This document shows, piece after piece, positions 1 through 57,383 of a stretch of DNA of 57,383 bases (position 1 is its first letter; each line of letters starts with the position of its first letter). The position numbers and the translations under genes are program-made. Under the pieces are notes generated by a model, which saw only the letters and a list, made by a program, of their open reading frames with translations, was not told the origin of the DNA and did not search any database. The stretch comes from an uncultured Bacteroidales bacterium (GTDB taxonomy: Bacteria > Bacteroidota > Bacteroidia > Bacteroidales > UBA932), in assembly GCA_947305045.1 (NCBI GenBank), contig CAMZCW010000002.1, forward strand, positions 1-57,383, in the 5' to 3' direction.

Positions 1-46
1 AGGTTCCGTCCTGTGCCCTTTCAATAATTGCTTCTATTGTTATCAT
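1..46 (-). CDS. hicB: HicB-type antitoxin, N-terminal fragment cut by window edge
   Basis: The minus strand from position 46 reads ATG followed by 14 codons giving M-I-T-I-E-A-I-I-E-R-A-Q-D-G-T, which runs off the window. This resembles the beta-strand start of HicB antitoxins (I-x-x-x-I-E-x-A-x-D-G). Its ATG overlaps the TGA of hicA in an ATGA junction, the usual hicA-hicB order with translational coupling. HicB normally binds and blocks HicA and represses the operon. Only 15 residues are visible, so the call leans on the partner gene. Confidence 0.7.
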   Translation of the reverse strand, partial: MITIEAIIERAQDGT

Positions 47-222
47 ACCAAATGCATTTCCTTCTTGATTTTACGCTCCAAACCTTTTCCCATTTCCTTA
101 CCCTGGTGGTAGGGAATCGGATAAGTCCTTGTCCCCTTCCGGTATATCACATGGCTTCCAGATTGCCTTAACACTTCCCATCCGTTTTGTCTGGCCAGTC
201 GATGGATTTCATCGTACTTCAT
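43..222 (-). CDS. hicA: HicA-type mRNA interferase toxin
   Basis: A 59-residue protein with the HicA double-stranded-RNA-binding-like fold signature: G14-W15, then R-Q-S-G-S-H24 and Y-R-K, then P-x-H and a C-terminal G-L-x-x-x-I-x-K. His24 matches the catalytic histidine of the family, which cleaves mRNA until neutralised by HicB. The frame is open upstream to 309, but the shorter start at 222 gives the usual family length and lies just downstream of a good promoter, so I take 222. The stop overlaps the hicB start. It sits beside an unrelated operon terminator, as expected for a mobile toxin-antitoxin module. Confidence 0.85.
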   Translation of the reverse strand: MKYDEIHRLARQNGWEVLRQSGSHVIYRKGTRTYPIPYHQGKEMGKGLERKIKKEMHLV

Positions 223-230
223 CTTTTGTG

Positions 231-261
231 CAAAAATAGTTAATTTTCTATTGAAAACAAA
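231..261 (-). promoter_or_regulatory. Bacteroidota-type promoter for hicAB
   Basis: On the minus strand TTTG (258-261) is separated by 19 bp from TATTTTTG (231-238), matching the -33/-7 consensus TTTG...TAnnTTTG. The start site would fall only a few bases before the hicA ATG at 222, giving an almost leaderless transcript. Confidence 0.55.
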
Positions 262-335
262 ACCAAAGAATAGAAGTTTTACTATTCTGCTTTTTATTTC
301 CCTAAGCAAATTTGGCTATTTTGCCTCTGATGAAG

Positions 336-362
336 AAATTTTGGCAAGGCTTGCCAAAATTT
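336..362. repeat. Perfect 12-bp inverted repeat with 3-bp loop
   Basis: AAATTTTGGCAA, GGC, TTGCCAAAATTT. It lies between the operon terminator (391-419) and the hicAB promoter. It could be an operator or a small hairpin; function is unknown. A related half, GGCTATTTTGCC, lies just left at about 313-324. Confidence 0.6.
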
Positions 363-390
363 GGATATTTGTGATTATTTATTATAAAAA

Positions 391-419
391 CCGGCCCGAA
401 GGGTAATCCTACGGACCGG
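391..419 (-). terminator. Rho-independent terminator of the receptor/lipoprotein operon
   Basis: On the minus strand CCGGTCCG pairs with CGGGCCGG, with one pair a G-U wobble that would be a C-A mismatch in a plus-strand transcript, followed by TTTTTATAAT. It lies 20 bp after the stop of the gene at 441-1631. Strand asymmetry of the pairing supports minus-strand use. Confidence 0.8.
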
Positions 420-440
420 CTAAAGTATGCGCTTATGCGT

Positions 441-1631
441 TTATTTAAGGGAAGGGGTAGCGTCGCGAGTGAAGTCGTTGGTGGAGTTGTTGGTGTCCAC
501 CAGCTTGCCGTCTGCGCTCTTGCGGAGGGTGCTCTTGCCAAAGCGGTCCGGGTCTGAGTCCACCTTGCCGCAACCGGTATAGCCGGCGTCGATGGTGGCG
601 TTGAAGGCGGGGTTGCCATAGTCCTCTTCCACGCCGCAGTTGATGCCGTCCACCACCCAGGCGTTCGGAATCAGGTAACTGCCCTCATCATAAGGCTCCT
701 TCGGAACGAGTATTTCACCGCCCATCCAGAAGGAAGATGTGCCGGTAAAGGCGTTATTGGTCATGAAGGATTCTTCCGTCACGCCGTCCGGGAACTTCAC
801 CAGAGCATAGGATTCGTAGCCGCGGTTGTGGAGGAGGCTAAAGCTGGCAGATGATTTAAGTAAAATCTTCATGTTGGGCACGTCGGGGTTGTCCACATCC
901 AGCTCCTCGCCGTCGAAGATTTCAAAATCGGCCTGGCTTAAATCCACGCCCTTACCGTTTTCCGTTGCAAAGTCCTGCGCAGCGAAGGCGACAACCAGGG
1001 ATTGGCCAGGCAGCACGGGCACGTCCGCTCCGTCTCCGGGGAATTGGAACAAGTCCTTCACCAGGATGTCTCCGGAAAGGTCGTCATCAATAAGATCGTA
1101 AGAGTAGCCGCCGTTCTGGGAGTTCTCGGAGGACTTGCAGATGATGAGGCCATCGGCATAGAGCAGCTTGTCGGTGTTATTGGTAATCTTGAAATACTGG
1201 TCGCCATCCATACTGTCGCTCCTGCCGCTCTCCAGCATGAAACCGCTGAAGAACACCTCTTCAATGACAAAGCTGCCGGACTTGACGTCATCGGCCTCAG
1301 GAAGGCCCTGAACGATGCTCAGCTTGGCCGTAGCGGTTTCTGCCTGAATGGTGAGTTCAGCGGCGCGGGCGGCTACTTCTTCCATCGCATCGACACGGAT
1401 ATACAGCGTAGCGTCGCCGGATCCTTCCAGCGGCTCCACGTTGTACCAGGTTTGCGCATCCTTGACGATTTTCCAGGGACGGTTGGCCTTCAGTTCAACG
1501 GCAACGGTGCCATCCGTTCCGGAGTACGCCACCTCTACGGTTGCGGGGTTCACGGACACGGCCGGGTCGGGGGTTTTGTTGCAGGCCACCAGGGCCAGCA
1601 CAGTGCTAAATACAATAGCTAACTTTTTCAT
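441..1631 (-). CDS. BACON / DUF4876-like outer-membrane lipoprotein
   Basis: A 396-residue secreted lipoprotein: signal peptide with lipobox L-V-A-C (Cys17), then a BACON-type Ig-like domain (about 25-110, with the A-x-R-P-W-x-I pattern and a W-x-x-V-x-P-x-x-G-S-G run), then a longer domain beginning I-E-E-V-F-F-S-G-F and containing D-G-D-Q-Y-F-K-I-T-N-N and Y-A-D-G-L, as in DUF4876 proteins of Bacteroidales. It is last in a minus-strand operon after the DUF6850-like barrel (19 bp gap) and is followed by a terminator. Surface exposure and a role with the adjacent TonB-dependent receptor are inferred from context; the ligand is unknown. Confidence 0.7.
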   Translation of the reverse strand: MKKLAIVFSTVLALVACNKTPDPAVSVNPATVEVAYSGTDGTVAVELKANRPWKIVKDAQTWYNVEPLEGSGDATLYIRVDAMEEVAARAAELTIQAETATAKLSIVQGLPEADDVKSGSFVIEEVFFSGFMLESGRSDSMDGDQYFKITNNTDKLLYADGLIICKSSENSQNGGYSYDLIDDDLSGDILVKDLFQFPGDGADVPVLPGQSLVVAFAAQDFATENGKGVDLSQADFEIFDGEELDVDNPDVPNMKILLKSSASFSLLHNRGYESYALVKFPDGVTEESFMTNNAFTGTSSFWMGGEILVPKEPYDEGSYLIPNAWVVDGINCGVEEDYGNPAFNATIDAGYTGCGKVDSDPDRFGKSTLRKSADGKLVDTNNSTNDFTRDATPSLK

Positions 1632-1650
1632 AATGATTTATTTGTTAAGG

Positions 1651-3093
1651 TTAAAATTCCAATCCTATGGCAACGAGGACGTCCCAGCGGTGGTGGCCCT
1701 CCTTGAGGGCATGCCTGTAGGCCGCCTCCGGCCTTGCATACAAAAACAAATCCCGGGCAACCTTCCGGCCCGCAACGGCCTTGAGGCCACCATGGACCGT
1801 GTGGTCCGACCATCGGCCATACAAGTGGTCGAAATAGGTCTGGAAGCGGCTGTCCAGCGGCAGTTTCTCCAGATTCCGACTACTGGTCACGCACAGCCGG
1901 ACACCGGCCTCCCCTTCCACGCGGAACTTCCAGGCGCCGGCCCGGAAAGCGGCACTGCCCGTAGCGATGGCCTGCGCATAGTGGAAGGCCATGCCCGCAC
2001 CCGGCTGCACGTTCTGCCAATTGGCTCCGCTGTAAGTCAGGCGCGGCAGGAGCGTCCAGGTGGCCCGTTCCCCTTCCCAGCTCCGGAATCCGCTCACGGA
2101 GGCCTTCCAGGACAGGACTTGAAGCATATCCAGACCGGAGAGCACATTGAAGGCGCTGGTCTGGTCCACAATGTTCTCCGTGCCCATTTTTACGCGCAAT
2201 TGGGCATCGGCCCGGATATAGGCCTGCGACCATTTGTGGCCGCCGTAAAGGTGCATTTCCTGGTTTAGGAGTTTGCTCATGGGCGTTTCGTTGTTGCCGG
2301 GCAGGTGGCGGACCACCTGGAGCCAGGTATATGAAGCGCCGCCTATCCAGCCCAAGCCGTTCACCGGCTCCAGCACCAGGCGGGCGTTGAAGCCGTTGCC
2401 GTTAAAGCGCACCGCCGTGTTCTTCTTGGCGCCGGAAAAACGGGTGGAATAGCGACCGAAGCCCAGGTAATGCAGCACGGAAGTGTTGTTGCCCTTCGGG
2501 TCCATGAATTCCACGTCCTCGCTTTGGTGATAGCGCCGGTAGCCTGCCTCCAGGGAAAGCGCGTACGCCCCCATCTGAAGGCCTCCCAGAGCCGATACCT
2601 GTAAATCGGCCGTAATATTACGGGGACGCGGGTCCACGTTGCGGTACTCGTGCAAGGCGCGATAGTCCGCCCAAATACTGTAGAAGAAACGGCCCGGGCG
2701 CGAGGCGAAACGGGCGGCAAAGCGGTACTGCTCCTTTTGCAGGTCGCCGCCCACGGTATCCAGGGTAATATAGGGTGCCAGGATGTCCCAGTCGGAGGAG
2801 GTGTTCCAGTTCACGGCCCGCTTGACGCCCCGCTCGTAGGAGACGCGGCCTTCCACCCGGTGGATGGAATCCAGGCAGTGATGGGAATGGGCGCGGAACT
2901 CCCCTTGCATCAGGCCTTTGCCCTCTGCCGGGAGGTACGCATCGTCCTCCTCCCGCATCCGGAAGCCCACCTGCGCCTGCGTCCGGTTGTCCACCGGCTG
3001 GAAAAGCAAGGTCTGGCCTTCCTGGCGCACCTGGCCGGTGAGCGGCAGCACCACCCCCAGCAGCAACAACCCTATGAGCACCCGCCTTTTCAT
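1651..3093 (-). CDS. DUF6850-like outer-membrane beta-barrel protein
   Basis: 480 residues with a cleavable signal peptide (hydrophobic stretch ending about L-T-G-Q) and then alternating aromatic/polar strands typical of an outer-membrane barrel, ending in an aromatic C-terminal residue (I-G-L-E-F), the usual barrel signal. It resembles the DUF6850 family that accompanies TonB-dependent receptors in Bacteroidales; the family name is from memory of the gene neighbourhood, so moderately sure. Its ATG overlaps the TGA of the preceding small lipoprotein gene (ATGA), so the two are translationally coupled. No enzymatic motif is visible. Confidence 0.6.
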   Translation of the reverse strand: MKRRVLIGLLLLGVVLPLTGQVRQEGQTLLFQPVDNRTQAQVGFRMREEDDAYLPAEGKGLMQGEFRAHSHHCLDSIHRVEGRVSYERGVKRAVNWNTSSDWDILAPYITLDTVGGDLQKEQYRFAARFASRPGRFFYSIWADYRALHEYRNVDPRPRNITADLQVSALGGLQMGAYALSLEAGYRRYHQSEDVEFMDPKGNNTSVLHYLGFGRYSTRFSGAKKNTAVRFNGNGFNARLVLEPVNGLGWIGGASYTWLQVVRHLPGNNETPMSKLLNQEMHLYGGHKWSQAYIRADAQLRVKMGTENIVDQTSAFNVLSGLDMLQVLSWKASVSGFRSWEGERATWTLLPRLTYSGANWQNVQPGAGMAFHYAQAIATGSAAFRAGAWKFRVEGEAGVRLCVTSSRNLEKLPLDSRFQTYFDHLYGRWSDHTVHGGLKAVAGRKVARDLFLYARPEAAYRHALKEGHHRWDVLVAIGLEF

Positions 3094-3464
3094 TGCAAAT
3101 TCAGCAGTTTAAGCGTTACGGTGGCGTTGTCCCCCGTGAGCGTCACGGCGTCCAGCATGGTGGCATATTGGGCCGAGCGAACCCGCCGGGCCGTTCCGTC
3201 TGCGTAAGCGGCCAAGCCGTCAAACGCCAGCACATACACGCCCTTAAGCACCTGCAGCTCGCATTTTCCGTTCACGAACACAGGGAAAGGATAGGTCTCC
3301 CCCGTGTTCAGATTCCGAAAGTAATTGCCCGCCAGCGTGTTATCCACAGTTAGCGCCACAACGGGCAGCTCGGACTCCACTTGCAGCGTCACCCGGCAGA
3401 ACAGGTTCTGCTTGGTGCAGGAAACCAGCACCAGCAAAGAACATATGAGGGCAAGCTTTTTCAT
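3090..3464 (-). CDS. Small lipoprotein of the receptor operon
   Basis: 124 residues with a lipoprotein signal (L-V-S-C, Cys16) and a short beta-rich domain containing L-T-V-D-N-T-L-A-G-N-Y-F. It may be a single Ig-like or FimB-like domain; I do not recognise the family with certainty. It overlaps by 4 bp both the upstream receptor gene (its ATG in the receptor TGA) and the downstream barrel gene, so the three proteins are made from one coupled message. Function unknown; probably a surface accessory of the receptor. Confidence 0.65.
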   Translation of the reverse strand: MKKLALICSLLVLVSCTKQNLFCRVTLQVESELPVVALTVDNTLAGNYFRNLNTGETYPFPVFVNGKCELQVLKGVYVLAFDGLAAYADGTARRVRSAQYATMLDAVTLTGDNATVTLKLLNLQ

Positions 3465-6169
3465 AGTGTAAAGTCGATTTCCATGCCGAAGTACGGGGTT
3501 GAGGAACGCCGCACAAAAGCGCCGTTCATGTAATAGTCCGGCGCAATGGCCAGCAGGCGGTTCACAAACAGGGAAACAGCAATTTTATCGAAATAGAACT
3601 TCTTGGTAGCCTTCAAGTTAAAATAGGTAGCAAAAGGAACCAGATAATCATAATTCATGTTGGAAGCGTCCAGTATTAAGCGCCGGAGCACCGGATCCTG
3701 GGCGTCGGCCTCTGTATAAGGATGTTCTTCCAAGTTCTTGTCCAGATAGGCCAGAGGCATTCGGGACCGGGCAATAGGATAGTGGTTGCTGAACCAGGAA
3801 GTTTGGACCGATACCGACAGGATGAGCCCCAGACGGGGAATCTGGGTATCCAGCATAATATTGGTATTCAGTTGGGTGTAGGTGCTGCCGTCGTTCACCT
3901 CATAATATCCCACATAAGCGTAACGGCTGCCGCTGATAATAGCCGATGGCACGTAATAGAGCGGCGCACTGTTGGTGTTCTTGGTGACGAACCAGGCGCC
4001 GTTGGCCGTGATGCGCGTATTGATGGACTGGATACGGGGCGATGTGAACGTGAATTCCACGCCCTGCTTGAGCGTCTGAGAGCCGTTGGTGGTGATGCCG
4101 TGCGCCTGCAGGACCGTATCGGCCTGCCAAGGGAGAGATGTCACGTCCGGCGGGCCTGTGAGGCTGTTTTTGTCGATTCCGCTGCCGTCGTAGCGCTTGA
4201 CGATGTAGCGCCCGTAACGGGAACTGCTGCGAAAGCCGGAAGTCATGTTCTCGCGGAAATAGTCCACGGACAGGTGGAAGCCGTTCCAGCTGACATCGGC
4301 CCCAATCTCCCATTTGAAGTTGCGGGCGGGCGCAAGGTCATAATTGGTGGGGTCTTCCTTATAGACGTACATGTAGGAGCGACGCAAGTTCGCCTCCACG
4401 GGCCAGTAGTTGAACACCTGGATGTCCCCGTACACCGGCTCCGGGAACAGCATGTCCATGGTGGGAAACTTGGTATGGAGGCCCACGCCGGCATAAACGC
4501 CGGCATCCAGGCGGTGTCCCTTGACGATAGCGGTGGGGAAATTATAGCGAATGTTGGCGCGCGGGTCCACATACGGCCGGGCATTCACCCGGAACGCTTT
4601 TCCCGCGCCCAGCAGCATGCTCATACGCGCGCCGGCAGCCCATTCCAGCCCTCCCCAGCCCAGCTTGGCGCTGCCGTTTTCCTCCGCATAGACGGAAAGC
4701 TGATGGTTGCCCGGAATGGCATAATAAGGCCGCGGGCGGGCGCTGGTGACGGAGGAGAAAGGACGGGTGATGTCAAAGACGGTCCCCTCGCCCAGGTTCT
4801 TGTCCAGGGTCCACTGGAAGCCGCCCTTGAGGCGCTGTTCGCCCCATTTGAAAGTGACGGCCGACTGCAGGTAGGCATAGACCGGAAGGCCTTTTACCTG
4901 CAAGGTGGACTCATAGCGGACCGGCAGGATGAGGGCGTCCCACTCCCCCGGTTCCGTGGCTGTGCTGTAGGGCTGCTCGGCCCCGTTAATCACGTATTTC
5001 CAGCGGCTGATGCGGTCGTTTTCTACGGTGAGCGACGCGGTGGTTACCCAGCTGCGGAAGGCGGAGGTATTGTCCCGCGCCTTCACGGAGAAGTCCAGGC
5101 CGGCGTCCAGCTTGTTATAGGACGAATAGTACGTCTCAACAGGCCCCATGGTGCCAAAATCCAGGTTCTCGTCGCTCTTTTGGTTGTCGAAGGAGCCGGT
5201 ATAGTCCAGCGAGGCGTTGAGCACGTATTCCAGCTCCTTTTTCCAGGTTTTCCCCATGCGGATGGTACCCGTCATGCGCTGGTAATTCTGGCGCGGATTG
5301 CGGGGATCGGCTATGGAACGGAGGTAATTGGCGCCGACATTGAGCGTGAACGATTTCCACTCGAAGTCCTTGCCCACGTAGAAGAGCTTGGAGCCCATAT
5401 CGGCCTTAAAACGGGCCCTGAGGGTTTTTCCGCCGCGTTTGCGGGTAATTTTGAGGAGGCCGCTGGTGAGGTCGCCGTATTCCACGGAGGCAATGCCGCG
5501 CACCACTTCCACCGACTCGATGTCTTCCGTGGTGATGGTGCGGAGGTCCGTGCCGTAATTCACGTAACTGCTGCCCAGGTTGCTGTAGGTGGGCGATGAC
5601 TGCAAATTGGCGTTGTTTCCCACCGGCCTGCCGTCAATAAGTACGGCCGTTCCCAGGGCCGACGTGGCATAGTTGCCGCTCACCGACGCCGCGCTGCGCA
5701 GGTTGGCCACCTGCGGGGAGGCCAGGTTCGGGTCCATGGCGCGACCGCCCGGCAGCAGCTCCAGCACGTCCTTAATGCTGGACGGCTGAATGTGTTCGAT
5801 GGCATCCTTGCCGATGACGGAAGTGGCCGTGACGCCCCGCTCCTCCTGTGCTGTTACCACGACCTCCTGAAGAGCGAAAATGTCCGGCTGGAGGCGATAG
5901 ACACCGCCCTTCACAGGGTCTGCCTTGAGGGTTTTATAGCCCAGAGAGGTGATGGTGAACGGCGATTTTTCGTGGGTTTTCAGCGAAAAAACGCCCAAAG
6001 AGTCCGTTATGGCCCAGTTTTTCCCTTGCGTGACAGCCGCGCCGGGAACGGGCTCCCCCGTCTGGGCATCCCTGACGGTTCCGTTAAAAACCTCCTGGGC
6101 CTCTGCAACGCTGCAGAAAGCCAGGAGGCTCAAGAAAAACGTGATTGTATGAACTACCTTAACCGTCAT
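3461..6169 (-). CDS. TonB-dependent outer-membrane receptor
   Basis: About 902 residues. Order: signal peptide ending A-E-A, carboxypeptidase-regulatory-like domain (V-R-D-A-Q-T-G-E-P-V-P-G-A-A-V), the conserved L-Q-E-V-V-V-T-A linker, plug domain (I-D-G-R-P-V-G-N-N and E-S-V-E-V-V-R-G-I-A-S-V-E-Y-G-D), then a 22-strand-type barrel ending D-F-T-L. It imports a large or scarce ligand using TonB energy. The frame is open to a TTG at 6184, but that codon lies inside the -7 box; the ATG at 6169 follows it and begins a proper signal peptide. It is not accompanied by a SusD, so it is more like a siderophore, cofactor or peptide receptor than a glycan SusC. Ligand unknown. Confidence 0.9.
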   Translation of the reverse strand: MTVKVVHTITFFLSLLAFCSVAEAQEVFNGTVRDAQTGEPVPGAAVTQGKNWAITDSLGVFSLKTHEKSPFTITSLGYKTLKADPVKGGVYRLQPDIFALQEVVVTAQEERGVTATSVIGKDAIEHIQPSSIKDVLELLPGGRAMDPNLASPQVANLRSAASVSGNYATSALGTAVLIDGRPVGNNANLQSSPTYSNLGSSYVNYGTDLRTITTEDIESVEVVRGIASVEYGDLTSGLLKITRKRGGKTLRARFKADMGSKLFYVGKDFEWKSFTLNVGANYLRSIADPRNPRQNYQRMTGTIRMGKTWKKELEYVLNASLDYTGSFDNQKSDENLDFGTMGPVETYYSSYNKLDAGLDFSVKARDNTSAFRSWVTTASLTVENDRISRWKYVINGAEQPYSTATEPGEWDALILPVRYESTLQVKGLPVYAYLQSAVTFKWGEQRLKGGFQWTLDKNLGEGTVFDITRPFSSVTSARPRPYYAIPGNHQLSVYAEENGSAKLGWGGLEWAAGARMSMLLGAGKAFRVNARPYVDPRANIRYNFPTAIVKGHRLDAGVYAGVGLHTKFPTMDMLFPEPVYGDIQVFNYWPVEANLRRSYMYVYKEDPTNYDLAPARNFKWEIGADVSWNGFHLSVDYFRENMTSGFRSSSRYGRYIVKRYDGSGIDKNSLTGPPDVTSLPWQADTVLQAHGITTNGSQTLKQGVEFTFTSPRIQSINTRITANGAWFVTKNTNSAPLYYVPSAIISGSRYAYVGYYEVNDGSTYTQLNTNIMLDTQIPRLGLILSVSVQTSWFSNHYPIARSRMPLAYLDKNLEEHPYTEADAQDPVLRRLILDASNMNYDYLVPFATYFNLKATKKFYFDKIAVSLFVNRLLAIAPDYYMNGAFVRRSSTPYFGMEIDFTL

Positions 6170-6181
6170 GAATGTGGACTG

Positions 6182-6212
6182 CAAAGGTAGTTGCTGCGCG
6201 TACGCGCGACAA
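6182..6212 (-). promoter_or_regulatory. Promoter directly upstream of the TonB-dependent receptor
   Basis: Minus strand: TTG (6210-6212), 20 bp, TACCTTTG (6182-6189), a full match to the Bacteroidota -33/-7 pattern. The predicted start (about 6175) is about 6 bases before the receptor ATG at 6169. This gives the receptor operon a promoter separate from the ABC operon upstream. Confidence 0.65.
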
Positions 6213-6229
6213 TCCCTATTATTTGGTAT

Positions 6230-7246
6230 TTAGAAGCGCGGTTTTACCCATCCATCGCTAGAAGAGGTGAAACTGAGGCCGGGGAAAGACCTTTCGTGGG
6301 GGTATGGACGCTCCAGCGTGCCCACCAGCGAGAAGTCGCTGCTGCGGAGGGCCCAGAAGCGCTCACCCTTTTCCGTGGAGGTCTTCACGGTGTAGTAGAA
6401 CAGGTCGCCCACCAGCAGAAGGTCCTCCTTGTGCGGGTCAAAGACCACTTCCGTCTTCACCACTTCCCCGTCCGGGCGCAGCATGTACAGGTGGTTGTCG
6501 GCACTCACCAGATATCCCAGCGTAGCGTGGTTGTCGAACTCCGTGATGAGCATGAAATGCACGCCCAGGCCGTCCGCCTGCGGGAAATGGCGCACATGCA
6601 CGGTGTCGTTGATTTGCTTGATTTGGAACACCTTGTTCTCCGCATCCGTCACCAGGTAGCCCTCGTCATACGCTTTGCGGTGCGACGGCTTGCCGGCAAA
6701 ATAACGGGCCGGATACACAAACCCTTCCGCCTGTAGCGCAGCATTGAACAGCCGCGTTTTCTCCTCCCGGAGGGTGTTGGAGGCCATTTCTATAATGTCG
6801 ATACTCCCCTTCCGGCTCACCAGGGCGTCCTCGGGGTCTTTGAGTTCCAAGCGCTCCGGCACGCTTTCCAAAAGGAGGTATACCGGCGGCAGCGTGCGGT
6901 TCAGGTCCTTGGGGTCGCTGGAGGCGATAACGGCATTCTGCTCAATCTCCTCCAAGGTCACTTTCCGGCCCTCCAGCGTATCCGGCAAGGTGCCGCGGGA
7001 GGCCAGTACAGAGGCGTAGAACGTAGGTTGGGCCTCGTCGCCATAGACATTGCCTTTTGTGTCGATGAATTGGAATCCCCTGCCCTCGCTGCGGTCCAGC
7101 GACGTGAAGTCGTGCACGGTGCAACTGTACAGCGTGAAGGGCGTGGAATAAGGTTTCAGGGTAATGAGGTTATACAGCCACGGCAGCACCCACAGCAGCA
7201 GCGCCGCCAGCGAAAGTCCCAGGATAATTTGTCCGTATCGTTTCAT
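6230..7246 (-). CDS. DUF4857-like membrane-anchored protein
   Basis: 338 residues with one N-terminal membrane segment (about 7-28) followed by a large extracytoplasmic domain rich in short beta strands; resembles Bacteroidales DUF4857 proteins that are encoded between an ABC-2-type permease and a TonB receptor. No catalytic motif is seen. The start at 7246 lies 6 bp after the stop of the permease gene, indicating one operon with it. I infer a partner or sensor for the ABC transporter; the family name is a recollection, not a search result. Confidence 0.6.
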   Translation of the reverse strand: MKRYGQIILGLSLAALLLWVLPWLYNLITLKPYSTPFTLYSCTVHDFTSLDRSEGRGFQFIDTKGNVYGDEAQPTFYASVLASRGTLPDTLEGRKVTLEEIEQNAVIASSDPKDLNRTLPPVYLLLESVPERLELKDPEDALVSRKGSIDIIEMASNTLREEKTRLFNAALQAEGFVYPARYFAGKPSHRKAYDEGYLVTDAENKVFQIKQINDTVHVRHFPQADGLGVHFMLITEFDNHATLGYLVSADNHLYMLRPDGEVVKTEVVFDPHKEDLLLVGDLFYYTVKTSTEKGERFWALRSSDFSLVGTLERPYPHERSFPGLSFTSSSDGWVKPRF

Positions 7247-7252
7247 AAGCCT

Positions 7253-7924
7253 TTAATCTTGAAGTCCTTCCTTGAAACGCGCCACACCGGCAAATAGCAG
7301 ACCTGCCGATGCCGCCACGTACAGCAGCAGCCACGGGAAAAAGCCGTTGTAGGCCTCCGGAATACCGCTCAGGTACAGCAGGCGCAGGAGCCCCGCCGCC
7401 ACCAGCAGAATGAGCACCCGGAAGCGCCAGGTGGGCTCCAAGCACAGGGCCGATGTAAACAAGTACCCCGCCCATCCGGCCAGATACCACACAGCCATGG
7501 TTTTGAGTACGCGGGCCACCAGCTCGCCGGGCACCCAAGCACTTAATGCCCAGGCGCTTGTGCATGCCTGTAAGGCATAGAGCAGCGTCAAGGCCGTGAG
7601 GCCGTACAGGGCCATGGCCAGCAGCATCCGCCCCTGCGGATACGGCAGATGAAGGGTGAGTTTCAGGCGTTTTTGCTGGATTTCCGGGATGAACTGGCCC
7701 AGCGCCAGCAGTGCGCCGGCGATGGCCGGCACATAGCGGAGGATTTCCGTGAGGACGGTTTCCTTGGTTACCAGGGCCTCCCAAAGCAGGCCGGCGCCCC
7801 TGAATTCCACCACCTTGGCCAGGTTCAGGAAGCAGTAAAACGTAAGAGCGGCCATGGCCAGCAACAGACCCAGTAGCAGCCAGCGGGTTTTGAGCCACTC
7901 CTTGTATAATATCATTTTGTTCAT
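7253..7924 (-). CDS. ABC-2-type transporter permease
   Basis: 223 residues from ATG 7924, with six hydrophobic segments visible (about 20-40, 56-76, 95-120, 132-150, 160-180, 195-215) and an N-terminal amphipathic stretch typical of small ABC-2 permeases. The open frame extends to 7975, but that extension encodes only REP-like repeat sequence (S-T-E-R-S-E-W-R-N-L), so the start after the repeat is preferred. It follows the ABC ATPase gene after a 71-bp gap filled by the repeat. Substrate unknown; these two-component exporters often act in lipid, peptide or stress-related export. Confidence 0.75.
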   Translation of the reverse strand: MNKMILYKEWLKTRWLLLGLLLAMAALTFYCFLNLAKVVEFRGAGLLWEALVTKETVLTEILRYVPAIAGALLALGQFIPEIQQKRLKLTLHLPYPQGRMLLAMALYGLTALTLLYALQACTSAWALSAWVPGELVARVLKTMAVWYLAGWAGYLFTSALCLEPTWRFRVLILLVAAGLLRLLYLSGIPEAYNGFFPWLLLYVAASAGLLFAGVARFKEGLQD

Positions 7925-7930
7925 AGGCAT

Positions 7931-7997
7931 GAGATTTCTCCACTCACTTCGTTCGGTCGAAATGACAAGTGTCATTCTGTGCGAAGTCGAAGAATCT
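7931..7997. repeat. REP-like palindromic pair between ABC ATPase and permease
   Basis: Two inverted half-elements: GAGATTTCTC...GAAATGACA (7931-7966) and TGTCATTCTG...GAAGAATCT (7970-7997). The right end overlaps the last stop codon bases of the ATPase gene. Same family as copies at 11893, 12841, 14544, 21803, 23501 and 29117. Confidence 0.85.
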
Positions 7998-8718
7998 AAT
8001 ATTTACCGGTTAATTCTATAAAAATATCCTCCAGGGTAAGGCCGGGATAGCGGGCCATGAGGGTTTTGGCCTCCTCCTGCACCAGGATGCTGCCGTAATC
8101 CATCACAATCACCTCATCTACCAGCTTTTCCAGGTCCTGGATAATGTGGGACGTAAGGAACACCGTCTTTCCTTCCGCCTTGGCGTAATCCCGCAGGTAT
8201 TCGCAGAACAGGCGGCGGTAGCCCGGGTCCAGGCCCAGGGAGAAATCGTCCAGTACCAAAAGGTCCGCATTCTGGGCCAAAATGAGCCCCAGGGCCACCT
8301 GCGAGCGCTGTCCGTTGGACATGCGGGCAATCTTCTGCCCCGGCGCCACCTTCAGCTTTTCCATGAGGCCGTAATAGGCGTCCCGGTTCCATTTGGGATA
8401 AAAGGCGCTGTAAAACTTCTCTATCTGGCCGATGCTCATGTAGGAATACTGCACGTGGCCCTCCAGCAGCAACGCTATGCGGCGGCGGGTCTCCGGGCTA
8501 ATGTGCTGGACGTCCTCGCCAAAAAGGGTGCACTTGCCGCTCTGAGGCTTCAGATAGCCCATCAAAATGTTGATGGTGGTGGTTTTGCCGGTGCCGTTCT
8601 TGCCCAGCAGGCCCACGATGCGCCCCGGCTCCACCGTAAAATTCAGGTCCTCGTAGATCTTCCGCTTACCATAATAATGCGTCAGATGCTCGCAGGAAAT
8701 TACAGGTTCAACTTGCAT
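7996..8718 (-). CDS. ABC transporter ATP-binding protein
   Basis: 240 residues from the ATG at 8718. Walker A is G-K-N-G-T-G-K-T-T, the H-loop is L-T-S-H-I-I, and the switch region is present. The signature motif is unusual (M-S-N-G-Q-R rather than LSGGQ) and Walker B reads L-V-L-D-D-F-S-L-G-L-D, with Asp in the place of the usual catalytic Glu. The family is still clearly ABC-2 exporter-like (YtrB/CcmA type). The longer frame to 8778 runs through the promoter, so the shorter start is taken. It heads an operon with the permease and DUF4857-like gene. Confidence 0.85.
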   Translation of the reverse strand: MQVEPVISCEHLTHYYGKRKIYEDLNFTVEPGRIVGLLGKNGTGKTTTINILMGYLKPQSGKCTLFGEDVQHISPETRRRIALLLEGHVQYSYMSIGQIEKFYSAFYPKWNRDAYYGLMEKLKVAPGQKIARMSNGQRSQVALGLILAQNADLLVLDDFSLGLDPGYRRLFCEYLRDYAKAEGKTVFLTSHIIQDLEKLVDEVIVMDYGSILVQEEAKTLMARYPGLTLEDIFIELTGKY

Positions 8719-8739
8719 AATTACGCGTTTAAGGAATGG

Positions 8740-8771
8740 CAAAGGTACGCATTTTTCCCAAGACTCCCCAA
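8740..8771 (-). promoter_or_regulatory. Promoter of the ABC ATPase operon
   Basis: Minus strand: TTG (8769-8771), 21 bp, TACCTTTG (8740-8747). The ATG at 8718 is about 15 bp downstream of the expected transcription start. Confidence 0.55.
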
Positions 8772-8796
8772 TCCCCATTTATAGGGATAGGCACAA

Positions 8797-8834
8797 AAAA
8801 AAATGGCCCACAATTGCTTGCGAGCCATTTTTTT
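8797..8834. terminator. Bidirectional rho-independent terminator
   Basis: AAAAAAATGGC (8797-8807) pairs with GCCATTTTTTT (8824-8834), so a U tract follows the stem in both directions. It serves the TonB gene that ends at 8847 on the minus strand. Confidence 0.8.
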
Positions 8835-8846
8835 ACATCCAAAGGA

Positions 8847-9539
8847 TTAGCGGAGCTGGAAGATAACCGGGAAGGTGTATGTCACCTTTACGGCGCGGTC
8901 ACGCTGCTTGCCGGGCTTCCACTTGGGGGAGCTGGAAACAACACGCACGGCTTCCTTGTCCAGGGATTCATCCACGCCACGGAGCACGCGCACGTTGGTT
9001 ACGCGGCCGTCCGCTTCCACGGTGAACTGGAGGGTAACACGGCCCTGCACACCGTTTTCCTTGGCGATTTCCGGATATACCAGACGGGAGTTCACCCACT
9101 TGGAGAATTCGTTGGCGTCGCCACCGTTGAAGGAAGGCTTCTGCTCTACGAGCTGGAACGGAATGGCTTCTTCTTCCACTTCCTCTTCTTCCACAGCGGC
9201 CTCTTTGTAGTCCTGAATCTCCACAGCCTGGTTGTTGTCTTCCAGGTTGATGAACAGGTCGTCATCCAGTTTGATATCATCGTCCACGATATCAATCTGG
9301 TCGCTCAGGACAGGGATGGAGGGAGCCTCCGGCGGGGGCGGCGGAAGTTCGTTCTGGATGGCAATCATCTCTTCTTCCACAACCACCTGGGTGGTGTCCT
9401 CCAGTGCGGCGACCTTGGCCTCACGGGAGCTCCAGTTGAACGCGAAGTACACAATCAGGAGGGCGATCACCAGACCGGCCTCGGTGAAGAGCAGTCGCTT
9501 GTTTTCAAGACTGGCTTTTTCGGATTTCTTAATTTCCAT
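8847..9539 (-). CDS. TonB family energy-transducer protein
   Basis: 230 residues from ATG 9539: short cytoplasmic N-terminus, one membrane anchor (about 22-38, L-V-I-A-L-L-I-V-Y-F-A-F), a periplasmic linker with a proline run (P-P-P-P-P) followed by an acidic Asp/Glu-rich stretch, and a TonB C-terminal domain (about 150-230) with Y-P-E-I-A-K-E-N-G-V-Q-G-R-V and W-K-P-G-K-Q. It couples the proton-motive force to outer-membrane receptors, plausibly including those in this window. The upstream extension to 9644 contains the promoter and is not coding. Confidence 0.88.
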   Translation of the reverse strand: MEIKKSEKASLENKRLLFTEAGLVIALLIVYFAFNWSSREAKVAALEDTTQVVVEEEMIAIQNELPPPPPEAPSIPVLSDQIDIVDDDIKLDDDLFINLEDNNQAVEIQDYKEAAVEEEEVEEEAIPFQLVEQKPSFNGGDANEFSKWVNSRLVYPEIAKENGVQGRVTLQFTVEADGRVTNVRVLRGVDESLDKEAVRVVSSSPKWKPGKQRDRAVKVTYTFPVIFQLR

Positions 9540-9570
9540 GGTATTGTGTTTTTGGTTTATTTTCCAATTG

Positions 9571-9602
9571 CAAAGATAAATCCGCTTTTTTACGCACGCA
9601 AA
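9571..9602 (-). promoter_or_regulatory. Promoter of the TonB gene
   Basis: Minus strand: TTTG (9599-9602), exactly 20 bp, TATCTTTG (9571-9578). Near-perfect Bacteroidota consensus; about 25-nt leader to the ATG at 9539. Confidence 0.7.
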
Positions 9603-9710
9603 CAATTCACAAAAAACAATCTCACAGCGTGTTTTTATAAGCACCTAATTTACAACACTTTACAAAACCGCATTTTTAGAAAAATCTCGCACAAGACGGA
9701 GCTCGTGCAG

Positions 9711-9735
9711 AAAACCACCAAAATCCGGCGGTTTT
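9711..9735 (-). terminator. Likely terminator after the membrane HTH gene
   Basis: On the minus strand AAAACCGCC pairs with GGTGGTTTT (one G-U wobble), 12 bp past the stop at 9748. The U run is short (TTTTC), so moderate support. Confidence 0.5.
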
Positions 9736-9747
9736 CCACCGCGCAAA

Positions 9748-10323
9748 TTAGCGCTCCAAGCAGCTTAAGAAGAGCTCACGGTCCGGAGAACCGGAAACTT
9801 TGATGCGTTCCTTGAGCCGGTAAAGATGGTTGTAGATATACGGCTTGTCTTTCTCCAGGAGGGTTGACAGCGTAGTGGAAGAAAAGCCGGAAGCGGTGAA
9901 TAAATACAACAGGAAATCTTCTTCTTTCCAACGGGGGAAAGAGGCGCGAAGTTTCTCCATCACCTGGTTGTTTTGCTCGTTGAGCGCCTGCTCAAGCGAC
10001 CGCTGCATGGCGGCGTCGGTCCGTAAGCCTTCCACCACAGAACGGACTTCTTTTACAATGCGGGGCTGCAGGTTGTCGGTGCCTTCGTACACATAATACT
10101 GCTCACAAAGGCGATCCAGCACATCCACACCCAGAGCGGGCGTGTTCTTCTTTTGCTGTTTAAGGTGGCTGAGGCGCCTTTCCAGGTCCTCAGCCACCGA
10201 CATCATCCGTTCGTTTTCCTCGCGCTCCTCCAGCAGCTGCTTTTCCAACTGGGCTTTGCGTGCCCAGAAATAAAGCACCAGCGTGGCCAGAATAGCCGTT
10301 ACAAGCAGCGCAAGGGCTCCCAT
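9748..10323 (-). CDS. Membrane-anchored coiled-coil protein with C-terminal HTH-like domain
   Basis: 191 residues: an N-terminal membrane segment (about 2-20), a charged coiled coil (about 22-60, rich in E-R-E-E-N-E and K-Q-Q-K-K), a helical middle, and a C-terminal helix-turn-helix-like part (F-T-A-S-G-F-S-S-T-T-L-S-T-L-L, then Y-N-H-L-Y-R-L-K-E-R-I). That last part resembles the LuxR/DUF6377-type C-terminus of Bacteroidales TPR regulators, here without the TPR part. It lies 3 bp after glycyl-tRNA synthetase and is probably co-transcribed with it. A membrane-tethered regulator is the best guess; target unknown. Confidence 0.5.
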   Translation of the reverse strand: MGALALLVTAILATLVLYFWARKAQLEKQLLEEREENERMMSVAEDLERRLSHLKQQKKNTPALGVDVLDRLCEQYYVYEGTDNLQPRIVKEVRSVVEGLRTDAAMQRSLEQALNEQNNQVMEKLRASFPRWKEEDFLLYLFTASGFSSTTLSTLLEKDKPYIYNHLYRLKERIKVSGSPDRELFLSCLER

Positions 10324-10326
10324 AGG

Positions 10327-11865
10327 CTACAGGTTGCGAAGCAGGTTGGTCAGGCTCACCTTCTTCTCGATAAGGGCACGAAGGTCCTCAATCTTCACGC
10401 GCTCCTGGGTCATGGTGTCGCGGTCGCGTACGGTCACGCAGCCGTCGTTAAGGGTATCGTGGTCCACGGTGACGCAGAAAGGCGTACCAATGGCATCCTG
10501 GCGGCGATAGCGCTTGCCGATGGAGTCTTTTTCGTCGTACTGGTAGGAGAAGTCGTACTTGAGCTCGTCCACCACCTTCTGGGCCATTTCCGGCAGACCG
10601 TCCTTTTTCACCAGCGGCATCACGGCCACCTTGATGGGAGCAAGCGGAGCAGGGATGCGCATCACCACACGTTCCTCGCCATTTTCCAGCTTCTCCACCG
10701 TATAGGAGTGCGCCAGCACGGCCAAGCACATACGGTCTACGCCGATGGACGTCTCGATGACGTACGGCGTGTAAGAGGTATTCTCCTCAGGGTCAAAGTA
10801 TTCAATCTTTTTGCCGGAGAACTTCTGGTGGTTGCCCAGGTCAAAATTGGTGCGGCTATGGATGCCTTCAAGCTCCTTGAAGCCGAAGGGGAAGTTGAAC
10901 TCAATGTCCGTGGCGGCATTGGCATAGTGAGCCAGTTTCTCATGGTCGTGGAAACGATAGTTCTCTGCACCCATACCCAGGTTCACATGCCATTTCATGC
11001 GGGTTTCCTTCCACTTCTTGAACCATTCCAGCTCCGTGCCGGGCTTGATGAAGAACTGCATCTCCATTTGCTCGAACTCCCGCATGCGGAAGATGAACTG
11101 ACGGGCCACAATCTCGTTGCGGAACGCCTTGCCAATCTGGGCGATGCCGAAAGGAATCTTCATGCGACCTGTCTTCTGCACGTTCAGGTAGTTCACAAAT
11201 ATGCCCTGGGCGGTCTCCGGACGCAGATAAATGGTGTTGGCGCCTTCTGCGGTGCTGCCCATGGAGGTTTGGAACATCAGGTTGAACTGACGCACCTCCG
11301 TCCAGTTGCAGGTGCCGCTGATAGGGCACACAATATTGTTGTCGATGATAATCTGGCGATACTCGGCCAGGTCGTTGGCCTTTTCTGCCGCCACGTAGCG
11401 GTTGTGCACCTCTTCCCATTTGGCTTTTTCGCGCAGCACGTTGGGATTGGTGGCGCGGAACTGTTCCTCGTTAAAGGCATCGCCAAACTTCTTGCGGCCC
11501 TTAGCCACTTCTTTCTCAATCTTCTCTTCAATCTTGCCCAGGAAGTCCTCGATAAGGACATCGGCCCTGTAGCGTTTTTTGGAGTCCTTGTTGTCGATGA
11601 GTGGGTCGTTAAAGGCACTCACGTGGCCGGAAGCCTCCCAAATGCGGGGGTGCATGAAAATGGCGGAGTCGATGCCCACGATATTCTCGTTCAGGCGGGT
11701 CATGGCCTCCCACCAATAGTTCTTGATGTTGTTTTTGAGCTGCACGCCCATCTGGCCATAATCATAAACGGCAGCCAGACCATCGTAGATTTCGCTGGAG
11801 GGGAAAATGAATCCATACTCCTTGCAGTGGGCTACCAGCACCTTAAAAAGTTCATCTTGTGTCAT
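10327..11865 (-). CDS. glyQS: Glycine--tRNA ligase, alpha2 type
   Basis: 512 residues, the single-chain class II glycyl-tRNA synthetase used by Bacteroidota and eukaryotes. Visible: N-terminal catalytic start with G-L-A-A-V-Y-D-Y-G-Q-M-G, an insertion domain, motif 2 region (F-R-N-E-I-x-x-R-Q-F-I-F-R-M-R-E-F-E-Q-M-E), R-P-E-T-A-Q-G-I-F-V-N-Y, motif 3 (G-V-D-R), and a C-terminal anticodon-binding domain starting about I-P-A-P-L-A-P-I-K-V. It charges tRNA-Gly. A TAAATTTG box (minus strand, 11970-11977) would give a leader of about 95 nt that includes a REP-like hairpin (11893-11960). Confidence 0.95.
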   Translation of the reverse strand: MTQDELFKVLVAHCKEYGFIFPSSEIYDGLAAVYDYGQMGVQLKNNIKNYWWEAMTRLNENIVGIDSAIFMHPRIWEASGHVSAFNDPLIDNKDSKKRYRADVLIEDFLGKIEEKIEKEVAKGRKKFGDAFNEEQFRATNPNVLREKAKWEEVHNRYVAAEKANDLAEYRQIIIDNNIVCPISGTCNWTEVRQFNLMFQTSMGSTAEGANTIYLRPETAQGIFVNYLNVQKTGRMKIPFGIAQIGKAFRNEIVARQFIFRMREFEQMEMQFFIKPGTELEWFKKWKETRMKWHVNLGMGAENYRFHDHEKLAHYANAATDIEFNFPFGFKELEGIHSRTNFDLGNHQKFSGKKIEYFDPEENTSYTPYVIETSIGVDRMCLAVLAHSYTVEKLENGEERVVMRIPAPLAPIKVAVMPLVKKDGLPEMAQKVVDELKYDFSYQYDEKDSIGKRYRRQDAIGTPFCVTVDHDTLNDGCVTVRDRDTMTQERVKIEDLRALIEKKVSLTNLLRNL

Positions 11866-11892
11866 TATATATAACGTTTGTTTTCAATTATG

Positions 11893-11960
11893 AGATTCTC
11901 TCGCTTCGCTCGGAATGACAGGGATGTCATATCGAGGCCCAATGGGCCGAGTATATCTCA
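11893..11960. repeat. REP-like element in the folK-glyQS gap
   Basis: AGATTCTCTCGCTTCGCTCG then GAATGACA (to 11920), followed by a partner half with GGCCCAATGGGCC hairpin and TATATCTC. It occupies most of the 108-bp gap between folK and glyQS and would lie in the glyQS leader. Confidence 0.75.
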
Positions 11961-11973
11961 TTATCTCGCAAAT

Positions 11974-12456
11974 TTACGCAAAAATTTCCGGAAACGCCGT
12001 GCGGATCTCCGGTTTGGAAATCTCCAGCAGCGGCTTTTTCACAAAGTCCCGCTGGCCAATGAACGGGTGGGGGACTGTAAGCGCCTCTGTATGAATGGTT
12101 TCCGCGCCATAACACAGCAGGTCAATGTCTATGATACGGTTGTGGTACAGGCGCTTGCCATCTGCATCGAACAGTGGCTCTTCTTCCCGTCCCATGGCCT
12201 TTTCCACCGCCTTCACCTGTCGCAAAATCTCCAGGCCGTGTTCCGTAGGGGAGCCCACGCGGGGGAGACGGTACAACACGCAAAGGTTCAGGAAGGAAGG
12301 CCCTTCAAAGCCCCAGGCGGGCGTTTCTACAATGCGGGAGATGCGTTCCGGATGCGTGCCAAACGCCTGGTCCAGCAGATTCACGGCCCGCAGCAGGTTC
12401 ACATCCCGGTCTCCCAGGTTGGAGCCCAGCCCCAGATATACATTGATTCTTTCCAT
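11974..12456 (-). CDS. folK: 2-amino-4-hydroxy-6-hydroxymethyldihydropteridine diphosphokinase
   Basis: 160 residues with the HPPK signature: L-G-L-G-S-N-L-G-D-R at the N-terminus, then V-E-T-P-A-W-G, F-L-N-L-C, and the catalytic R-I-I-D-I-D-L-L motif followed by V-P-H-P. It transfers pyrophosphate from ATP to the pterin alcohol in folate synthesis. The ATG shares a base with the TAA of the preceding SufT-like gene (TAATG). Sits in a minus-strand run with the suf genes and glyQS. Confidence 0.93.
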   Translation of the reverse strand: MERINVYLGLGSNLGDRDVNLLRAVNLLDQAFGTHPERISRIVETPAWGFEGPSFLNLCVLYRLPRVGSPTEHGLEILRQVKAVEKAMGREEEPLFDADGKRLYHNRIIDIDLLCYGAETIHTEALTVPHPFIGQRDFVKKPLLEISKPEIRTAFPEIFA

Positions 12457-12839
12457 TAATTCAGTTTACTGTAATCGTCCTCCTCATAGTCCAGTCCCAG
12501 TTCCACGCGGGCCTCTTCCGAGAGCATGCTGCGGTCCCATTCGGGCTCAAAGGTGAGCTCGATGCTGCACTTGGTAACGCCCGGAACGCTTTCCACGCCC
12601 TGCTGCACCTCGCCAAGCACCTGGTCTGCCATGGGACAGTTGGGGGCGGTAAAGGTCATGAGGATGGAAACCTCGTGCGCCTTGTTAATGGTGAGTTCGT
12701 AAATGAGCCCCAAGTCATAGATATTCACCGGAATTTCCGGATCATATACCTCCTTCAGGGCCGCTATCACCGCCGCGTAAAGCGGCTGCAGGGCTTTCAC
12801 GTCCTCCGCGGTCAGTATGTCTTTATTCTCTTCACTCAT
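12456..12839 (-). CDS. SufT/MIP18-type Fe-S cluster assembly factor (DUF59)
   Basis: 127 residues with the DUF59 core: V-Y-D-P-E-I-P-V-N-I-Y-D-L-G-L-I-Y, then M-T-F-T-A-P-N-C-P-M-A-D with the conserved cysteine, and a C-terminal F-E-P-E-W. These proteins help mature or deliver Fe-S clusters, and the placement directly after sufS and sufE supports that. It starts 29 bp after the sufE stop, with one REP-like element in the gap. A PaaD-like role is possible but there are no paa genes nearby. Confidence 0.85.
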   Translation of the reverse strand: MSEENKDILTAEDVKALQPLYAAVIAALKEVYDPEIPVNIYDLGLIYELTINKAHEVSILMTFTAPNCPMADQVLGEVQQGVESVPGVTKCSIELTFEPEWDRSMLSEEARVELGLDYEEDDYSKLN

Positions 12840-12840
12840 A

Positions 12841-12868
12841 AGATTCTTCGGCTTCGCTCAGAATGACA
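12841..12868. repeat. REP-like half-element in the sufE-sufT gap
   Basis: 28 bp beginning AGATTCTTCGGCTTCGCTCA and ending GAATGACA. It fills the whole gap between sufE and the sufT-like gene. The adjoining sufE 3' end also forms ATTGCCGG/CCGGCAAT. Confidence 0.8.
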
Positions 12869-13282
12869 TTATTGCCGGCCTTGACCGGCAATCTCTTTAA
12901 TCCGCTCTATCATGGACACCAGCCCGTTGGCACGGGTAGGGGAGAGGTTGTCCTTTAGGCCTATCTCCGCCACAAAGCCAAAATCGTCTGCGGCAATCTC
13001 TTCCTTGGTGCTGCCGGAGTACACGCTGATAAGCAGCGAAATAATGCCTTTGGTGATGATGGCATCGCTGTCGGCCGTAAAATACAGCCGGCCGTCCCGC
13101 TCCTCGCTGTCCAGCCACACGCGCGACTGGCAGCCCTTGATGAGCCGCTCCTCCGTCTTTTTCTCCTCCGGGAAGGCCTCCAGGCCCTTGCCCAGTTCAA
13201 TCAGATACTCGTATTTGTCCAGCCACTCGTCGTAGACGGAAAAATCCTCAACAATCTGCTGTTTCTTTTCCTCTAAACTCAT
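12869..13282 (-). CDS. sufE: Cysteine desulfuration protein SufE
   Basis: 137 residues with E-Y-L-I-E-L-G-K-G-L, then V-I-K-G-C-Q-S-R-V-W-type motif (here L-I-K-G-C-Q-S-R-V-W-L) carrying the persulfide-accepting cysteine, and a C-terminal S-P-T-R-A-N-G-L. It takes sulfur from SufS and enhances its activity. Its ATG overlaps the sufS TGA by 4 bp, giving translational coupling and a 1:1 pair. Confidence 0.93.
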   Translation of the reverse strand: MSLEEKKQQIVEDFSVYDEWLDKYEYLIELGKGLEAFPEEKKTEERLIKGCQSRVWLDSEERDGRLYFTADSDAIITKGIISLLISVYSGSTKEEIAADDFGFVAEIGLKDNLSPTRANGLVSMIERIKEIAGQGRQ

Positions 13283-14496
13283 AGTAACATATTAATGGCC
13301 TTATCCAGGCACTTGATAAAATACTCTGCTTCCTGAAGGGTATTGTACGGGCCGAAGGATGCCCTCAAAAGCCCCGTTACCCCCAGCCGGTCCATGAGCG
13401 GCTCTGCACACATTTGACCGGAGCGGAGGGCTACCCCCATCTTATCCATAATAAGGGCCAGGTCCTCATGGTGAGCGCCTTTAACGGCAAACGAGAAGAG
13501 CGGAATTTTTTGCTCGAGAGAGGTCCCGTATAGCGTAATGCGCTCATCCTCAGTTAGTTTCGTATAGACATATTCCGTGATGGCAGCCTGTTCCGCTTGC
13601 ACGGCCGCATTAGCGCGGGCCTCCTGCGCAAAACGGATGGCAGGAACCAGGGTAGGGGCCCCATTGAAGTTTTGCGTACCGGCCTCAAATTTTTCCGGCA
13701 GGGGAGCGAAGGTGGTTTGGGCAAAACTCACGCTTTTGATCATTTCGCCACCACCCATATACGGAGGCATGGCGTCCAGCCATTTGCGCTTTCCGTAGAG
13801 CACGCCCGTTCCCGTTGCAGCATACAACTTGTGTCCGGAGAACACGTAAAAGTCGCAGTCCAGTGCCTGGACATCTACCGGCTCATGGACTATGCCCTGC
13901 GCACCGTCCACCAGGACCGGAATACCGTGCTTATGACAAACGGCAACCATTTCCCGCACCGGGTTTACAAGGCCTAACACATTGGAAATGTGAGAGATAG
14001 CTACAATTTTAGTGTGCTCAGAAAGCAGTTTTTCCAGGGACTCCACGGCAAGCGTGCCATTTTCATGAATGTCCAGCACTTTAAGCACGGCTTTTTTGCG
14101 CTCGCAAAGCAGTTGCCAGGGGACAATGTTGGAGTGATGCTCCGCGGTAGAAACCAGAATCTCATCTCCCTCTTTCACAAAGGCCTCACCAAAAGAAGCA
14201 GCCACCAGGTTCACAGCAGCCGTGGCGCCGGAGGTAAAAACAACTTCCTCCCGACCGGCAGCGTTGATGAACGCCTGGACACAGTCACGCGCCCCCTCAT
14301 AGGCCTCCGTAGCAACACCGGCCAAATAATGGACGGCCCGATGGATATTCGCATTTCCCTCCAGGACGGACCGCGTCCAGGTATCTACGACCGACTGCGG
14401 ACGCATGGCCGTGGCAGCATTGTCCAAATACACCAGCGGCTTCCCATACACATGTGCGGAAAGGGCAGGGAATTGTTTGCGAATCTCTTCAATCAT
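13279..14496 (-). CDS. sufS: Cysteine desulfurase SufS
   Basis: 405 residues, class V aminotransferase fold. Visible: Y-L-D-N-A-A-T-A, H-R-A-V-H-Y-L, T-S-G-A-T-A-A-V-N, A-E-H-H-S-N-I-V-P-W, the PLP lysine in S-G-H-K-L-Y, and the catalytic-cysteine loop R-S-G-Q-M-C-A-E-P in the form seen in type II (SufS) enzymes. It supplies sulfur for Fe-S cluster synthesis with SufE. A TAAATTTG box lies just upstream (minus, 14514-14521), about 18 bp before the ATG; no clear -33 element. Confidence 0.94.
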   Translation of the reverse strand: MIEEIRKQFPALSAHVYGKPLVYLDNAATAMRPQSVVDTWTRSVLEGNANIHRAVHYLAGVATEAYEGARDCVQAFINAAGREEVVFTSGATAAVNLVAASFGEAFVKEGDEILVSTAEHHSNIVPWQLLCERKKAVLKVLDIHENGTLAVESLEKLLSEHTKIVAISHISNVLGLVNPVREMVAVCHKHGIPVLVDGAQGIVHEPVDVQALDCDFYVFSGHKLYAATGTGVLYGKRKWLDAMPPYMGGGEMIKSVSFAQTTFAPLPEKFEAGTQNFNGAPTLVPAIRFAQEARANAAVQAEQAAITEYVYTKLTEDERITLYGTSLEQKIPLFSFAVKGAHHEDLALIMDKMGVALRSGQMCAEPLMDRLGVTGLLRASFGPYNTLQEAEYFIKCLDKAINMLL

Positions 14497-14499
14497 ATC

Positions 14500-14531
14500 T
14501 TTGGATAAGTCTGCAAATTTACATAATTTTG
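14500..14531 (+). promoter_or_regulatory. Promoter of ruvA
   Basis: TTTG (14500-14503), 20 bp, TAATTTTG (14524-14531). This leaves a leader of about 40 nt that contains a REP-like element. It overlaps the divergent sufS promoter region. Confidence 0.65.
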
Positions 14532-14543
14532 CTCAATTATTGA

Positions 14544-14571
14544 TGTCATTCTGAGCGAAGTCAAAGAATCT
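14544..14571. repeat. REP-like half-element in the ruvA leader
   Basis: 28 bp, TGTCATTCTGAGCGAAGTCA then AAGAATCT, ending 7 bp before the ruvA ATG. Same family as the copies listed at 7931. Confidence 0.85.
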
Positions 14572-14578
14572 TATACTT

Positions 14579-15166
14579 ATGATAGATTATATTAAAGGAC
14601 AAATCGTTGAACTAACTCCTACGGAGCTCATTCTGGAGAACCACGGAATCGGATACAGCATCCTCATTTCCCTACAAACCTATGAGGCATTCCAGCTGCA
14701 AACCCAGGCCGTTGCCTACATCCATCATTACATCCGGGAAGACGAAGAATTGTTTTACGGCTTTGCCACCAAGGACGAGCGCGAACTCTTCCGCCTGCTC
14801 ATTGGCGTATCCGGCATTGGCGTAGCATCGGCCCGCATGATGCTGTCCACGCTCAGCGCTGAAGAAATCCGCCAGGCCATCCTCGCAGGGGACGTCAACC
14901 GGATCAAGAGCGTGAAAGGCATCGGTCTCAAAAGCGCCCAGCGGCTCATTTTGGAGTTAAAAGACAAAGTCGCAAAAGGGGAGGGGGCAGAAAGCCCGGC
15001 TATCTTCAAGGCAGACCATTCCGCCGTGGTGGACGAAGCCACAACGGCACTCACCATGCTGGGCTTCTCCAAAGCCAACATCAGCAAGGTCATGCCTTCT
15101 ATCCTGAAAGACCATCCCAACGCCAGGGTGGAGGACATCATTAAAGCGGCCCTACAAAAGCTTTAA
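14579..15166 (+). CDS. ruvA: Holliday junction DNA helicase subunit RuvA
   Basis: 195 residues with the usual three parts: N-terminal OB-fold (M-I-D-Y-I-K-G and N-H-G-I-G-Y), double helix-hairpin-helix region (L-I-G-V-S-G-I-G-V-A-S-A and V-K-G-I-G-L-K-S-A-Q-R-L), and a C-terminal RuvB-binding domain ending A-L-Q-K-L. It binds four-way junctions and recruits RuvB. It is the only plus-strand housekeeping gene here, and its stop codon abuts a parS site. Confidence 0.95.
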   Translation: MIDYIKGQIVELTPTELILENHGIGYSILISLQTYEAFQLQTQAVAYIHHYIREDEELFYGFATKDERELFRLLIGVSGIGVASARMMLSTLSAEEIRQAILAGDVNRIKSVKGIGLKSAQRLILELKDKVAKGEGAESPAIFKADHSAVVDEATTALTMLGFSKANISKVMPSILKDHPNARVEDIIKAALQKL

Positions 15167-15182
15167 TGTTCCACGTGGAACA
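15167..15182. promoter_or_regulatory. parS centromere site 1 (ParB binding)
   Basis: TGTTCCACGTGGAACA, a perfect 16-bp palindrome matching the general bacterial parS form TGTTNCACGTGNAACA. It begins at the last base(s) of/after the ruvA stop. A second exact copy is at 15540-15555. Confidence 0.85.
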
Positions 15183-15191
15183 ATTTTCGAG

Positions 15192-17132
15192 TTAACGACC
15201 GAAATAAACCAGCAGAACGGAAATATCGGCGGGGGAGACCCCGGAGATTCTGGAAGCCTGAGCAATGGTCTCGGGCTTATATCTTTTCAGCTTCTGACGG
15301 CATTCAATGGACAAACTCTGAATCTGATCAAAATCGAAGTCTGCAGGAATCCGAATATACTCCAGCCGTGCATTCTTCTCTGCCTGGAGTTTTTCACGCT
15401 CGATATAGCCCGCATACTTGATCGCCACCTCCACAGCAGCAATGACTTCGCTTGAATATGTCGGAGCGGAGCGACGCAGGAGGTCTGGGGGGAACGCCCC
15501 CCGGTCATGCGAAGCATTTTGAACAAAGTCGCCAGACTTTGTTCCACGTGGAACAAATTGCAGCAAATTGGCCAACGCCAACTCCGGCCGAGAAACCAAA
15601 TCCTCCAAATGCTTCCCTTCAGAAAGGGGCGTAGAACCCACCGATTCCAAATAGGCATTCACCGCAGCGGGCTTTACTTTCGTAGTCCTACAAAGGTCAG
15701 CAAGGGATTCTACGGTCTCCTGTTTCCGCATCATGGCAGCATAGCGTTCCTCCGTAGCCAGGCCCAATTCATGCGATAGGGCAGTAAGCCGGAAGTCAGC
15801 ATTATCCTGGCGCAAAAGAATGCGATACTCTGCACGGGAGGTGAACATCCGGTAAGGCTCATCCACGCCTTTATTGATAAGATCGTCAATGAGAACGCCA
15901 ATATAGGCCTGGTCGCGGCGGAGCACCAAGGGCTCCTTCTCCTGCAAGTACAAATGGGCGTTCATGCCCGCGACAATGCCCTGGGCGGCGGCTTCTTCGT
16001 AGCCGGTAGTCCCATTGACCTGACCCGCCAGGAAGAGGTTCTCAACCACTTTGGACCGGAGCGAGTAATGCAAATATTGCGGGTCAAAATAGTCATATTC
16101 TACCGCATAGGCCGGCTTAAAGACCACGGCATTTTCCAGGCCTTCAATGGCATGCATGGCCTCTAACTGCACTTCCAGCGGAAGGGAAGAAGAGAATCCC
16201 TGCAGGTAATATTCCGGAGACTCACGCCCCTCGGGCTCCAGAAACAGCTGGTGCGAATCTTTATCGGCAAACGTACGCAGCTTATCCTCAATGCTGGGAC
16301 AGTAACGCGGCCCTTTTCCATGAATCATGCCCGTAAAAAGGGGAGAGCGGTCAAAACCCGTACGAAGGATGTCGTGTACCTTTTCGTTGGTATGGAGAAG
16401 GTAACAATCCATCTGGGAACCACCCTCCTGTACTACAGAAGGCACATCCAGGAAGGAAAAACGCTCAGGATCCGCATCCCCTGCCTGCCGTTGCAAACGG
16501 GAAATATCGACAGAACGAAAATCAATGCGCGGGGGAGTGCCTGTTTTCATCCGGGCGGTGGGGATACCCAGCGAAGCCAATTGATCTGAAATTCCGTACG
16601 ACGCCTTTTCTCCAATGCGGCCCCCTTCGAAGGAATGCTGACCAATATACATCCGGCCGTTCAAGAAGGTCCCCGCTGTCAAAATAATGGCCTGAGCATA
16701 AAAAATTGCGCCTGTAACGGTACGAACAGCCGTAATTTTTTGATTCTCAAAGAGGAAATCCGCGGCAAAATCTGCGTAAATCCTTAAATTCCAATTACTT
16801 AGAAGAAAATTGAGCCAGGTAGCAGAAAAGCGCTGTTTGTCGCATTGAGCACGAGGACTCCACATGGCCGGGCCTTTGGAACGGTTAAGCATGCGGAACT
16901 GAAGTGTGGAAGCATCCGTCACCAAACCGGAGTATCCGCCCAGGGCATCAATCTCCCGGACAATCTGACCTTTGGCAATGCCGCCCACCGCAGGGTTGCA
17001 GCTCATCTTGGCCAGACCGTTCAGGTCCGGTGTGAGCAGCAAAACGGAAGAGCCCATGTTGGCAGCAGCCATCGCCGCTTCACAGCCGGCATGGCCTCCA
17101 CCGATTACAATGACATCGAAACGATTGTTCAT
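15192..17132 (-). CDS. mnmG: tRNA uridine 5-carboxymethylaminomethyl modification enzyme MnmG (GidA)
   Basis: 646 residues. FAD-binding [10 protein letters not shown] at the N-terminus, the family patterns [10 protein letters not shown] and [17 protein letters not shown], and a C-terminal helical domain ending [13 protein letters not shown]. With MnmE it modifies wobble uridine 34. Compared with usual Bacteroidales MnmG (about 620-625 residues) it carries some 20 extra residues between L-L-Q and I-K-Y-A-G-Y-I, encoded by a repeat-derived segment (15459-15557) that includes parS site 2. The insert is in frame and lies just before a conserved helix, so the enzyme is probably functional. Confidence 0.94.
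15459..15557. repeat. In-frame inserted repeat inside mnmG
   Basis: A segment with three hairpins: GGGGGG-AACG-CCCCCC (15487-15502), GAACAAAGTC-GCCA-GACTTTGTTC (15521-15544) and the 20-bp palindrome 15538-15557 that contains parS. The left part (GGAGCGGAGCGACGCAGGAG) resembles a REP-type unit. It encodes an extra stretch beginning V-P-R-G-T-K-S-G-D and ending R-R-S-A-P-T in MnmG. Confidence 0.7.
15540..15555. promoter_or_regulatory. parS centromere site 2, inside mnmG
   Basis: Second exact TGTTCCACGTGGAACA, extended to 20-bp perfect symmetry (15538-15557). It lies in the mnmG coding sequence, where it encodes V-P-R-G-T, 373 bp from site 1. Confidence 0.88.
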
Positions 17133-17548
17133 ACATTGGCACGCTGGGAGAGGTAGTAATTCTCCTTGGCGCGCATAACGGCAATATCTTCCTCGGTATG
17201 GTCGTCGTAGCCAATCAGATGCAGCACGCCATGGACAATGACCCGGTTGAGTTCATCCGCGAACTCCGTCCCGTAAAAGGCGGCATTTTCACGCACGGAA
17301 TCAATGCTGATAAAGAGGTCTCCGCTTAGCCGATTCCCTTCACAGTAGTCAAAGGTGATGATGTCTGTATAATAATCGTGTTTCAGATATTTTATATTGA
17401 CATCCAAAATATAATTATCGGAACAAAATATAACCGATATATCTCCCAGGCGCTTGGCCTCACTCTCTGCAACAAACTTGAGCCAACGCGAAGTAAGGCG
17501 TTTTTCCTTAAACGAAAACGCAATATCCTCTGTAAAGTAGGAAACCAT
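17129..17548 (-). CDS. ybeY: Endoribonuclease YbeY (rRNA maturation factor)
   Basis: 139 residues with the zinc-binding motif [12 protein letters not shown] and the upstream D-I-I-T-F-D-Y pattern. It is a metal-dependent endoribonuclease in 16S rRNA maturation and ribosome quality control. Its TGA overlaps the mnmG ATG by 4 bp. The ATG follows directly after the TAA of the STAS gene. Confidence 0.92.
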
Positions 17549-17851
17549 TTACTCTATATCGAAAAGGGCTACAAAACCGGTTAAGTCCAGCACATCTTTA
17601 ACCACGTCGTTCACGTTTTTCAGGACCACATGGGAACCGGCAGCCTGCGCCTTTTTGAGGACGCTCAACAAAAGGCGAAGCCCGCTGGAAGCAATATACT
17701 CCAAGTCTGTACAGTCAAAAATAATGTCCTTGCCCAGACTCTCCATCACGGGCGCCAGGGCCTTTTCCGTCTCTGCGGCGGCGGCGGTATCCAGCTCGCC
17801 ATTAAAGGTAACGACAAACTTGCCGTCCTGTTCTTCTACTTTTGTTGTCAT
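17549..17851 (-). CDS. STAS-domain anti-sigma-factor antagonist
   Basis: 100 residues forming one STAS domain: F-N-G-E-L-D-T-A, then D-C-T-D-L-E-Y-I-A-S-S-G-L-R-L-L with the phosphorylatable serine of the SpoIIAA/RsbV family, and a C-terminal D-L-T-G-F. It would act as the switch protein of a partner-switching pathway, dephosphorylated by the phosphatase encoded just upstream. Its ATG overlaps the TGA of that gene (ATGA), so the two are coupled. The final target (an anti-sigma kinase or another effector) is not in the window unless the kinase domain of the upstream protein serves. Confidence 0.9.
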   Translation of the reverse strand: MTTKVEEQDGKFVVTFNGELDTAAAAETEKALAPVMESLGKDIIFDCTDLEYIASSGLRLLLSVLKKAQAAGSHVVLKNVNDVVKDVLDLTGFVALFDIE

Positions 17852-19953
17852 GATATGGATTTGGTTAAAGTTAATACATTGAATCCGTGTTTACGGCTAT
17901 AGGAAACGGAATCCACCAATTTGCGGGTGAGGTGAATTCCCAGGCCGCCAATGGGCCGGTTCTGGGCATCCAAAGTGGTATCTGCCTCCAAAACGGCCGT
18001 AGGGTCGAAGGGAAAACCGTTATCGACAATGGTGAACCTCACTTCCTTATAATTGCTGTCGGCATAGACCGTAACTTCACCATGCTCGCCCGGAGGATAG
18101 GCATAGTTCATCACGTTCACAACGGTCTCTTCCACGGCAAGACGAATACCGGCTGATACGCGGCGCTCTATCGGGACCTGCGACAGGAAATCTTTGACGA
18201 AAGCACTCAGCGCTGTCACTTCTGCCGTATCGTTCCCCAAGGTAAGTTTTTTCTGAAGGGTGTCGCCCGGCTGGAAGCAGATACAAAGAAGGGTGAGGTC
18301 GTCGCTCTGGGGACAATCTCCGGCAAAAGAACGGGCCTCTGCACTGAGTGCGCTCACAAGTTCCTCGGGCTTGTCTGCACCAATACTCAGGGAACGATTC
18401 AACACTTCCTGCACCCGTTCACGGCCCAGGGCCTGGCGCGCCTTGTTCTTGGCCTCTGTGAGGCCGTCCGTATATAGGAAAAGAGTGGTGCCGGGAGCAA
18501 GCAGCATGGACTGGAGTTCGAACTCCTTATCCGCAAAAACGCCCAGGGGCAGATTGGCCTTGACGGGCAGCAACGAGGCCGATGAGGTTAGAAGGAACGG
18601 TTTGTCGTGCCCGGCATTGGCATAATTGAGTTTGCCGGTATACAAGTCCAGGCAGCCCACGAAGCACGTCACAAACATATTGTTGTCGTCGCCGGCGCAA
18701 AGCTGGTTGTTCAAGGTCCACAGAATCTGCGAAGGGCTTTCCTCCTTCCGGGACACCACGCGGAACAGCGAATGAATCATAGACATGAGCATGGCCGACG
18801 GGACCCCTTTTCCGCTCACGTCGCCAATGCAGAAGAAGAGCTTGCCGTCCCGGATGTAAAAATCATACAGGTCTCCGCCCACCTCCAGCGCCGGTTCCAG
18901 CGTGCCATAGACATAGGAAGGGAAGACCTTAGGAAGCATTTGCTGCTGAATATCCCGCGCGACCGCCAGTTCACCGCTTATGCGAGCCTGTTCTGCCGAT
19001 GCCTCCCTGAGCTTGTTCTCGTTCCGCGCATAGCGGTTTATCATGAACGCCAAAATGGCCAGACCCAGCAGCATAAAGAGGATGTGCTGGTGCCGCATCT
19101 TCTGCATCGGCCCAAAGACTTCTTCCGTCTTGTACACCTGGATGAGCTGCCAGTAAGGCTCTTTTTCCAGTTGCGTCTTCCGGATGGCAATACCCGGATA
19201 ATCGGTCTCCGGGAGCCGGCCGTTCACGATCTCCACCACCGTGAACACTTCTTCCCGGGGAATCCGCGCCACCGAAGGACCGGCCACCAAATCGCCTTCC
19301 ACCGTAAGCAGCAAGCCAAAAGAATTGTCATAGGGCTGGTGGGCATTGAGTGTGTCTCCCAGCCAGGAAAGGTCGATATCCAGGCCGCACAGGGCCGCCA
19401 GCCGGCCTTCATCATTATAGATGGGCACAGAATAAGTGGCATAGGAAAGCGAGTCCGTTCCATAGAGATAAGGGTCTGTCCAGGAGGGGCCCAGGTGATC
19501 CAGCGACCAGATAAATTCCGGATTTTGGCTATAATCGTGCTCCGGCGTACCAATTTGCTCGGTGACGATGCTGCCATCCGGCAGTTTATGGGCATAGGGC
19601 TCAAAAAGACGGCCTTTGGAGGGATAGTAATAAGGCATGAAGGCCAGGCAGCCGCCCACCACGTTGGGATTGTCGTCGATCAGACGCACCATAACCGGGA
19701 AAAGGGAATCCGGATTGTTCAGGTGCCGCATGATGTCCCACTTGTTCTCTGCCAGGGTAACCTCCGTGAGTTCCAGCATATGCTCGATATCGTGGACCAT
19801 GGAGCCCAGGACCACCTTGCTCCTGAGGTTCATTTCTTCCGTCATCATGCGGCGAAGCCGCTGATACTGAACTACGGAGATGACCTCCACCAGCACAGCG
19901 GCGAAGACCACAATTCCCACGCGGGTTATCCTACCGGAATCCAGTTTTTTCAT
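17848..19953 (-). CDS. dCache sensor - PP2C (SpoIIE/RsbU) phosphatase - HATPase (RsbW-like) fusion
   Basis: About 701 residues. Order: N-terminal membrane segment (about 15-32), extracytoplasmic double-Cache-like sensor (about 40-290, with Y-Y-P-S-K-G-R and W-T-D-P-Y-L-Y), second membrane segment (about 300-318), coiled linker, PP2C phosphatase (about 335-565, with V-G-G-D-L-Y-D-F-Y, I-G-D-V-S-G-K-G-V-P-S-A, D-G-L-T-E-A and D-D-L-T-L), then a HATPase_c anti-sigma-kinase-like domain (about 575-700, with L-A-V-E-E-T-V-V-N-V-M-N-Y-A-Y). Phosphatase and kinase in one chain, next to a STAS protein, make a complete signalling switch. The ATG at 19953 is chosen over a TTG at 19968. It is divergent from the NRPS genes, 103 bp away. 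Confidence 0.9.
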   Translation of the reverse strand: MKKLDSGRITRVGIVVFAAVLVEVISVVQYQRLRRMMTEEMNLRSKVVLGSMVHDIEHMLELTEVTLAENKWDIMRHLNNPDSLFPVMVRLIDDNPNVVGGCLAFMPYYYPSKGRLFEPYAHKLPDGSIVTEQIGTPEHDYSQNPEFIWSLDHLGPSWTDPYLYGTDSLSYATYSVPIYNDEGRLAALCGLDIDLSWLGDTLNAHQPYDNSFGLLLTVEGDLVAGPSVARIPREEVFTVVEIVNGRLPETDYPGIAIRKTQLEKEPYWQLIQVYKTEEVFGPMQKMRHQHILFMLLGLAILAFMINRYARNENKLREASAEQARISGELAVARDIQQQMLPKVFPSYVYGTLEPALEVGGDLYDFYIRDGKLFFCIGDVSGKGVPSAMLMSMIHSLFRVVSRKEESPSQILWTLNNQLCAGDDNNMFVTCFVGCLDLYTGKLNYANAGHDKPFLLTSSASLLPVKANLPLGVFADKEFELQSMLLAPGTTLFLYTDGLTEAKNKARQALGRERVQEVLNRSLSIGADKPEELVSALSAEARSFAGDCPQSDDLTLLCICFQPGDTLQKKLTLGNDTAEVTALSAFVKDFLSQVPIERRVSAGIRLAVEETVVNVMNYAYPPGEHGEVTVYADSNYKEVRFTIVDNGFPFDPTAVLEADTTLDAQNRPIGGLGIHLTRKLVDSVSYSRKHGFNVLTLTKSIS

Positions 19954-20027
19954 ACACTTTTCTATCAAACCGTAAAGTTATCATTTGTTTTTGACAACTC
20001 AAAACGATAAAAATTGAAAATTATATT

Positions 20028-20035
20028 TAAATTTG
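20028..20035 (+). promoter_or_regulatory. Possible -7 element for the NRPS operon
   Basis: TAAATTTG in the AT-rich 103-bp divergent gap, about 22 bp before the ATG at 20057. No TTG is seen at the proper -33 spacing, so it may depend on an activator or another sigma factor. Confidence 0.35.
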
Positions 20036-20056
20036 TGAAAACCTAACACTAAAGTG

Positions 20057-23000
20057 ATGAGCCAAAGTTCTTGCAACACTGTTCTGGAAGCTTTTCACCA
20101 GCAGGTGAAAGCCCATCCCAACCAAACTGCCGTGGTCTATGAAAACATCCGCCTAACCTACGCAGAGGTAGAAAAACTGACAGACAACCTCGCCGCTTAT
20201 ATAGAAACCCAAGTGCCCGCAGGAAGCGTCGTGGGCATTATGCTGGGCCGAAACGAGTACATGATGCTGGCCCCGCTGGGCGCGCTCAAAGCCGGTTGCG
20301 CCTATCTCCCGCTGGACCCTTCGTACCCGCCGGAGCGCCTGGAATTCATGATAAAAGACGCCGGCGCCAAAATGCTGGTGGCCGACGAAGACCTCCTGCC
20401 CATCCTGAAGGAGTACAAGGGCCCCGTCCTGATAACCGCCGACATCCGCAAACTGCATCCCGGCACGCCCAAGGCACAGCCGCCCAAACCGGAGGACCTG
20501 TTCATCCTGCTGTACACCAGCGGCACCACCGGCACGCCCAAGGGCTGCATGCTCTGCCACAAAAACATTTACGCCTTTTGCAGCCACCACGGCGAGCTCA
20601 TGGGCATGGACCATACCACCCGCATGACAGCCTACGCCAGCTTTGGCTTCGACGCCTTTGTGGCGGACCTGTACAGCGCTATCATCAGCGGCGCCACCCT
20701 CTACATTATCCCGGACCGCATCCGGCTCAACCTGCCCGCCCTGCACGAGTATTTTGAGCAAAATGGTATCACCTGCTGCTTCATGACCACCCAGGTGGCC
20801 ACCCAGTTCGCCATCAACTATCCGGACTGCAAGGGCCTCAAAATTCTGTACACCGGCGGCGAAAAAATGTCCAGCTTCCCGCTGCCGCACTACCGCCTGT
20901 TCAACTGCTACGGCCCCACGGAAACCATCTGCTACGTGCTCTGCGAAGAAGTGAAAAAACAGGAAGAGAACATCCCCATCGGCCTTCCCCTCAAAGACAT
21001 TAAGGTCTATGTGGTCAAGGACGGCAAGCAGGTGCCCAAAGGCGAGCCGGGAGAACTCTGGATCACCGGCACCCAGGTGGGCCTGGGATACCTCAACCGG
21101 CCGGACAAAACCGCAGAGGTCTTTGTGAAGAATCCCTTTGACGATGACCCCAAGTACGCCACGGCCTACCGCACCGGAGACATTGTCCGCGAGCGGGAAG
21201 ACGGCAAAATTGAATTCATGGGCCGAAAAGACGGCCAGGTGAAAATCCGCGGCTTCCGCATCGAGCTCAAGGAAGTAGAGGCCATCATTCGCGAATTCCC
21301 TGACATTAAAGACGTTACGGTGCAGGCCTTTGACGAGCCCGGCGCCGGTGCCGGCAAGTTCCTGGCTGCGTACATCGTCAGCCCCAAGGAGATCAACATC
21401 CAGGAACTGGACGCCTTCATCGCCAGCAAAAAACCGCCGTACATGGTGCCGGCCGTTACCATGCAGATAGAAGCCATTCCGCTGAATGTGAACCAGAAAG
21501 TGGACGTGAAGGCCCTTCCCAAGCCGGAACCGCAGGAGCACAAGGCGGAGGCCCACGTGGCGCCGCTCAACAAGCTGGAACAGCAAATCAGCGACATCAT
21601 CAAGGAGAGCGTAGGCATTGGCGGCTTCGGCCTCACAGACCCGCTGTATTACAGTGGCCTCTCATCCCTGGGTGCCCTGCGCCTGGCTACGGAGCTGTAC
21701 AAGCGCTTCGGCCTGGAGCCGGACATGAACAGCTTTGCCAAAACCGCCAGCCTGCAAAGCATAGAGAACGATATCCTGGACATCCTCCTGTCAGGAGATT
21801 CCTGTCATTCTGAGCGCAGCGAAGAATCTAATGGGGAAGACCAGCCCCAGGAGCTCACCTTCCAGCAAACCGGCCTGTACCTGGACTGCGTAAGGAATCC
21901 TTCGTCCACCGCCTATAATCTGCCGTTCATCCTCACCTTCCCGAAAGGCACGCTGGCAGGGGAGGTCAAAAAAGCCCTCCTGGACATACTGGAGGCCCAT
22001 CCCGCCCTTACCGCCCGCATCGAGCAGCGGGACGGAAAAGTGTATCTGGTGCCCGCCCAGACAGAGGGGGAAATCCCTTCCGTCAAGCTGGGCAGCGAAG
22101 AAGAATACGAGGCCCTCAAAGAAGCCTTCATGCAGCCCTTCGACCTCTCCGGCCCGCTCTACCGGCTCACCCTGGTCCAAACGCCCGGCAAGCTGCGCCT
22201 GATGGGGGACTTCCACCACCTCATCTTTGACGGCCACTCCTATGACCTGTTCCTGGGCCAGCTCACCGCCGCGCTGGAGGGAAAAGCACCTGAAAAAGAG
22301 GACTATACCTACTTTAGCTACGCCCGGGACCAGAAGGCCTACCAGGACAGCGCGGAATTCCAGGAGGCGGAAACCTTCTTTGCCGAGCAAATCGCCGGCA
22401 AGGAGGACGAAACCGGCGTCATCCCGGACAAAACGCCCCTGGAAGACGAGATTGGCCACGAAATCTGGCTCCGCAAAAAGATTGGGGCCGATGTTATGGC
22501 GCGCTGCCATGAACTGGGCATCTCCCCGGCCAGCTACTTCCTGGGTGCCGCCTATGTCACCATAGGCGCGTTCTGCGGGCAGCAAAAAATTTACATGTGC
22601 ACGGTAGCCAACGGCCGCAGTGGCATGCGCTGTGCCGATACCTACGGCATGTTTGTGAACACCATGGCCCTGTCCGGAGAGGTAGGGGAGCAGCAGGCCG
22701 ATGACTTCCTGAAGGAGACGGACCGCAACTTTGCCACCACGCTCTCCTACCAGAACTATCCCTTCGCCCGCGTGGCGTCGGCCTATGACTTCCATCCGGC
22801 CGTCATGCTGGCCTACCAGGTGGGGCTCGTGGAAAAATACACCATCCACGGCAAACCGCTTGAGGATGAACTGATTACGCAGGACACGCCCAAGTTCCCG
22901 CTGAGCATCTTCATCGAAGGAACGGAGGAAGCCCCGGAACTGGCCCTGGCCTACGACAGCAGCCTGTACACGGAGCCGCTCATCCAGTCCTTTGCCGACG

Positions 23001-26000
23001 CCATGGAGTGCGTAGTAAGGGGTCTGCTGAAGAACGTTCCGCTCACGGAGATTCCCTTTGTGGACGGGGAGCGCCTCCGGGAGCTGGACAGCTTCAACGA
23101 CTACACCCAGGAAGTGGACCTCTCCGAGACCATTGTGGACCTGTTCCGCAAACAGGCCAAGGCCACCCCGGACGCCCCGGCCGTGCTCTTTGACGGAAAA
23201 ACCATCAGTTACAAGGAATTGGACACCTACACAGATGCCCTGGCCGCAAAAATCCAGTCTTACGGTCTTGGGGAAGAAGACGTGGTGTCTGTCCTGATTA
23301 ACCGCAACGCCTGGATGACCAAGGCCTCCCTGGCCGCCATGAAGGCCGGCTGCGCCTACCAGCCGCTGGATCCGTCCTACCCCACGGAGCGCCTCAATTT
23401 CATGATTCAGGATTCCCGGGCCAAGCTCCTCATTGCCGATAAAGAACTCATCCCGCTGGTAGGGGACTACACCGGTCCTGTGCTCACCACCGCAGAGCTG
23501 GAGATTTCTCCGCTCGCTTTGCTCGGTCGAAATGACAAAGACACTGTCATTTCGAGCGGAGTCGAGAAATCTCCCAAGCCGGAGAACCTGTACATCCTGC
23601 TGTACACTTCCGGCTCCACCGGCACGCCCAAGGGCGTTATGCTGGAGCACCGCAACCTGGTGAACTTCTGCGCCTGGTACCGGGACTACTACAAGCTCCA
23701 GCCCGGAGACAAAGTGGCGGCCTTCGCCAGCTACGGCTTCGACGCCAACATGATGGACCAGTATCCCGCTCTCTCCTGCGGCGCCTGCATCTGCATCATT
23801 CCGGAAGAGGTCCGGCACGACCTTGGCGCCCTGAACCGCTTCCTCATCGACAATGGCGTAACCCACAGCTTCATGACCACCCAGGTGGGCGTGATGTATG
23901 CCAAAAACTACCCGGACAATCCGGTCCTGAAGCACCTGAGCGTAGGCGGCGAAAAACTGATCTCCATGCCGCCGCCGTCCTACCATTTCTACAATGGTTA
24001 CGGCCCCACGGAGTGCACCATCTTCTCCACCATCTTCAAAGTGGAGGAGCGGGAGGAAAACATTCCCATCGGCCATCCGCTGAGCAACATGCCGCTGTAC
24101 GTGGCCGACCGTCACATGCGGCGCCTGCCCGTGGGGGCCGCCGGTGAGCTGCTCATCAGCGGCGCCGGTGTAGGCCGCGGCTACCTCAACAACCCGGAAA
24201 AGACCGCCGAGTGCTTTGTGGACAGCCCCTTCCAGCCGGGTACGCGCATGTACCACTCCGGTGACATTGTGCGGTATCGGGCCGACGGAAATATTGAATT
24301 TGTGGGCCGGAAAGACCGTCAGGTCAAGATCCGCGGCTTCCGTATCGAACTCAAGGAAGTAGAAGGCGTGCTGCAGGAATTCCCGGGCGTGAAAGACGTC
24401 ACGGTGCAGGCGCTGGACGCCCCATCCGGCGGCAAGTTCCTGGCTGCGTATGTGGTGGCGGAAGGCAGCTTCGACGCCAAAGCCGCCGGCGAATTCATCC
24501 GCGAGCGCAAGCCTTCGTACATGGTGCCTGCCGCCTGGATGCAGCTGGACAAGATTCCGCTCAACGTGAACCAGAAGGTGGACCGCAAGGCCCTGCCGGA
24601 GCTCGTTCCCACCTCCATGGATGAGTACGTTGCCCCCGTGGGAGAAACGGAAAAAGCCCTCTGCGCCATCTTTGCCGATATCCTGGGCATGGAACGCGTG
24701 GGTGCCACGGACTCCTTCTTCGACCTGGGAGGTTCTTCGCTCATGGTCACCAACGTGATGGTGAGCGCAGAGAAACAAGGCCTGCACTTTGCCTATTCTG
24801 ACGTGTTCTCGCACCCGTCGGCCCGCTCCCTTGCGGCCTTCCTCACAGGAGAGGTGGCGGTGCAGGAGCAGGACAGCAACATTACGGACTACGACTACTC
24901 CGCCATCGACGCCCTGCTCTCCAAAAACACGCTGGAATCCTTCCTGGGCGGGGAACGCCTCCACCTGGGACGCAACATCCTGCTCACCGGCGCCACGGGC
25001 TTCCTGGGCATCCACATGCTCAAGGAACTCATCGAGAGCACCGGGCCGGACACCACCATCTGGTGCCTGCTCAGGCCCAAGGGCAGCGTTTCCCCGGAGC
25101 GCCGCCTGCGGGAAATGCTGGTGTATTACTTCGAGAAAGACTACCGCAAGCTCCTGGGAACGCGCATCCGGCCCGTCGCGGGAGACATTACCCAGCCCCA
25201 GACGCTGGAGCCGCTTACACAGATAGACACGGTGTTCAACTGCGCCGCCAATGTGAAGCACTTCTCCAAAGGAACGGACATTGAGGACATTAACTACGGC
25301 GGTGTCAAGAACCTGGTGGCCCTCTGCGAGCGCAATGGCGCCTACCTGGTGCATGTCTCCACCGAGAGCGTGGGCGGCCTTACCCCGGGCTATGTTCCCG
25401 GCACCCTCACGGAGCAGATGCTCTTCTTCGGGCAGCTCACGGACAACCAGTATGTCCACTCCAAGTTCCTGGCAGAGCGCTACATCCTGGAACACATGGT
25501 GGCCGGAACGCTCAAGGCCAAAATCATGCGCGCCGGCAACCTGTCGCCCCGTGCCTCTGACGGTGAATTCCAGGTGAACCTGAACGCCAACGCCTCCATG
25601 GGCCGCCTCAAGGCCTTCAAGATGCTGGGCGCCTGCCCGTTCCAGCTGTTGGAAGGACAGATGGAGTTCTCGCCCATCGACCAGTCGGCCCATGCCATGG
25701 TCATGCTGGCCCGCACCCCGCTGGAGAACTGCGTGTTCAACGTGTCCAACAACCACCTCATCCCCATGGACGACATTCTGATGCGCCTGGAGAAGATAGA
25801 CGGGAAACCGCTGGAATACGTGGAATCCTCCGAATTTGCACGCCGCGTGGAGCAGGCCAACGCAGACCCCGCCAAAACGCGCATCATGGCGCCGCTGGTG
25901 GCCTATCAGCAGTCCGCCGCGGAAGCGGAGGGCGTAGAAACCATTCCTTCCACCGCCTACACCATGCAGGTGCTGCACCGCATGGGCTTCCGCTGGGACC

Positions 26001-26065
26001 ACACCTCCAGCGACTACCTGGACCTCATCTTTGAAATGCTCCGAACCCTGCAATATTTTGGATAA
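20057..26065 (+). CDS. Nonribosomal peptide synthetase 1 (A-T-C-A-T-R)
   Basis: 2,002 residues from the ATG at 20057 (a GTG lies one codon earlier). Domains: A1 (about 10-490; L-Y-T-S-G-T-T-G-T-P-K-G near 152, Y-G-P-T-E-T near 286, N-V-N-Q-K-V-D near 478), T1 (about 515-575, carrier serine in an atypical G-L-S-S-L), C (about 600-1000; H-H-L-I-F-D-G near 718), A2 (about 1025-1505), T2 (about 1525-1590; D-L-G-G-S-S-L) and a terminal thioester reductase (about 1635-2002; T-G-A-T-G-F-L-G and Y-V-H-S-K). It would join two amino acids and release the product by NADPH reduction, not hydrolysis. Pocket residues read by eye: A1 D-A-A-F-Y-G-C-C-Y-K, A2 D-A-M-F-S-G-G-I-F-K; no firm substrate call. REP-like DNA encodes C-H-S-E-R-S-E-E-S in the T1-C linker and a 24-residue insert in A2. 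No phosphopantetheinyl transferase is nearby. Confidence 0.93.
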   Translation: MSQSSCNTVLEAFHQQVKAHPNQTAVVYENIRLTYAEVEKLTDNLAAYIETQVPAGSVVGIMLGRNEYMMLAPLGALKAGCAYLPLDPSYPPERLEFMIKDAGAKMLVADEDLLPILKEYKGPVLITADIRKLHPGTPKAQPPKPEDLFILLYTSGTTGTPKGCMLCHKNIYAFCSHHGELMGMDHTTRMTAYASFGFDAFVADLYSAIISGATLYIIPDRIRLNLPALHEYFEQNGITCCFMTTQVATQFAINYPDCKGLKILYTGGEKMSSFPLPHYRLFNCYGPTETICYVLCEEVKKQEENIPIGLPLKDIKVYVVKDGKQVPKGEPGELWITGTQVGLGYLNRPDKTAEVFVKNPFDDDPKYATAYRTGDIVREREDGKIEFMGRKDGQVKIRGFRIELKEVEAIIREFPDIKDVTVQAFDEPGAGAGKFLAAYIVSPKEINIQELDAFIASKKPPYMVPAVTMQIEAIPLNVNQKVDVKALPKPEPQEHKAEAHVAPLNKLEQQISDIIKESVGIGGFGLTDPLYYSGLSSLGALRLATELYKRFGLEPDMNSFAKTASLQSIENDILDILLSGDSCHSERSEESNGEDQPQELTFQQTGLYLDCVRNPSSTAYNLPFILTFPKGTLAGEVKKALLDILEAHPALTARIEQRDGKVYLVPAQTEGEIPSVKLGSEEEYEALKEAFMQPFDLSGPLYRLTLVQTPGKLRLMGDFHHLIFDGHSYDLFLGQLTAALEGKAPEKEDYTYFSYARDQKAYQDSAEFQEAETFFAEQIAGKEDETGVIPDKTPLEDEIGHEIWLRKKIGADVMARCHELGISPASYFLGAAYVTIGAFCGQQKIYMCTVANGRSGMRCADTYGMFVNTMALSGEVGEQQADDFLKETDRNFATTLSYQNYPFARVASAYDFHPAVMLAYQVGLVEKYTIHGKPLEDELITQDTPKFPLSIFIEGTEEAPELALAYDSSLYTEPLIQSFADAMECVVRGLLKNVPLTEIPFVDGERLRELDSFNDYTQEVDLSETIVDLFRKQAKATPDAPAVLFDGKTISYKELDTYTDALAAKIQSYGLGEEDVVSVLINRNAWMTKASLAAMKAGCAYQPLDPSYPTERLNFMIQDSRAKLLIADKELIPLVGDYTGPVLTTAELEISPLALLGRNDKDTVISSGVEKSPKPENLYILLYTSGSTGTPKGVMLEHRNLVNFCAWYRDYYKLQPGDKVAAFASYGFDANMMDQYPALSCGACICIIPEEVRHDLGALNRFLIDNGVTHSFMTTQVGVMYAKNYPDNPVLKHLSVGGEKLISMPPPSYHFYNGYGPTECTIFSTIFKVEEREENIPIGHPLSNMPLYVADRHMRRLPVGAAGELLISGAGVGRGYLNNPEKTAECFVDSPFQPGTRMYHSGDIVRYRADGNIEFVGRKDRQVKIRGFRIELKEVEGVLQEFPGVKDVTVQALDAPSGGKFLAAYVVAEGSFDAKAAGEFIRERKPSYMVPAAWMQLDKIPLNVNQKVDRKALPELVPTSMDEYVAPVGETEKALCAIFADILGMERVGATDSFFDLGGSSLMVTNVMVSAEKQGLHFAYSDVFSHPSARSLAAFLTGEVAVQEQDSNITDYDYSAIDALLSKNTLESFLGGERLHLGRNILLTGATGFLGIHMLKELIESTGPDTTIWCLLRPKGSVSPERRLREMLVYYFEKDYRKLLGTRIRPVAGDITQPQTLEPLTQIDTVFNCAANVKHFSKGTDIEDINYGGVKNLVALCERNGAYLVHVSTESVGGLTPGYVPGTLTEQMLFFGQLTDNQYVHSKFLAERYILEHMVAGTLKAKIMRAGNLSPRASDGEFQVNLNANASMGRLKAFKMLGACPFQLLEGQMEFSPIDQSAHAMVMLARTPLENCVFNVSNNHLIPMDDILMRLEKIDGKPLEYVESSEFARRVEQANADPAKTRIMAPLVAYQQSAAEAEGVETIPSTAYTMQVLHRMGFRWDHTSSDYLDLIFEMLRTLQYFG
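21803..21829. repeat. REP-like unit in frame inside NRPS1 (T1-C linker)
   Basis: 27 bp, TGTCATTCTGAGCGCAGCGA then AGAATCT, read as nine codons C-H-S-E-R-S-E-E-S. It falls between T1 and C, a flexible linker, and differs at one base from the copy in NRPS2. Confidence 0.9.
23501..23573. repeat. REP-like palindromic pair in frame inside the A2 domain of NRPS1
   Basis: GAGATTTCTC...GAAATGACA, a 7-bp centre, then TGTCATTTCGAGCGGAGTCG...GAAATCTC: the head-to-head double form also seen at 7931-7997. It encodes an insert (E-I-S-P-L-A-L-L-G-R-N-D to S-S-G-V-E-K-S-P) just before the A3 core motif. The paralogous A2 of NRPS2 has ordinary sequence here. Confidence 0.9.
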
Positions 26066-26071
26066 ACCGCC

Positions 26072-29000
26072 ATGACTTCACCCCTCTCCCAAGCGCAACT
26101 GAGCATGTTCCTCTCCAGCCAGGGACTGGACGCCCAATCCGGCAACTACCAGCAGGCCCTGCTGTTCAAACTGCCTCCTTCCATAGACCTCCAACGGTTA
26201 AAAAAGGCCCTGGAGGCCTTTGTGGCCGCCCATCCCTACATCCTCTCCCGCGTGAAAGAAGTGGACGGGGTCCCGTGTATGGAACAGCGGGAGGAAACAT
26301 GGACGGCAGAGATTAAGGAAATAGACAGTATCGATCAGGTAAGGGGAAGCTTTGCGCAGCCCATGGACCTGCACAAAGACCGCCTCTTCCGCCTGGAGCT
26401 CTATAAAGCGCCGGATGCCGCCTACTTCTACGCAGACTTTCACCACATCATCGCAGACGGCGCCTGCATCCCCATTATGCTGCAGGATTTGCAGGCCGCC
26501 TACGAGGGTCTGGAGGTCCCGGCAGAGAAGATAAGCGGGGCCGATATTGCCCGTCAGGAGCAGGCGCAGCGGGAGAGTGAGGCCTTCGAGGAGGCCAAGC
26601 AGTGGTTCGCACAGGAGTTTGGCCCGACTACGGAGACCGAAAGCCGGATTGTACCGGATGTCTTTGGCGCCAAGCCGTCGGCCTATAAGTCGCTGCTGGT
26701 GGAACTGCCGCTGGACAGCGCCGCCATGCACGAGGTCCTGGAGCGCTACCGTTATGCGGACAGCATCCTTTTCACCGCCCTCTTCGGCCTTACGCTGGCC
26801 TCCTGGAATGCCGACAACGCCGCCAGCTTCTCCACCATCTGGAACGGCCGCAAGGGCGTGGCGGCAAGAACAGCCTTCACCATGTGCGTGCACACCCTGC
26901 CCGCCTTTGTGAACGCCACCCCGGATACGCCGGTGAGCGAGGTCCTGGACCGGATGAAGGCACAGACCATGGGCCTGAGGGCCCGTCCGTTCTTTTCCAT
27001 GGCGGACTGCGGCACCTACCTGGGCCTGGGCCCGGGCATCAACTTCGGATTCCAGGGCCAGTTTGTGGTAGAAGTCCCTTCGCTGGTTCTCGCGGGAGAA
27101 CGTGTCCTGGGAGAAGACCTCCGCACCAATCCGCCGGGCCTGAACCTCGCCGTGGAGCTCTTTACGCCCACCGACCGCCCCTACATGATGCGCTTCTGGT
27201 ATCGGCCCAGCATGTACACGGAGGGCATCCTGCGGAACTTTGCCCAGAGCATGGCCGCCGCGGTGCTTTCCTTAAAGAAGGCCGACACCGTAGGGCAACT
27301 GGACTTTGCCACGCCGGAAGAAATCAAGCTTCTGGACAGCTTCAATCCTGGAAAAACGGTGGGAGACGCGGACAAGACGGTGGTGGATTTCTGGCGGGAA
27401 CGCGTACAAGAAGCGCCGGAGCAGCTGGCCCTCGTGTGCAAGGATAAGAAACTGACCTACAGAGAAATAGACCTTCTTTCGGACAAACTGGCCGCCTATA
27501 TTGAAAAAACCGTCAAGCCCGGCCATGTGGTGTCCATTATCCTGGGCCGGAGCGAATACACGGCGGTGGCTCCGCTGGGCGTTATCAAGGCCGGTTGCGC
27601 CTACCAGCCGCTGGATCCGTCCTACCCCAAGGAACGCCTTCAGTTCATGGTAAAAGACGCCTCCAGCGCCCTCCTCATTGCCGATGAAGGCCTGGCAGAA
27701 CTAGTGGAGGGCTTTGAGGGTCCGGTGCTGGCAACGAAGGACATTCCCGGCCTGCCAGAGGGCAAGCCCGAGAGCCATCCCAAGCCGGAAGACCTCTTTG
27801 TGCTCCTGTACACCAGCGGCACCACCGGCACGCCCAAGGGCTGCATGCTCAACCACCGCAACGTGAGCCTCTTTGCCCAGCGCCATGCCTGGCGGACGGG
27901 CATATCGGCCCAAAGCAAACTCACCGCCTATTCCAGCTTTGGCTTCGATGCCTTTGTGGGAGACCTATATGGCGCGCTGGTTGCCGGAGCCACCCTATAC
28001 CTCATTCCCGAGGAAATAAGGCTGGACCTCCAGGCGCTGCACCAGTATTTTGAGGAGAACGGCATTACCCACAGCTTTATGACCACCCAGGTGGCCACTC
28101 AGTTTGCCATCAACTACCCCAGTTGCAAGGGCCTGCAGGTGCTGTATACCGGCGGCGAAAAGTTGAGCGCCCTGCCGCTGCCCGGCTACAGGCTGTTCAA
28201 CTGCTACGGCCCCTCCGAGAGTCTCTGCTACGTGGTGGCCAAGGAAGTGCAAAAGCAGGAAGAAAACATCCCCATCGGCGTTCCGCTGCCCGGCATCCAT
28301 TGCTATGTGGTAAATAAGGCTGGAAGGCGCGTGCCCGTAGGGGCCGCCGGAGAGCTGCTGGAGGCCGGTCTGCAAGTGGGCGACGGCTATCTGGGCCGTC
28401 CGGACAAAACCGCAGAATCCTTTGCCGACAACCCGTACGAGCAAGACCCCGCCTACAAGCGCCTGTACCGCACCGGAGACATTGTGCGCTACCGCCCCGA
28501 CGGAGACATCGAATATATCGGCCGAAAAGATGCCCAGGTGAAAATCCGCGGCTTCCGCATCGAACTCAAGGAGGTGGAAGCCGTCATCCGTGACTTCCCG
28601 GACATCAAGGACGTGACCGTACAGGCCTTTGACCAGGAAGGCGGCGGCAAGTTCCTGGCCGCGTATGTGGTAAGCGACCGGGAGGTGGACACCAGCGCCC
28701 TCAACGCCTTTATCCTGGAGCGCAAGCCGCCTTATATGGTGCCTGCCGTTACCATGCAAATCGACGCCATTCCGCTCAATGTAAACCAGAAGGTGGACGT
28801 AAAGGCCCTGCCCAAGCCGCAGGCCAAAAAGGCCCAGGACCAGGCCGCCGCGCCGCTCAATCTCCTGGAAGAAGAACTGGTGGCCCTCCTCAAGGAAACC
28901 ACCGGCATAGAAGGCGCCGCGCTCACGGAACCCCTCATGCTCTACGGCCTCAGCTCCCTGAGCGGCCTGCGCCTGGCCACCGAACTGTTCAAGCGCTACG

Positions 29001-32000
29001 GCATTCAGGCCGACATGAACAGCTTTGCCAAAACAGCCACCCTGCAAAGCATTGAGAACGAGATTCTGAAAAGCTGGATGGCCGGGGATGCCTCCTCGCA
29101 CGCCGGCAACTCCTCCTGTCATTCTGAGCGAAGCGAAGAATCTCTCCACCCCCAGCCCCTCACCAACCAGCAGGCCGGCGTGTTCCTGGACTGCATGAAA
29201 GCCCCGCAGGAGACCCTCTACAATATTCCCATGCTGTGGACTTTCCCCGGGGAAGTATCGGCCCAGGCCCTGCTGGAGGCGGTCCGGAAGGTACTGGCAG
29301 CGCATCCGGCCCTGCAATCCTGCTTTAACCAGGTAGACGGACAGGTGTGCCAGGTTCCCACGGATATTCCCGTCCCCGTATCCATCCGGGAGGGGGAACT
29401 GGAAAGCCTCAAGGAGAACTTCATCCTTCCTTTCGACCTTGGCAAAGGGCCGCTGGGAAAGGTGGTGATTGTACCCGGAAAAGACAAGACTTATCTCCTG
29501 AGCGACTTCCACCACCTGGTGTTTGACGGCCGCAGTTATGACCTCTTTATCCAGGAAGTGTGCGCTGCGCTGGAAGGAAAGGACCCTGCCCCTGAGGCCT
29601 ATACCTACTTCCAGTACGCCGCCTGGCAGAAAGCGGCGGAGGGGAGCGAGGCCTATGCCCGGGCCCGGGACTTCTTTGCCCGGCAACTGGACGGTCTGGA
29701 GAGCCCTTCCACCATCATTCCGGACCTGGAGCACAGCGACCAGCCCGGCCGCGAGGTGTTCCTCCAAAAGTTTGTCAAGGCCGACATCCATCCGCTCTGC
29801 AAGAAACTGGGCATCTCGCCCGCCAGCTTCTATCTGGGCGCCGCCTACCTCACCCTGAGTGCCTACAATGCCAACAAGAAAGTGTATATCTGCACCATCA
29901 GCAACGGCCGCGGCAACCTCAGGACGGCCGACAGCTTTGGCATGTTCGTGAACACCCTGGCCCTCGCCGGAGACTGCTCTATTGAGAGCACAGAAGCCTT
30001 CCTGAAGCAGTGCGACGAGAACTTCCAGGCCACCCTGCAGCACCAGGATTATCCTTTTGCCAAGGTGGCGGCGGAGTTCGGCTTCCAGCCGCAGGTCATG
30101 CTGGCCTACCAGGTGGGCGTGCTGGCAGAGTACCGGGTAAACGGACAAGCGGTGAGCGGAGAAAATATGGACGCCGGGGCGCCCAAGTTCCCGCTGAGCA
30201 TCTATATCGACGGCAGCGAGGGCCAGGAGGCCATCGTCCTGGGCTACGACAACAGCAAATACAGCGAGGCCCTTATGGAGGCCTTTGCAGACGCAATGGA
30301 ATGCGTGGTCCGGGGCCTGCTCGCGCACGAAAAGCTCAACCAGGTGCCCTTCGTGGACGGAGAGCGCCTGAAAGAGCTGGAAAGTTTCAACCACTATAGC
30401 CTGGAGGTGGACGAGAGCCAAACCATCGTCAGCCTCTTCCGCAGGCAGGCGCAAAAGACGCCCGATGCGCCGGCGGTTTGCTATCTGGACTACACCTGCA
30501 CCTATGCGCAGGCCAACGCCCTCACGGACCGCATCGCCGCCGCCGTGGCCGCCAGGGGACTGAAGACGGAAGACGTGGTGTCCGTGCTTATCGGCCGCAA
30601 CCAGTGGATGGCCCTGGCCTCCCTGGGCATCCTCAAGGCCGGCTGCGCCTATCAGCCGCTGGACCCGTCCTACCCGCAGGAGCGCCTCAATTTTATGGTC
30701 AAGGACGCATCGGCCAAGCTGCTCATTGCCGATAAAGAGTTCCTGCCGCTGCTCAATGAGTACACGGGGCCCGTGCTCACTACCGACGAGCTGGAGTCCC
30801 TTCCGGAAGGCCCCGTTCCCGCGGGTCCCGGGCCGGAAAACCTCTTTATCCTGCTGTACACTTCCGGCTCCACCGGCGTGCCCAAGGGCGTGATGCTGGA
30901 GCACCACAACCTGGTGAACTTCTGCGCCTGGTACCAGCGGTACTTTGACCTCAATGAGACCAGCCGGGCATCGGCCTATGCCAGCTACGGCTTCGACGCG
31001 TGCATGATGGACATGTATCCCGTGCTCACCGCCGGCGGCTGCCTGCACATTATCCCGGAGGAAACCCGCCACGACATGAGCCAGCTGGATGCCTTTATCA
31101 CGGATAACGGCATCACCCACAGCTTCATGACCACGCAGGTGGGTGTGATGTACGCCAAGAACTTCCCGGACAACAAGTCCCTCAAGCACCTCTCCGTGGG
31201 CGGCGAAAAGCTGGTTTCCATGGATCCTCCTTCCTATGGCTTCCACAACGGCTACGGCCCCACCGAGTGCACCATCTTCTCCACCATCTTCGACGTGAAG
31301 AAGCGCGAGGCCAACATTCCTATCGGCCACGCCCTGGACAACACCAGCATGTATGTGATGGACGGCGACTTCCGTCGCGTGCCGGTGGGCGCCGCCGGAG
31401 AACTGCTCATTGCCGGAAACCCTTGCGTGGGCAGGGGGTATCTTAATCGGCCTGAAAAGACGGCGGAGGTCTTTATCGACAATCCTTTCCACAAAGGTAT
31501 GCGGGCCTACCGGAGCGGCGACATTGTGCGCTGGAGAACCGACGGCAACATCGAATTTGTGGGCCGTCAGGACGGTCAGGTGAAGATCCGCGGTTTCCGT
31601 ATCGAGCTCAAGGAGGTGGAGGAAGTGCTGCGGGAATGCCCGGGCGTCAAGGATATCACGGTGCAGGCCTTCGACAACCCTTCCGGCGGCAAATTTATCG
31701 CTGCTTACGTGGTGTCTGACGGCACTTTTGACATCCCGGCCGCCAAGGCTTTCATCCAGGAGCGCAAGCCGCCGTACATGGTGCCGGCCTCCTTTGTCCA
31801 GCTGGACCGGATTCCGCTCAACGTGAACCAGAAGGTGGACCGCAAGGCCCTGCCCAAACCCACACCCGATGCCGGAGGGGAATATGTGGCCCCCGCTACG
31901 GAGCTGGAAAAGAACCTGTGCGAGATTTTCGCCGAGGTCCTGGGCATGGAAAAGGTGGGTGCAACGGACAATTTCTTCGACCTGGGCGGGTCTTCGCTCA

Positions 32001-33337
32001 TGGTAACCAACGTGATGGTATGCGCAGAAAAACGCGGCCTCAAGTTTGCCTATGCCGATGTCTTTGCCCATCCTACCGCCCGCGAACTGGGCGCCTTCCT
32101 GGGTGGGGGAGCCCCGGCGGCGCCCAAGGAAGACAGCGAGATTAGCGAGTACGACTATACTGCTATCGACAAGTTGCTTGCCGGCAATACGCTGGAAGCC
32201 TTCCTGGGCGGGCAGCGGCAAAGCCTGGAAGGGCAGATTCTGCTGACGGGCGCCACCGGCTTCCTGGGCATCCACATGCTGCGGGAACTGATCGAAAATA
32301 CGGCCGATGACACCGTCATCTGGTGCCTACTCCGGCCCAAGGGAACCCTCTCGGCGGAGCGCCGCCTGAAAGAGATGCTGGTGTACTACTTTGAGAAAGA
32401 TTATCGGCCGCTCTTTGGCAAGCGCATCCGCGTAGTGAACGGAGACATCACCCAGCCGGCCGTGTTCGATTCCCTCAAAGCTTCCGGCATCCCCTGGAGC
32501 GTGGTGGTGAACTGCGCCGCCAATGTGAAGCACTTCTCCAAAGGAACGGATATTGAGGATATTAACTACGGCGGAGCCAAGAACCTCTGCGCCTTTTGCG
32601 AGGCCACGGCCGCCCGTCTGGTGCATGTCTCTACGGAAAGCGTGTCCGGTACCAGCCCGGGCAGCAGGCCCAAGCAGCTCACGGAACAGCAGCTGTACTT
32701 TGGCCAGCAGGCCGCCAACCAGTACATCCACTCCAAATTTATGGCAGAAAGGTTCATTCTGGAGCGGATGGCCGCCGGAGCCCTCAATGCCAAAATCCTG
32801 CGCGCCGGCAACCTGTCGCCCCGCTCGGCGGACGGCGAGTTCCAGGTGAACTTCAATGCCAACTCGGCCATGGGTCGCCTGCGGGCCTACAAACTGCTGG
32901 GGGCCTGCCCATACTCCCTGCTGGATGCCAAGATGGAGTTCTCTCCGGTGGATGACAGTGCCCACGCCATGCTGCTCCTGGCCACCACACCGCGGGAAAA
33001 CTGCGTCTTCAATGTGTCCAACAACCACCTGCTGCCCATGGAGGATATTGTGTCCCGGCTGCAGAAGATAGACGGCAAGCGGATGGATTACGTGGAATTC
33101 CCGGAATTCATGGCGCAGGTGCAGGCCCTGATGGCCCAGCCGGACAAGGCTCCGCTGCTGAGCAGCCTGGTAGCCTATGCCCAGTCACCCACCGAGCAGG
33201 AGACGGTGATCAACCAGCCCTCCGTGCACTTCACCATGCAAGTGCTCTACCGCCTGGGCTTCACCTGGGACCACACCTCCTCCGCCTACGTGGACATGAT
33301 TTTTGAAATGCTCCGCACCCTGCAGTATTTTGGATAA
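26072..33337 (+). CDS. Nonribosomal peptide synthetase 2 (C-A-T-C-A-T-R)
   Basis: 2,421 residues, starting 6 bp after the NRPS1 stop. Domains: C1 (about 5-420; H-H-I-I-A-D-G near 122), A1 (about 430-920; L-Y-T-S-G-T-T-G-T-P-K-G near 579, Y-G-P-S-E-S near 711), T1 (about 940-1005; G-L-S-S-L), C2 (about 1030-1430; H-H-L-V-F-D-G near 1145), A2 (about 1450-1920), T2 (about 1940-2005; D-L-G-G-S-S-L) and a reductase (about 2050-2421; T-G-A-T-G-F-L-G near 2056, Y-I-H-S-K near 2217). From A1 onward it is collinear with and closely similar to NRPS1, ending in the same L-R-T-L-Q-Y-F-G, so the pair arose by duplication; the extra C1 is the main difference. Pockets: A1 D-A-G-F-Y-G-C-C-Y-K, A2 D-A-M-F-S-G-G-I-F-K. 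C1 may acylate the first amino acid or accept the NRPS1 product. Confidence 0.93.
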   Translation: MTSPLSQAQLSMFLSSQGLDAQSGNYQQALLFKLPPSIDLQRLKKALEAFVAAHPYILSRVKEVDGVPCMEQREETWTAEIKEIDSIDQVRGSFAQPMDLHKDRLFRLELYKAPDAAYFYADFHHIIADGACIPIMLQDLQAAYEGLEVPAEKISGADIARQEQAQRESEAFEEAKQWFAQEFGPTTETESRIVPDVFGAKPSAYKSLLVELPLDSAAMHEVLERYRYADSILFTALFGLTLASWNADNAASFSTIWNGRKGVAARTAFTMCVHTLPAFVNATPDTPVSEVLDRMKAQTMGLRARPFFSMADCGTYLGLGPGINFGFQGQFVVEVPSLVLAGERVLGEDLRTNPPGLNLAVELFTPTDRPYMMRFWYRPSMYTEGILRNFAQSMAAAVLSLKKADTVGQLDFATPEEIKLLDSFNPGKTVGDADKTVVDFWRERVQEAPEQLALVCKDKKLTYREIDLLSDKLAAYIEKTVKPGHVVSIILGRSEYTAVAPLGVIKAGCAYQPLDPSYPKERLQFMVKDASSALLIADEGLAELVEGFEGPVLATKDIPGLPEGKPESHPKPEDLFVLLYTSGTTGTPKGCMLNHRNVSLFAQRHAWRTGISAQSKLTAYSSFGFDAFVGDLYGALVAGATLYLIPEEIRLDLQALHQYFEENGITHSFMTTQVATQFAINYPSCKGLQVLYTGGEKLSALPLPGYRLFNCYGPSESLCYVVAKEVQKQEENIPIGVPLPGIHCYVVNKAGRRVPVGAAGELLEAGLQVGDGYLGRPDKTAESFADNPYEQDPAYKRLYRTGDIVRYRPDGDIEYIGRKDAQVKIRGFRIELKEVEAVIRDFPDIKDVTVQAFDQEGGGKFLAAYVVSDREVDTSALNAFILERKPPYMVPAVTMQIDAIPLNVNQKVDVKALPKPQAKKAQDQAAAPLNLLEEELVALLKETTGIEGAALTEPLMLYGLSSLSGLRLATELFKRYGIQADMNSFAKTATLQSIENEILKSWMAGDASSHAGNSSCHSERSEESLHPQPLTNQQAGVFLDCMKAPQETLYNIPMLWTFPGEVSAQALLEAVRKVLAAHPALQSCFNQVDGQVCQVPTDIPVPVSIREGELESLKENFILPFDLGKGPLGKVVIVPGKDKTYLLSDFHHLVFDGRSYDLFIQEVCAALEGKDPAPEAYTYFQYAAWQKAAEGSEAYARARDFFARQLDGLESPSTIIPDLEHSDQPGREVFLQKFVKADIHPLCKKLGISPASFYLGAAYLTLSAYNANKKVYICTISNGRGNLRTADSFGMFVNTLALAGDCSIESTEAFLKQCDENFQATLQHQDYPFAKVAAEFGFQPQVMLAYQVGVLAEYRVNGQAVSGENMDAGAPKFPLSIYIDGSEGQEAIVLGYDNSKYSEALMEAFADAMECVVRGLLAHEKLNQVPFVDGERLKELESFNHYSLEVDESQTIVSLFRRQAQKTPDAPAVCYLDYTCTYAQANALTDRIAAAVAARGLKTEDVVSVLIGRNQWMALASLGILKAGCAYQPLDPSYPQERLNFMVKDASAKLLIADKEFLPLLNEYTGPVLTTDELESLPEGPVPAGPGPENLFILLYTSGSTGVPKGVMLEHHNLVNFCAWYQRYFDLNETSRASAYASYGFDACMMDMYPVLTAGGCLHIIPEETRHDMSQLDAFITDNGITHSFMTTQVGVMYAKNFPDNKSLKHLSVGGEKLVSMDPPSYGFHNGYGPTECTIFSTIFDVKKREANIPIGHALDNTSMYVMDGDFRRVPVGAAGELLIAGNPCVGRGYLNRPEKTAEVFIDNPFHKGMRAYRSGDIVRWRTDGNIEFVGRQDGQVKIRGFRIELKEVEEVLRECPGVKDITVQAFDNPSGGKFIAAYVVSDGTFDIPAAKAFIQERKPPYMVPASFVQLDRIPLNVNQKVDRKALPKPTPDAGGEYVAPATELEKNLCEIFAEVLGMEKVGATDNFFDLGGSSLMVTNVMVCAEKRGLKFAYADVFAHPTARELGAFLGGGAPAAPKEDSEISEYDYTAIDKLLAGNTLEAFLGGQRQSLEGQILLTGATGFLGIHMLRELIENTADDTVIWCLLRPKGTLSAERRLKEMLVYYFEKDYRPLFGKRIRVVNGDITQPAVFDSLKASGIPWSVVVNCAANVKHFSKGTDIEDINYGGAKNLCAFCEATAARLVHVSTESVSGTSPGSRPKQLTEQQLYFGQQAANQYIHSKFMAERFILERMAAGALNAKILRAGNLSPRSADGEFQVNFNANSAMGRLRAYKLLGACPYSLLDAKMEFSPVDDSAHAMLLLATTPRENCVFNVSNNHLLPMEDIVSRLQKIDGKRMDYVEFPEFMAQVQALMAQPDKAPLLSSLVAYAQSPTEQETVINQPSVHFTMQVLYRLGFTWDHTSSAYVDMIFEMLRTLQYFG
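29117..29143. repeat. REP-like unit in frame inside NRPS2 (T1-C2 linker)
   Basis: 27 bp, TGTCATTCTGAGCGAAGCGA then AGAATCT, nine codons giving C-H-S-E-R-S-E-E-S. Same position between T1 and C as the NRPS1 copy at 21803. Confidence 0.9.
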
Positions 33338-33343
33338 CTTCCC

Positions 33344-33560
33344 GCCTTGACTGGCCTGACTGGTTTGGCTGGTTTGACCGTCCTGCCCGGCCTGACTGGT
33401 TTGGCTGGTTTGACTGGCCTGACTGGTTTGGCTGGTTTGACCGTCCTGCCCGGCCTGACTGGCTTGACTGGCTTGGCTGGCTTGGCCGGCTTGACTGGCC
33501 TGACTGGCTTGCCGGGCCTGCCGGGCCTGCCTGGCCTGCCGGGGCAAGGTTTGCCCCTCC
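33344..33560. repeat. Low-complexity CTGGY repeat with 63-bp higher-order period
   Basis: Begins 7 bp after the NRPS2 stop. Variants of CTGACTGGTTTGGCTGG recur; the block CTGACTGGTTTGGCTGGTTT plus following CCGTCCTGCCCGG appears at 33356 and again at 33419 (63 bp apart), then decays into shorter units. Open frames here encode only G-L-T-G-L-A-G-L or its reverse and are not believable genes. Confidence 0.85.
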
Positions 33561-33569
33561 CAGGCCCCA

Positions 33570-33923
33570 TTAAAGCACACCCACCCCCATCTGAGTGGCC
33601 TCCGGGGCTTCCCACTGTGCTTTAACCACCCTCACTGGCCCCCGTTAAAGCACACCCTCCCTCATCAGAGCACCCTCTGCGGCAGCAAGGTGTGCTTTAA
33701 CCACCCTCCTGGCTCACGTTAAAGCACACCCACCCCCTCCAGACCGTCCTCAGAGCCATGCCCCTGTGCTTTAACCACCATCCCTGAACCCCATTAAAGC
33801 ACCCCCATCCCCCTCTGAGTGGCCTCAGTGGCATCCTGCTGTGCTTTAACCACCCTCTCAGGTTCCCGTTAAAGCACACCTACCCCCTCTGAGTGGCCTC
33901 AGTGGCATCCCGCTGTGCTTTAT
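33570..33923. repeat. Array of five 75-bp palindromic units
   Basis: Arms TTAAAGCACA...TGTGCTTTAA bound units at 33570-33625, 33645-33700, 33719-33774, 33794-33849 and 33869-33923 (start spacing 75, 74, 75, 75). Each unit is about 56 bp, with 18-19 bp between. Several carry a central CTGAG-TGGC-CTCAG hairpin. The fourth left arm and fifth right arm each differ at the last base. A sixth, reversed copy is at 36641-36696. Confidence 0.92.
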
Positions 33924-34043
33924 TGCCCGGCAGTCCAGCTGTTGCCACGTTTTTGCCCCCAAATGCGCCCCTGGCGGACCTTTCGGACCGCCAGCGCTAC
34001 GCTTAGGCCGGTTTTCGCGCCCGTGGCGGTCCTCCCTGACCGT
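33866..34043. repeat. Left outer inverted-repeat arm flanking hflX
   Basis: About 178 bp that pair imperfectly (roughly four in five bases by eye) with the reverse complement of 36520-36696. It starts with palindromic unit 5 and continues through GTTGCCACGTTTTTG and TTTTCGCGCCCGTGGCGGTC. Confidence 0.8.
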
Positions 34044-34114
34044 TGCGGTTGCCCCGCTCGTGGCTGGTCCTGCCCACCCCACCTCCGAAGGTACTGTGAC
34101 TGTGCACTCAGCGA

Positions 34115-34249
34115 CTTCCGGAAGGAAAGCGGAACCCTCTTGGGCCCTTTAACGGTGCCCGAGAGGGTTTCCGCTAGCCGCCGAGCCGCGTATTGCGAGG
34201 CGGCGGTTCCGTGTACTGGTAACCGCCGCACCTGGTTGTGTGCGGCGGT
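34115..34249. repeat. Left arm of inner inverted repeat
   Basis: Contains CTTCCGGAAGGAAAGCGG, GGGCCCTTTAA, CCGCCGAGCCG and GCGAGGCGG, all found in reverse complement at 34859-34995. The arms bracket about 600 bp of low-complexity DNA. Confidence 0.8.
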
Positions 34250-34258
34250 GCATCTCTC

Positions 34259-34372
34259 CGTGACAGCTAACATCTTCTTCCACAATGATTTACATACTAA
34301 TCCTCGTTCAAAATCCGAACGAGGAATGTATTATATTTTATTGATAATCAAAATCTTAGTTGCCACTCGCTC
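34259..34372. repeat. Structured AT-rich element, copy 1
   Basis: Begins CGTGACAGCTAA and ends TTAGTTGCCACTCG, with a central hairpin CCTCGTTC-AAAATCC-GAACGAGG (34302-34324). The reverse complement of 36340-36444 is clearly homologous. Confidence 0.75.
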
Positions 34373-34399
34373 TGTGTGCAAATGTGGCGGATAAATTTT

Positions 34400-34690
34400 G
34401 TACAGGTTATAAAGGATAGTGCGGTAAGTGGCGCTGATCAGCGTAGTGTAGCGCAGGTCGGTGGGGTAAGGGGAGCAGGAGGGTACAGTGAACGGTGCAG
34501 GTCGGGGTAGTGTGGAGCGGGTCGGTACGATAAGTGGTGTAGGAGGGCGCAGTCAGCAGTATAGGCCAGAGGGGGATGCTACAGGTCTGTGAAGTAAGCG
34601 GCGCAGGAGGGTGGGGTCGGTGGCGCAGGTCGGTGGGGCAAGTGGTACAGGTCCGATTTAATGGTGGTGACCTGCTCCGCTAAAATGCCC
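34400..34690. other. G-rich degenerate repeat region without genes
   Basis: Strongly strand-biased (G over C) with recurring variants of GGCGCAGGTCGGTGGGGTAAG and GGAGGGTACAG. No coding frame, promoter or RNA gene recognised. Confidence 0.6.
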
Positions 34691-34707
34691 AGATTGGCGA
34701 TTCGTGG

Positions 34708-34760
34708 TGCCGGTCAGTAGGGTAAAAACAGACTTGTGCCGTTCACCTCACTGACCGGCA
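34708..34760. repeat. 11-bp perfect inverted repeat
   Basis: TGCCGGTCAGT (34708-34718) and ACTGACCGGCA (34750-34760), 31 bp apart. Confidence 0.7.
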
Positions 34761-34765
34761 CCATT

Positions 34766-34820
34766 GGGTACACTGACCTGTACCGAGGGGTACACTGACC
34801 TGTACCGAGGGGTACACCGA
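34766..34820. repeat. 22-bp tandem repeat, about 2.5 copies
   Basis: Unit GGGGTACACTGACCTGTACC plus GA at 34766-34786 (one G short), 34787-34808, and a partial 34809-34820. Confidence 0.85.
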
Positions 34821-34858
34821 ACTGCGCCACGCCCTTACCGACCAGCACCAGAGGTTGG

Positions 34859-34995
34859 CCGCCGCACAATACCAAGTGCGGCGGCTGGCAGAACACGGAA
34901 CCACCGCCTCGCATAACTCGGCTCGGCGGTTAGCGGGAAAAATTTTCCGGGCTCCATTAAAGGGCCCAGAAAATTTCCCCGCTTTCCTTCCGGCA
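34859..34995. repeat. Right arm of inner inverted repeat
   Basis: Reverse-complement partner of 34115-34249; includes CCGCCTCGCATAACTCGGC and CTTTCCTTCCGG. Confidence 0.8.
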
Positions 34996-35074
34996 AGGAG
35001 AATAGGCTTGGCCTGGAATCCCAAGGCGAGATAATTTCCCCGCTTTCCTTCCGGCATGGAGACCAGGCTTGGCC
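34972..35074. repeat. Tandem duplication, 61-bp offset, upstream of hflX
   Basis: AATTTCCCCGCTTTCCTTCC plus GGCAAGGAGAATAGGCTTGGCC at 34972-35013 recurs with few changes at 35033-35074. The second copy supplies the -33 TTG of the hflX promoter. Confidence 0.8.
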
Positions 35075-35099
35075 GGGCATTGCTTTTTTTGTATCTTTG
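35069..35099 (+). promoter_or_regulatory. Promoter of hflX (near-leaderless)
   Basis: TTG (35069-35071), 20 bp, TATCTTTG (35092-35099). The ATG at 35107 is 8 bp past the -7 box, so the transcript would start at or next to the initiation codon. Confidence 0.65.
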
Positions 35100-35106
35100 T
35101 GCTCGT

Positions 35107-36291
35107 ATGAGCGAATTTAAAACTAACAAAGCGGTATTTGTGGGCGTCATCCTGGAAAAGGGCGGCGAACGCAAGGTGCAGGAATACCTGGACGAGCTCG
35201 CCTTCCTGGCGGAGACCGCCGGTGCCCTCCCGGACAAAATGTTTACCCAGCGGCTGGACCGCCCGGACAAGGCCACTTATATCGGCCCGGGAAAGCTGGA
35301 GGAAATCAAAGAATACTGCCAGGAGAACGAGATAGAGTACGTTATCTTTGACGATGAACTCACGGGCATGCAGCAGCGCAACATCGAGAAGGTGATTGCC
35401 TGCTCGGACGTGATAGACCGTACCAGCCTCATCCTGGAAATCTTTGCCCAGCGGGCCAAGACCTCCTATGCCAAAATGCAGGTGGAGCTGGCCCACTACA
35501 ACTACATGCTTCCCCGCCTGGCGGGCATGTGGACGCACTTGGAGCGTCAGCGCGGCGGCATGGGTACCCGCGGCGGTATGGGTGAGACCCAGATTGAAAT
35601 CGACCGCCGTATTGTGAAGCAGCGCATCTCCAAGCTCAAGGAGGACTTGAAGAAGGTGGACAAGCAGATGGCCACGCAAAGGAGCAACAGAGGCTCCCTG
35701 GTGCGTCTGGCCCTGGTGGGCTATACCAATGTGGGGAAAAGCACCCTCATGAACTTACTGGCCAAAAGTGACGTCTTTGCGGAGAACAAACTCTTCGCCA
35801 CCCTGGACACCACTGTCCGGAAGGTGGTCATTGAGAACGTTCCGTTCCTCCTGAGCGACACCGTCGGCTTTATCCGCAAACTGCCCACCCAGCTGGTGGA
35901 GGCCTTCAAGAGCACCCTGGACGAGGTCCGCGAGGCCGATGTCCTGGTGCACGTGGTGGACATCTCGCACCCGGACTTCGAGGAGCAGATGCAGGTGGTG
36001 GAACAGACCCTTCGGGACATTAACGCCGCCAACAAGCCGGTGTACGTAGTGTTCAATAAGGTCGATGCCTACACCTATGAGCCCTACGACGAGTTTTCGC
36101 TCACGCCCAAACAGCCCATCAACCGCACGCTGGAGGAGCTCAAGACCAGCTGGATTGCCAGCGAAAAAACACCGTGCATCTTCATCAGCGCCCGCGAGAA
36201 AATCGGCATCGAGAAACTCCGGAACGACCTCTACAAGATTGTAGCGGAGATCCACGCCGGCCGCTACCCCTTCAACAATTTCCTGTGGTAA
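35107..36291 (+). CDS. hflX: GTPase HflX
   Basis: 394 residues from ATG 35107. N-terminal HflX domain with D-R-P-D-K-A-T-Y-I-G-P-G-K and D-D-E-L-T-G-M-Q-Q-R-N-I-E, then R-G-G-M-G-T-R-G-G-M-G-E-T-Q-I-E-x-D-R-R, then the G domain with G1 G-Y-T-N-V-G-K-S-T, G3 D-T-V-G-F-I and G4 N-K-V-D. It splits stalled or stressed 70S ribosomes. The longer frame from 35056 passes through the promoter and is rejected. The gene stands alone, bracketed on both sides by inverted repeats (33866-34372 and 36340-36696). Confidence 0.95.
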   Translation: MSEFKTNKAVFVGVILEKGGERKVQEYLDELAFLAETAGALPDKMFTQRLDRPDKATYIGPGKLEEIKEYCQENEIEYVIFDDELTGMQQRNIEKVIACSDVIDRTSLILEIFAQRAKTSYAKMQVELAHYNYMLPRLAGMWTHLERQRGGMGTRGGMGETQIEIDRRIVKQRISKLKEDLKKVDKQMATQRSNRGSLVRLALVGYTNVGKSTLMNLLAKSDVFAENKLFATLDTTVRKVVIENVPFLLSDTVGFIRKLPTQLVEAFKSTLDEVREADVLVHVVDISHPDFEEQMQVVEQTLRDINAANKPVYVVFNKVDAYTYEPYDEFSLTPKQPINRTLEELKTSWIASEKTPCIFISAREKIGIEKLRNDLYKIVAEIHAGRYPFNNFLW

Positions 36292-36339
36292 GGGCAAGGC
36301 TTCATCCGATCTGCTGTACCGGGGCCGATTGTATCATCC

Positions 36340-36444
36340 CCGTCGTGGCAGCTAATCGCTTGATTATTAGTAAGATGCCATATAATCATCGTTCAAAATC
36401 CGAACGAGGATTAGTACACAAATCCATGATTATCAGGCGATTAG
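36340..36444. repeat. Structured AT-rich element, copy 2 (inverted)
   Basis: Homologous to 34259-34372 in opposite orientation. It is itself palindromic: AGCTAATCGCTTGAT near the left end pairs with ATCAGGCGATTAGCT near the right, and the centre is TCGTTC-AAAATCC-GAACGA (36389-36407). Confidence 0.75.
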
Positions 36445-36519
36445 CTGTCACAACGGGAGAGACCTTCGAAGGCGGAATAGTCTCCAAACAGGCGCTGATG
36501 GTCCAGGCCACGGACCTTA

Positions 36520-36696
36520 GAAGGCGGGGAGGACCGCCACGGGCGCGAAAACGGGGGAAAACGTAGCATTGGCGGGCCAGAAGGTCCGCTAGTGGCGCAA
36601 TTAGGGGCCAAAACGTGGCAGCAGCGGGACCTACCGGGCATTAAAGCACAGCGGGATGCCACTGAGGGCACTCAGATGGGGGTGGGTGTGCTTTAA
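36520..36696. repeat. Right outer inverted-repeat arm flanking hflX, with palindromic unit 6
   Basis: Reverse-complement partner of 33866-34043. The palindromic unit TTAAAGCACA...TGTGCTTTAA lies at 36641-36696, again 56 bp, with central CTGAG-GGCA-CTCAG. The rest of the 36292-36736 gap shows no gene. Confidence 0.82.
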
Positions 36697-36736
36697 CGGG
36701 GCCCGGGGAGAGCGGCAACCCAGAGCCCGGGGAGCA

Positions 36737-37594
36737 TTAAAAGGCGTAGCCCAGGCCGATGGTGAAGCTGTTGCCCAGGGCAGGGGAGGCAGTGAGGTAG
36801 CTCACGTCCAGGTGAATGCCGATAAACTTCATACCCAGTCCCAGGGCCAGGTATGAAGGCACGGGCGCGGTGGCGGAGCCGTAGTGATACCCCGCGCGGG
36901 CAAAGAGCATGTCTTTCCAGGCGTACTGCACACCCCCGGCCACCGCAAAGCCACCGGCAAAGAAAATATCGGTATCGGCCTGCAAGGAAAGACCAAAATC
37001 AAAGGCGTATCCCACCCCCACCACGGCCGATGACGGCAGCGCATAACTCCCGCCTCCTGCCGCCTTCACGGGCGTTCCCAGCGAAGCCACACCGGCCGTA
37101 GCACGGAAGCCCGCCATGTTGAACAGGAGGAAGGCATCGGCCACAAACGCTTGATAGGCAACCTCTTTGGTGAGCCCTTGGCGCGCATATTTGGCTTTAA
37201 CGCCAATGGACAGGTAATCCGTAAAGGCCACACCGGCCCCCAGCCCCACCACCAGATCCGAAGGCATAAAGAAACTGCCGTCTGTGAGAGCAAACTCCTC
37301 GCCCATCTGGTAGCCCACGGTAAGGCCCACACCCACGCGTTTTCCAATACGGATGCCGGAAAGCAAATTCAGATGATTGGCTTTAGCCACCGAAGGCGCC
37401 CAGCGCTGGTAAGACAACTGTACATCGCTCCCCGTGAAAGGAATGGCCGCCGGGTTATACAGAGAAGACAAAGCCTGCGTACCACCCACAGTGGCCGCAT
37501 CCCGGTTCACCGGCAAAAACAGCATAGCCGTATTCTGGGCCGATAAGACAAAAGCCCAAAAAAGCAATAGCAAAAGGATTGTCCATTTTTTCAT
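36737..37594 (-). CDS. PorV/PorQ-like outer-membrane beta-barrel protein 1
   Basis: 285 residues: signal peptide (W-A-F-V-L-S-A-Q), N-terminal N-R-D-A-A-T-V-G-G and Y-N-P-A-A-I-P-F as in the PorV/PorQ/FadL-like barrels of Bacteroidota, then regular amphipathic strands ending in aromatic Y-A-F. In type IX secretion PorV shuttles cargo and PorQ docks at the attachment complex. Here the C-terminus (D-V-S-Y-L-T-A-S-P-A-L-G-N, then I-G-L-G-Y) is nearly shared with the next gene upstream, so the two are paralogues. The neighbouring protease carries a T9SS sorting domain, which supports the context. Confidence 0.7.
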   Translation of the reverse strand: MKKWTILLLLLFWAFVLSAQNTAMLFLPVNRDAATVGGTQALSSLYNPAAIPFTGSDVQLSYQRWAPSVAKANHLNLLSGIRIGKRVGVGLTVGYQMGEEFALTDGSFFMPSDLVVGLGAGVAFTDYLSIGVKAKYARQGLTKEVAYQAFVADAFLLFNMAGFRATAGVASLGTPVKAAGGGSYALPSSAVVGVGYAFDFGLSLQADTDIFFAGGFAVAGGVQYAWKDMLFARAGYHYGSATAPVPSYLALGLGMKFIGIHLDVSYLTASPALGNSFTIGLGYAF

Positions 37595-37645
37595 GTCACA
37601 AAGTTACGTCTTTTTTATTCCACTTCAAACCGACACAAGCGAGAT

Positions 37646-37748
37646 GGTATATAAATCAATGATTAGTAACAACTTACACAATTGAACGGGACCCAAAACG
37701 GGCCCCGTTCATTACAACAAATTCTTGACTTACAATCACTTATATACC
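37646..37748 (-). terminator. Terminator hairpin inside a larger inverted element
   Basis: Central hairpin GAACGGGACCC-AAAAC-GGGCCCCGTTC (37684-37710); the one odd pair is a G-U wobble only in minus-strand RNA, so it likely ends transcription of the barrel gene at 37754-38680. Outer arms GGTATATAAATCAATGATTA (from 37646) and TACAATCACTTATATACC (to 37748) are imperfectly complementary. Confidence 0.6.
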
Positions 37749-37753
37749 ACGCG

Positions 37754-38680
37754 TCAGAAGGAATACCCCAGGCCGATAGCCAAAGTATTGCCCAGCGCCG
37801 GGGAGGCCGTGAGGTAGCTCACATCCAGGCGGAAGCCGTGGAACTTGCCACCGATGCCAATTCCCAGATGAGAAGGGATCACACAGTACTGCGTAGCGTA
37901 GCAGTAACCCACGCGCGCAAAGACCATGTCGTTCCAACAATACTGGGCGCCAATGGCGGCGGAGAAGTTCTTGGAGAAGTAATAGTCAAAATCGGCCATT
38001 ACATCTATACGGTTTACCTGTGCGAAACCAATGCCCCAGTTGCCGGCCAGTTTGATGGACGTGGGCTGCGAGGCTGTCTTCCTGTTAGAAGCCGTGATAT
38101 TGGTACCCAGGGTAGAGACACCGGCCGTGAAGCGCAGGTCCTTATTGACCGCATAAGCCAAAAAGATGTCCCCGCTGAAGCCGTTATAAGACAAGTCTGC
38201 AGAAAGCTTCTGTATGGCAAAACGGGCATTGACACCGATGCTGAAATGCCCGCCGATACCAAAACCGGCACCCAGGGCTATCACGTGCCCTTTAGGGCTG
38301 AACGAGCCGCTTACCTGTCCATTATAGTCCTGAACGTCGTAGGGAGCACCATTCTGCAGCGTATAGCCCAGGGAAATGCCCACCCGCTTGGAGAACTTAT
38401 AAGCCACACCGGCCGCAATATTGGTGGATTTTGCCGACGAAGGAGCCCACAGCTGGAAAGCGGCGGAAGCATCCAGCTCACCCTGATAGAAGGGCAGTAT
38501 GGAGGCATTGGAAAAGGCCGAATAGGCAGCGGTAGCATTGGATGCAGAACCTGCACCGGCAAGGGCGGCCGTGGCCGGATTCAGGTCAATTCTGGTGAAA
38601 GGAAGCGCATCCGTTCCCTGCGCCTGGGCAGAGACGGCAATAAAAGCCAGAGCAAAAACGGTTGATACAAATCTTTTCAT
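37754..38680 (-). CDS. PorV/PorQ-like outer-membrane beta-barrel protein 2
   Basis: 308 residues: signal peptide ending V-S-A-Q-A-Q, then L-N-P-A-T-A-A-L-A-G-A-G-S-A-S-N-A as in PorV/PorQ family barrels, strands throughout, and an aromatic terminus (I-G-L-G-Y-S-F). Paralogue of the gene at 36737-37594. It lies 6 bp after the T9SS-type protease gene and is surely co-transcribed with it. A dedicated cargo-release barrel for that protease is a reasonable inference. Confidence 0.72.
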   Translation of the reverse strand: MKRFVSTVFALAFIAVSAQAQGTDALPFTRIDLNPATAALAGAGSASNATAAYSAFSNASILPFYQGELDASAAFQLWAPSSAKSTNIAAGVAYKFSKRVGISLGYTLQNGAPYDVQDYNGQVSGSFSPKGHVIALGAGFGIGGHFSIGVNARFAIQKLSADLSYNGFSGDIFLAYAVNKDLRFTAGVSTLGTNITASNRKTASQPTSIKLAGNWGIGFAQVNRIDVMADFDYYFSKNFSAAIGAQYCWNDMVFARVGYCYATQYCVIPSHLGIGIGGKFHGFRLDVSYLTASPALGNTLAIGLGYSF

Positions 38681-38686
38681 AGCGCA

Positions 38687-41269
38687 CTATTTTTTAATGA
38701 CCGTTTTGTTATACTTTTTGTCACCATAGGTAAATACAACGGAATATTTACCCGGGGCACATTTGGCCATATCCACAACGGCGGGAGTGAAGGCACTGGA
38801 ATTCTGTTTTCCGGTATATACCAACGCACCGGTAGCGCCATAGACGGAAATCACCGTCTCTTTCTCCTCTATACCCGTAGAGATATACAGATTATCCTCG
38901 ACAGGCATCGGATACAGGGAAACCTCCACGGAAGCCTCACGGGAAATAACGCCAAAACTCATGCTGGCCGATTCCCCACGGGCATCCGTTGCCGTAACGG
39001 TAATTTTGGCTGCACCGTAGGCCAGGGCCGTAACAATCAGGTTTTCGCCGTCGTTCACAGCGTGGAATTTAGTTTTGTCGCTTATCTGCACATCCAGCGA
39101 AAGCGGCTCGCCGTCATCGTCCTTGAAAATACCCTCAATGGGGAAGGTCTTCTCTTTTCCTGGAGCGTCAAACTGCTGATTGCTGATAGGATTTACCACC
39201 ACAGGCGGGTTGTTGGGCAAAAGGGTATAGGTAACGGAAACTGTTGCCGATAAACCATATTGATCCTTTACGGTGATGGTTCCCGTATAGGTTCCGCCGG
39301 GCGCCTGCGGGCCGTTCACCTGAATCATGAAACCACCGTTGACGATATCCGGCTGCAGGGAATCCGCCGCAGAGCCGGCTTTGTACGTCACCGTGACCTC
39401 GTGTCCATCCGGATCCCCAATGCTGAGCGGAATGCTCCAAACTTCGTAGTTCTTGTGGGGCGGAATGGGATCGAGCCCAATGGTCACGTAAGGCGGGTTG
39501 TTGACACCGGTCGTCACCTCCTTGATAGGAGCCAGGGCCGAATAGCCATTGTCGTAGGAATAGGCCGCCAAGGTAACATAGTACTTGGTTTCGAACTCCA
39601 GGCCGCTGATGGTACCCGTAACCTCATCCCCCACATTATACGTAGAGGTAAGCTTATTGGCACGGACAACATTGCTTCCGGGATGCGCCGGATCCATGGT
39701 TTCCAGTGCACTCTTTTCCTTACTGGCAAAGAGCATGGCTGCGTAAGATGCGGAGCCCTTACTGGTGGGCGTAACGTTCCAGGTCAGGTTCACATTGTTG
39801 GACTGGGAGCATGCACTATACTCCGTAATAGCCATGGGGCTGCCGGTATCGCCGTATAGAATGGCACCATAAGCATCCACCAGCGGGCCGATAGGGGTTC
39901 CGGAAGCAGAAATGAAGCCCTGCTTGGCACCATTCACCAGTTTGGTCCAAAGCATATCGGCCGTAAAGCCGGGACCACCGCAGTAGGAGACCACCAGGGC
40001 GGCAACACCGGACACGTGCGGACAAGCCATCGACGTGCCGCTCGCGTTGCCATATTTGTTACCCGGCTGCGTACTGTAGATACTGCTTCCAGGAGCACAG
40101 ATATCCACCCAGTCTCCATAGTTGGAGAAGGAGGAACGATGGGCGGTACGGTCCATTGCGCCAACCGCAAGGATGCGCTCATAATTACCCGGCGCGCCAT
40201 AGGGAATATTGTCATTACCGGCAGCAAAAATAACAATGCCGCCTTTCATCGGGGAATCTGCCTTCTGGTTACCGGAAGCGTCACAGCCGGCATACTTGAT
40301 GAAGTAATCTACAGCCGCTTTGGTAGCAGCGTCGATACGCAAGCTCTTGGCACGTTCCAGTTCATCGGCGGAAATGTGGCCGTCTTCATTGATATCCACC
40401 ACATAGCCCCAGCTATTCTGGGAGATGACGGCGCCATGGTTGGCCCCCCAACGGATAGCGTCTGCAGAAGAGCCATTGCGCTTGGTACCAAAGAACTGGC
40501 AGGACATAATTTTTACGCCCGGCTTGTTCGCCGCAAAGTTACCACCGGCAATACCGCTCACACCCTTTCCATTGTTGTTCACGGCGGCAATGGTTCCAGC
40601 CACGTGCGTACCATGGCTCATGGGCTCCACATTGTAGCTGCCATCGGCAAAGTTACGGCTGCCGTTGGAACCGCCCGGGATGCAGTTCCAGGCCAGGTCT
40701 TCGTGCTCCAGATCCACACCCTCGTCCACAACGGACACAATCACGTCGGGATTACCCGTGGTGTACTCTCTCCAGACCGGCAGACAGTTCACATCGGCAC
40801 CCTGCGTGTTGCCATTGATAAAGCCCCACTGGGTATTCAGTCCTGGGTCATTGAAAATGGCGTCGTTCAGGAAAACCTGCGGCTGCGGCTCGGCGGAAAT
40901 AATGCCGGGCAGGGAGGAAAGATCCATGCTGGCCTTGGTGACAGGCGCCTTGGCAGGGTCATACTCCACAAAGTAGAAGTCTCTCAGACCGGCAGCCCGT
41001 TCCCTTTCACGGAACTCCTCGGGGCACTCCTCCTCCGGAAATACCGGATACATGGCCGTGACGCCCATTTCACGCAAGGTCTCACGGACATCTACCGACT
41101 TCGTGGCAACTTCATCCGCAAAACGGACCAGGATGATACCGGGCTCATAACCGGCCTCTTCCGAAAGAGCGGTTTCTTCTTCCAGAACCGGCTCTTGCTG
41201 CGGTTCGCGCTGGCAAGCTATATTGGCAAGCAGTACCAGTGAGAGGAATAAGGATAATTGTTTTTTCAT
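38687..41269 (-). CDS. Subtilisin-like (S8) protease with T9SS C-terminal sorting domain
   Basis: 860 residues. A signal sequence ends with a cysteine (A-N-I-A-C), a weak lipobox. Then an inhibitor-I9-like propeptide (about 40-135), and the catalytic domain with the triad Asp (V-S-V-V-D-E-G-V-D, near 178), His (S-H-G-T-H-V-A-G-T, near 219) and Ser (G-T-S-M-A-C-P-H-V-S-G, near 411). Then come a fibronectin-III-like domain (about 490-600), cadherin/Ig-like repeats (about 600-770) and a type A T9SS sorting domain (S-L-Y-P-M-P-V-E-D-N-L-Y-I, then A-P-G-K-Y-S-V-V-F). It is predicted to be secreted or anchored at the surface and to digest protein. It sits between two PorV-like barrels and a SusCD pair, suggesting surface proteolysis coupled to peptide uptake. 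Confidence 0.9.
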   Translation of the reverse strand: MKKQLSLFLSLVLLANIACQREPQQEPVLEEETALSEEAGYEPGIILVRFADEVATKSVDVRETLREMGVTAMYPVFPEEECPEEFRERERAAGLRDFYFVEYDPAKAPVTKASMDLSSLPGIISAEPQPQVFLNDAIFNDPGLNTQWGFINGNTQGADVNCLPVWREYTTGNPDVIVSVVDEGVDLEHEDLAWNCIPGGSNGSRNFADGSYNVEPMSHGTHVAGTIAAVNNNGKGVSGIAGGNFAANKPGVKIMSCQFFGTKRNGSSADAIRWGANHGAVISQNSWGYVVDINEDGHISADELERAKSLRIDAATKAAVDYFIKYAGCDASGNQKADSPMKGGIVIFAAGNDNIPYGAPGNYERILAVGAMDRTAHRSSFSNYGDWVDICAPGSSIYSTQPGNKYGNASGTSMACPHVSGVAALVVSYCGGPGFTADMLWTKLVNGAKQGFISASGTPIGPLVDAYGAILYGDTGSPMAITEYSACSQSNNVNLTWNVTPTSKGSASYAAMLFASKEKSALETMDPAHPGSNVVRANKLTSTYNVGDEVTGTISGLEFETKYYVTLAAYSYDNGYSALAPIKEVTTGVNNPPYVTIGLDPIPPHKNYEVWSIPLSIGDPDGHEVTVTYKAGSAADSLQPDIVNGGFMIQVNGPQAPGGTYTGTITVKDQYGLSATVSVTYTLLPNNPPVVVNPISNQQFDAPGKEKTFPIEGIFKDDDGEPLSLDVQISDKTKFHAVNDGENLIVTALAYGAAKITVTATDARGESASMSFGVISREASVEVSLYPMPVEDNLYISTGIEEKETVISVYGATGALVYTGKQNSSAFTPAVVDMAKCAPGKYSVVFTYGDKKYNKTVIKK

Positions 41270-41271
41270 AT

Positions 41272-41988
41272 TTATTTATTCAACTGTTCCTGAAGGAAAG
41301 GGAGGAGGAGCACCAGTGACTCCGGCTTGTTCCACTTGATTTTATTGGCTTTAAAGAAAGCTTTTGCCGCATTCTTGTCCACCACCTGCTGCACTTCCCG
41401 CTTGTTGGCGGGAATCAGCCGGCCACCGATATTCAGGTAAAGGCTTTCCTTTAAGGGAAGTACCTTACCGGTGTTTTTGCGGCTTTCTGCACTGTTGATG
41501 GTCATGTTCACCATGTTCACACCATCCAGCGTCTCCATGCCCAGTCCGGCCAGGGATGTATTGGTGCGGGAAGCCGTAGAGGAAGATACGCCATAACCGA
41601 TATCCACTTTATTCAGTTCCTCTACATCCACGGACGTTCGTTTTAACACGGAACCGTCCTCGTTTTCCACCAGCACCTGATACATCTTGCCGCCGGCATT
41701 CACGAACACATCTCTATCCCCCACCAGGACCGTAAATACGTGCCCCATATCGGCCTGCATAATCTTGCCTTTTTCAATATAATGCAGCGAACCGTCGGCA
41801 ATGCAGATATTGAGGGCGGAGTACTGAAACAGCGTCCCCTGGGTAGTACGGACATTGCCGGATTCAAAACGCTCGTACAGGTACGGCCAGGTATCCATGG
41901 GCTCGTAAGGCAAGGTGTCTTCCTGCTGTGCCTGCGCCACAAAAAGGCCGGATACCAGTAAAAAAAGTGAAAGGATAAATTTTTTCAT
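41272..41988 (-). CDS. Secreted protein of unknown function
   Basis: 238 residues from ATG 41988: cleavable signal peptide (F-L-L-V-S-G-L-F-V-A-Q-A), then a domain with no motif I recognise. Notable are V-L-V-G-D-R-D-V-F-V-N-A-G-G-K-M-Y-Q-V and V-D-K-N-A-A-K-A-F-F-K-A-N-K-I-K-W-N near the end. The frame is open to 42033 but that part would remove the signal peptide from the N-terminus. It starts 3 bp before the protease in the same operon, so it may be a chaperone, inhibitor or surface partner of it. No function is claimed. Confidence 0.65.
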   Translation of the reverse strand: MKKFILSLFLLVSGLFVAQAQQEDTLPYEPMDTWPYLYERFESGNVRTTQGTLFQYSALNICIADGSLHYIEKGKIMQADMGHVFTVLVGDRDVFVNAGGKMYQVLVENEDGSVLKRTSVDVEELNKVDIGYGVSSSTASRTNTSLAGLGMETLDGVNMVNMTINSAESRKNTGKVLPLKESLYLNIGGRLIPANKREVQQVVDKNAAKAFFKANKIKWNKPESLVLLLPFLQEQLNK

Positions 41989-42002
41989 ATTTAGCGAGTA
42001 AA

Positions 42003-42031
42003 GCCAACTTCCCCATTTTGAGGAAGTTGGC
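42003..42031 (-). terminator. Intercistronic hairpin
   Basis: GCCAACTTCC (42003-42012) pairs perfectly with GGAAGTTGGC (42022-42031). It lies between the Calx-beta-like lipoprotein gene and the unknown secreted protein. Only a short U run (TTTACT) follows on the minus strand, so it may attenuate or protect mRNA rather than fully terminate. Confidence 0.5.
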
Positions 42032-42060
42032 ATAAATGTTAACAGTAAGCTATGTACGGT

Positions 42061-42975
42061 TTACTGCTTGGTCCATGTGGTTGATACACCATTTTCGGCA
42101 CCCAGGAAGTAACCACCATATTTAGGCCATACATAGTCATTGAGCCAGAGGATACCCTGTTCGCACTTGTACGTTCCATCTTCCTGTTTGGTGAAGACAA
42201 TTGCCTCTGCATCTTCATCCACATAGTAACCGTTGTTGATGTAGCCAGAGACAAGCTTTACGATACCGCCATTGCTGGAGCCCATATCACCGCCTTCCTG
42301 TCCGCAAGGGAAGGAAATGGTGCTGTGGTCATCGGAAACAATACCGTAAACATCTACAATCGTGTAGCCATAACCCTTCATGTTCTGAGCAAAGCTGTTG
42401 ATACCATCGCACCACACACGGGTTACATCGCCGTCGTAAGCCTTGAGGTTCATGACATAGTTAACCTCTGCATAAGACGTCTGGCTCTGTGCATCGTAAG
42501 CCTTTACATTCCATGCTCCGATAATGTCGGCCAGCGGGTGGTCGGCATCGGTGATGGTGACAGCAACCGTACGGCGTGAACCGAGCGTAAGACCGGAAGT
42601 GGCGTTGTCAATGTTAACTTCAAAATCAACGCTTCCGGGTTCCACATAGCCGGGAATACGGATCACCTCAAACTTAATGTGCTTTAAGGTATCGGCGGCG
42701 GAGAAGTTGATAACACCGGAAGCCGGTTCCAAAATTTTGAAATGCATGTTGTTCTTGGCGGTTCCGTCAACGCCGGAAACGGTTACGGAGAAATCTCCAT
42801 GCTTGCCGATAGCGCGGATGGGCAGAGAGAACGATTCTGCATCTTCACGGATTGTCAGGGTGTTCTCACAGTTGAACGTGACAAAAGAGGATGTATCTCT
42901 GTATGCATCCTTGCGGTCGCAGGAGGCCAGAAGCAGAACAGCAACTGTTGCTAATGCAATATATACTTTTTTCAT
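42061..42975 (-). CDS. Calx-beta-like surface lipoprotein of the SusCD locus
   Basis: 304 residues: lipobox L-A-S-C (Cys19), then a Calx-beta-like domain (about 28-150: V-T-F-N-C-E, then G-T-A-K-N-N-M-H-F and V-D-F-E-V-N-I-D-N-A) and a C-terminal domain beginning I-I-G-A-W-N-V-K-A-Y with alternating strands. It follows susD after 17 bp, the usual place for a SusE/F-like accessory that binds substrate at the cell surface. Ligand unknown. Confidence 0.72.
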   Translation of the reverse strand: MKKVYIALATVAVLLLASCDRKDAYRDTSSFVTFNCENTLTIREDAESFSLPIRAIGKHGDFSVTVSGVDGTAKNNMHFKILEPASGVINFSAADTLKHIKFEVIRIPGYVEPGSVDFEVNIDNATSGLTLGSRRTVAVTITDADHPLADIIGAWNVKAYDAQSQTSYAEVNYVMNLKAYDGDVTRVWCDGINSFAQNMKGYGYTIVDVYGIVSDDHSTISFPCGQEGGDMGSSNGGIVKLVSGYINNGYYVDEDAEAIVFTKQEDGTYKCEQGILWLNDYVWPKYGGYFLGAENGVSTTWTKQ

Positions 42976-42992
42976 ATTCTTACTCCTTATAA

Positions 42993-44525
42993 TTATTCGG
43001 AAATCAAATCGTAGCCCTCGTTCTGCTTGAGGTTCGGGTTAATCTTGATCTCATACGTAGGAATGGGCAGGGTAAGGTGATAGTCACCGGCAGTCATCTC
43101 ACGATTGGTGTAATAAGCACCCGTGTAAATGAGGTTGTTGCTAATAGCTGCCGTCTGACCATAACGGGCGGTGAAACCCGTATTCCAACGCTTGAGGCAC
43201 CAGGCACGCTGACCTTCACCTACGGTCTCAATGAACCACTCCTTCTGGATAGCTTCAAAGGAAGGAAGGACGGTGAGCTCTGCGCCACGGGCCGTCTGTA
43301 AATCATTCAGCACCTTGATAGCATTAGAAGTTGAGCCATCCTGGAACAAAGCTTCTGCAGCAATCAGATACATTTCACTGAGGCGGAAAGGCTTGATAGC
43401 CTGCTGGCCCTGGGGAAGCGGATTGCTGGTGTAAGAAGTATTACCTTCGAACTTGGTGAACACCAATACTTCCGGGATAGAATAAGCGGAACCATTGGAG
43501 TAGATAGGATAAGAGTCGTCTCCTGAGGCCTTGAACCACCCTGCCAGACGAAGGTCTGCCGGGTCATAGGAATCAATGAGCTTACCGGAAGGCAGGAAGT
43601 ACGGAGAATACACATTCTGGCTGTTTGCCGTGGTAAGACGCGTGTAGTTGTTCAGACCGTTCGGGGCCTCGTTCAGGGAAGCGAACATCTGCATGATGGG
43701 CTCAGTACCTTCATCGTTGAGATACTCCTTCTTGAAAGCAGCAGCGCTGCTAGCAAGGGTATATTTCCCGGAACCAATAACATCCATGGCATAATCGGCG
43801 GCATTTTCATAATCCTTCACGTCCAGATAGTAACGGGCGTAGAGGGCATTGACGGCGTCGATGGTAGGCTTCTGGGCACGGACTTCACCTTCAATTTTAG
43901 CCAGCAGCACAGCAGCGCTGTCCAGGTCTGCCTTAATCTGCTTGTACACGTTTTCCTGTGTGTCACGGGCGGGACGGGCATTCTGGTCATACACCAGCAC
44001 CAGGGGAACGGAAAGGTCCGTCGCAGCCGTACCGGCGTCGTAGGCCTTACCGAACGTGCGGGCCAGGAACAAATAGGCGTAGGCACGATAGAAGAAAGCA
44101 TAGCCCTTGAAGGTTTGTGCACTCTCCTTGAGACCGGCGTCGCGGATGCTGTTGGCGGCAGCGATGGCCTGGTTGAACTTACTGATAGCTACATAGTAAC
44201 CACCCCATACATCCTCTACATCCTGGTCGCTGGCGGTGAAGTCGGCGTCCGTACGGTGGATGGGACCAAAGTTGTTACCAAAGTCAACGGTGGCGTTGAA
44301 ACCATCCGTCATAATGTCAGACACATAGTAGTATGTGCTCTGGTGAATGCTGCGGAAATAAGCGTGAATACCCTGCTCGAAGGAAGTGAGGTCACTGGCT
44401 TTCTGGATGGCGGGCTCGTTCTCGTCATATACGATGTCGCTGGTGGGAATCAGGTCCATGTTGCAGGAGAGCACCATGAACAGGGCAGCGGCAGAACCAA
44501 GCAGTCTGTATATTGTCTTTTTCAT
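42993..44525 (-). CDS. SusD/RagB-family surface lipoprotein 2
   Basis: About 510 residues from ATG 44525: lipobox V-L-S-C (Cys21), N-terminal S-D-I-V-Y-D-E-N-E-P, TPR-like helical scaffold with Y-F-Y-R-A-Y-A-Y-L-F-L-A-R-T-F-G-K-A-Y, and the C-terminal R-L-S-E-M-Y-L-I-A-A-E-A, all family features. It caps the SusC barrel and hands ligand to it. The longer frame begins with a TTG; two in-frame ATGs (44534, 44525) precede the signal peptide and I choose the second. The gene begins 30 bp after susC. Confidence 0.93.
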   Translation of the reverse strand: MKKTIYRLLGSAAALFMVLSCNMDLIPTSDIVYDENEPAIQKASDLTSFEQGIHAYFRSIHQSTYYYVSDIMTDGFNATVDFGNNFGPIHRTDADFTASDQDVEDVWGGYYVAISKFNQAIAAANSIRDAGLKESAQTFKGYAFFYRAYAYLFLARTFGKAYDAGTAATDLSVPLVLVYDQNARPARDTQENVYKQIKADLDSAAVLLAKIEGEVRAQKPTIDAVNALYARYYLDVKDYENAADYAMDVIGSGKYTLASSAAAFKKEYLNDEGTEPIMQMFASLNEAPNGLNNYTRLTTANSQNVYSPYFLPSGKLIDSYDPADLRLAGWFKASGDDSYPIYSNGSAYSIPEVLVFTKFEGNTSYTSNPLPQGQQAIKPFRLSEMYLIAAEALFQDGSTSNAIKVLNDLQTARGAELTVLPSFEAIQKEWFIETVGEGQRAWCLKRWNTGFTARYGQTAAISNNLIYTGAYYTNREMTAGDYHLTLPIPTYEIKINPNLKQNEGYDLISE

Positions 44526-44555
44526 ATCTTTCATTCTTTTAACCGTTCTTAGCAA

Positions 44556-47500
44556 TTAGAAGGTGATTTCGAGACCACCCAGGAACTGCTTGGTGTTACC
44601 AGGAAGACCCAGCACAAGGTTGGAGTTAACTTCCGGATCGGCACCCATGAACTTGGTGGCGGTAAAGAGGTTACGTCCCGTAAAGGTGATCTTAACACCC
44701 TTGAGTACACCATTGGACCATGCCAGTGCCTTCTGAGGCAGGGAGTAGGAGACCAACAGGGTCTTCAGACGCAGGAAGGAAGCGGGTTCCAGCAGGTGCG
44801 TATCGAACTGCATGGTGTAACCCTTGCTCCAATCCGGATAACGGGCATACTTGTTCTCGGGCGTCCAGTAGTCGGTAACGGCGCGGGAAGCGTTGTATCC
44901 CAGGAACTGGTTAGGGTTGTTGTAGAAGAAGGCGTCGTTGTTGATCAGGTACTTGCCCAGCACATAGGTGAAGTCGGCCTGTACATAGAAGCCCTTCCAG
45001 CTGCCGGAGAGGCCGAAACCACCGTTGACGGGGGCGTTGCGGACCTTGCCGGTGTTCTGGTTCAGCAGATTCTCATCGAACTCATCCGTGGTCTTGTCCA
45101 TACGGGTGGTGTTCTTGTCAATCTTGCTGACGTCACCGGTTTCCTGATATTCCTCCCAACCGGTAGGAACATACCAGAGCTGCTTACCGGTTTCCGGGTC
45201 GATACCGGCAGAGATGGGATAGTAGAAGCTGATGGGCTTACCAACCACATAGGTGATACCGGTGTTGGCAATCTCCCACTCCTGACGACCGTCGAACAGT
45301 TCCGTAATGGTTTCCTTGTTGTAGTTGAAGGTAGCGTTGGCACGCAGGAAGTAGTCGCGGCCACGAAGGATATCCACACCCAGGGTGATGTCGATACCGC
45401 GGTTGGACAGACCACCCACGTTACGGGTAACACCATCAGGGAAGCCGGTAGTATAGGGCTGGGGAACATCCATCAGCATGTTGCTGGTGATTCTGTTATA
45501 GAACTCGAAGTCAAAGTCGAAGCGGTTGAAGATGCGGCCGCCCAAAGTAGCGGTGAACAAACCCTGCTGCTCCCACTTGAGGTCATAGTTGGAAGGAGAG
45601 GACACGGCCAGACCGGCAACACCATTGTACTCAGCCGTTTTACCGATGGTAGCATACTGGGTGTAGTCACCGATGGAGGCGTTACCCTGGGTACCATAGC
45701 TCACCTTCACATTGAGGTCATTGAGCCAGGACACATTCTTGAGGAATTCCTCGTTCTTGGCTTTCCACAGGAAGCCCACAGCCCAGAAGGGAGCCCAACG
45801 GTTGTGACGGCCGAAACGGGAAGAAGCATCGTAACGGAGGGTTCCATCCACGAAGTACTTTTCACGGTAATTGTAGTCTGCGTGACCGAAGAAGGAGAGG
45901 AAAGAGCTCTGCGTCTTGCTCTCGTCCATGTCGTAAGTGGCCTGGGTACCGTGATCCAGTTCCAGCATACGGTCATCCGTCTGGTTGGAAGAGTTGGCCC
46001 AGAAGTAGTCGTAGTTGTTCTTGATACCTTCGTGACCAACCAGTACGCTGAACTTGTGATCACTGATGGCGCGGCTGTACTCAATGGTGTTGGTAATGGT
46101 AGCCGTGTACTGGAAAGTGGAGCTCTTGCTGCGGCCGGGTGTTCTGGAGAATTCCGCGGCGAAGGAAGGAAGCAGGGCGTAGTTGAAGAGGGTCTCGGAA
46201 CCGTCCACACCGGCACGGGAGACAATCTTCAGGTTCTTGACAGGCTCAATCTCCACGTAGGCGCTACCTACCAGACCGTAACGGTCCGTGGTACGCTTGG
46301 TGTTCTTGTCCTGGTACTTAGGATTGACAGCACCGGCATACACGGCGAACTCTTTCTCGTAAACGCTGCCCGTGACAGGGTCGATAGCAGGATACAGCGG
46401 GTTCAGGATCATGGACAGACCACCGGACAGGTAGTTGTTGCCACCAGCGTTGGCACCGTCACCCCAGTTTCCGTTGTTGTTACGGCGGTCATAGGAGAAG
46501 TTCACGTTCAAGCCAACCTTTAACCAGTTGGTCGGGTGGCCCTGGACGTTGCTGCGAACGGTATAACGGTCGTACCAGTTACCAATGGTGTTACCTCTCT
46601 GGTGGAACTGGGAAGCGGCAATCATGTAAGCTACGCGGCGTCCGCCACCTTCAATGGTGATATCGTTCTGGTACTGCGGGTTGTTGAACTGCTGATAGTA
46701 CTCGTGCCATTTGGTATTGGCAGTATAACCATGGTCCGTATAAGTGGACTGAATCTGGTCATAGGTGTACAGACCGGCACGGATCCAGAAGTCTTTCAGT
46801 TCGTCACCGGACATCATGTTGTCGTACATGGTGAAGTCCGCCAGGGTGGAGATACCATACTGTCCACGATAGGTAACCGTGGCTTTCTCGTTATAGGAAC
46901 CGGACTTGGTGGTCACGTACACAACACCGTTGGCTGCACGGGAACCGTAGATGGAGGTTGCCGATGCATCCTTCAGAACGGAGATGGACAGAATGTCGTT
47001 CGGGTTCATGGCCATGATGGTACGGCTGCTGGACGGAATACCGTCAATCACAAACAGCGGGGAAGTGCTGGAAGTGAGGGAACCTACGCCGTGCAGGGTC
47101 ATGGACACGTTGTTATCACCGGCAACACCACCCGTGGTGAGCACGGACAGACCGGCCACCTGACCCTGGAGCATATCCAGAGCGGAAGCGGAAGGGGCGT
47201 TGGACAGGGATTCGGACTTCACGGTTTTCACGGAACCTACCAGGTTGGTAATTTTCTGGCCGGAACCATAACCGATAACCACCGTTTCTTCAATGAGTTC
47301 GCTGGAAATCTTCATGCGAACATTGATGGTGTTGCGGCCGTTGACGGGCTCGATAATATCTTCGTAACCTACACTGGTGAATACCAGCGTGGCGTTACTG
47401 GGAACAGTGATGGAATAAGTACCATCCGCATTGGTGATTGCACCGTTGGCTGTTCCCTGCACCATGATGGCGGCTCCGGGAAGCGGACCATTGTCGTCGG

Positions 47501-47594
47501 TCACCTTACCGGTCACTTTGACGTTCTGTGCAACGGCCGCAAAGGACACCAGCACAGTCATCAAGGACACTATCAAAAGCTTAATTCTTTTCAT
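44556..47594 (-). CDS. SusC/RagA-family TonB-linked outer-membrane protein 2
   Basis: 1,012 residues: signal peptide (F-A-A-V-A-Q), CarboxypepD_reg-like domain (K-V-T-G-K-V-T-D-D-N-G-P-L-P-G-A), the SusC V-V-I-G-Y-G linker, plug domain (L-F-V-I-D-G-I-P-S, then S-I-Y-G-S-R-A-A-N-G-V), and the barrel ending F-L-G-G-L-E-I-T-F. It imports oligomers delivered by the SusD encoded next. In this locus the neighbours are a T9SS protease and lipoproteins and no glycoside hydrolase, so peptides are a likelier cargo than glycans; this is inference. Confidence 0.94.
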   Translation of the reverse strand: MKRIKLLIVSLMTVLVSFAAVAQNVKVTGKVTDDNGPLPGAAIMVQGTANGAITNADGTYSITVPSNATLVFTSVGYEDIIEPVNGRNTINVRMKISSELIEETVVIGYGSGQKITNLVGSVKTVKSESLSNAPSASALDMLQGQVAGLSVLTTGGVAGDNNVSMTLHGVGSLTSSTSPLFVIDGIPSSSRTIMAMNPNDILSISVLKDASATSIYGSRAANGVVYVTTKSGSYNEKATVTYRGQYGISTLADFTMYDNMMSGDELKDFWIRAGLYTYDQIQSTYTDHGYTANTKWHEYYQQFNNPQYQNDITIEGGGRRVAYMIAASQFHQRGNTIGNWYDRYTVRSNVQGHPTNWLKVGLNVNFSYDRRNNNGNWGDGANAGGNNYLSGGLSMILNPLYPAIDPVTGSVYEKEFAVYAGAVNPKYQDKNTKRTTDRYGLVGSAYVEIEPVKNLKIVSRAGVDGSETLFNYALLPSFAAEFSRTPGRSKSSTFQYTATITNTIEYSRAISDHKFSVLVGHEGIKNNYDYFWANSSNQTDDRMLELDHGTQATYDMDESKTQSSFLSFFGHADYNYREKYFVDGTLRYDASSRFGRHNRWAPFWAVGFLWKAKNEEFLKNVSWLNDLNVKVSYGTQGNASIGDYTQYATIGKTAEYNGVAGLAVSSPSNYDLKWEQQGLFTATLGGRIFNRFDFDFEFYNRITSNMLMDVPQPYTTGFPDGVTRNVGGLSNRGIDITLGVDILRGRDYFLRANATFNYNKETITELFDGRQEWEIANTGITYVVGKPISFYYPISAGIDPETGKQLWYVPTGWEEYQETGDVSKIDKNTTRMDKTTDEFDENLLNQNTGKVRNAPVNGGFGLSGSWKGFYVQADFTYVLGKYLINNDAFFYNNPNQFLGYNASRAVTDYWTPENKYARYPDWSKGYTMQFDTHLLEPASFLRLKTLLVSYSLPQKALAWSNGVLKGVKITFTGRNLFTATKFMGADPEVNSNLVLGLPGNTKQFLGGLEITF

Positions 47595-47625
47595 AAGCTG
47601 TATTCTCTAAATATTGACACTACTG

Positions 47626-49983
47626 TTAGAAATTAACCTTCATTGAGGTAAATAAGGGAGCTTCACCTCTCGTTTGCAACTTCTTTCCGGCTTTTTTGAC
47701 GGAAGGCTTGCTCTGCGGATTGATGGACTTGACACTTGTTTCCTTCCAATTATTCACATCGAGAGCCGCAGTGGAAGAGGGTGCTTCCTCCTGTACAGGC
47801 ACCAGGGTGTTAGGAAGGGACGTAGCTTCGCTGCTATAGCTGGTAGGAGAAGTCTTATCGCCGATGAAAGCGTACAATCTAAAGGCAGTGAAAACGCCGT
47901 AAGTGACAGAATTCGGCGCAAGCTGACCATTACCCTCATCATCGAGGGTAGCGGTGAATATAACTTCATCGTTGCCCCTGTAGAAAGTATTTCCGTTATA
48001 GACAAAGTTTGCAAATAAAGCAACCGTCATGATATTGTTGTCATCGTCGTCTGCTAACCCATAGACAGTTTGCTCGGAGACGGACAGTGCGCCGGTTGCG
48101 TTATCGAACTTGGCTTCAACCTCGAACGGAGTTCCTTCGATACCGGTAATAACGTAAGAAGCATTTACTTTCTTCTCAGCAATGGTGATGATATCTTTCT
48201 GGGTCCCACGTTCAATCTCCCAATTGCCAATCCAAGCAAGGAATTCGTCCGAAGGTTCAGGAAGCGTACTTGTCCAGGTGGCAGGGAGCGGAACTTTAAG
48301 GGCACTGGATACCGGGTAAATGTTGTCGGAACTTCTAGCAAATACCTCGAGCTGAACAATGATTTCATCGTATTCGGTCCCGCTGTAAACAGCCTTATAC
48401 TCGTGACCCACAATGGAAATTGATTTTCCATCCTCTGCCAGGGTTGCAATAGCCAGCGTGTTGGTGCCATCCTGAGAGCCGGACTCCACATAGTTATCCT
48501 GATCCCTGCCATACAGATAATAGGTATAAGTATTATCCTTATCGATAGCCTGACCATAGAACGACATGGTTCCGTCGGCCGCATTGAAACGGGTAATAAC
48601 AGGAACGTCACCATAGATACCGGTTACAGAATAGGTGGCGTTGGTCTTGTCTTTGGCAATGACCATCTTGTCACCCGCCTCCGTGTACCAAGTACCAATC
48701 CAGGCCTGATAAGCTTCTAACGGTTCTGCAACATCCTTGGTCAAGGTGCAAGGGAATTCAATGATTTCACTAGAACGAGAACCCTTACCGGCATTAGGAC
48801 CGTCTACAAATATAAAGGAATAACAGAAACCGACAACAGGAGTGGGATCCATGCTGAAAGCGCTCAAGTCGCAAACGCCGGGAACAGTGGCAATATTGCC
48901 TTCCTCATTCATGGCACCCACAAAAATAGTTGTAGGGTCATCAGAGTTGAACGGATAGTAGCCGTACTGAGATCCACCAATGGAGAAGATAGCAGAGAGC
49001 GTCTTCATGCCGGTACCATAGCTGCCATACGTGAAAGTACTCAGATTCTGCTCACTCAAAGAAATACCGCCGGTGGCCATATCAAAGTTCAGGACCACAG
49101 GTTCGAACTTGGTAGTACCATCCGGAACAATCCCTACAGCAGGAATGCCGCTTAATTCAAAAGACACGCCTTTTTGCTTTTCTGCAATGACAAGTTTCTG
49201 GTTTTCATCACCGTTTACATACCACTCACCAATATAGGATTCATAAACGGAGAAATCCAGATTCTCAACTTCCAGTTCAAAGGTGGTATAAGACAGCGTA
49301 GGCTCATTGTTCTCGTCCAACTCATAGGCATATACATAGTAAGTGCCTTCTTCGGAAATGGCAAGAGTAGCGGTAGCCTCTTCTTCTACGGGTTTAACCC
49401 CCGAATCCAGGTCGCTGTTGGCAATAAGCTTAATGTCTTCCGCTGTAATCTCAGACTCCGTAAAACCATAGATGAACTTTCCGGGGAAGCCGGAGAACTT
49501 CACGGTTGTGGGTTCCGAAACAGGATTAGGGTAGGAAATAACACCTTCGCTGTCCTCTACGAAATCGCCGGTGGTGTTAATTTCAACGAACACGGGCTCA
49601 TTGTAGGTTGCACCGTTCGAAAGCAGACCGGAGACAATGTAACGATATGCCTTACCACCTTGACGAAGGTCCTCTTCCGTAACGGTTGTCGTACCGGAAG
49701 AAAGCATGTGGCGGGTTACATTGACGCCTTTGAGCGCTGCGGCTACAAGGTCGCTCGCCTTGGACTCCATATCTTCTGTCAGGAATCCGAAATACGTGGC
49801 ACCGGTAGCACCGGTAGAGGTAATCGTAAATGTGGCCTTGGTGTTTTCAACGGAAGTTGCCTCCACTTTGAAGGTAGCCTCGTCAAAACCGTGACCGTTA
49901 CCCTCGATTGCCTCATTCTTTGCACATGCCGCTACCATGGCCAGCATGACAATTGCCGAGAGATAGATACCGATTTTTTTCAT
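47626..49983 (-). CDS. Large lipoprotein with triplicated W-x-G-x-W domain
   Basis: 785 residues from ATG 49983 (another ATG is two codons upstream): lipobox V-A-A-C, two N-terminal Ig/FN-like domains (about 20-215), then three repeats of about 120-170 residues starting Y-I-G-E-W-Y (near 255), W-I-G-T-W-Y (near 435) and W-I-G-N-W-E (near 585), each continuing with a K-L-V-I-A-E-K or K-x-x-A-S-Y-x-I-T-G-I pattern. The C-terminus is basic (K-K-A-G-K-K-L-Q-T-R). I do not recognise the repeat; it could be a lipocalin-like or DUF-type binding domain. It heads the SusCD2 operon, 31 bp before susC, and carries the operon promoter. Probably a surface binder. Confidence 0.72.
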   Translation of the reverse strand: MKKIGIYLSAIVMLAMVAACAKNEAIEGNGHGFDEATFKVEATSVENTKATFTITSTGATGATYFGFLTEDMESKASDLVAAALKGVNVTRHMLSSGTTTVTEEDLRQGGKAYRYIVSGLLSNGATYNEPVFVEINTTGDFVEDSEGVISYPNPVSEPTTVKFSGFPGKFIYGFTESEITAEDIKLIANSDLDSGVKPVEEEATATLAISEEGTYYVYAYELDENNEPTLSYTTFELEVENLDFSVYESYIGEWYVNGDENQKLVIAEKQKGVSFELSGIPAVGIVPDGTTKFEPVVLNFDMATGGISLSEQNLSTFTYGSYGTGMKTLSAIFSIGGSQYGYYPFNSDDPTTIFVGAMNEEGNIATVPGVCDLSAFSMDPTPVVGFCYSFIFVDGPNAGKGSRSSEIIEFPCTLTKDVAEPLEAYQAWIGTWYTEAGDKMVIAKDKTNATYSVTGIYGDVPVITRFNAADGTMSFYGQAIDKDNTYTYYLYGRDQDNYVESGSQDGTNTLAIATLAEDGKSISIVGHEYKAVYSGTEYDEIIVQLEVFARSSDNIYPVSSALKVPLPATWTSTLPEPSDEFLAWIGNWEIERGTQKDIITIAEKKVNASYVITGIEGTPFEVEAKFDNATGALSVSEQTVYGLADDDDNNIMTVALFANFVYNGNTFYRGNDEVIFTATLDDEGNGQLAPNSVTYGVFTAFRLYAFIGDKTSPTSYSSEATSLPNTLVPVQEEAPSSTAALDVNNWKETSVKSINPQSKPSVKKAGKKLQTRGEAPLFTSMKVNF

Positions 49984-50084
49984 AAGCATGAAAAAATTAG
50001 TTAAACATTAATATTGATACATTTAATAGTTTGCGCAAGCAATACACTACTATATGTCCGTATACAATAACGGATAATCGGCTG

Positions 50085-50116
50085 CAAAGATTGGAAAACA
50101 ATTTCAATTTTGCAAA
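50085..50116 (-). promoter_or_regulatory. Promoter of the triplicated-lipoprotein / SusCD2 / protease operon
   Basis: Minus strand: TTTG (50113-50116), 20 bp, AATCTTTG (50085-50092). The core and the spacer are almost identical to the SusC1 promoter at 55237-55268. The leader of about 95 nt carries CCGT...ACGG and AATATTGATAC. The rest of the 49984-50395 gap (50117-50343) is AT-rich and shows no gene. Confidence 0.65.
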
Positions 50117-50343
50117 TCCGGATAAAGCGCATTATACGCGATATGTTAAGTCTTTATAGGGTTAAAAATCTATTTTTATTAAAATTTAGGGCAATATAGT
50201 GATAATTTATGAGAAAATTATAATCTATTCTGATAATTTAAAACTTTGAAAAAATTTTAATAATTTTTATTAATTGGCTTTTTCGCTCACATTCAATCTC
50301 TTGTACCCATTAAAAAACCTGTAACCGACCCTGCATATATAAA

Positions 50344-50369
50344 GAGCGGGGTCTGTCTGGACCCCGCTC
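50344..50369 (-). terminator. Rho-independent terminator after SusD1
   Basis: GAGCGGGGTC and GACCCCGCTC form a 10-bp perfect stem with a 6-nt loop, followed on the minus strand by TTTATAT. It ends the SusC1/SusD1 transcript 27 bp past the stop. Confidence 0.85.
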
Positions 50370-50395
50370 CTTGTAACTAACACTATTCTATAAAA

Positions 50396-51940
50396 CTAGC
50401 GACTGCCACCGGCCCACCAGACAGGGTCCGTAAATACGTAAGAGCCTGCATTGGTATAAAGCTTGGTAATGTTGGGGTTAGCCACTACATCATCCTGGCC
50501 GTAAGGAGCACGGAGGGGAAAATTACCAGGGTTTTCCAGTGCATAGACATCGTTCTCCTCTCCTTTGAGACGACGGATGTCGGCGTAAGTTTCAACCGTT
50601 TCACCGTTGGCGCCCCACATGCCGATATATTTTTGCAGCATGGTTTCCGCCAGCGGATTGGCATCGAACATATCCTCAACAATGACGTCGAAATAGTTGT
50701 TGGCAACTGCAGCGGTCATGGCGTTGTCATCGGCCGGTTCCAAACCACCGTACGCGTTGATGGAAGGAGCGTTCATCGCTGCCTGTACATTGATTTCGAA
50801 ATTCTCAAAGGCAGCGGCGATAGCACCTTTCAACACAGCTTTGGCGTCGGCATATTCGCCCAGCCGGCACAGCGCTTCAGCCTTGAGGAACTGCAGCTCG
50901 TGATAGCTCAGGTAGTGAATCGGGGCAACCTCCGCAAAGGTAAAGATGTCATAGGTGTACTCATACTGGCTTTCCACCGGATCTCCGGTCGGGGCCAGAT
51001 AGTCCTCCACATCATCGGAGGACAAATACTCCCAGCTCTTTGAATGCCAATATGCTCTGTCGGCACGCGGGTCCATACGCTCCTTCAGCTTGTTGAACAT
51101 GCTGGTGCTGGAGGAGATGCCGTCACGGCTCCACTGGAAGTCAAACATCGGATTCTGGTTGCCGTTGTCATAGGCCATGGAAGCCTGGTCCGCTGCAGAG
51201 GCGAAGGAGTTATCTACATAATCGATAACTGCCCGATAATCTGCTTCCTGATCAGTGGAACGGTTGATAAGACGCATGGTATAGCGCGCCAGAAGACCGT
51301 TGGCAAACTTGATCCACTTGCTGACATTACCACCATAGATAAGGTCATAATTGCCAAGGGTGTTGCTGCCGGCATTAAAGTCCACGACAGCCGTTTCCAA
51401 CAGCTCAAAGATGGAATCGTAGATGCTTTCCTGGGTATCGGCTTCCGGATAAGGATACTTATTAACATCACCTACCTGCGTGTAGGGCGTATCACCGTAC
51501 ACATCGGTAGCAATGGCCAGGTTGTAGGCGAGCATGACCTCGCCGACGCCACGGATAAAGGCGTCGCCTGCATCTTTACCGCTGGCATCATCGGCACATT
51601 TTGCGATGATGATTTTGGCATTGCGGATGTTCTCGTAAATAGTGCCCCAGGTATTGTTGAACGTGGAGGCAAGACGAACCTCGGCATCCCGTTTTTCGGC
51701 CTTGTACAGCTGGTTATGCGTACCGGCCCAATATTCTACGTAAGAGCCGAAATAGGTATTGAAGTCACCGCCTACAATATTCTGCGAAGTGCGGAGTTCC
51801 AAATCGGGAACAATGAACTTGGCGTTGACGTCGTAGGCAACGCTCAAATCCTTATTGATTTCATCCATCTTGTTCTCCGAGCAGGCGGCAACTGCTAAAG
51901 CTGCAACGGAGAGGACGAAGAGTTGATATACTTTTTTCAT
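50396..51940 (-). CDS. SusD/RagB-family surface lipoprotein 1
   Basis: 514 residues: lipobox V-A-A-C (Cys20), N-terminal D-E-I-N-K-D-L-S-V-A-Y-D, TPR-like helices (A-Y-N-L-A-I-A-T-D-V-Y-G-D-T-P-Y, a hallmark of the SusD-like_2 group) and a C-terminus with Y-A-D-I-R-R-L. It begins 14 bp after the SusC1 gene and forms the outer-membrane capture pair with it. A terminator follows the gene. No hydrolase or other enzyme is encoded in the same transcript. Confidence 0.93.
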   Translation of the reverse strand: MKKVYQLFVLSVAALAVAACSENKMDEINKDLSVAYDVNAKFIVPDLELRTSQNIVGGDFNTYFGSYVEYWAGTHNQLYKAEKRDAEVRLASTFNNTWGTIYENIRNAKIIIAKCADDASGKDAGDAFIRGVGEVMLAYNLAIATDVYGDTPYTQVGDVNKYPYPEADTQESIYDSIFELLETAVVDFNAGSNTLGNYDLIYGGNVSKWIKFANGLLARYTMRLINRSTDQEADYRAVIDYVDNSFASAADQASMAYDNGNQNPMFDFQWSRDGISSSTSMFNKLKERMDPRADRAYWHSKSWEYLSSDDVEDYLAPTGDPVESQYEYTYDIFTFAEVAPIHYLSYHELQFLKAEALCRLGEYADAKAVLKGAIAAAFENFEINVQAAMNAPSINAYGGLEPADDNAMTAAVANNYFDVIVEDMFDANPLAETMLQKYIGMWGANGETVETYADIRRLKGEENDVYALENPGNFPLRAPYGQDDVVANPNITKLYTNAGSYVFTDPVWWAGGSR

Positions 51941-51953
51941 AAATTAGCCCTCC

Positions 51954-54900
51954 TTAAAAGTTGTATTTGAGACCGGCACCAAAGCTCGAGGAGCCAGGCA
52001 GAGAGAATCTTTCGAAACCACCGGCCATGTTGTTGTTACCCTGGGAAGCTTCCGGATCGAAGCCGCGGATAGCCGTCCACAGGAGAATGTTACGACCGAA
52101 GGCGCTAAGGGTGAGGGTTCCCCACTTTGCTTTGACGATAGGATAGCTGATGGAAACCTCACGGAGTTTCAGATAAGAAGCATCCCGTACAAAGTACTTC
52201 GAGATGTAGTTCAGGGTACTCAGATAGTCCTGGGCATATTCACCGCTGATCATGATATCATTGGGAGCATACTGCGCATTGCCTTCACCGTCGTAACCGA
52301 CAATCTTCACGGAAGGTTCATAGTCAAACATGAACTGGTCCTTCTCACGCAGCTCCTGCGAATAGAGAGCGGTACCATAGTATTCCATCATGGCAGCGGA
52401 ACCTGCATACATCTTGCCACCCTTCTTCCAGTCAAACACCGCATTGATACGGAGGCCTTTCCACTGGAACCCGGTGCCGAAACCAAGCTGGAAATCAGGA
52501 GAAACGGCGCCCAGGACGGCATTGTCACCGGCGATAGGGAAACCGTCATCGTCAACAATCACCTTTCCTTCTTCGTTGCGGAGATAATCGACACCATAGA
52601 TAACAGGATACTTGTCGCCGATACCGGCACGCACCTGAGGCTCTACGAAACCGCCCAGCATGATGCTGGTCACGCCTTCTGCAAGCTCATCCACATAGTT
52701 GTCAATTTTGGTGAAGTTCACGTTGATATCCCAAAGGAAATCCTTGGTCTGCACGGGAATGAATCCCAAGCTAAGTTCGTGCGCGTTGGTGTGGACCCGG
52801 CCGGCATTGGTCATCTTCTGGGAATAACCGGTGGAAGAAGCCATGGGAACGGCAAAAATCTGATCCTTCACGTTCTGACGGGAGAAGGTATAGTTGAGAG
52901 TGATACGGCCGTTGAGGAAGCCCATATCGATACCGGCTTCATAGGAACGGGTATTCTGGGGACGCAGGGTCGGATCGTACAGGAGAGCATAAGGCGTATA
53001 AGCCACTACGCCGTTGGTAGGATACATGGCCGGGGTACCGGAAGAGAAGCCGCCACCGAACGAAGGCGTGCTGTAATAGGAATCGTGATAGGTTCCGGCC
53101 TGGCCAACCTCAGCGTAGGATGCACGGATCTTACCATAAGTGAGAACCGGGTTCTTCAGTGCTTCCAGTTCCGTAAAGATGAAACCGGCCGACACGGAAG
53201 GATAGGTAAAGGTACGGTTGCCGTGAGGCATGGAGGATACATAGTCCGAACGGAAAGTAGCATTGAGGAACAACATGCTCTTGTAGTCCACGGCAATTTC
53301 TCCGAAGGTACCAAAGGTCAGGCGTTTTCCATAGGATTCATAGGAACTGTAGGAAGCCACATTGTTCAGGCTGTTCCAACCGGCAAAGTTGAAGTGGTTG
53401 CCATAGGCATACAGGTACTTCTCCCGGTCGTAAACGATTTCATTACCCAGCATGGCGGACAGGTTCCAGTTATCGCTGATATTCCAGGTATAATTGGCCG
53501 TGAGCAGCGAGTTGATGGTGTTTTCCGAAAGGGTACGCTCGGTGATTTCACCGTCTGTGCCCTTACTGCCATAACCGAAAATATCCTGGTAGGAAGTGGT
53601 GTAAACGTCGGTACCCAGCTGATATTTGACATTCAGGGTGTGGGCCGCTGCCAACTTGGTATTGAAGTTCAGGTAGGCATTTCCGAAGAAACGCTGTGAC
53701 TTCTCCTTGAAGAAGTTGTTCTGCGTTGCCCACCTGGGGTTGTTGAAAGTAAGGTTACGGAAACTTACCTGCGTGTAAGGGTCATCGGGAACGTGGTAGG
53801 GGATTCCGGCAAGGTCATAGTCTGCAGGCACGTGATAAAGGGCGGCGGTGATACCGTCGTTGGCACCGGTCTGCTTGTTCATGTCGGACTGGACGTAGTT
53901 TACGTTGAATCCGATGGTGAAATACTTGCTCAGTTTGGCATCCGCGCCAAAACGGGCATTGTAACGGTTCATGTAGGTATTCTCAATGATACCGGTACTG
54001 TTGGTGTTGCCCAGGGAGAAAATAAAGTTACCGCTGCCAAAGTTGCGGGCCACGCTTATGTTGTTGCTGAACGTATGACCCGTCTTGAAGAAATTGCGGA
54101 TATTGTCATATGTATTGGGCGTTGTCCAGGGATCCAGACCGGCTTTCAGGCGCGCGCTCTGATAATATTGGCCCTGATGCATTCCATCGGCCTGGGTAAA
54201 AGTATTATCCGTATTACCGCCATATTGGGGATCGTTGGGAAGTTCGCTGACGAGCGGTCCCCAGGACAGGGAAGTGGTGGGGTTATACGCACCTCCATTA
54301 CCCTGCGCATACTTCTTCTGAACCTCAGGATAGATATCCGGTGTATCAAAGGTAAAGTTGGTAGAGAAGGAGATGGAGGTCTTGCCTGCCTTTGCGGAAG
54401 AACCCTTCTTGGTGGTGATGATAATAACACCATTGGAGGCGCGCATACCATAAAGGGCCGATGCAGCCTGACCTTTCAGGACGTTGATGCTCTCAATGTC
54501 ATTGGGATCAATGTCCAGGGCACGGCCGGCATAATCGGAACCGCTTACGGAGTCACCCGTGTCAATGTCCGGGGTGGAAGCCACAGGCATACCGTCAACC
54601 ACATAGAGCGGCTGGTTGTTTCCGTCCAGGGAACGGGAACCACGGATGGTGATTTTGGAAGAAGCACCCGGCATACCGGAGGAAGAAGAAATTTCTACAC
54701 CGGAGAGTTTACCCTGGAGGGCGCTGCTCAAGCTGGCGCTGGCCGCGTGGGTAAGATCCTCGGATTTTACATCTTGAACCGCATATCCCAGCGCTTTCTT
54801 TTCGCGGGAAATACCCATGGCGGTAACAACCACCTCTTCCAGGTATTCTGCATCCGGTTCCATTTTAATTGTCTGGCCGCTTACAGCATCTACCTCGATA

Positions 54901-55139
54901 GTTTTCATGCCCATAAAGGCAATCACCAGGCGGCTTGCAGCCGGAACATTCGAGAGTGAAAAGCCACCTTCCATGTCGGTCAGTTCGCCGATGGTGGTTC
55001 CTTTCACCAGAACATAAGCTCCCACGACGGGCTCCCCGTCTTGAGACACAACCTTACCTTTCACGGTGCTGTTCTGCGCAAAAGCGGCAGTGCACACAAG
55101 AACAAGGAAGGATGCGAGCAGAGTCTTAATTCCTTTCAT
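51954..55139 (-). CDS. SusC/RagA-family TonB-linked outer-membrane protein 1
   Basis: 1,061 residues from ATG 55139: signal peptide (C-T-A-A-F-A-Q), CarboxypepD_reg-like domain (V-K-G-K-V-V-S-Q-D-G-E-P-V-V-G-A), the linker Y-L-E-E-V-V-V-T-A-M-G-I-S-R-E-K-K-A-L-G-Y, plug with Y-V-V-D-G-M-P-V and A-L-Y-G-M-R-A-S-N-G-V-I, and a barrel ending G-A-G-L-K-Y-N-F. It belongs to the SusC group that pairs with SusD-like_2 proteins, as found next door. Substrate cannot be told from sequence. The frame extends to 55166 but lacks a signal peptide there. Confidence 0.94.
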   Translation of the reverse strand: MKGIKTLLASFLVLVCTAAFAQNSTVKGKVVSQDGEPVVGAYVLVKGTTIGELTDMEGGFSLSNVPAASRLVIAFMGMKTIEVDAVSGQTIKMEPDAEYLEEVVVTAMGISREKKALGYAVQDVKSEDLTHAASASLSSALQGKLSGVEISSSSGMPGASSKITIRGSRSLDGNNQPLYVVDGMPVASTPDIDTGDSVSGSDYAGRALDIDPNDIESINVLKGQAASALYGMRASNGVIIITTKKGSSAKAGKTSISFSTNFTFDTPDIYPEVQKKYAQGNGGAYNPTTSLSWGPLVSELPNDPQYGGNTDNTFTQADGMHQGQYYQSARLKAGLDPWTTPNTYDNIRNFFKTGHTFSNNISVARNFGSGNFIFSLGNTNSTGIIENTYMNRYNARFGADAKLSKYFTIGFNVNYVQSDMNKQTGANDGITAALYHVPADYDLAGIPYHVPDDPYTQVSFRNLTFNNPRWATQNNFFKEKSQRFFGNAYLNFNTKLAAAHTLNVKYQLGTDVYTTSYQDIFGYGSKGTDGEITERTLSENTINSLLTANYTWNISDNWNLSAMLGNEIVYDREKYLYAYGNHFNFAGWNSLNNVASYSSYESYGKRLTFGTFGEIAVDYKSMLFLNATFRSDYVSSMPHGNRTFTYPSVSAGFIFTELEALKNPVLTYGKIRASYAEVGQAGTYHDSYYSTPSFGGGFSSGTPAMYPTNGVVAYTPYALLYDPTLRPQNTRSYEAGIDMGFLNGRITLNYTFSRQNVKDQIFAVPMASSTGYSQKMTNAGRVHTNAHELSLGFIPVQTKDFLWDINVNFTKIDNYVDELAEGVTSIMLGGFVEPQVRAGIGDKYPVIYGVDYLRNEEGKVIVDDDGFPIAGDNAVLGAVSPDFQLGFGTGFQWKGLRINAVFDWKKGGKMYAGSAAMMEYYGTALYSQELREKDQFMFDYEPSVKIVGYDGEGNAQYAPNDIMISGEYAQDYLSTLNYISKYFVRDASYLKLREVSISYPIVKAKWGTLTLSAFGRNILLWTAIRGFDPEASQGNNNMAGGFERFSLPGSSSFGAGLKYNF

Positions 55140-55236
55140 GTGAATAGTTTTAAAGACGTTAAACAAAATATTGATACACTACGTTTTTTGTAATACACTA
55201 CTTACCCCATAACGTAAAAAAATGGGTACACGGCTG

Positions 55237-55268
55237 CAAAGATTGAAAAACAATTTCAATTTTGCAAA
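55237..55268 (-). promoter_or_regulatory. Promoter of the SusC1/SusD1 operon
   Basis: Minus strand: TTTG (55265-55268), 20 bp, AATCTTTG (55237-55244). The leader of about 90 nt has a CCCAT/ATGGG hairpin and the motif GTAGTGTATCAATATT (55167-55182), which recurs at the lipoprotein operon and before SusC2. Confidence 0.65.
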
Positions 55269-55553
55269 TACCAAATAATGCACTAAATCTGCGAGATAGT
55301 AAGTCTATATTAGTTTTTAAATTATTTTTTTATTTAATTTTACAAGATTATACTTATAAATTATTATTTTTTTACGTCTTATACTTAAATTTTTATATAA
55401 AAATTATTTTTCTTTTATTTGTAATAATTCCTTCATCTCTAACTTTTAATCACTTACACCTTATATAGAATCGTAACAAAAAAGTTGGGGCCATGCGGAC
55501 ATATTCATTTCTTTGCTCACACTCAATACCCTACCCTCTTCTCTCGTCCTTTT
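55269..55553. other. AT-rich intergenic region
   Basis: About 285 bp, very rich in T and A, upstream of the SusC1 promoter and downstream of the recombinase gene. I see no gene. It may hold upstream regulatory sites or the recombinase terminator, but no clear hairpin was found. Confidence 0.5.
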
Positions 55554-56153
55554 TTAAGGACAAGAATGTTCATTCAAATACCGGGACAAGGTATTGCGGT
55601 GTACATGCAATTCCTCCGCCAGGCTGCCAATGGTAACTCCCTGCGCCAATTGCTCGCGGATATAGGCCTCTTTCTGGTCAAACCGTTTCCGCTCCCGACT
55701 CTTCCCGAACGGACGACCTAATTTCATGCCTGCCGCCCGCTTGGCCGCCAGTGCCTCGCGCGTGCGTTGTGATATAAGGCTACGCTCAATTTCCGCAGCC
55801 AGGGAAAAGGCGAAGGCAATGATTTTGGCATTCAGCGAATCCGAAAGTTCGAAACAGTCCTTGATGGAATATATTTTTATCCCTTTTTGGGAGCAGGTAT
55901 TAAGAATGCTCATCACCATCATCATGTTGCGTCCCAGGCGGGATAGTTCGGTGCAAATGAGGGTGTCGCCCTTCTTCATCCTTTTCAATAAGCCGTCTAG
56001 TGTCCTTTTTTTCAACGCCTTCGTTCCGGATGCTTTCTCCTGCACCCATTTGTCTATCACCCATTGCCGCCGGCTTACCCATTGCTCTATTTCGTAGCGC
56101 TGACCTTCATAGGACTGTAACTCTGTGCTCACTCGTATGTACGCGAAAATCAT
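55554..56153 (-). CDS. Mpi-family serine recombinase (DNA invertase)
   Basis: 199 residues, the usual length of Bacteroidota Mpi-like invertases. Catalytic serine in Y-I-R-V-S-T-E (Ser9), the family motifs L-I-C-T-E-L-S-R-L-G-R-N and the E-helix A-A-E-I-E-R-S-L-I-S-Q-R-T, and a C-terminal helix-turn-helix (I-G-S-L-A-E-E-L-H-V-H-R-N-T-L-S-R-Y-L). Such enzymes flip short DNA segments, often promoters of surface-polysaccharide or SusC loci. Candidate sites nearby are the inverted repeat at 56192-56246 and the SusC1 promoter region; neither is proven. Confidence 0.88.
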   Translation of the reverse strand: MIFAYIRVSTELQSYEGQRYEIEQWVSRRQWVIDKWVQEKASGTKALKKRTLDGLLKRMKKGDTLICTELSRLGRNMMMVMSILNTCSQKGIKIYSIKDCFELSDSLNAKIIAFAFSLAAEIERSLISQRTREALAAKRAAGMKLGRPFGKSRERKRFDQKEAYIREQLAQGVTIGSLAEELHVHRNTLSRYLNEHSCP

Positions 56154-56191
56154 AGCATATTTTGTTTAGTTATACCAGCAAAATTTGTCCA

Positions 56192-56246
56192 AATCGGTTG
56201 AAACAGCAAAAAAAACATGTGAAACAACAGAACTTTTCAACCGATT
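56192..56246. repeat. 12-bp perfect inverted repeat beside the recombinase gene
   Basis: AATCGGTTGAAA (56192-56203) and TTTCAACCGATT (56235-56246), 31 bp apart, in the divergent gap between the recombinase and the Rpn gene. Could be a recombination site, an operator or a regulator of both genes. Confidence 0.7.
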
Positions 56247-56270
56247 GTAGGATTTGTGGAAAGCATGTTC

Positions 56271-56278
56271 TATGTTTG
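56271..56278 (+). promoter_or_regulatory. -7 element of the Rpn-family gene
   Basis: TATGTTTG matches TAnnTTTG, 45 bp before the ATG at 56323. A TTG at 56245-56247 has a 23-bp spacer, longer than usual. Confidence 0.4.
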
Positions 56279-56322
56279 CAGAAACCGACATCCGGGCCCG
56301 GTTGTCATAAAATCCTTAGAAT

Positions 56323-57210
56323 ATGGAACAAAATGAATTGAAGATTGGCAGGTATGCCAATGTGTTGATGGATCGATGGTTCAAGCGAACGTTTGGCTGG
56401 GCCCCGGCCCGGCGGCTGATGCAACTCTTTCTGCAGGAAATGATTCCGGAGCGAACCATTACCCAAATAAGCTTTGGTCCGCAGGAGTACGTGAACCCTA
56501 TTGAGCAGGGAAAGGACATACGGCTGGATGTGCACTGCACGGATGAGACAGGGGCGCATTTCATAGTAGAGATGCAGTTTGCAGAGCAAAAGACTTTCTA
56601 TGAACGGGCGCTGTTCAACTCCACTTTTGTAATTCAGGAACAGGTGCAGACCGGAAGCACGGACTGGACGCTTCCGCAAATCTATTTTATCGGTGTGGTC
56701 AATTTTGCGCTGCATCAGGGGTCCGACAGGGTGCTATACCGATACAGACTAAAAGAACTCACTACGGGAGAGGACATGCCCATCCCGGTGGAATATATCT
56801 TCCTGGAGGTCCCCAATTGCCGGAAGGCGATGACCAGTGAGGCCTCGCTGCTGGATAACTTTTGCTATGCCTTGAAGAACATGCCGGAGATGGAGGAACG
56901 GCCCCAGGAGTTGAAGGGTGAAATCTTTGACCTGTTGTTTAATTCTGCGGAAATTAATAAATTTGCCCCGAAGGAACGCTCCGAATACATTAAGCAAATG
57001 ATTACCATCAGAGACATCGTCAATCAAATGGCCACTGCGGAAGAAAAAGGCGAAGCCAGAGGCCTGGCAAAAGGACGAGCAGAAGGCGAAGCCAAAGCTA
57101 TGCGGGAATTGGCCCAAAGCATGCTCGCAGATGGCCTGGATGCGCCATTTGTATCCAAGCACACCCATTTACCGCTGGAGGATGTACTTGCGCTTCAACA
57201 AAAAAGCTAA
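56323..57210 (+). CDS. Rpn-family PD-(D/E)XK nuclease / transposase-like protein
   Basis: 295 residues with the start typical of PDDEXK_2 proteins (G-R-Y-A-N-V-L-M-D-R-W-F-K-R-T-F-G), a nuclease core D-I-R-L-D-V-H then F-I-V-E-M-Q-F (the D...E-x-Q motif), and a C-terminal tail of G-E-A-R-G-L-A-K-G-R-A-E-G-E-A-K repeats often seen in this family. These proteins are linked to recombination-associated DNA cleavage and occur in many copies in Bacteroidota genomes. A hairpin follows 41 bp after the stop. Whether this copy is active is unknown; the catalytic residues look intact. Confidence 0.88.
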   Translation: MEQNELKIGRYANVLMDRWFKRTFGWAPARRLMQLFLQEMIPERTITQISFGPQEYVNPIEQGKDIRLDVHCTDETGAHFIVEMQFAEQKTFYERALFNSTFVIQEQVQTGSTDWTLPQIYFIGVVNFALHQGSDRVLYRYRLKELTTGEDMPIPVEYIFLEVPNCRKAMTSEASLLDNFCYALKNMPEMEERPQELKGEIFDLLFNSAEINKFAPKERSEYIKQMITIRDIVNQMATAEEKGEARGLAKGRAEGEAKAMRELAQSMLADGLDAPFVSKHTHLPLEDVLALQQKS

Positions 57211-57250
57211 AACGTAGCCTGGAATACAGGAGACTGAATACCAGCGATAT

Positions 57251-57283
57251 AACGGACGGGGTCTAAAACAGACTCCGTCCGTT
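57251..57283 (+). terminator. Terminator stem of the Rpn gene, U tract displaced
   Basis: AACGGACGGGGTC (57251-57263) pairs with GACTCCGTCCGTT (57271-57283) over 13 bp with one G-U, 7-nt loop. No U run follows; the next base begins intron-like sequence. Confidence 0.75.
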
Positions 57284-57383
57284 GTGTTCGCCCAGCACGA
57301 ACGTACTCTAACGGGTGCAAGTCCCCAAACCGCCCTGATAGTGGGAAGGTTACAGCCAAAGGCAAGGGTGTCCGCCGTGAGAC
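57284..57383 (+). mobile_element. Group II intron, 5' end (cut by window edge)
   Basis: Begins GTGTTCGCCCAGCACG and continues with TAACGGGTGCAAGTCCCC, then AGCCAAAGGCAAGGGTGTCC and GCCGTGAGAC, strings characteristic of domain I at the 5' end of bacterial group II introns. The boundary falls exactly after the terminator stem. The reverse transcriptase and the 3' end are outside the window. Subclass cannot be fixed from 100 bp, although insertion right after a terminator stem is typical of group IIC. Confidence 0.8.

Follow-up and report, generated by a model that had tools for sequence, protein, structure and literature searches.

The window, a stretch of 57,383 nucleotides, carries two NRPS genes in tandem, P1 and P2, beside the genes of a sensor phosphatase and a STAS protein. 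With a probability of roughly 0.6, we read P1 and P2 as dimodular synthetases that would work in parallel to make dipeptide aldehydes with the same second residue, and the adjoining pair as a partner switch. The NRPS enzyme class is already known; the product and its control are open to test, and the linked sensor-switch would give an entry point to both ligand and target.

Two reductase-terminated synthetases and their predicted products

P1 (20057-26065, + strand) has the domain order A-T-C-A-T-R and P2 (26072-33337, + strand) the order C-A-T-C-A-T-R, with a gap of 6 bp between the genes. The sequence-only reading had described these architectures and this spacing, and Pfam, the domain models built here and the motifs return the same orders. 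P1 starts at ATG 20057 or at the in-frame GTG 20054 (2003 aa counted from 20054), and P2 is 2421 aa long in the ORF reading. The approximate domain borders in P1 are 20069-21523 for A1, 21848-23035 for C, 23144-24601 for A2, 24656-24844 for T2 and 24977-26062 for R, with the T1 motif at 21656. The corresponding approximate borders in P2 are 26072-27307 (C1), 27359-28846 (A1), 28904-29107 (T1), 29153-30328 (C2), 30413-31855 (A2), 31916-32101 (T2) and 32237-33334 (R).

By motif reading of the two proteins, each of the three C domains has HHxxxDG, each of the four T domains the carrier-serine motif and each of the four A domains both A3 and A10. TGATGFLG and YxxxK, the reductase motifs already reported as intact, were seen in both R domains, together with the catalytic Thr (VHVSTESV). 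Each protein has the two A-T modules joined by a C domain and the terminal R domain with intact motifs that characterise the reductase-terminated dimodular NRPSs of the dipeptide-aldehyde class. P1 and P2 are not chance ORFs, as they are very long and the same tandem is found in the relative locus L001, where P2 is 95% identical. The genome of L001 (G001, RUG331) is used here as a stand-in for the whole genome of the window.

Out of 7986 scored candidates, 2381 database proteins match P2 at E <= 1e-100, and P2 relatives are encoded in 349 stretches of genome contigs. The best 80 of these 349 loci (L001-L080) were picked by NRPS similarity alone, and many of their contigs are cut. Among these best 80 of 349, 79 belong to the NCBI phylum Bacteroidota, 64 of which to the order Bacteroidales. 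A ruminant or rumen compartment is spelled out in 24 of the 80 titles, and 59 of the 80 have either such a name or one of the codes RUG, RGIG and RUI, which we take to be rumen project codes. Of 149 genomes sampled in the order to which G001 belongs, 12 have any condensation domain; across this order at large, NRPSs are thus carried by a minority. Peptide aldehydes had been called a class less often described from Bacteroidales. That may be true of products that have been characterised; the genes themselves, however, are frequent in Bacteroidales associated with ruminants, and the sections of a rumen survey considered here list 5,346 NRPS clusters and count 934 in Bacteroidaceae (PMC8241843).

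P1 and P2 share 62% identity across their length in common and are, as judged from their sequences, old paralogues sitting side by side. In a quickly built A2-T2-R tree (84 rows, some long branches), P1 falls with L031, L021 and the P1 of L001, and P2 with L020, L002, L012, L015, L025 and the P2 of L001. In L031 the P1-type gene lies directly before hflX and is cut by the contig start, with its upstream part outside the contig. Since each protein has its own R domain and relatives occur with one gene alone, P1 and P2 are probably parallel synthetases, which is the simplest reading. The tandem order, the 6 bp spacing and the N-terminal C domain of P2 would also fit an action in series, in which the P1 dipeptide is passed to C1 of P2 to give a tetrapeptide aldehyde and the R domain of P1 is bypassed or used for editing. 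We consider this very unlikely, as the R motifs of P1 are intact and P2-type enzymes with the same C1 occur without P1 in most of the 80 loci (many contigs are cut), among them L015, where a lone P2-type gene lies between the sensor phosphatase and hflX. Moreover, locus L082 encodes a complete A-T-C-A-T-R protein (1990 aa), and its 19.9 kb contain no further NRPS. With an R domain at the end of each protein and both gene types also found standing alone, the earlier proposal of a minimal two-enzyme pathway is not supported.

The domains and motifs are observed directly, and from them we infer the parallel products. P1 and P2 would each couple two amino acids and free the dipeptide as an aldehyde via NAD(P)H-dependent reduction. 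Release as an aldehyde (or alcohol), as had been proposed, is the natural expectation, because the R motifs are intact and both R domains are related to known thioester reductases such as those of 6vtj and AusA. Inactive or four-electron reductases, which would lead to peptide alcohols or other shunt products instead of aldehydes, are unlikely: two- and four-electron enzymes are not separable from the sequence as read, but the motifs are intact in both R domains and AusA is among their nearest solved relatives. For the parallel aldehyde products, the identical A2 codes of P1 and P2 predict the same second, aldehyde-bearing residue. P1, which lacks a starter C domain, would release a dipeptide aldehyde with a free amine that may cyclise to a (dihydro)pyrazinone. 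In P2, C1 would probably acyl-cap the first residue, giving a linear N-acyl dipeptide aldehyde unable to cyclise. C1 is N-terminal with an intact HHxxxDG and is 25% identical to C2 of P2. Its profile scores 157 bits to the elongation C domain of bacitracin synthetase, against 59 bits to the acyl-starter domain of RzmA and 45 bits to that of CDA. As C1 scores higher to elongation C domains, it is its position that suggests that the P2 product is possibly N-acylated.

A short genome repeat with the core TCATTYYGAGCGNAG has seven copies in the window, of which those at 7972, 11904, 12852 and 14546 lie outside the NRPS genes and three are in frame within them. Two of the three are at the equivalent T1-C linker of both paralogues and read CHSERSEES, at 21803-21829 (+ strand) in P1 and at 29117-29143 (+ strand, T1-C2 linker) in P2. 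A palindromic pair of a related repeat is in frame in the loop of P1 A2 before motif A3 (23510-23575, + strand, approximate ends), and this loop has another sequence in L001. In-frame palindromic elements are known from Rickettsia, to which the repeat in the NRPS genes can be likened. Directly after the P2 stop follows a 9-bp tandem repeat (33346-33543), over which an ORF (33347-33625) is readable as collagen-like GLTGLTGLAGL. An array of units of about 75 bp with GTTAAAGCACA...TGTGCTTTAAC palindromes occupies 33565-33922 and 36527-36715, with inverted copies across hflX (35056-36291). The right window end (55554-57210) carries a serine resolvase gene and a PD-(D/E)XK transposase-family gene.

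The Pfam scan covered 30 of the 130 window ORFs of at least 90 aa, with P1 and P2 counted apart and small ORFs covered in part. Among these 30 neighbouring ORFs there is no thioesterase, tailoring enzyme or transporter beside the pair, as had been stated, and an ABC ATPase is about 11 kb away (7996-8778). Near P1 and P2 (38687-41269) lies the gene of an S8 subtilase of secreted type, carrying a Por-type sorting tail; relatives are found near hflX in L031 and L039. Going by synteny alone, the subtilase might serve a protease inhibitor as partner or self-target.

The adjoining sensor phosphatase and STAS protein

The cluster is not as bare as had been described, since the pair at 17549-19968 adjoins P1 and travels with the NRPS family. 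The sensor phosphatase (17848-19968, - strand) is divergent from P1 and combines a dCache-type sensor, a PP2C/SpoIIE phosphatase and a C-terminal RsbW-like HATPase. Its gene starts about 0.1 kb away from P1, at TTG 19968 or, equally likely, at the ATG five codons inward, and its best fold matches are SiaA (6k4e) and Rv1364c (3ke6). The STAS protein (17549-17851, - strand) is anti-sigma-factor-antagonist-like; the serine expected to be phosphorylated lies within its motif YIASSG, and the protein is likely the substrate of the sensor phosphatase. The window thus carries the marks of a partner-switching module of the SpoIIE/Rsb type: PP2C, RsbW-like ATPase and an adjacent STAS protein with a phosphorylatable Ser motif. 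Using narrow regexes over the loci and the window, this Ser motif was found in 50 of 61 STAS ORFs, and of 58 SpoIIE ORFs 41 have DVSGKG, 53 the YTDG motif and 39 the HATPase motif. The shorter SpoIIE ORFs are 428-452 aa long, and the HATPase is absent in the one scanned (L003).

The intergenic region between the sensor phosphatase and P1 (19969-20056) is nearly identical in L001. It contains TAAATTTG at 20028-20035, 21 bp upstream of the P1 ATG, which fits the Bacteroides -7 box TAnnTTTG; the signal is weak, with the pattern occurring 36 times in the window against 24 expected. An Rfam search over the DNA gave zero matches at gathering scores.

Within 5.5 kb of the NRPS gene, a SpoIIE relative was found in 58, a STAS relative in 58 and both in 54 of the best 80 of the 349 loci. 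When the count is limited to the 42 loci flanked on each side by 4.5 kb or more, the numbers are 38, 35 and 35, leaving four without SpoIIE and seven without STAS. The pair occurs in four arrangements with at least 10 changes on the NRPS tree, throughout which the link is kept; one change is doubtful, as L006 was scored down-opposite from an over-extended NRPS ORF start, and the 10 changes may be 9. In 20 genomes we found 77 SpoIIE matches (matches and not genes, with one gene of G014 counted twice), of which 23 are near the NRPS, against 0.77 expected (about 0.04 per genome). These genomes were chosen from loci already known to have SpoIIE, so the linkage in 20 of 20 reflects selection and the density alone is usable.

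A second survey, of 199 genomes from the family to which G001 belongs, gave 20 stretches, of which three repeat earlier loci and 17 are new. Four of the 17 have SpoIIE, STAS or both, with NRPSs 41-63% identical to P2: L082 has STAS only, L087 has STAS together with a SpoIIE match that is weak and cut, and L088 and L090 have both. In the other 13, most of which are cut or short of flank, neither gene was found. Among them are L086 (46% identical) and L098 (41%), with short or cut flanks available, and L089, L091 and L094, which belong to an NRPS clade of 35-36% identity and are flanked on either side by over 4.5 kb. Likewise, SpoIIE is on an NRPS contig in none of four other NRPS genomes of the order sample, two with zero SpoIIE (G022, G079) and two for which all matches are known (G048, G072). 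As the link is missing in the distant clade and in these four genomes, it seems to belong to this NRPS clade rather than to NRPSs generally.

The pair might also be a bystander of an old gene order, with the NRPS genes regulated otherwise. The adjacency in the window, L001, L015 and L039 is partly shared chromosomal synteny, as the pair there also adjoins ybeY/mnmG, and SpoIIE genes occur in 111 of the 149 genomes of the order. However, only 3 of the 80 loci have mnmG or ybeY in the flanks that were retrieved, while most loci keep the pair, in four arrangements. The excess of SpoIIE matches near the NRPS in the 20 selected genomes and the lack of both genes in the three well-flanked loci of the distant clade speak against it as well, and we regard a bystander role as improbable.

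For the partner switch, the gene linkage is observed and we infer its working and its target: an outside ligand would act through the sensor phosphatase on STAS phosphorylation and thereby on NRPS expression or activity. The pair could even be a dedicated receiver for this product class, through which secreted dipeptide aldehydes or their pyrazinones, sensed outside the cell, would regulate how much of them is made; we consider this distinctly doubtful. If it were true, a peptide-aldehyde signalling or protease-control circuit would be common to Bacteroidales of the rumen and to methanogenic archaea, and recognition in both would rest on the fixed second residue. The dCache sensor profile matches PctA with 33 bits. 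AI-2 was weighed as a candidate ligand: according to the part of PMC9540692 used here, CahR-type AI-2 receptors are recognised by residues matching R126, W128, Y144, D146 and D173 of PctA. In the sensor alignment, read by hand, the R-x-W pair is not conserved and the Y144-like and D173-like positions are.

Both of the STAS genes in G001 have a SpoIIE gene as neighbour. After the second dCache-SpoIIE-HATPase and STAS pair of this genome (L101, 7703-13393) come genes for an OPT oligopeptide transporter and an M20 peptidase. The module is thus not confined to NRPS loci, and there is a peptide theme around the same type of switch. In L021 (2-13278) two back-to-back SpoIIE/STAS pairs lie between two divergent NRPS genes, one of which is cut at the contig end; the layout reads as if there were one pair per NRPS.

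Adenylation codes and further neighbour genes

The ten Stachelhaus positions were located by motif anchors. The A1 codes are DAAFYGCCY in P1 and DAGFYGCCY in P2, and the A2 code DAMFSGGIF is identical in both. Out of 80 dimodular ORFs, 69 have the module 2 code type of P1 and P2 (AMFSGGIF in 51, AMFAGGIF in 11 and AMFSGAIF in 7), and there are 9 distinct codes for module 2 against 42 for module 1. Where the domains are 55-65% identical, code identity reaches 0.87 in module 2 and 0.50 in module 1; in the 30-55% bin it is 0.24 for module 2, owing to the 11 ORFs with other codes. Given the shared A2 code type and the 42 module 1 codes, the aldehyde-bearing residue looks conserved and the first residue variable across the family.

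In peptide-aldehyde inhibitors the C-terminal aldehyde residue fills the S1 pocket of the protease, so with a shared A2 code a single protease class is a fair guess for the target of the family's products. The nearly fixed A2 code would predict one shared aldehyde residue, and possibly one protease class, for many species. In our literature search we did not find the conserved link of SpoIIE/STAS to NRPSs across Bacteroidales or the one-sided code conservation described, which is no claim that they are absent from print, nor did the literature searched describe a product or control of this NRPS family. The portions of PMC12268683 and PMC9248904 that were covered hold nothing on it.

Further neighbour clusters were counted within five genes of the NRPS in the best 80 of the 349 loci, with family names taken from one representative each. 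An ORF of about 450 aa, an Alginate_exp-type outer-membrane barrel, is near the NRPS in 26 of the 80. Alginate_exp matches 10 of the 11 scanned members, with E up to 1 and 5e-12 at best, and the sequence search against the PDB gave zero relatives, with a single match at E 0.39 taken as chance. A PPTase is found in 10 loci, an SNF symporter in 9 and MatE, confirmed in one member, in 7; two further clusters are in 12 and 10 of the 80. None of the barrel, PPTase, SNF symporter and MatE genes adjoins the P1/P2 pair in the window. A PPTase gene is present in 18 of the 20 genomes, including G001.

Comparison with known systems

In NCBIfam, both proteins score best against AusA, the aureusimine synthetase (NF047350), which has a homologous R domain. 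AusA is an aldehyde/pyrazinone former. P1 aligns with it near full length (model positions 409-2368 of 2373), leaving about 400 N-terminal residues without counterpart in P1. C1 of P2 has no match to this N-terminal part of the model, and C1 and C2 both match its internal C region. With 955.7 bits for P1 and 976.6 bits for P2, the scores are below the equivalog cut-off of 2500.

Both SiaA of Pseudomonas and Rv1364c of Mycobacterium share the PP2C phosphatase and the RsbW-like ATPase with the sensor phosphatase. Unlike in these, the window protein has dCache, PP2C and kinase-like domain in one chain, with STAS next door and beside an NRPS.

The dipeptide-aldehyde NRPSs of the human gut, taken here together with ruminopeptin, follow a reductase-ended dimodular logic, and their dipeptide aldehydes turn into pyrazinones. 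According to the passages of the review drawn on here (PMC12327764), gut dipeptide aldehydes were isolated as pyrazinones, and the aldehydes are the active form. By description, the locus in the window differs from these clusters in its Bacteroidales host and the linked switch pair.

A similar gene set is described from an archaeon. In the literature search for an NRPS with an anti-sigma factor antagonist and a serine phosphatase, PMC2812497 was the only report, considered here in extracts. Within mru0066-0071 of Methanobrevibacter ruminantium M1, these describe the two-module NRPS mru0068, which has two serine phosphatases, an anti-sigma factor antagonist and a MatE protein as neighbours. The release domain of mru0068 is a thioesterase in the main text and a 'thioester reductase' in the legend of Figure S8. 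Of the solved structures, 6vtj matches the T2-R part of P1 best, with 293 bits, against 126 bits for AusA (4f6l); 6VTJ is a T-R didomain from M. ruminantium, as given in the consulted part of PMC8097023.

By description in these extracts, mru0068 resembles the window in having two C-A-T modules that end in a release domain and in the adjacent phosphatases and anti-sigma factor antagonist. The C-A-T-C-A-T order, the phosphatase and the antagonist are all found in the window, with the first C domain absent in P1 and present in P2; MatE is absent among the 30 Pfam-scanned window ORFs. The archaeal locus has a single NRPS and an adjacent MatE, whereas the window has a bacterial tandem and no adjacent transporter. 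The rumen survey, in the sections considered, reports archaeal and bacterial NRPS clusters as somewhat similar (PMC8241843). That a rumen methanogen has a similar gene set invites the question whether genes were transferred between the domains of life or whether an ecological role is shared across them.
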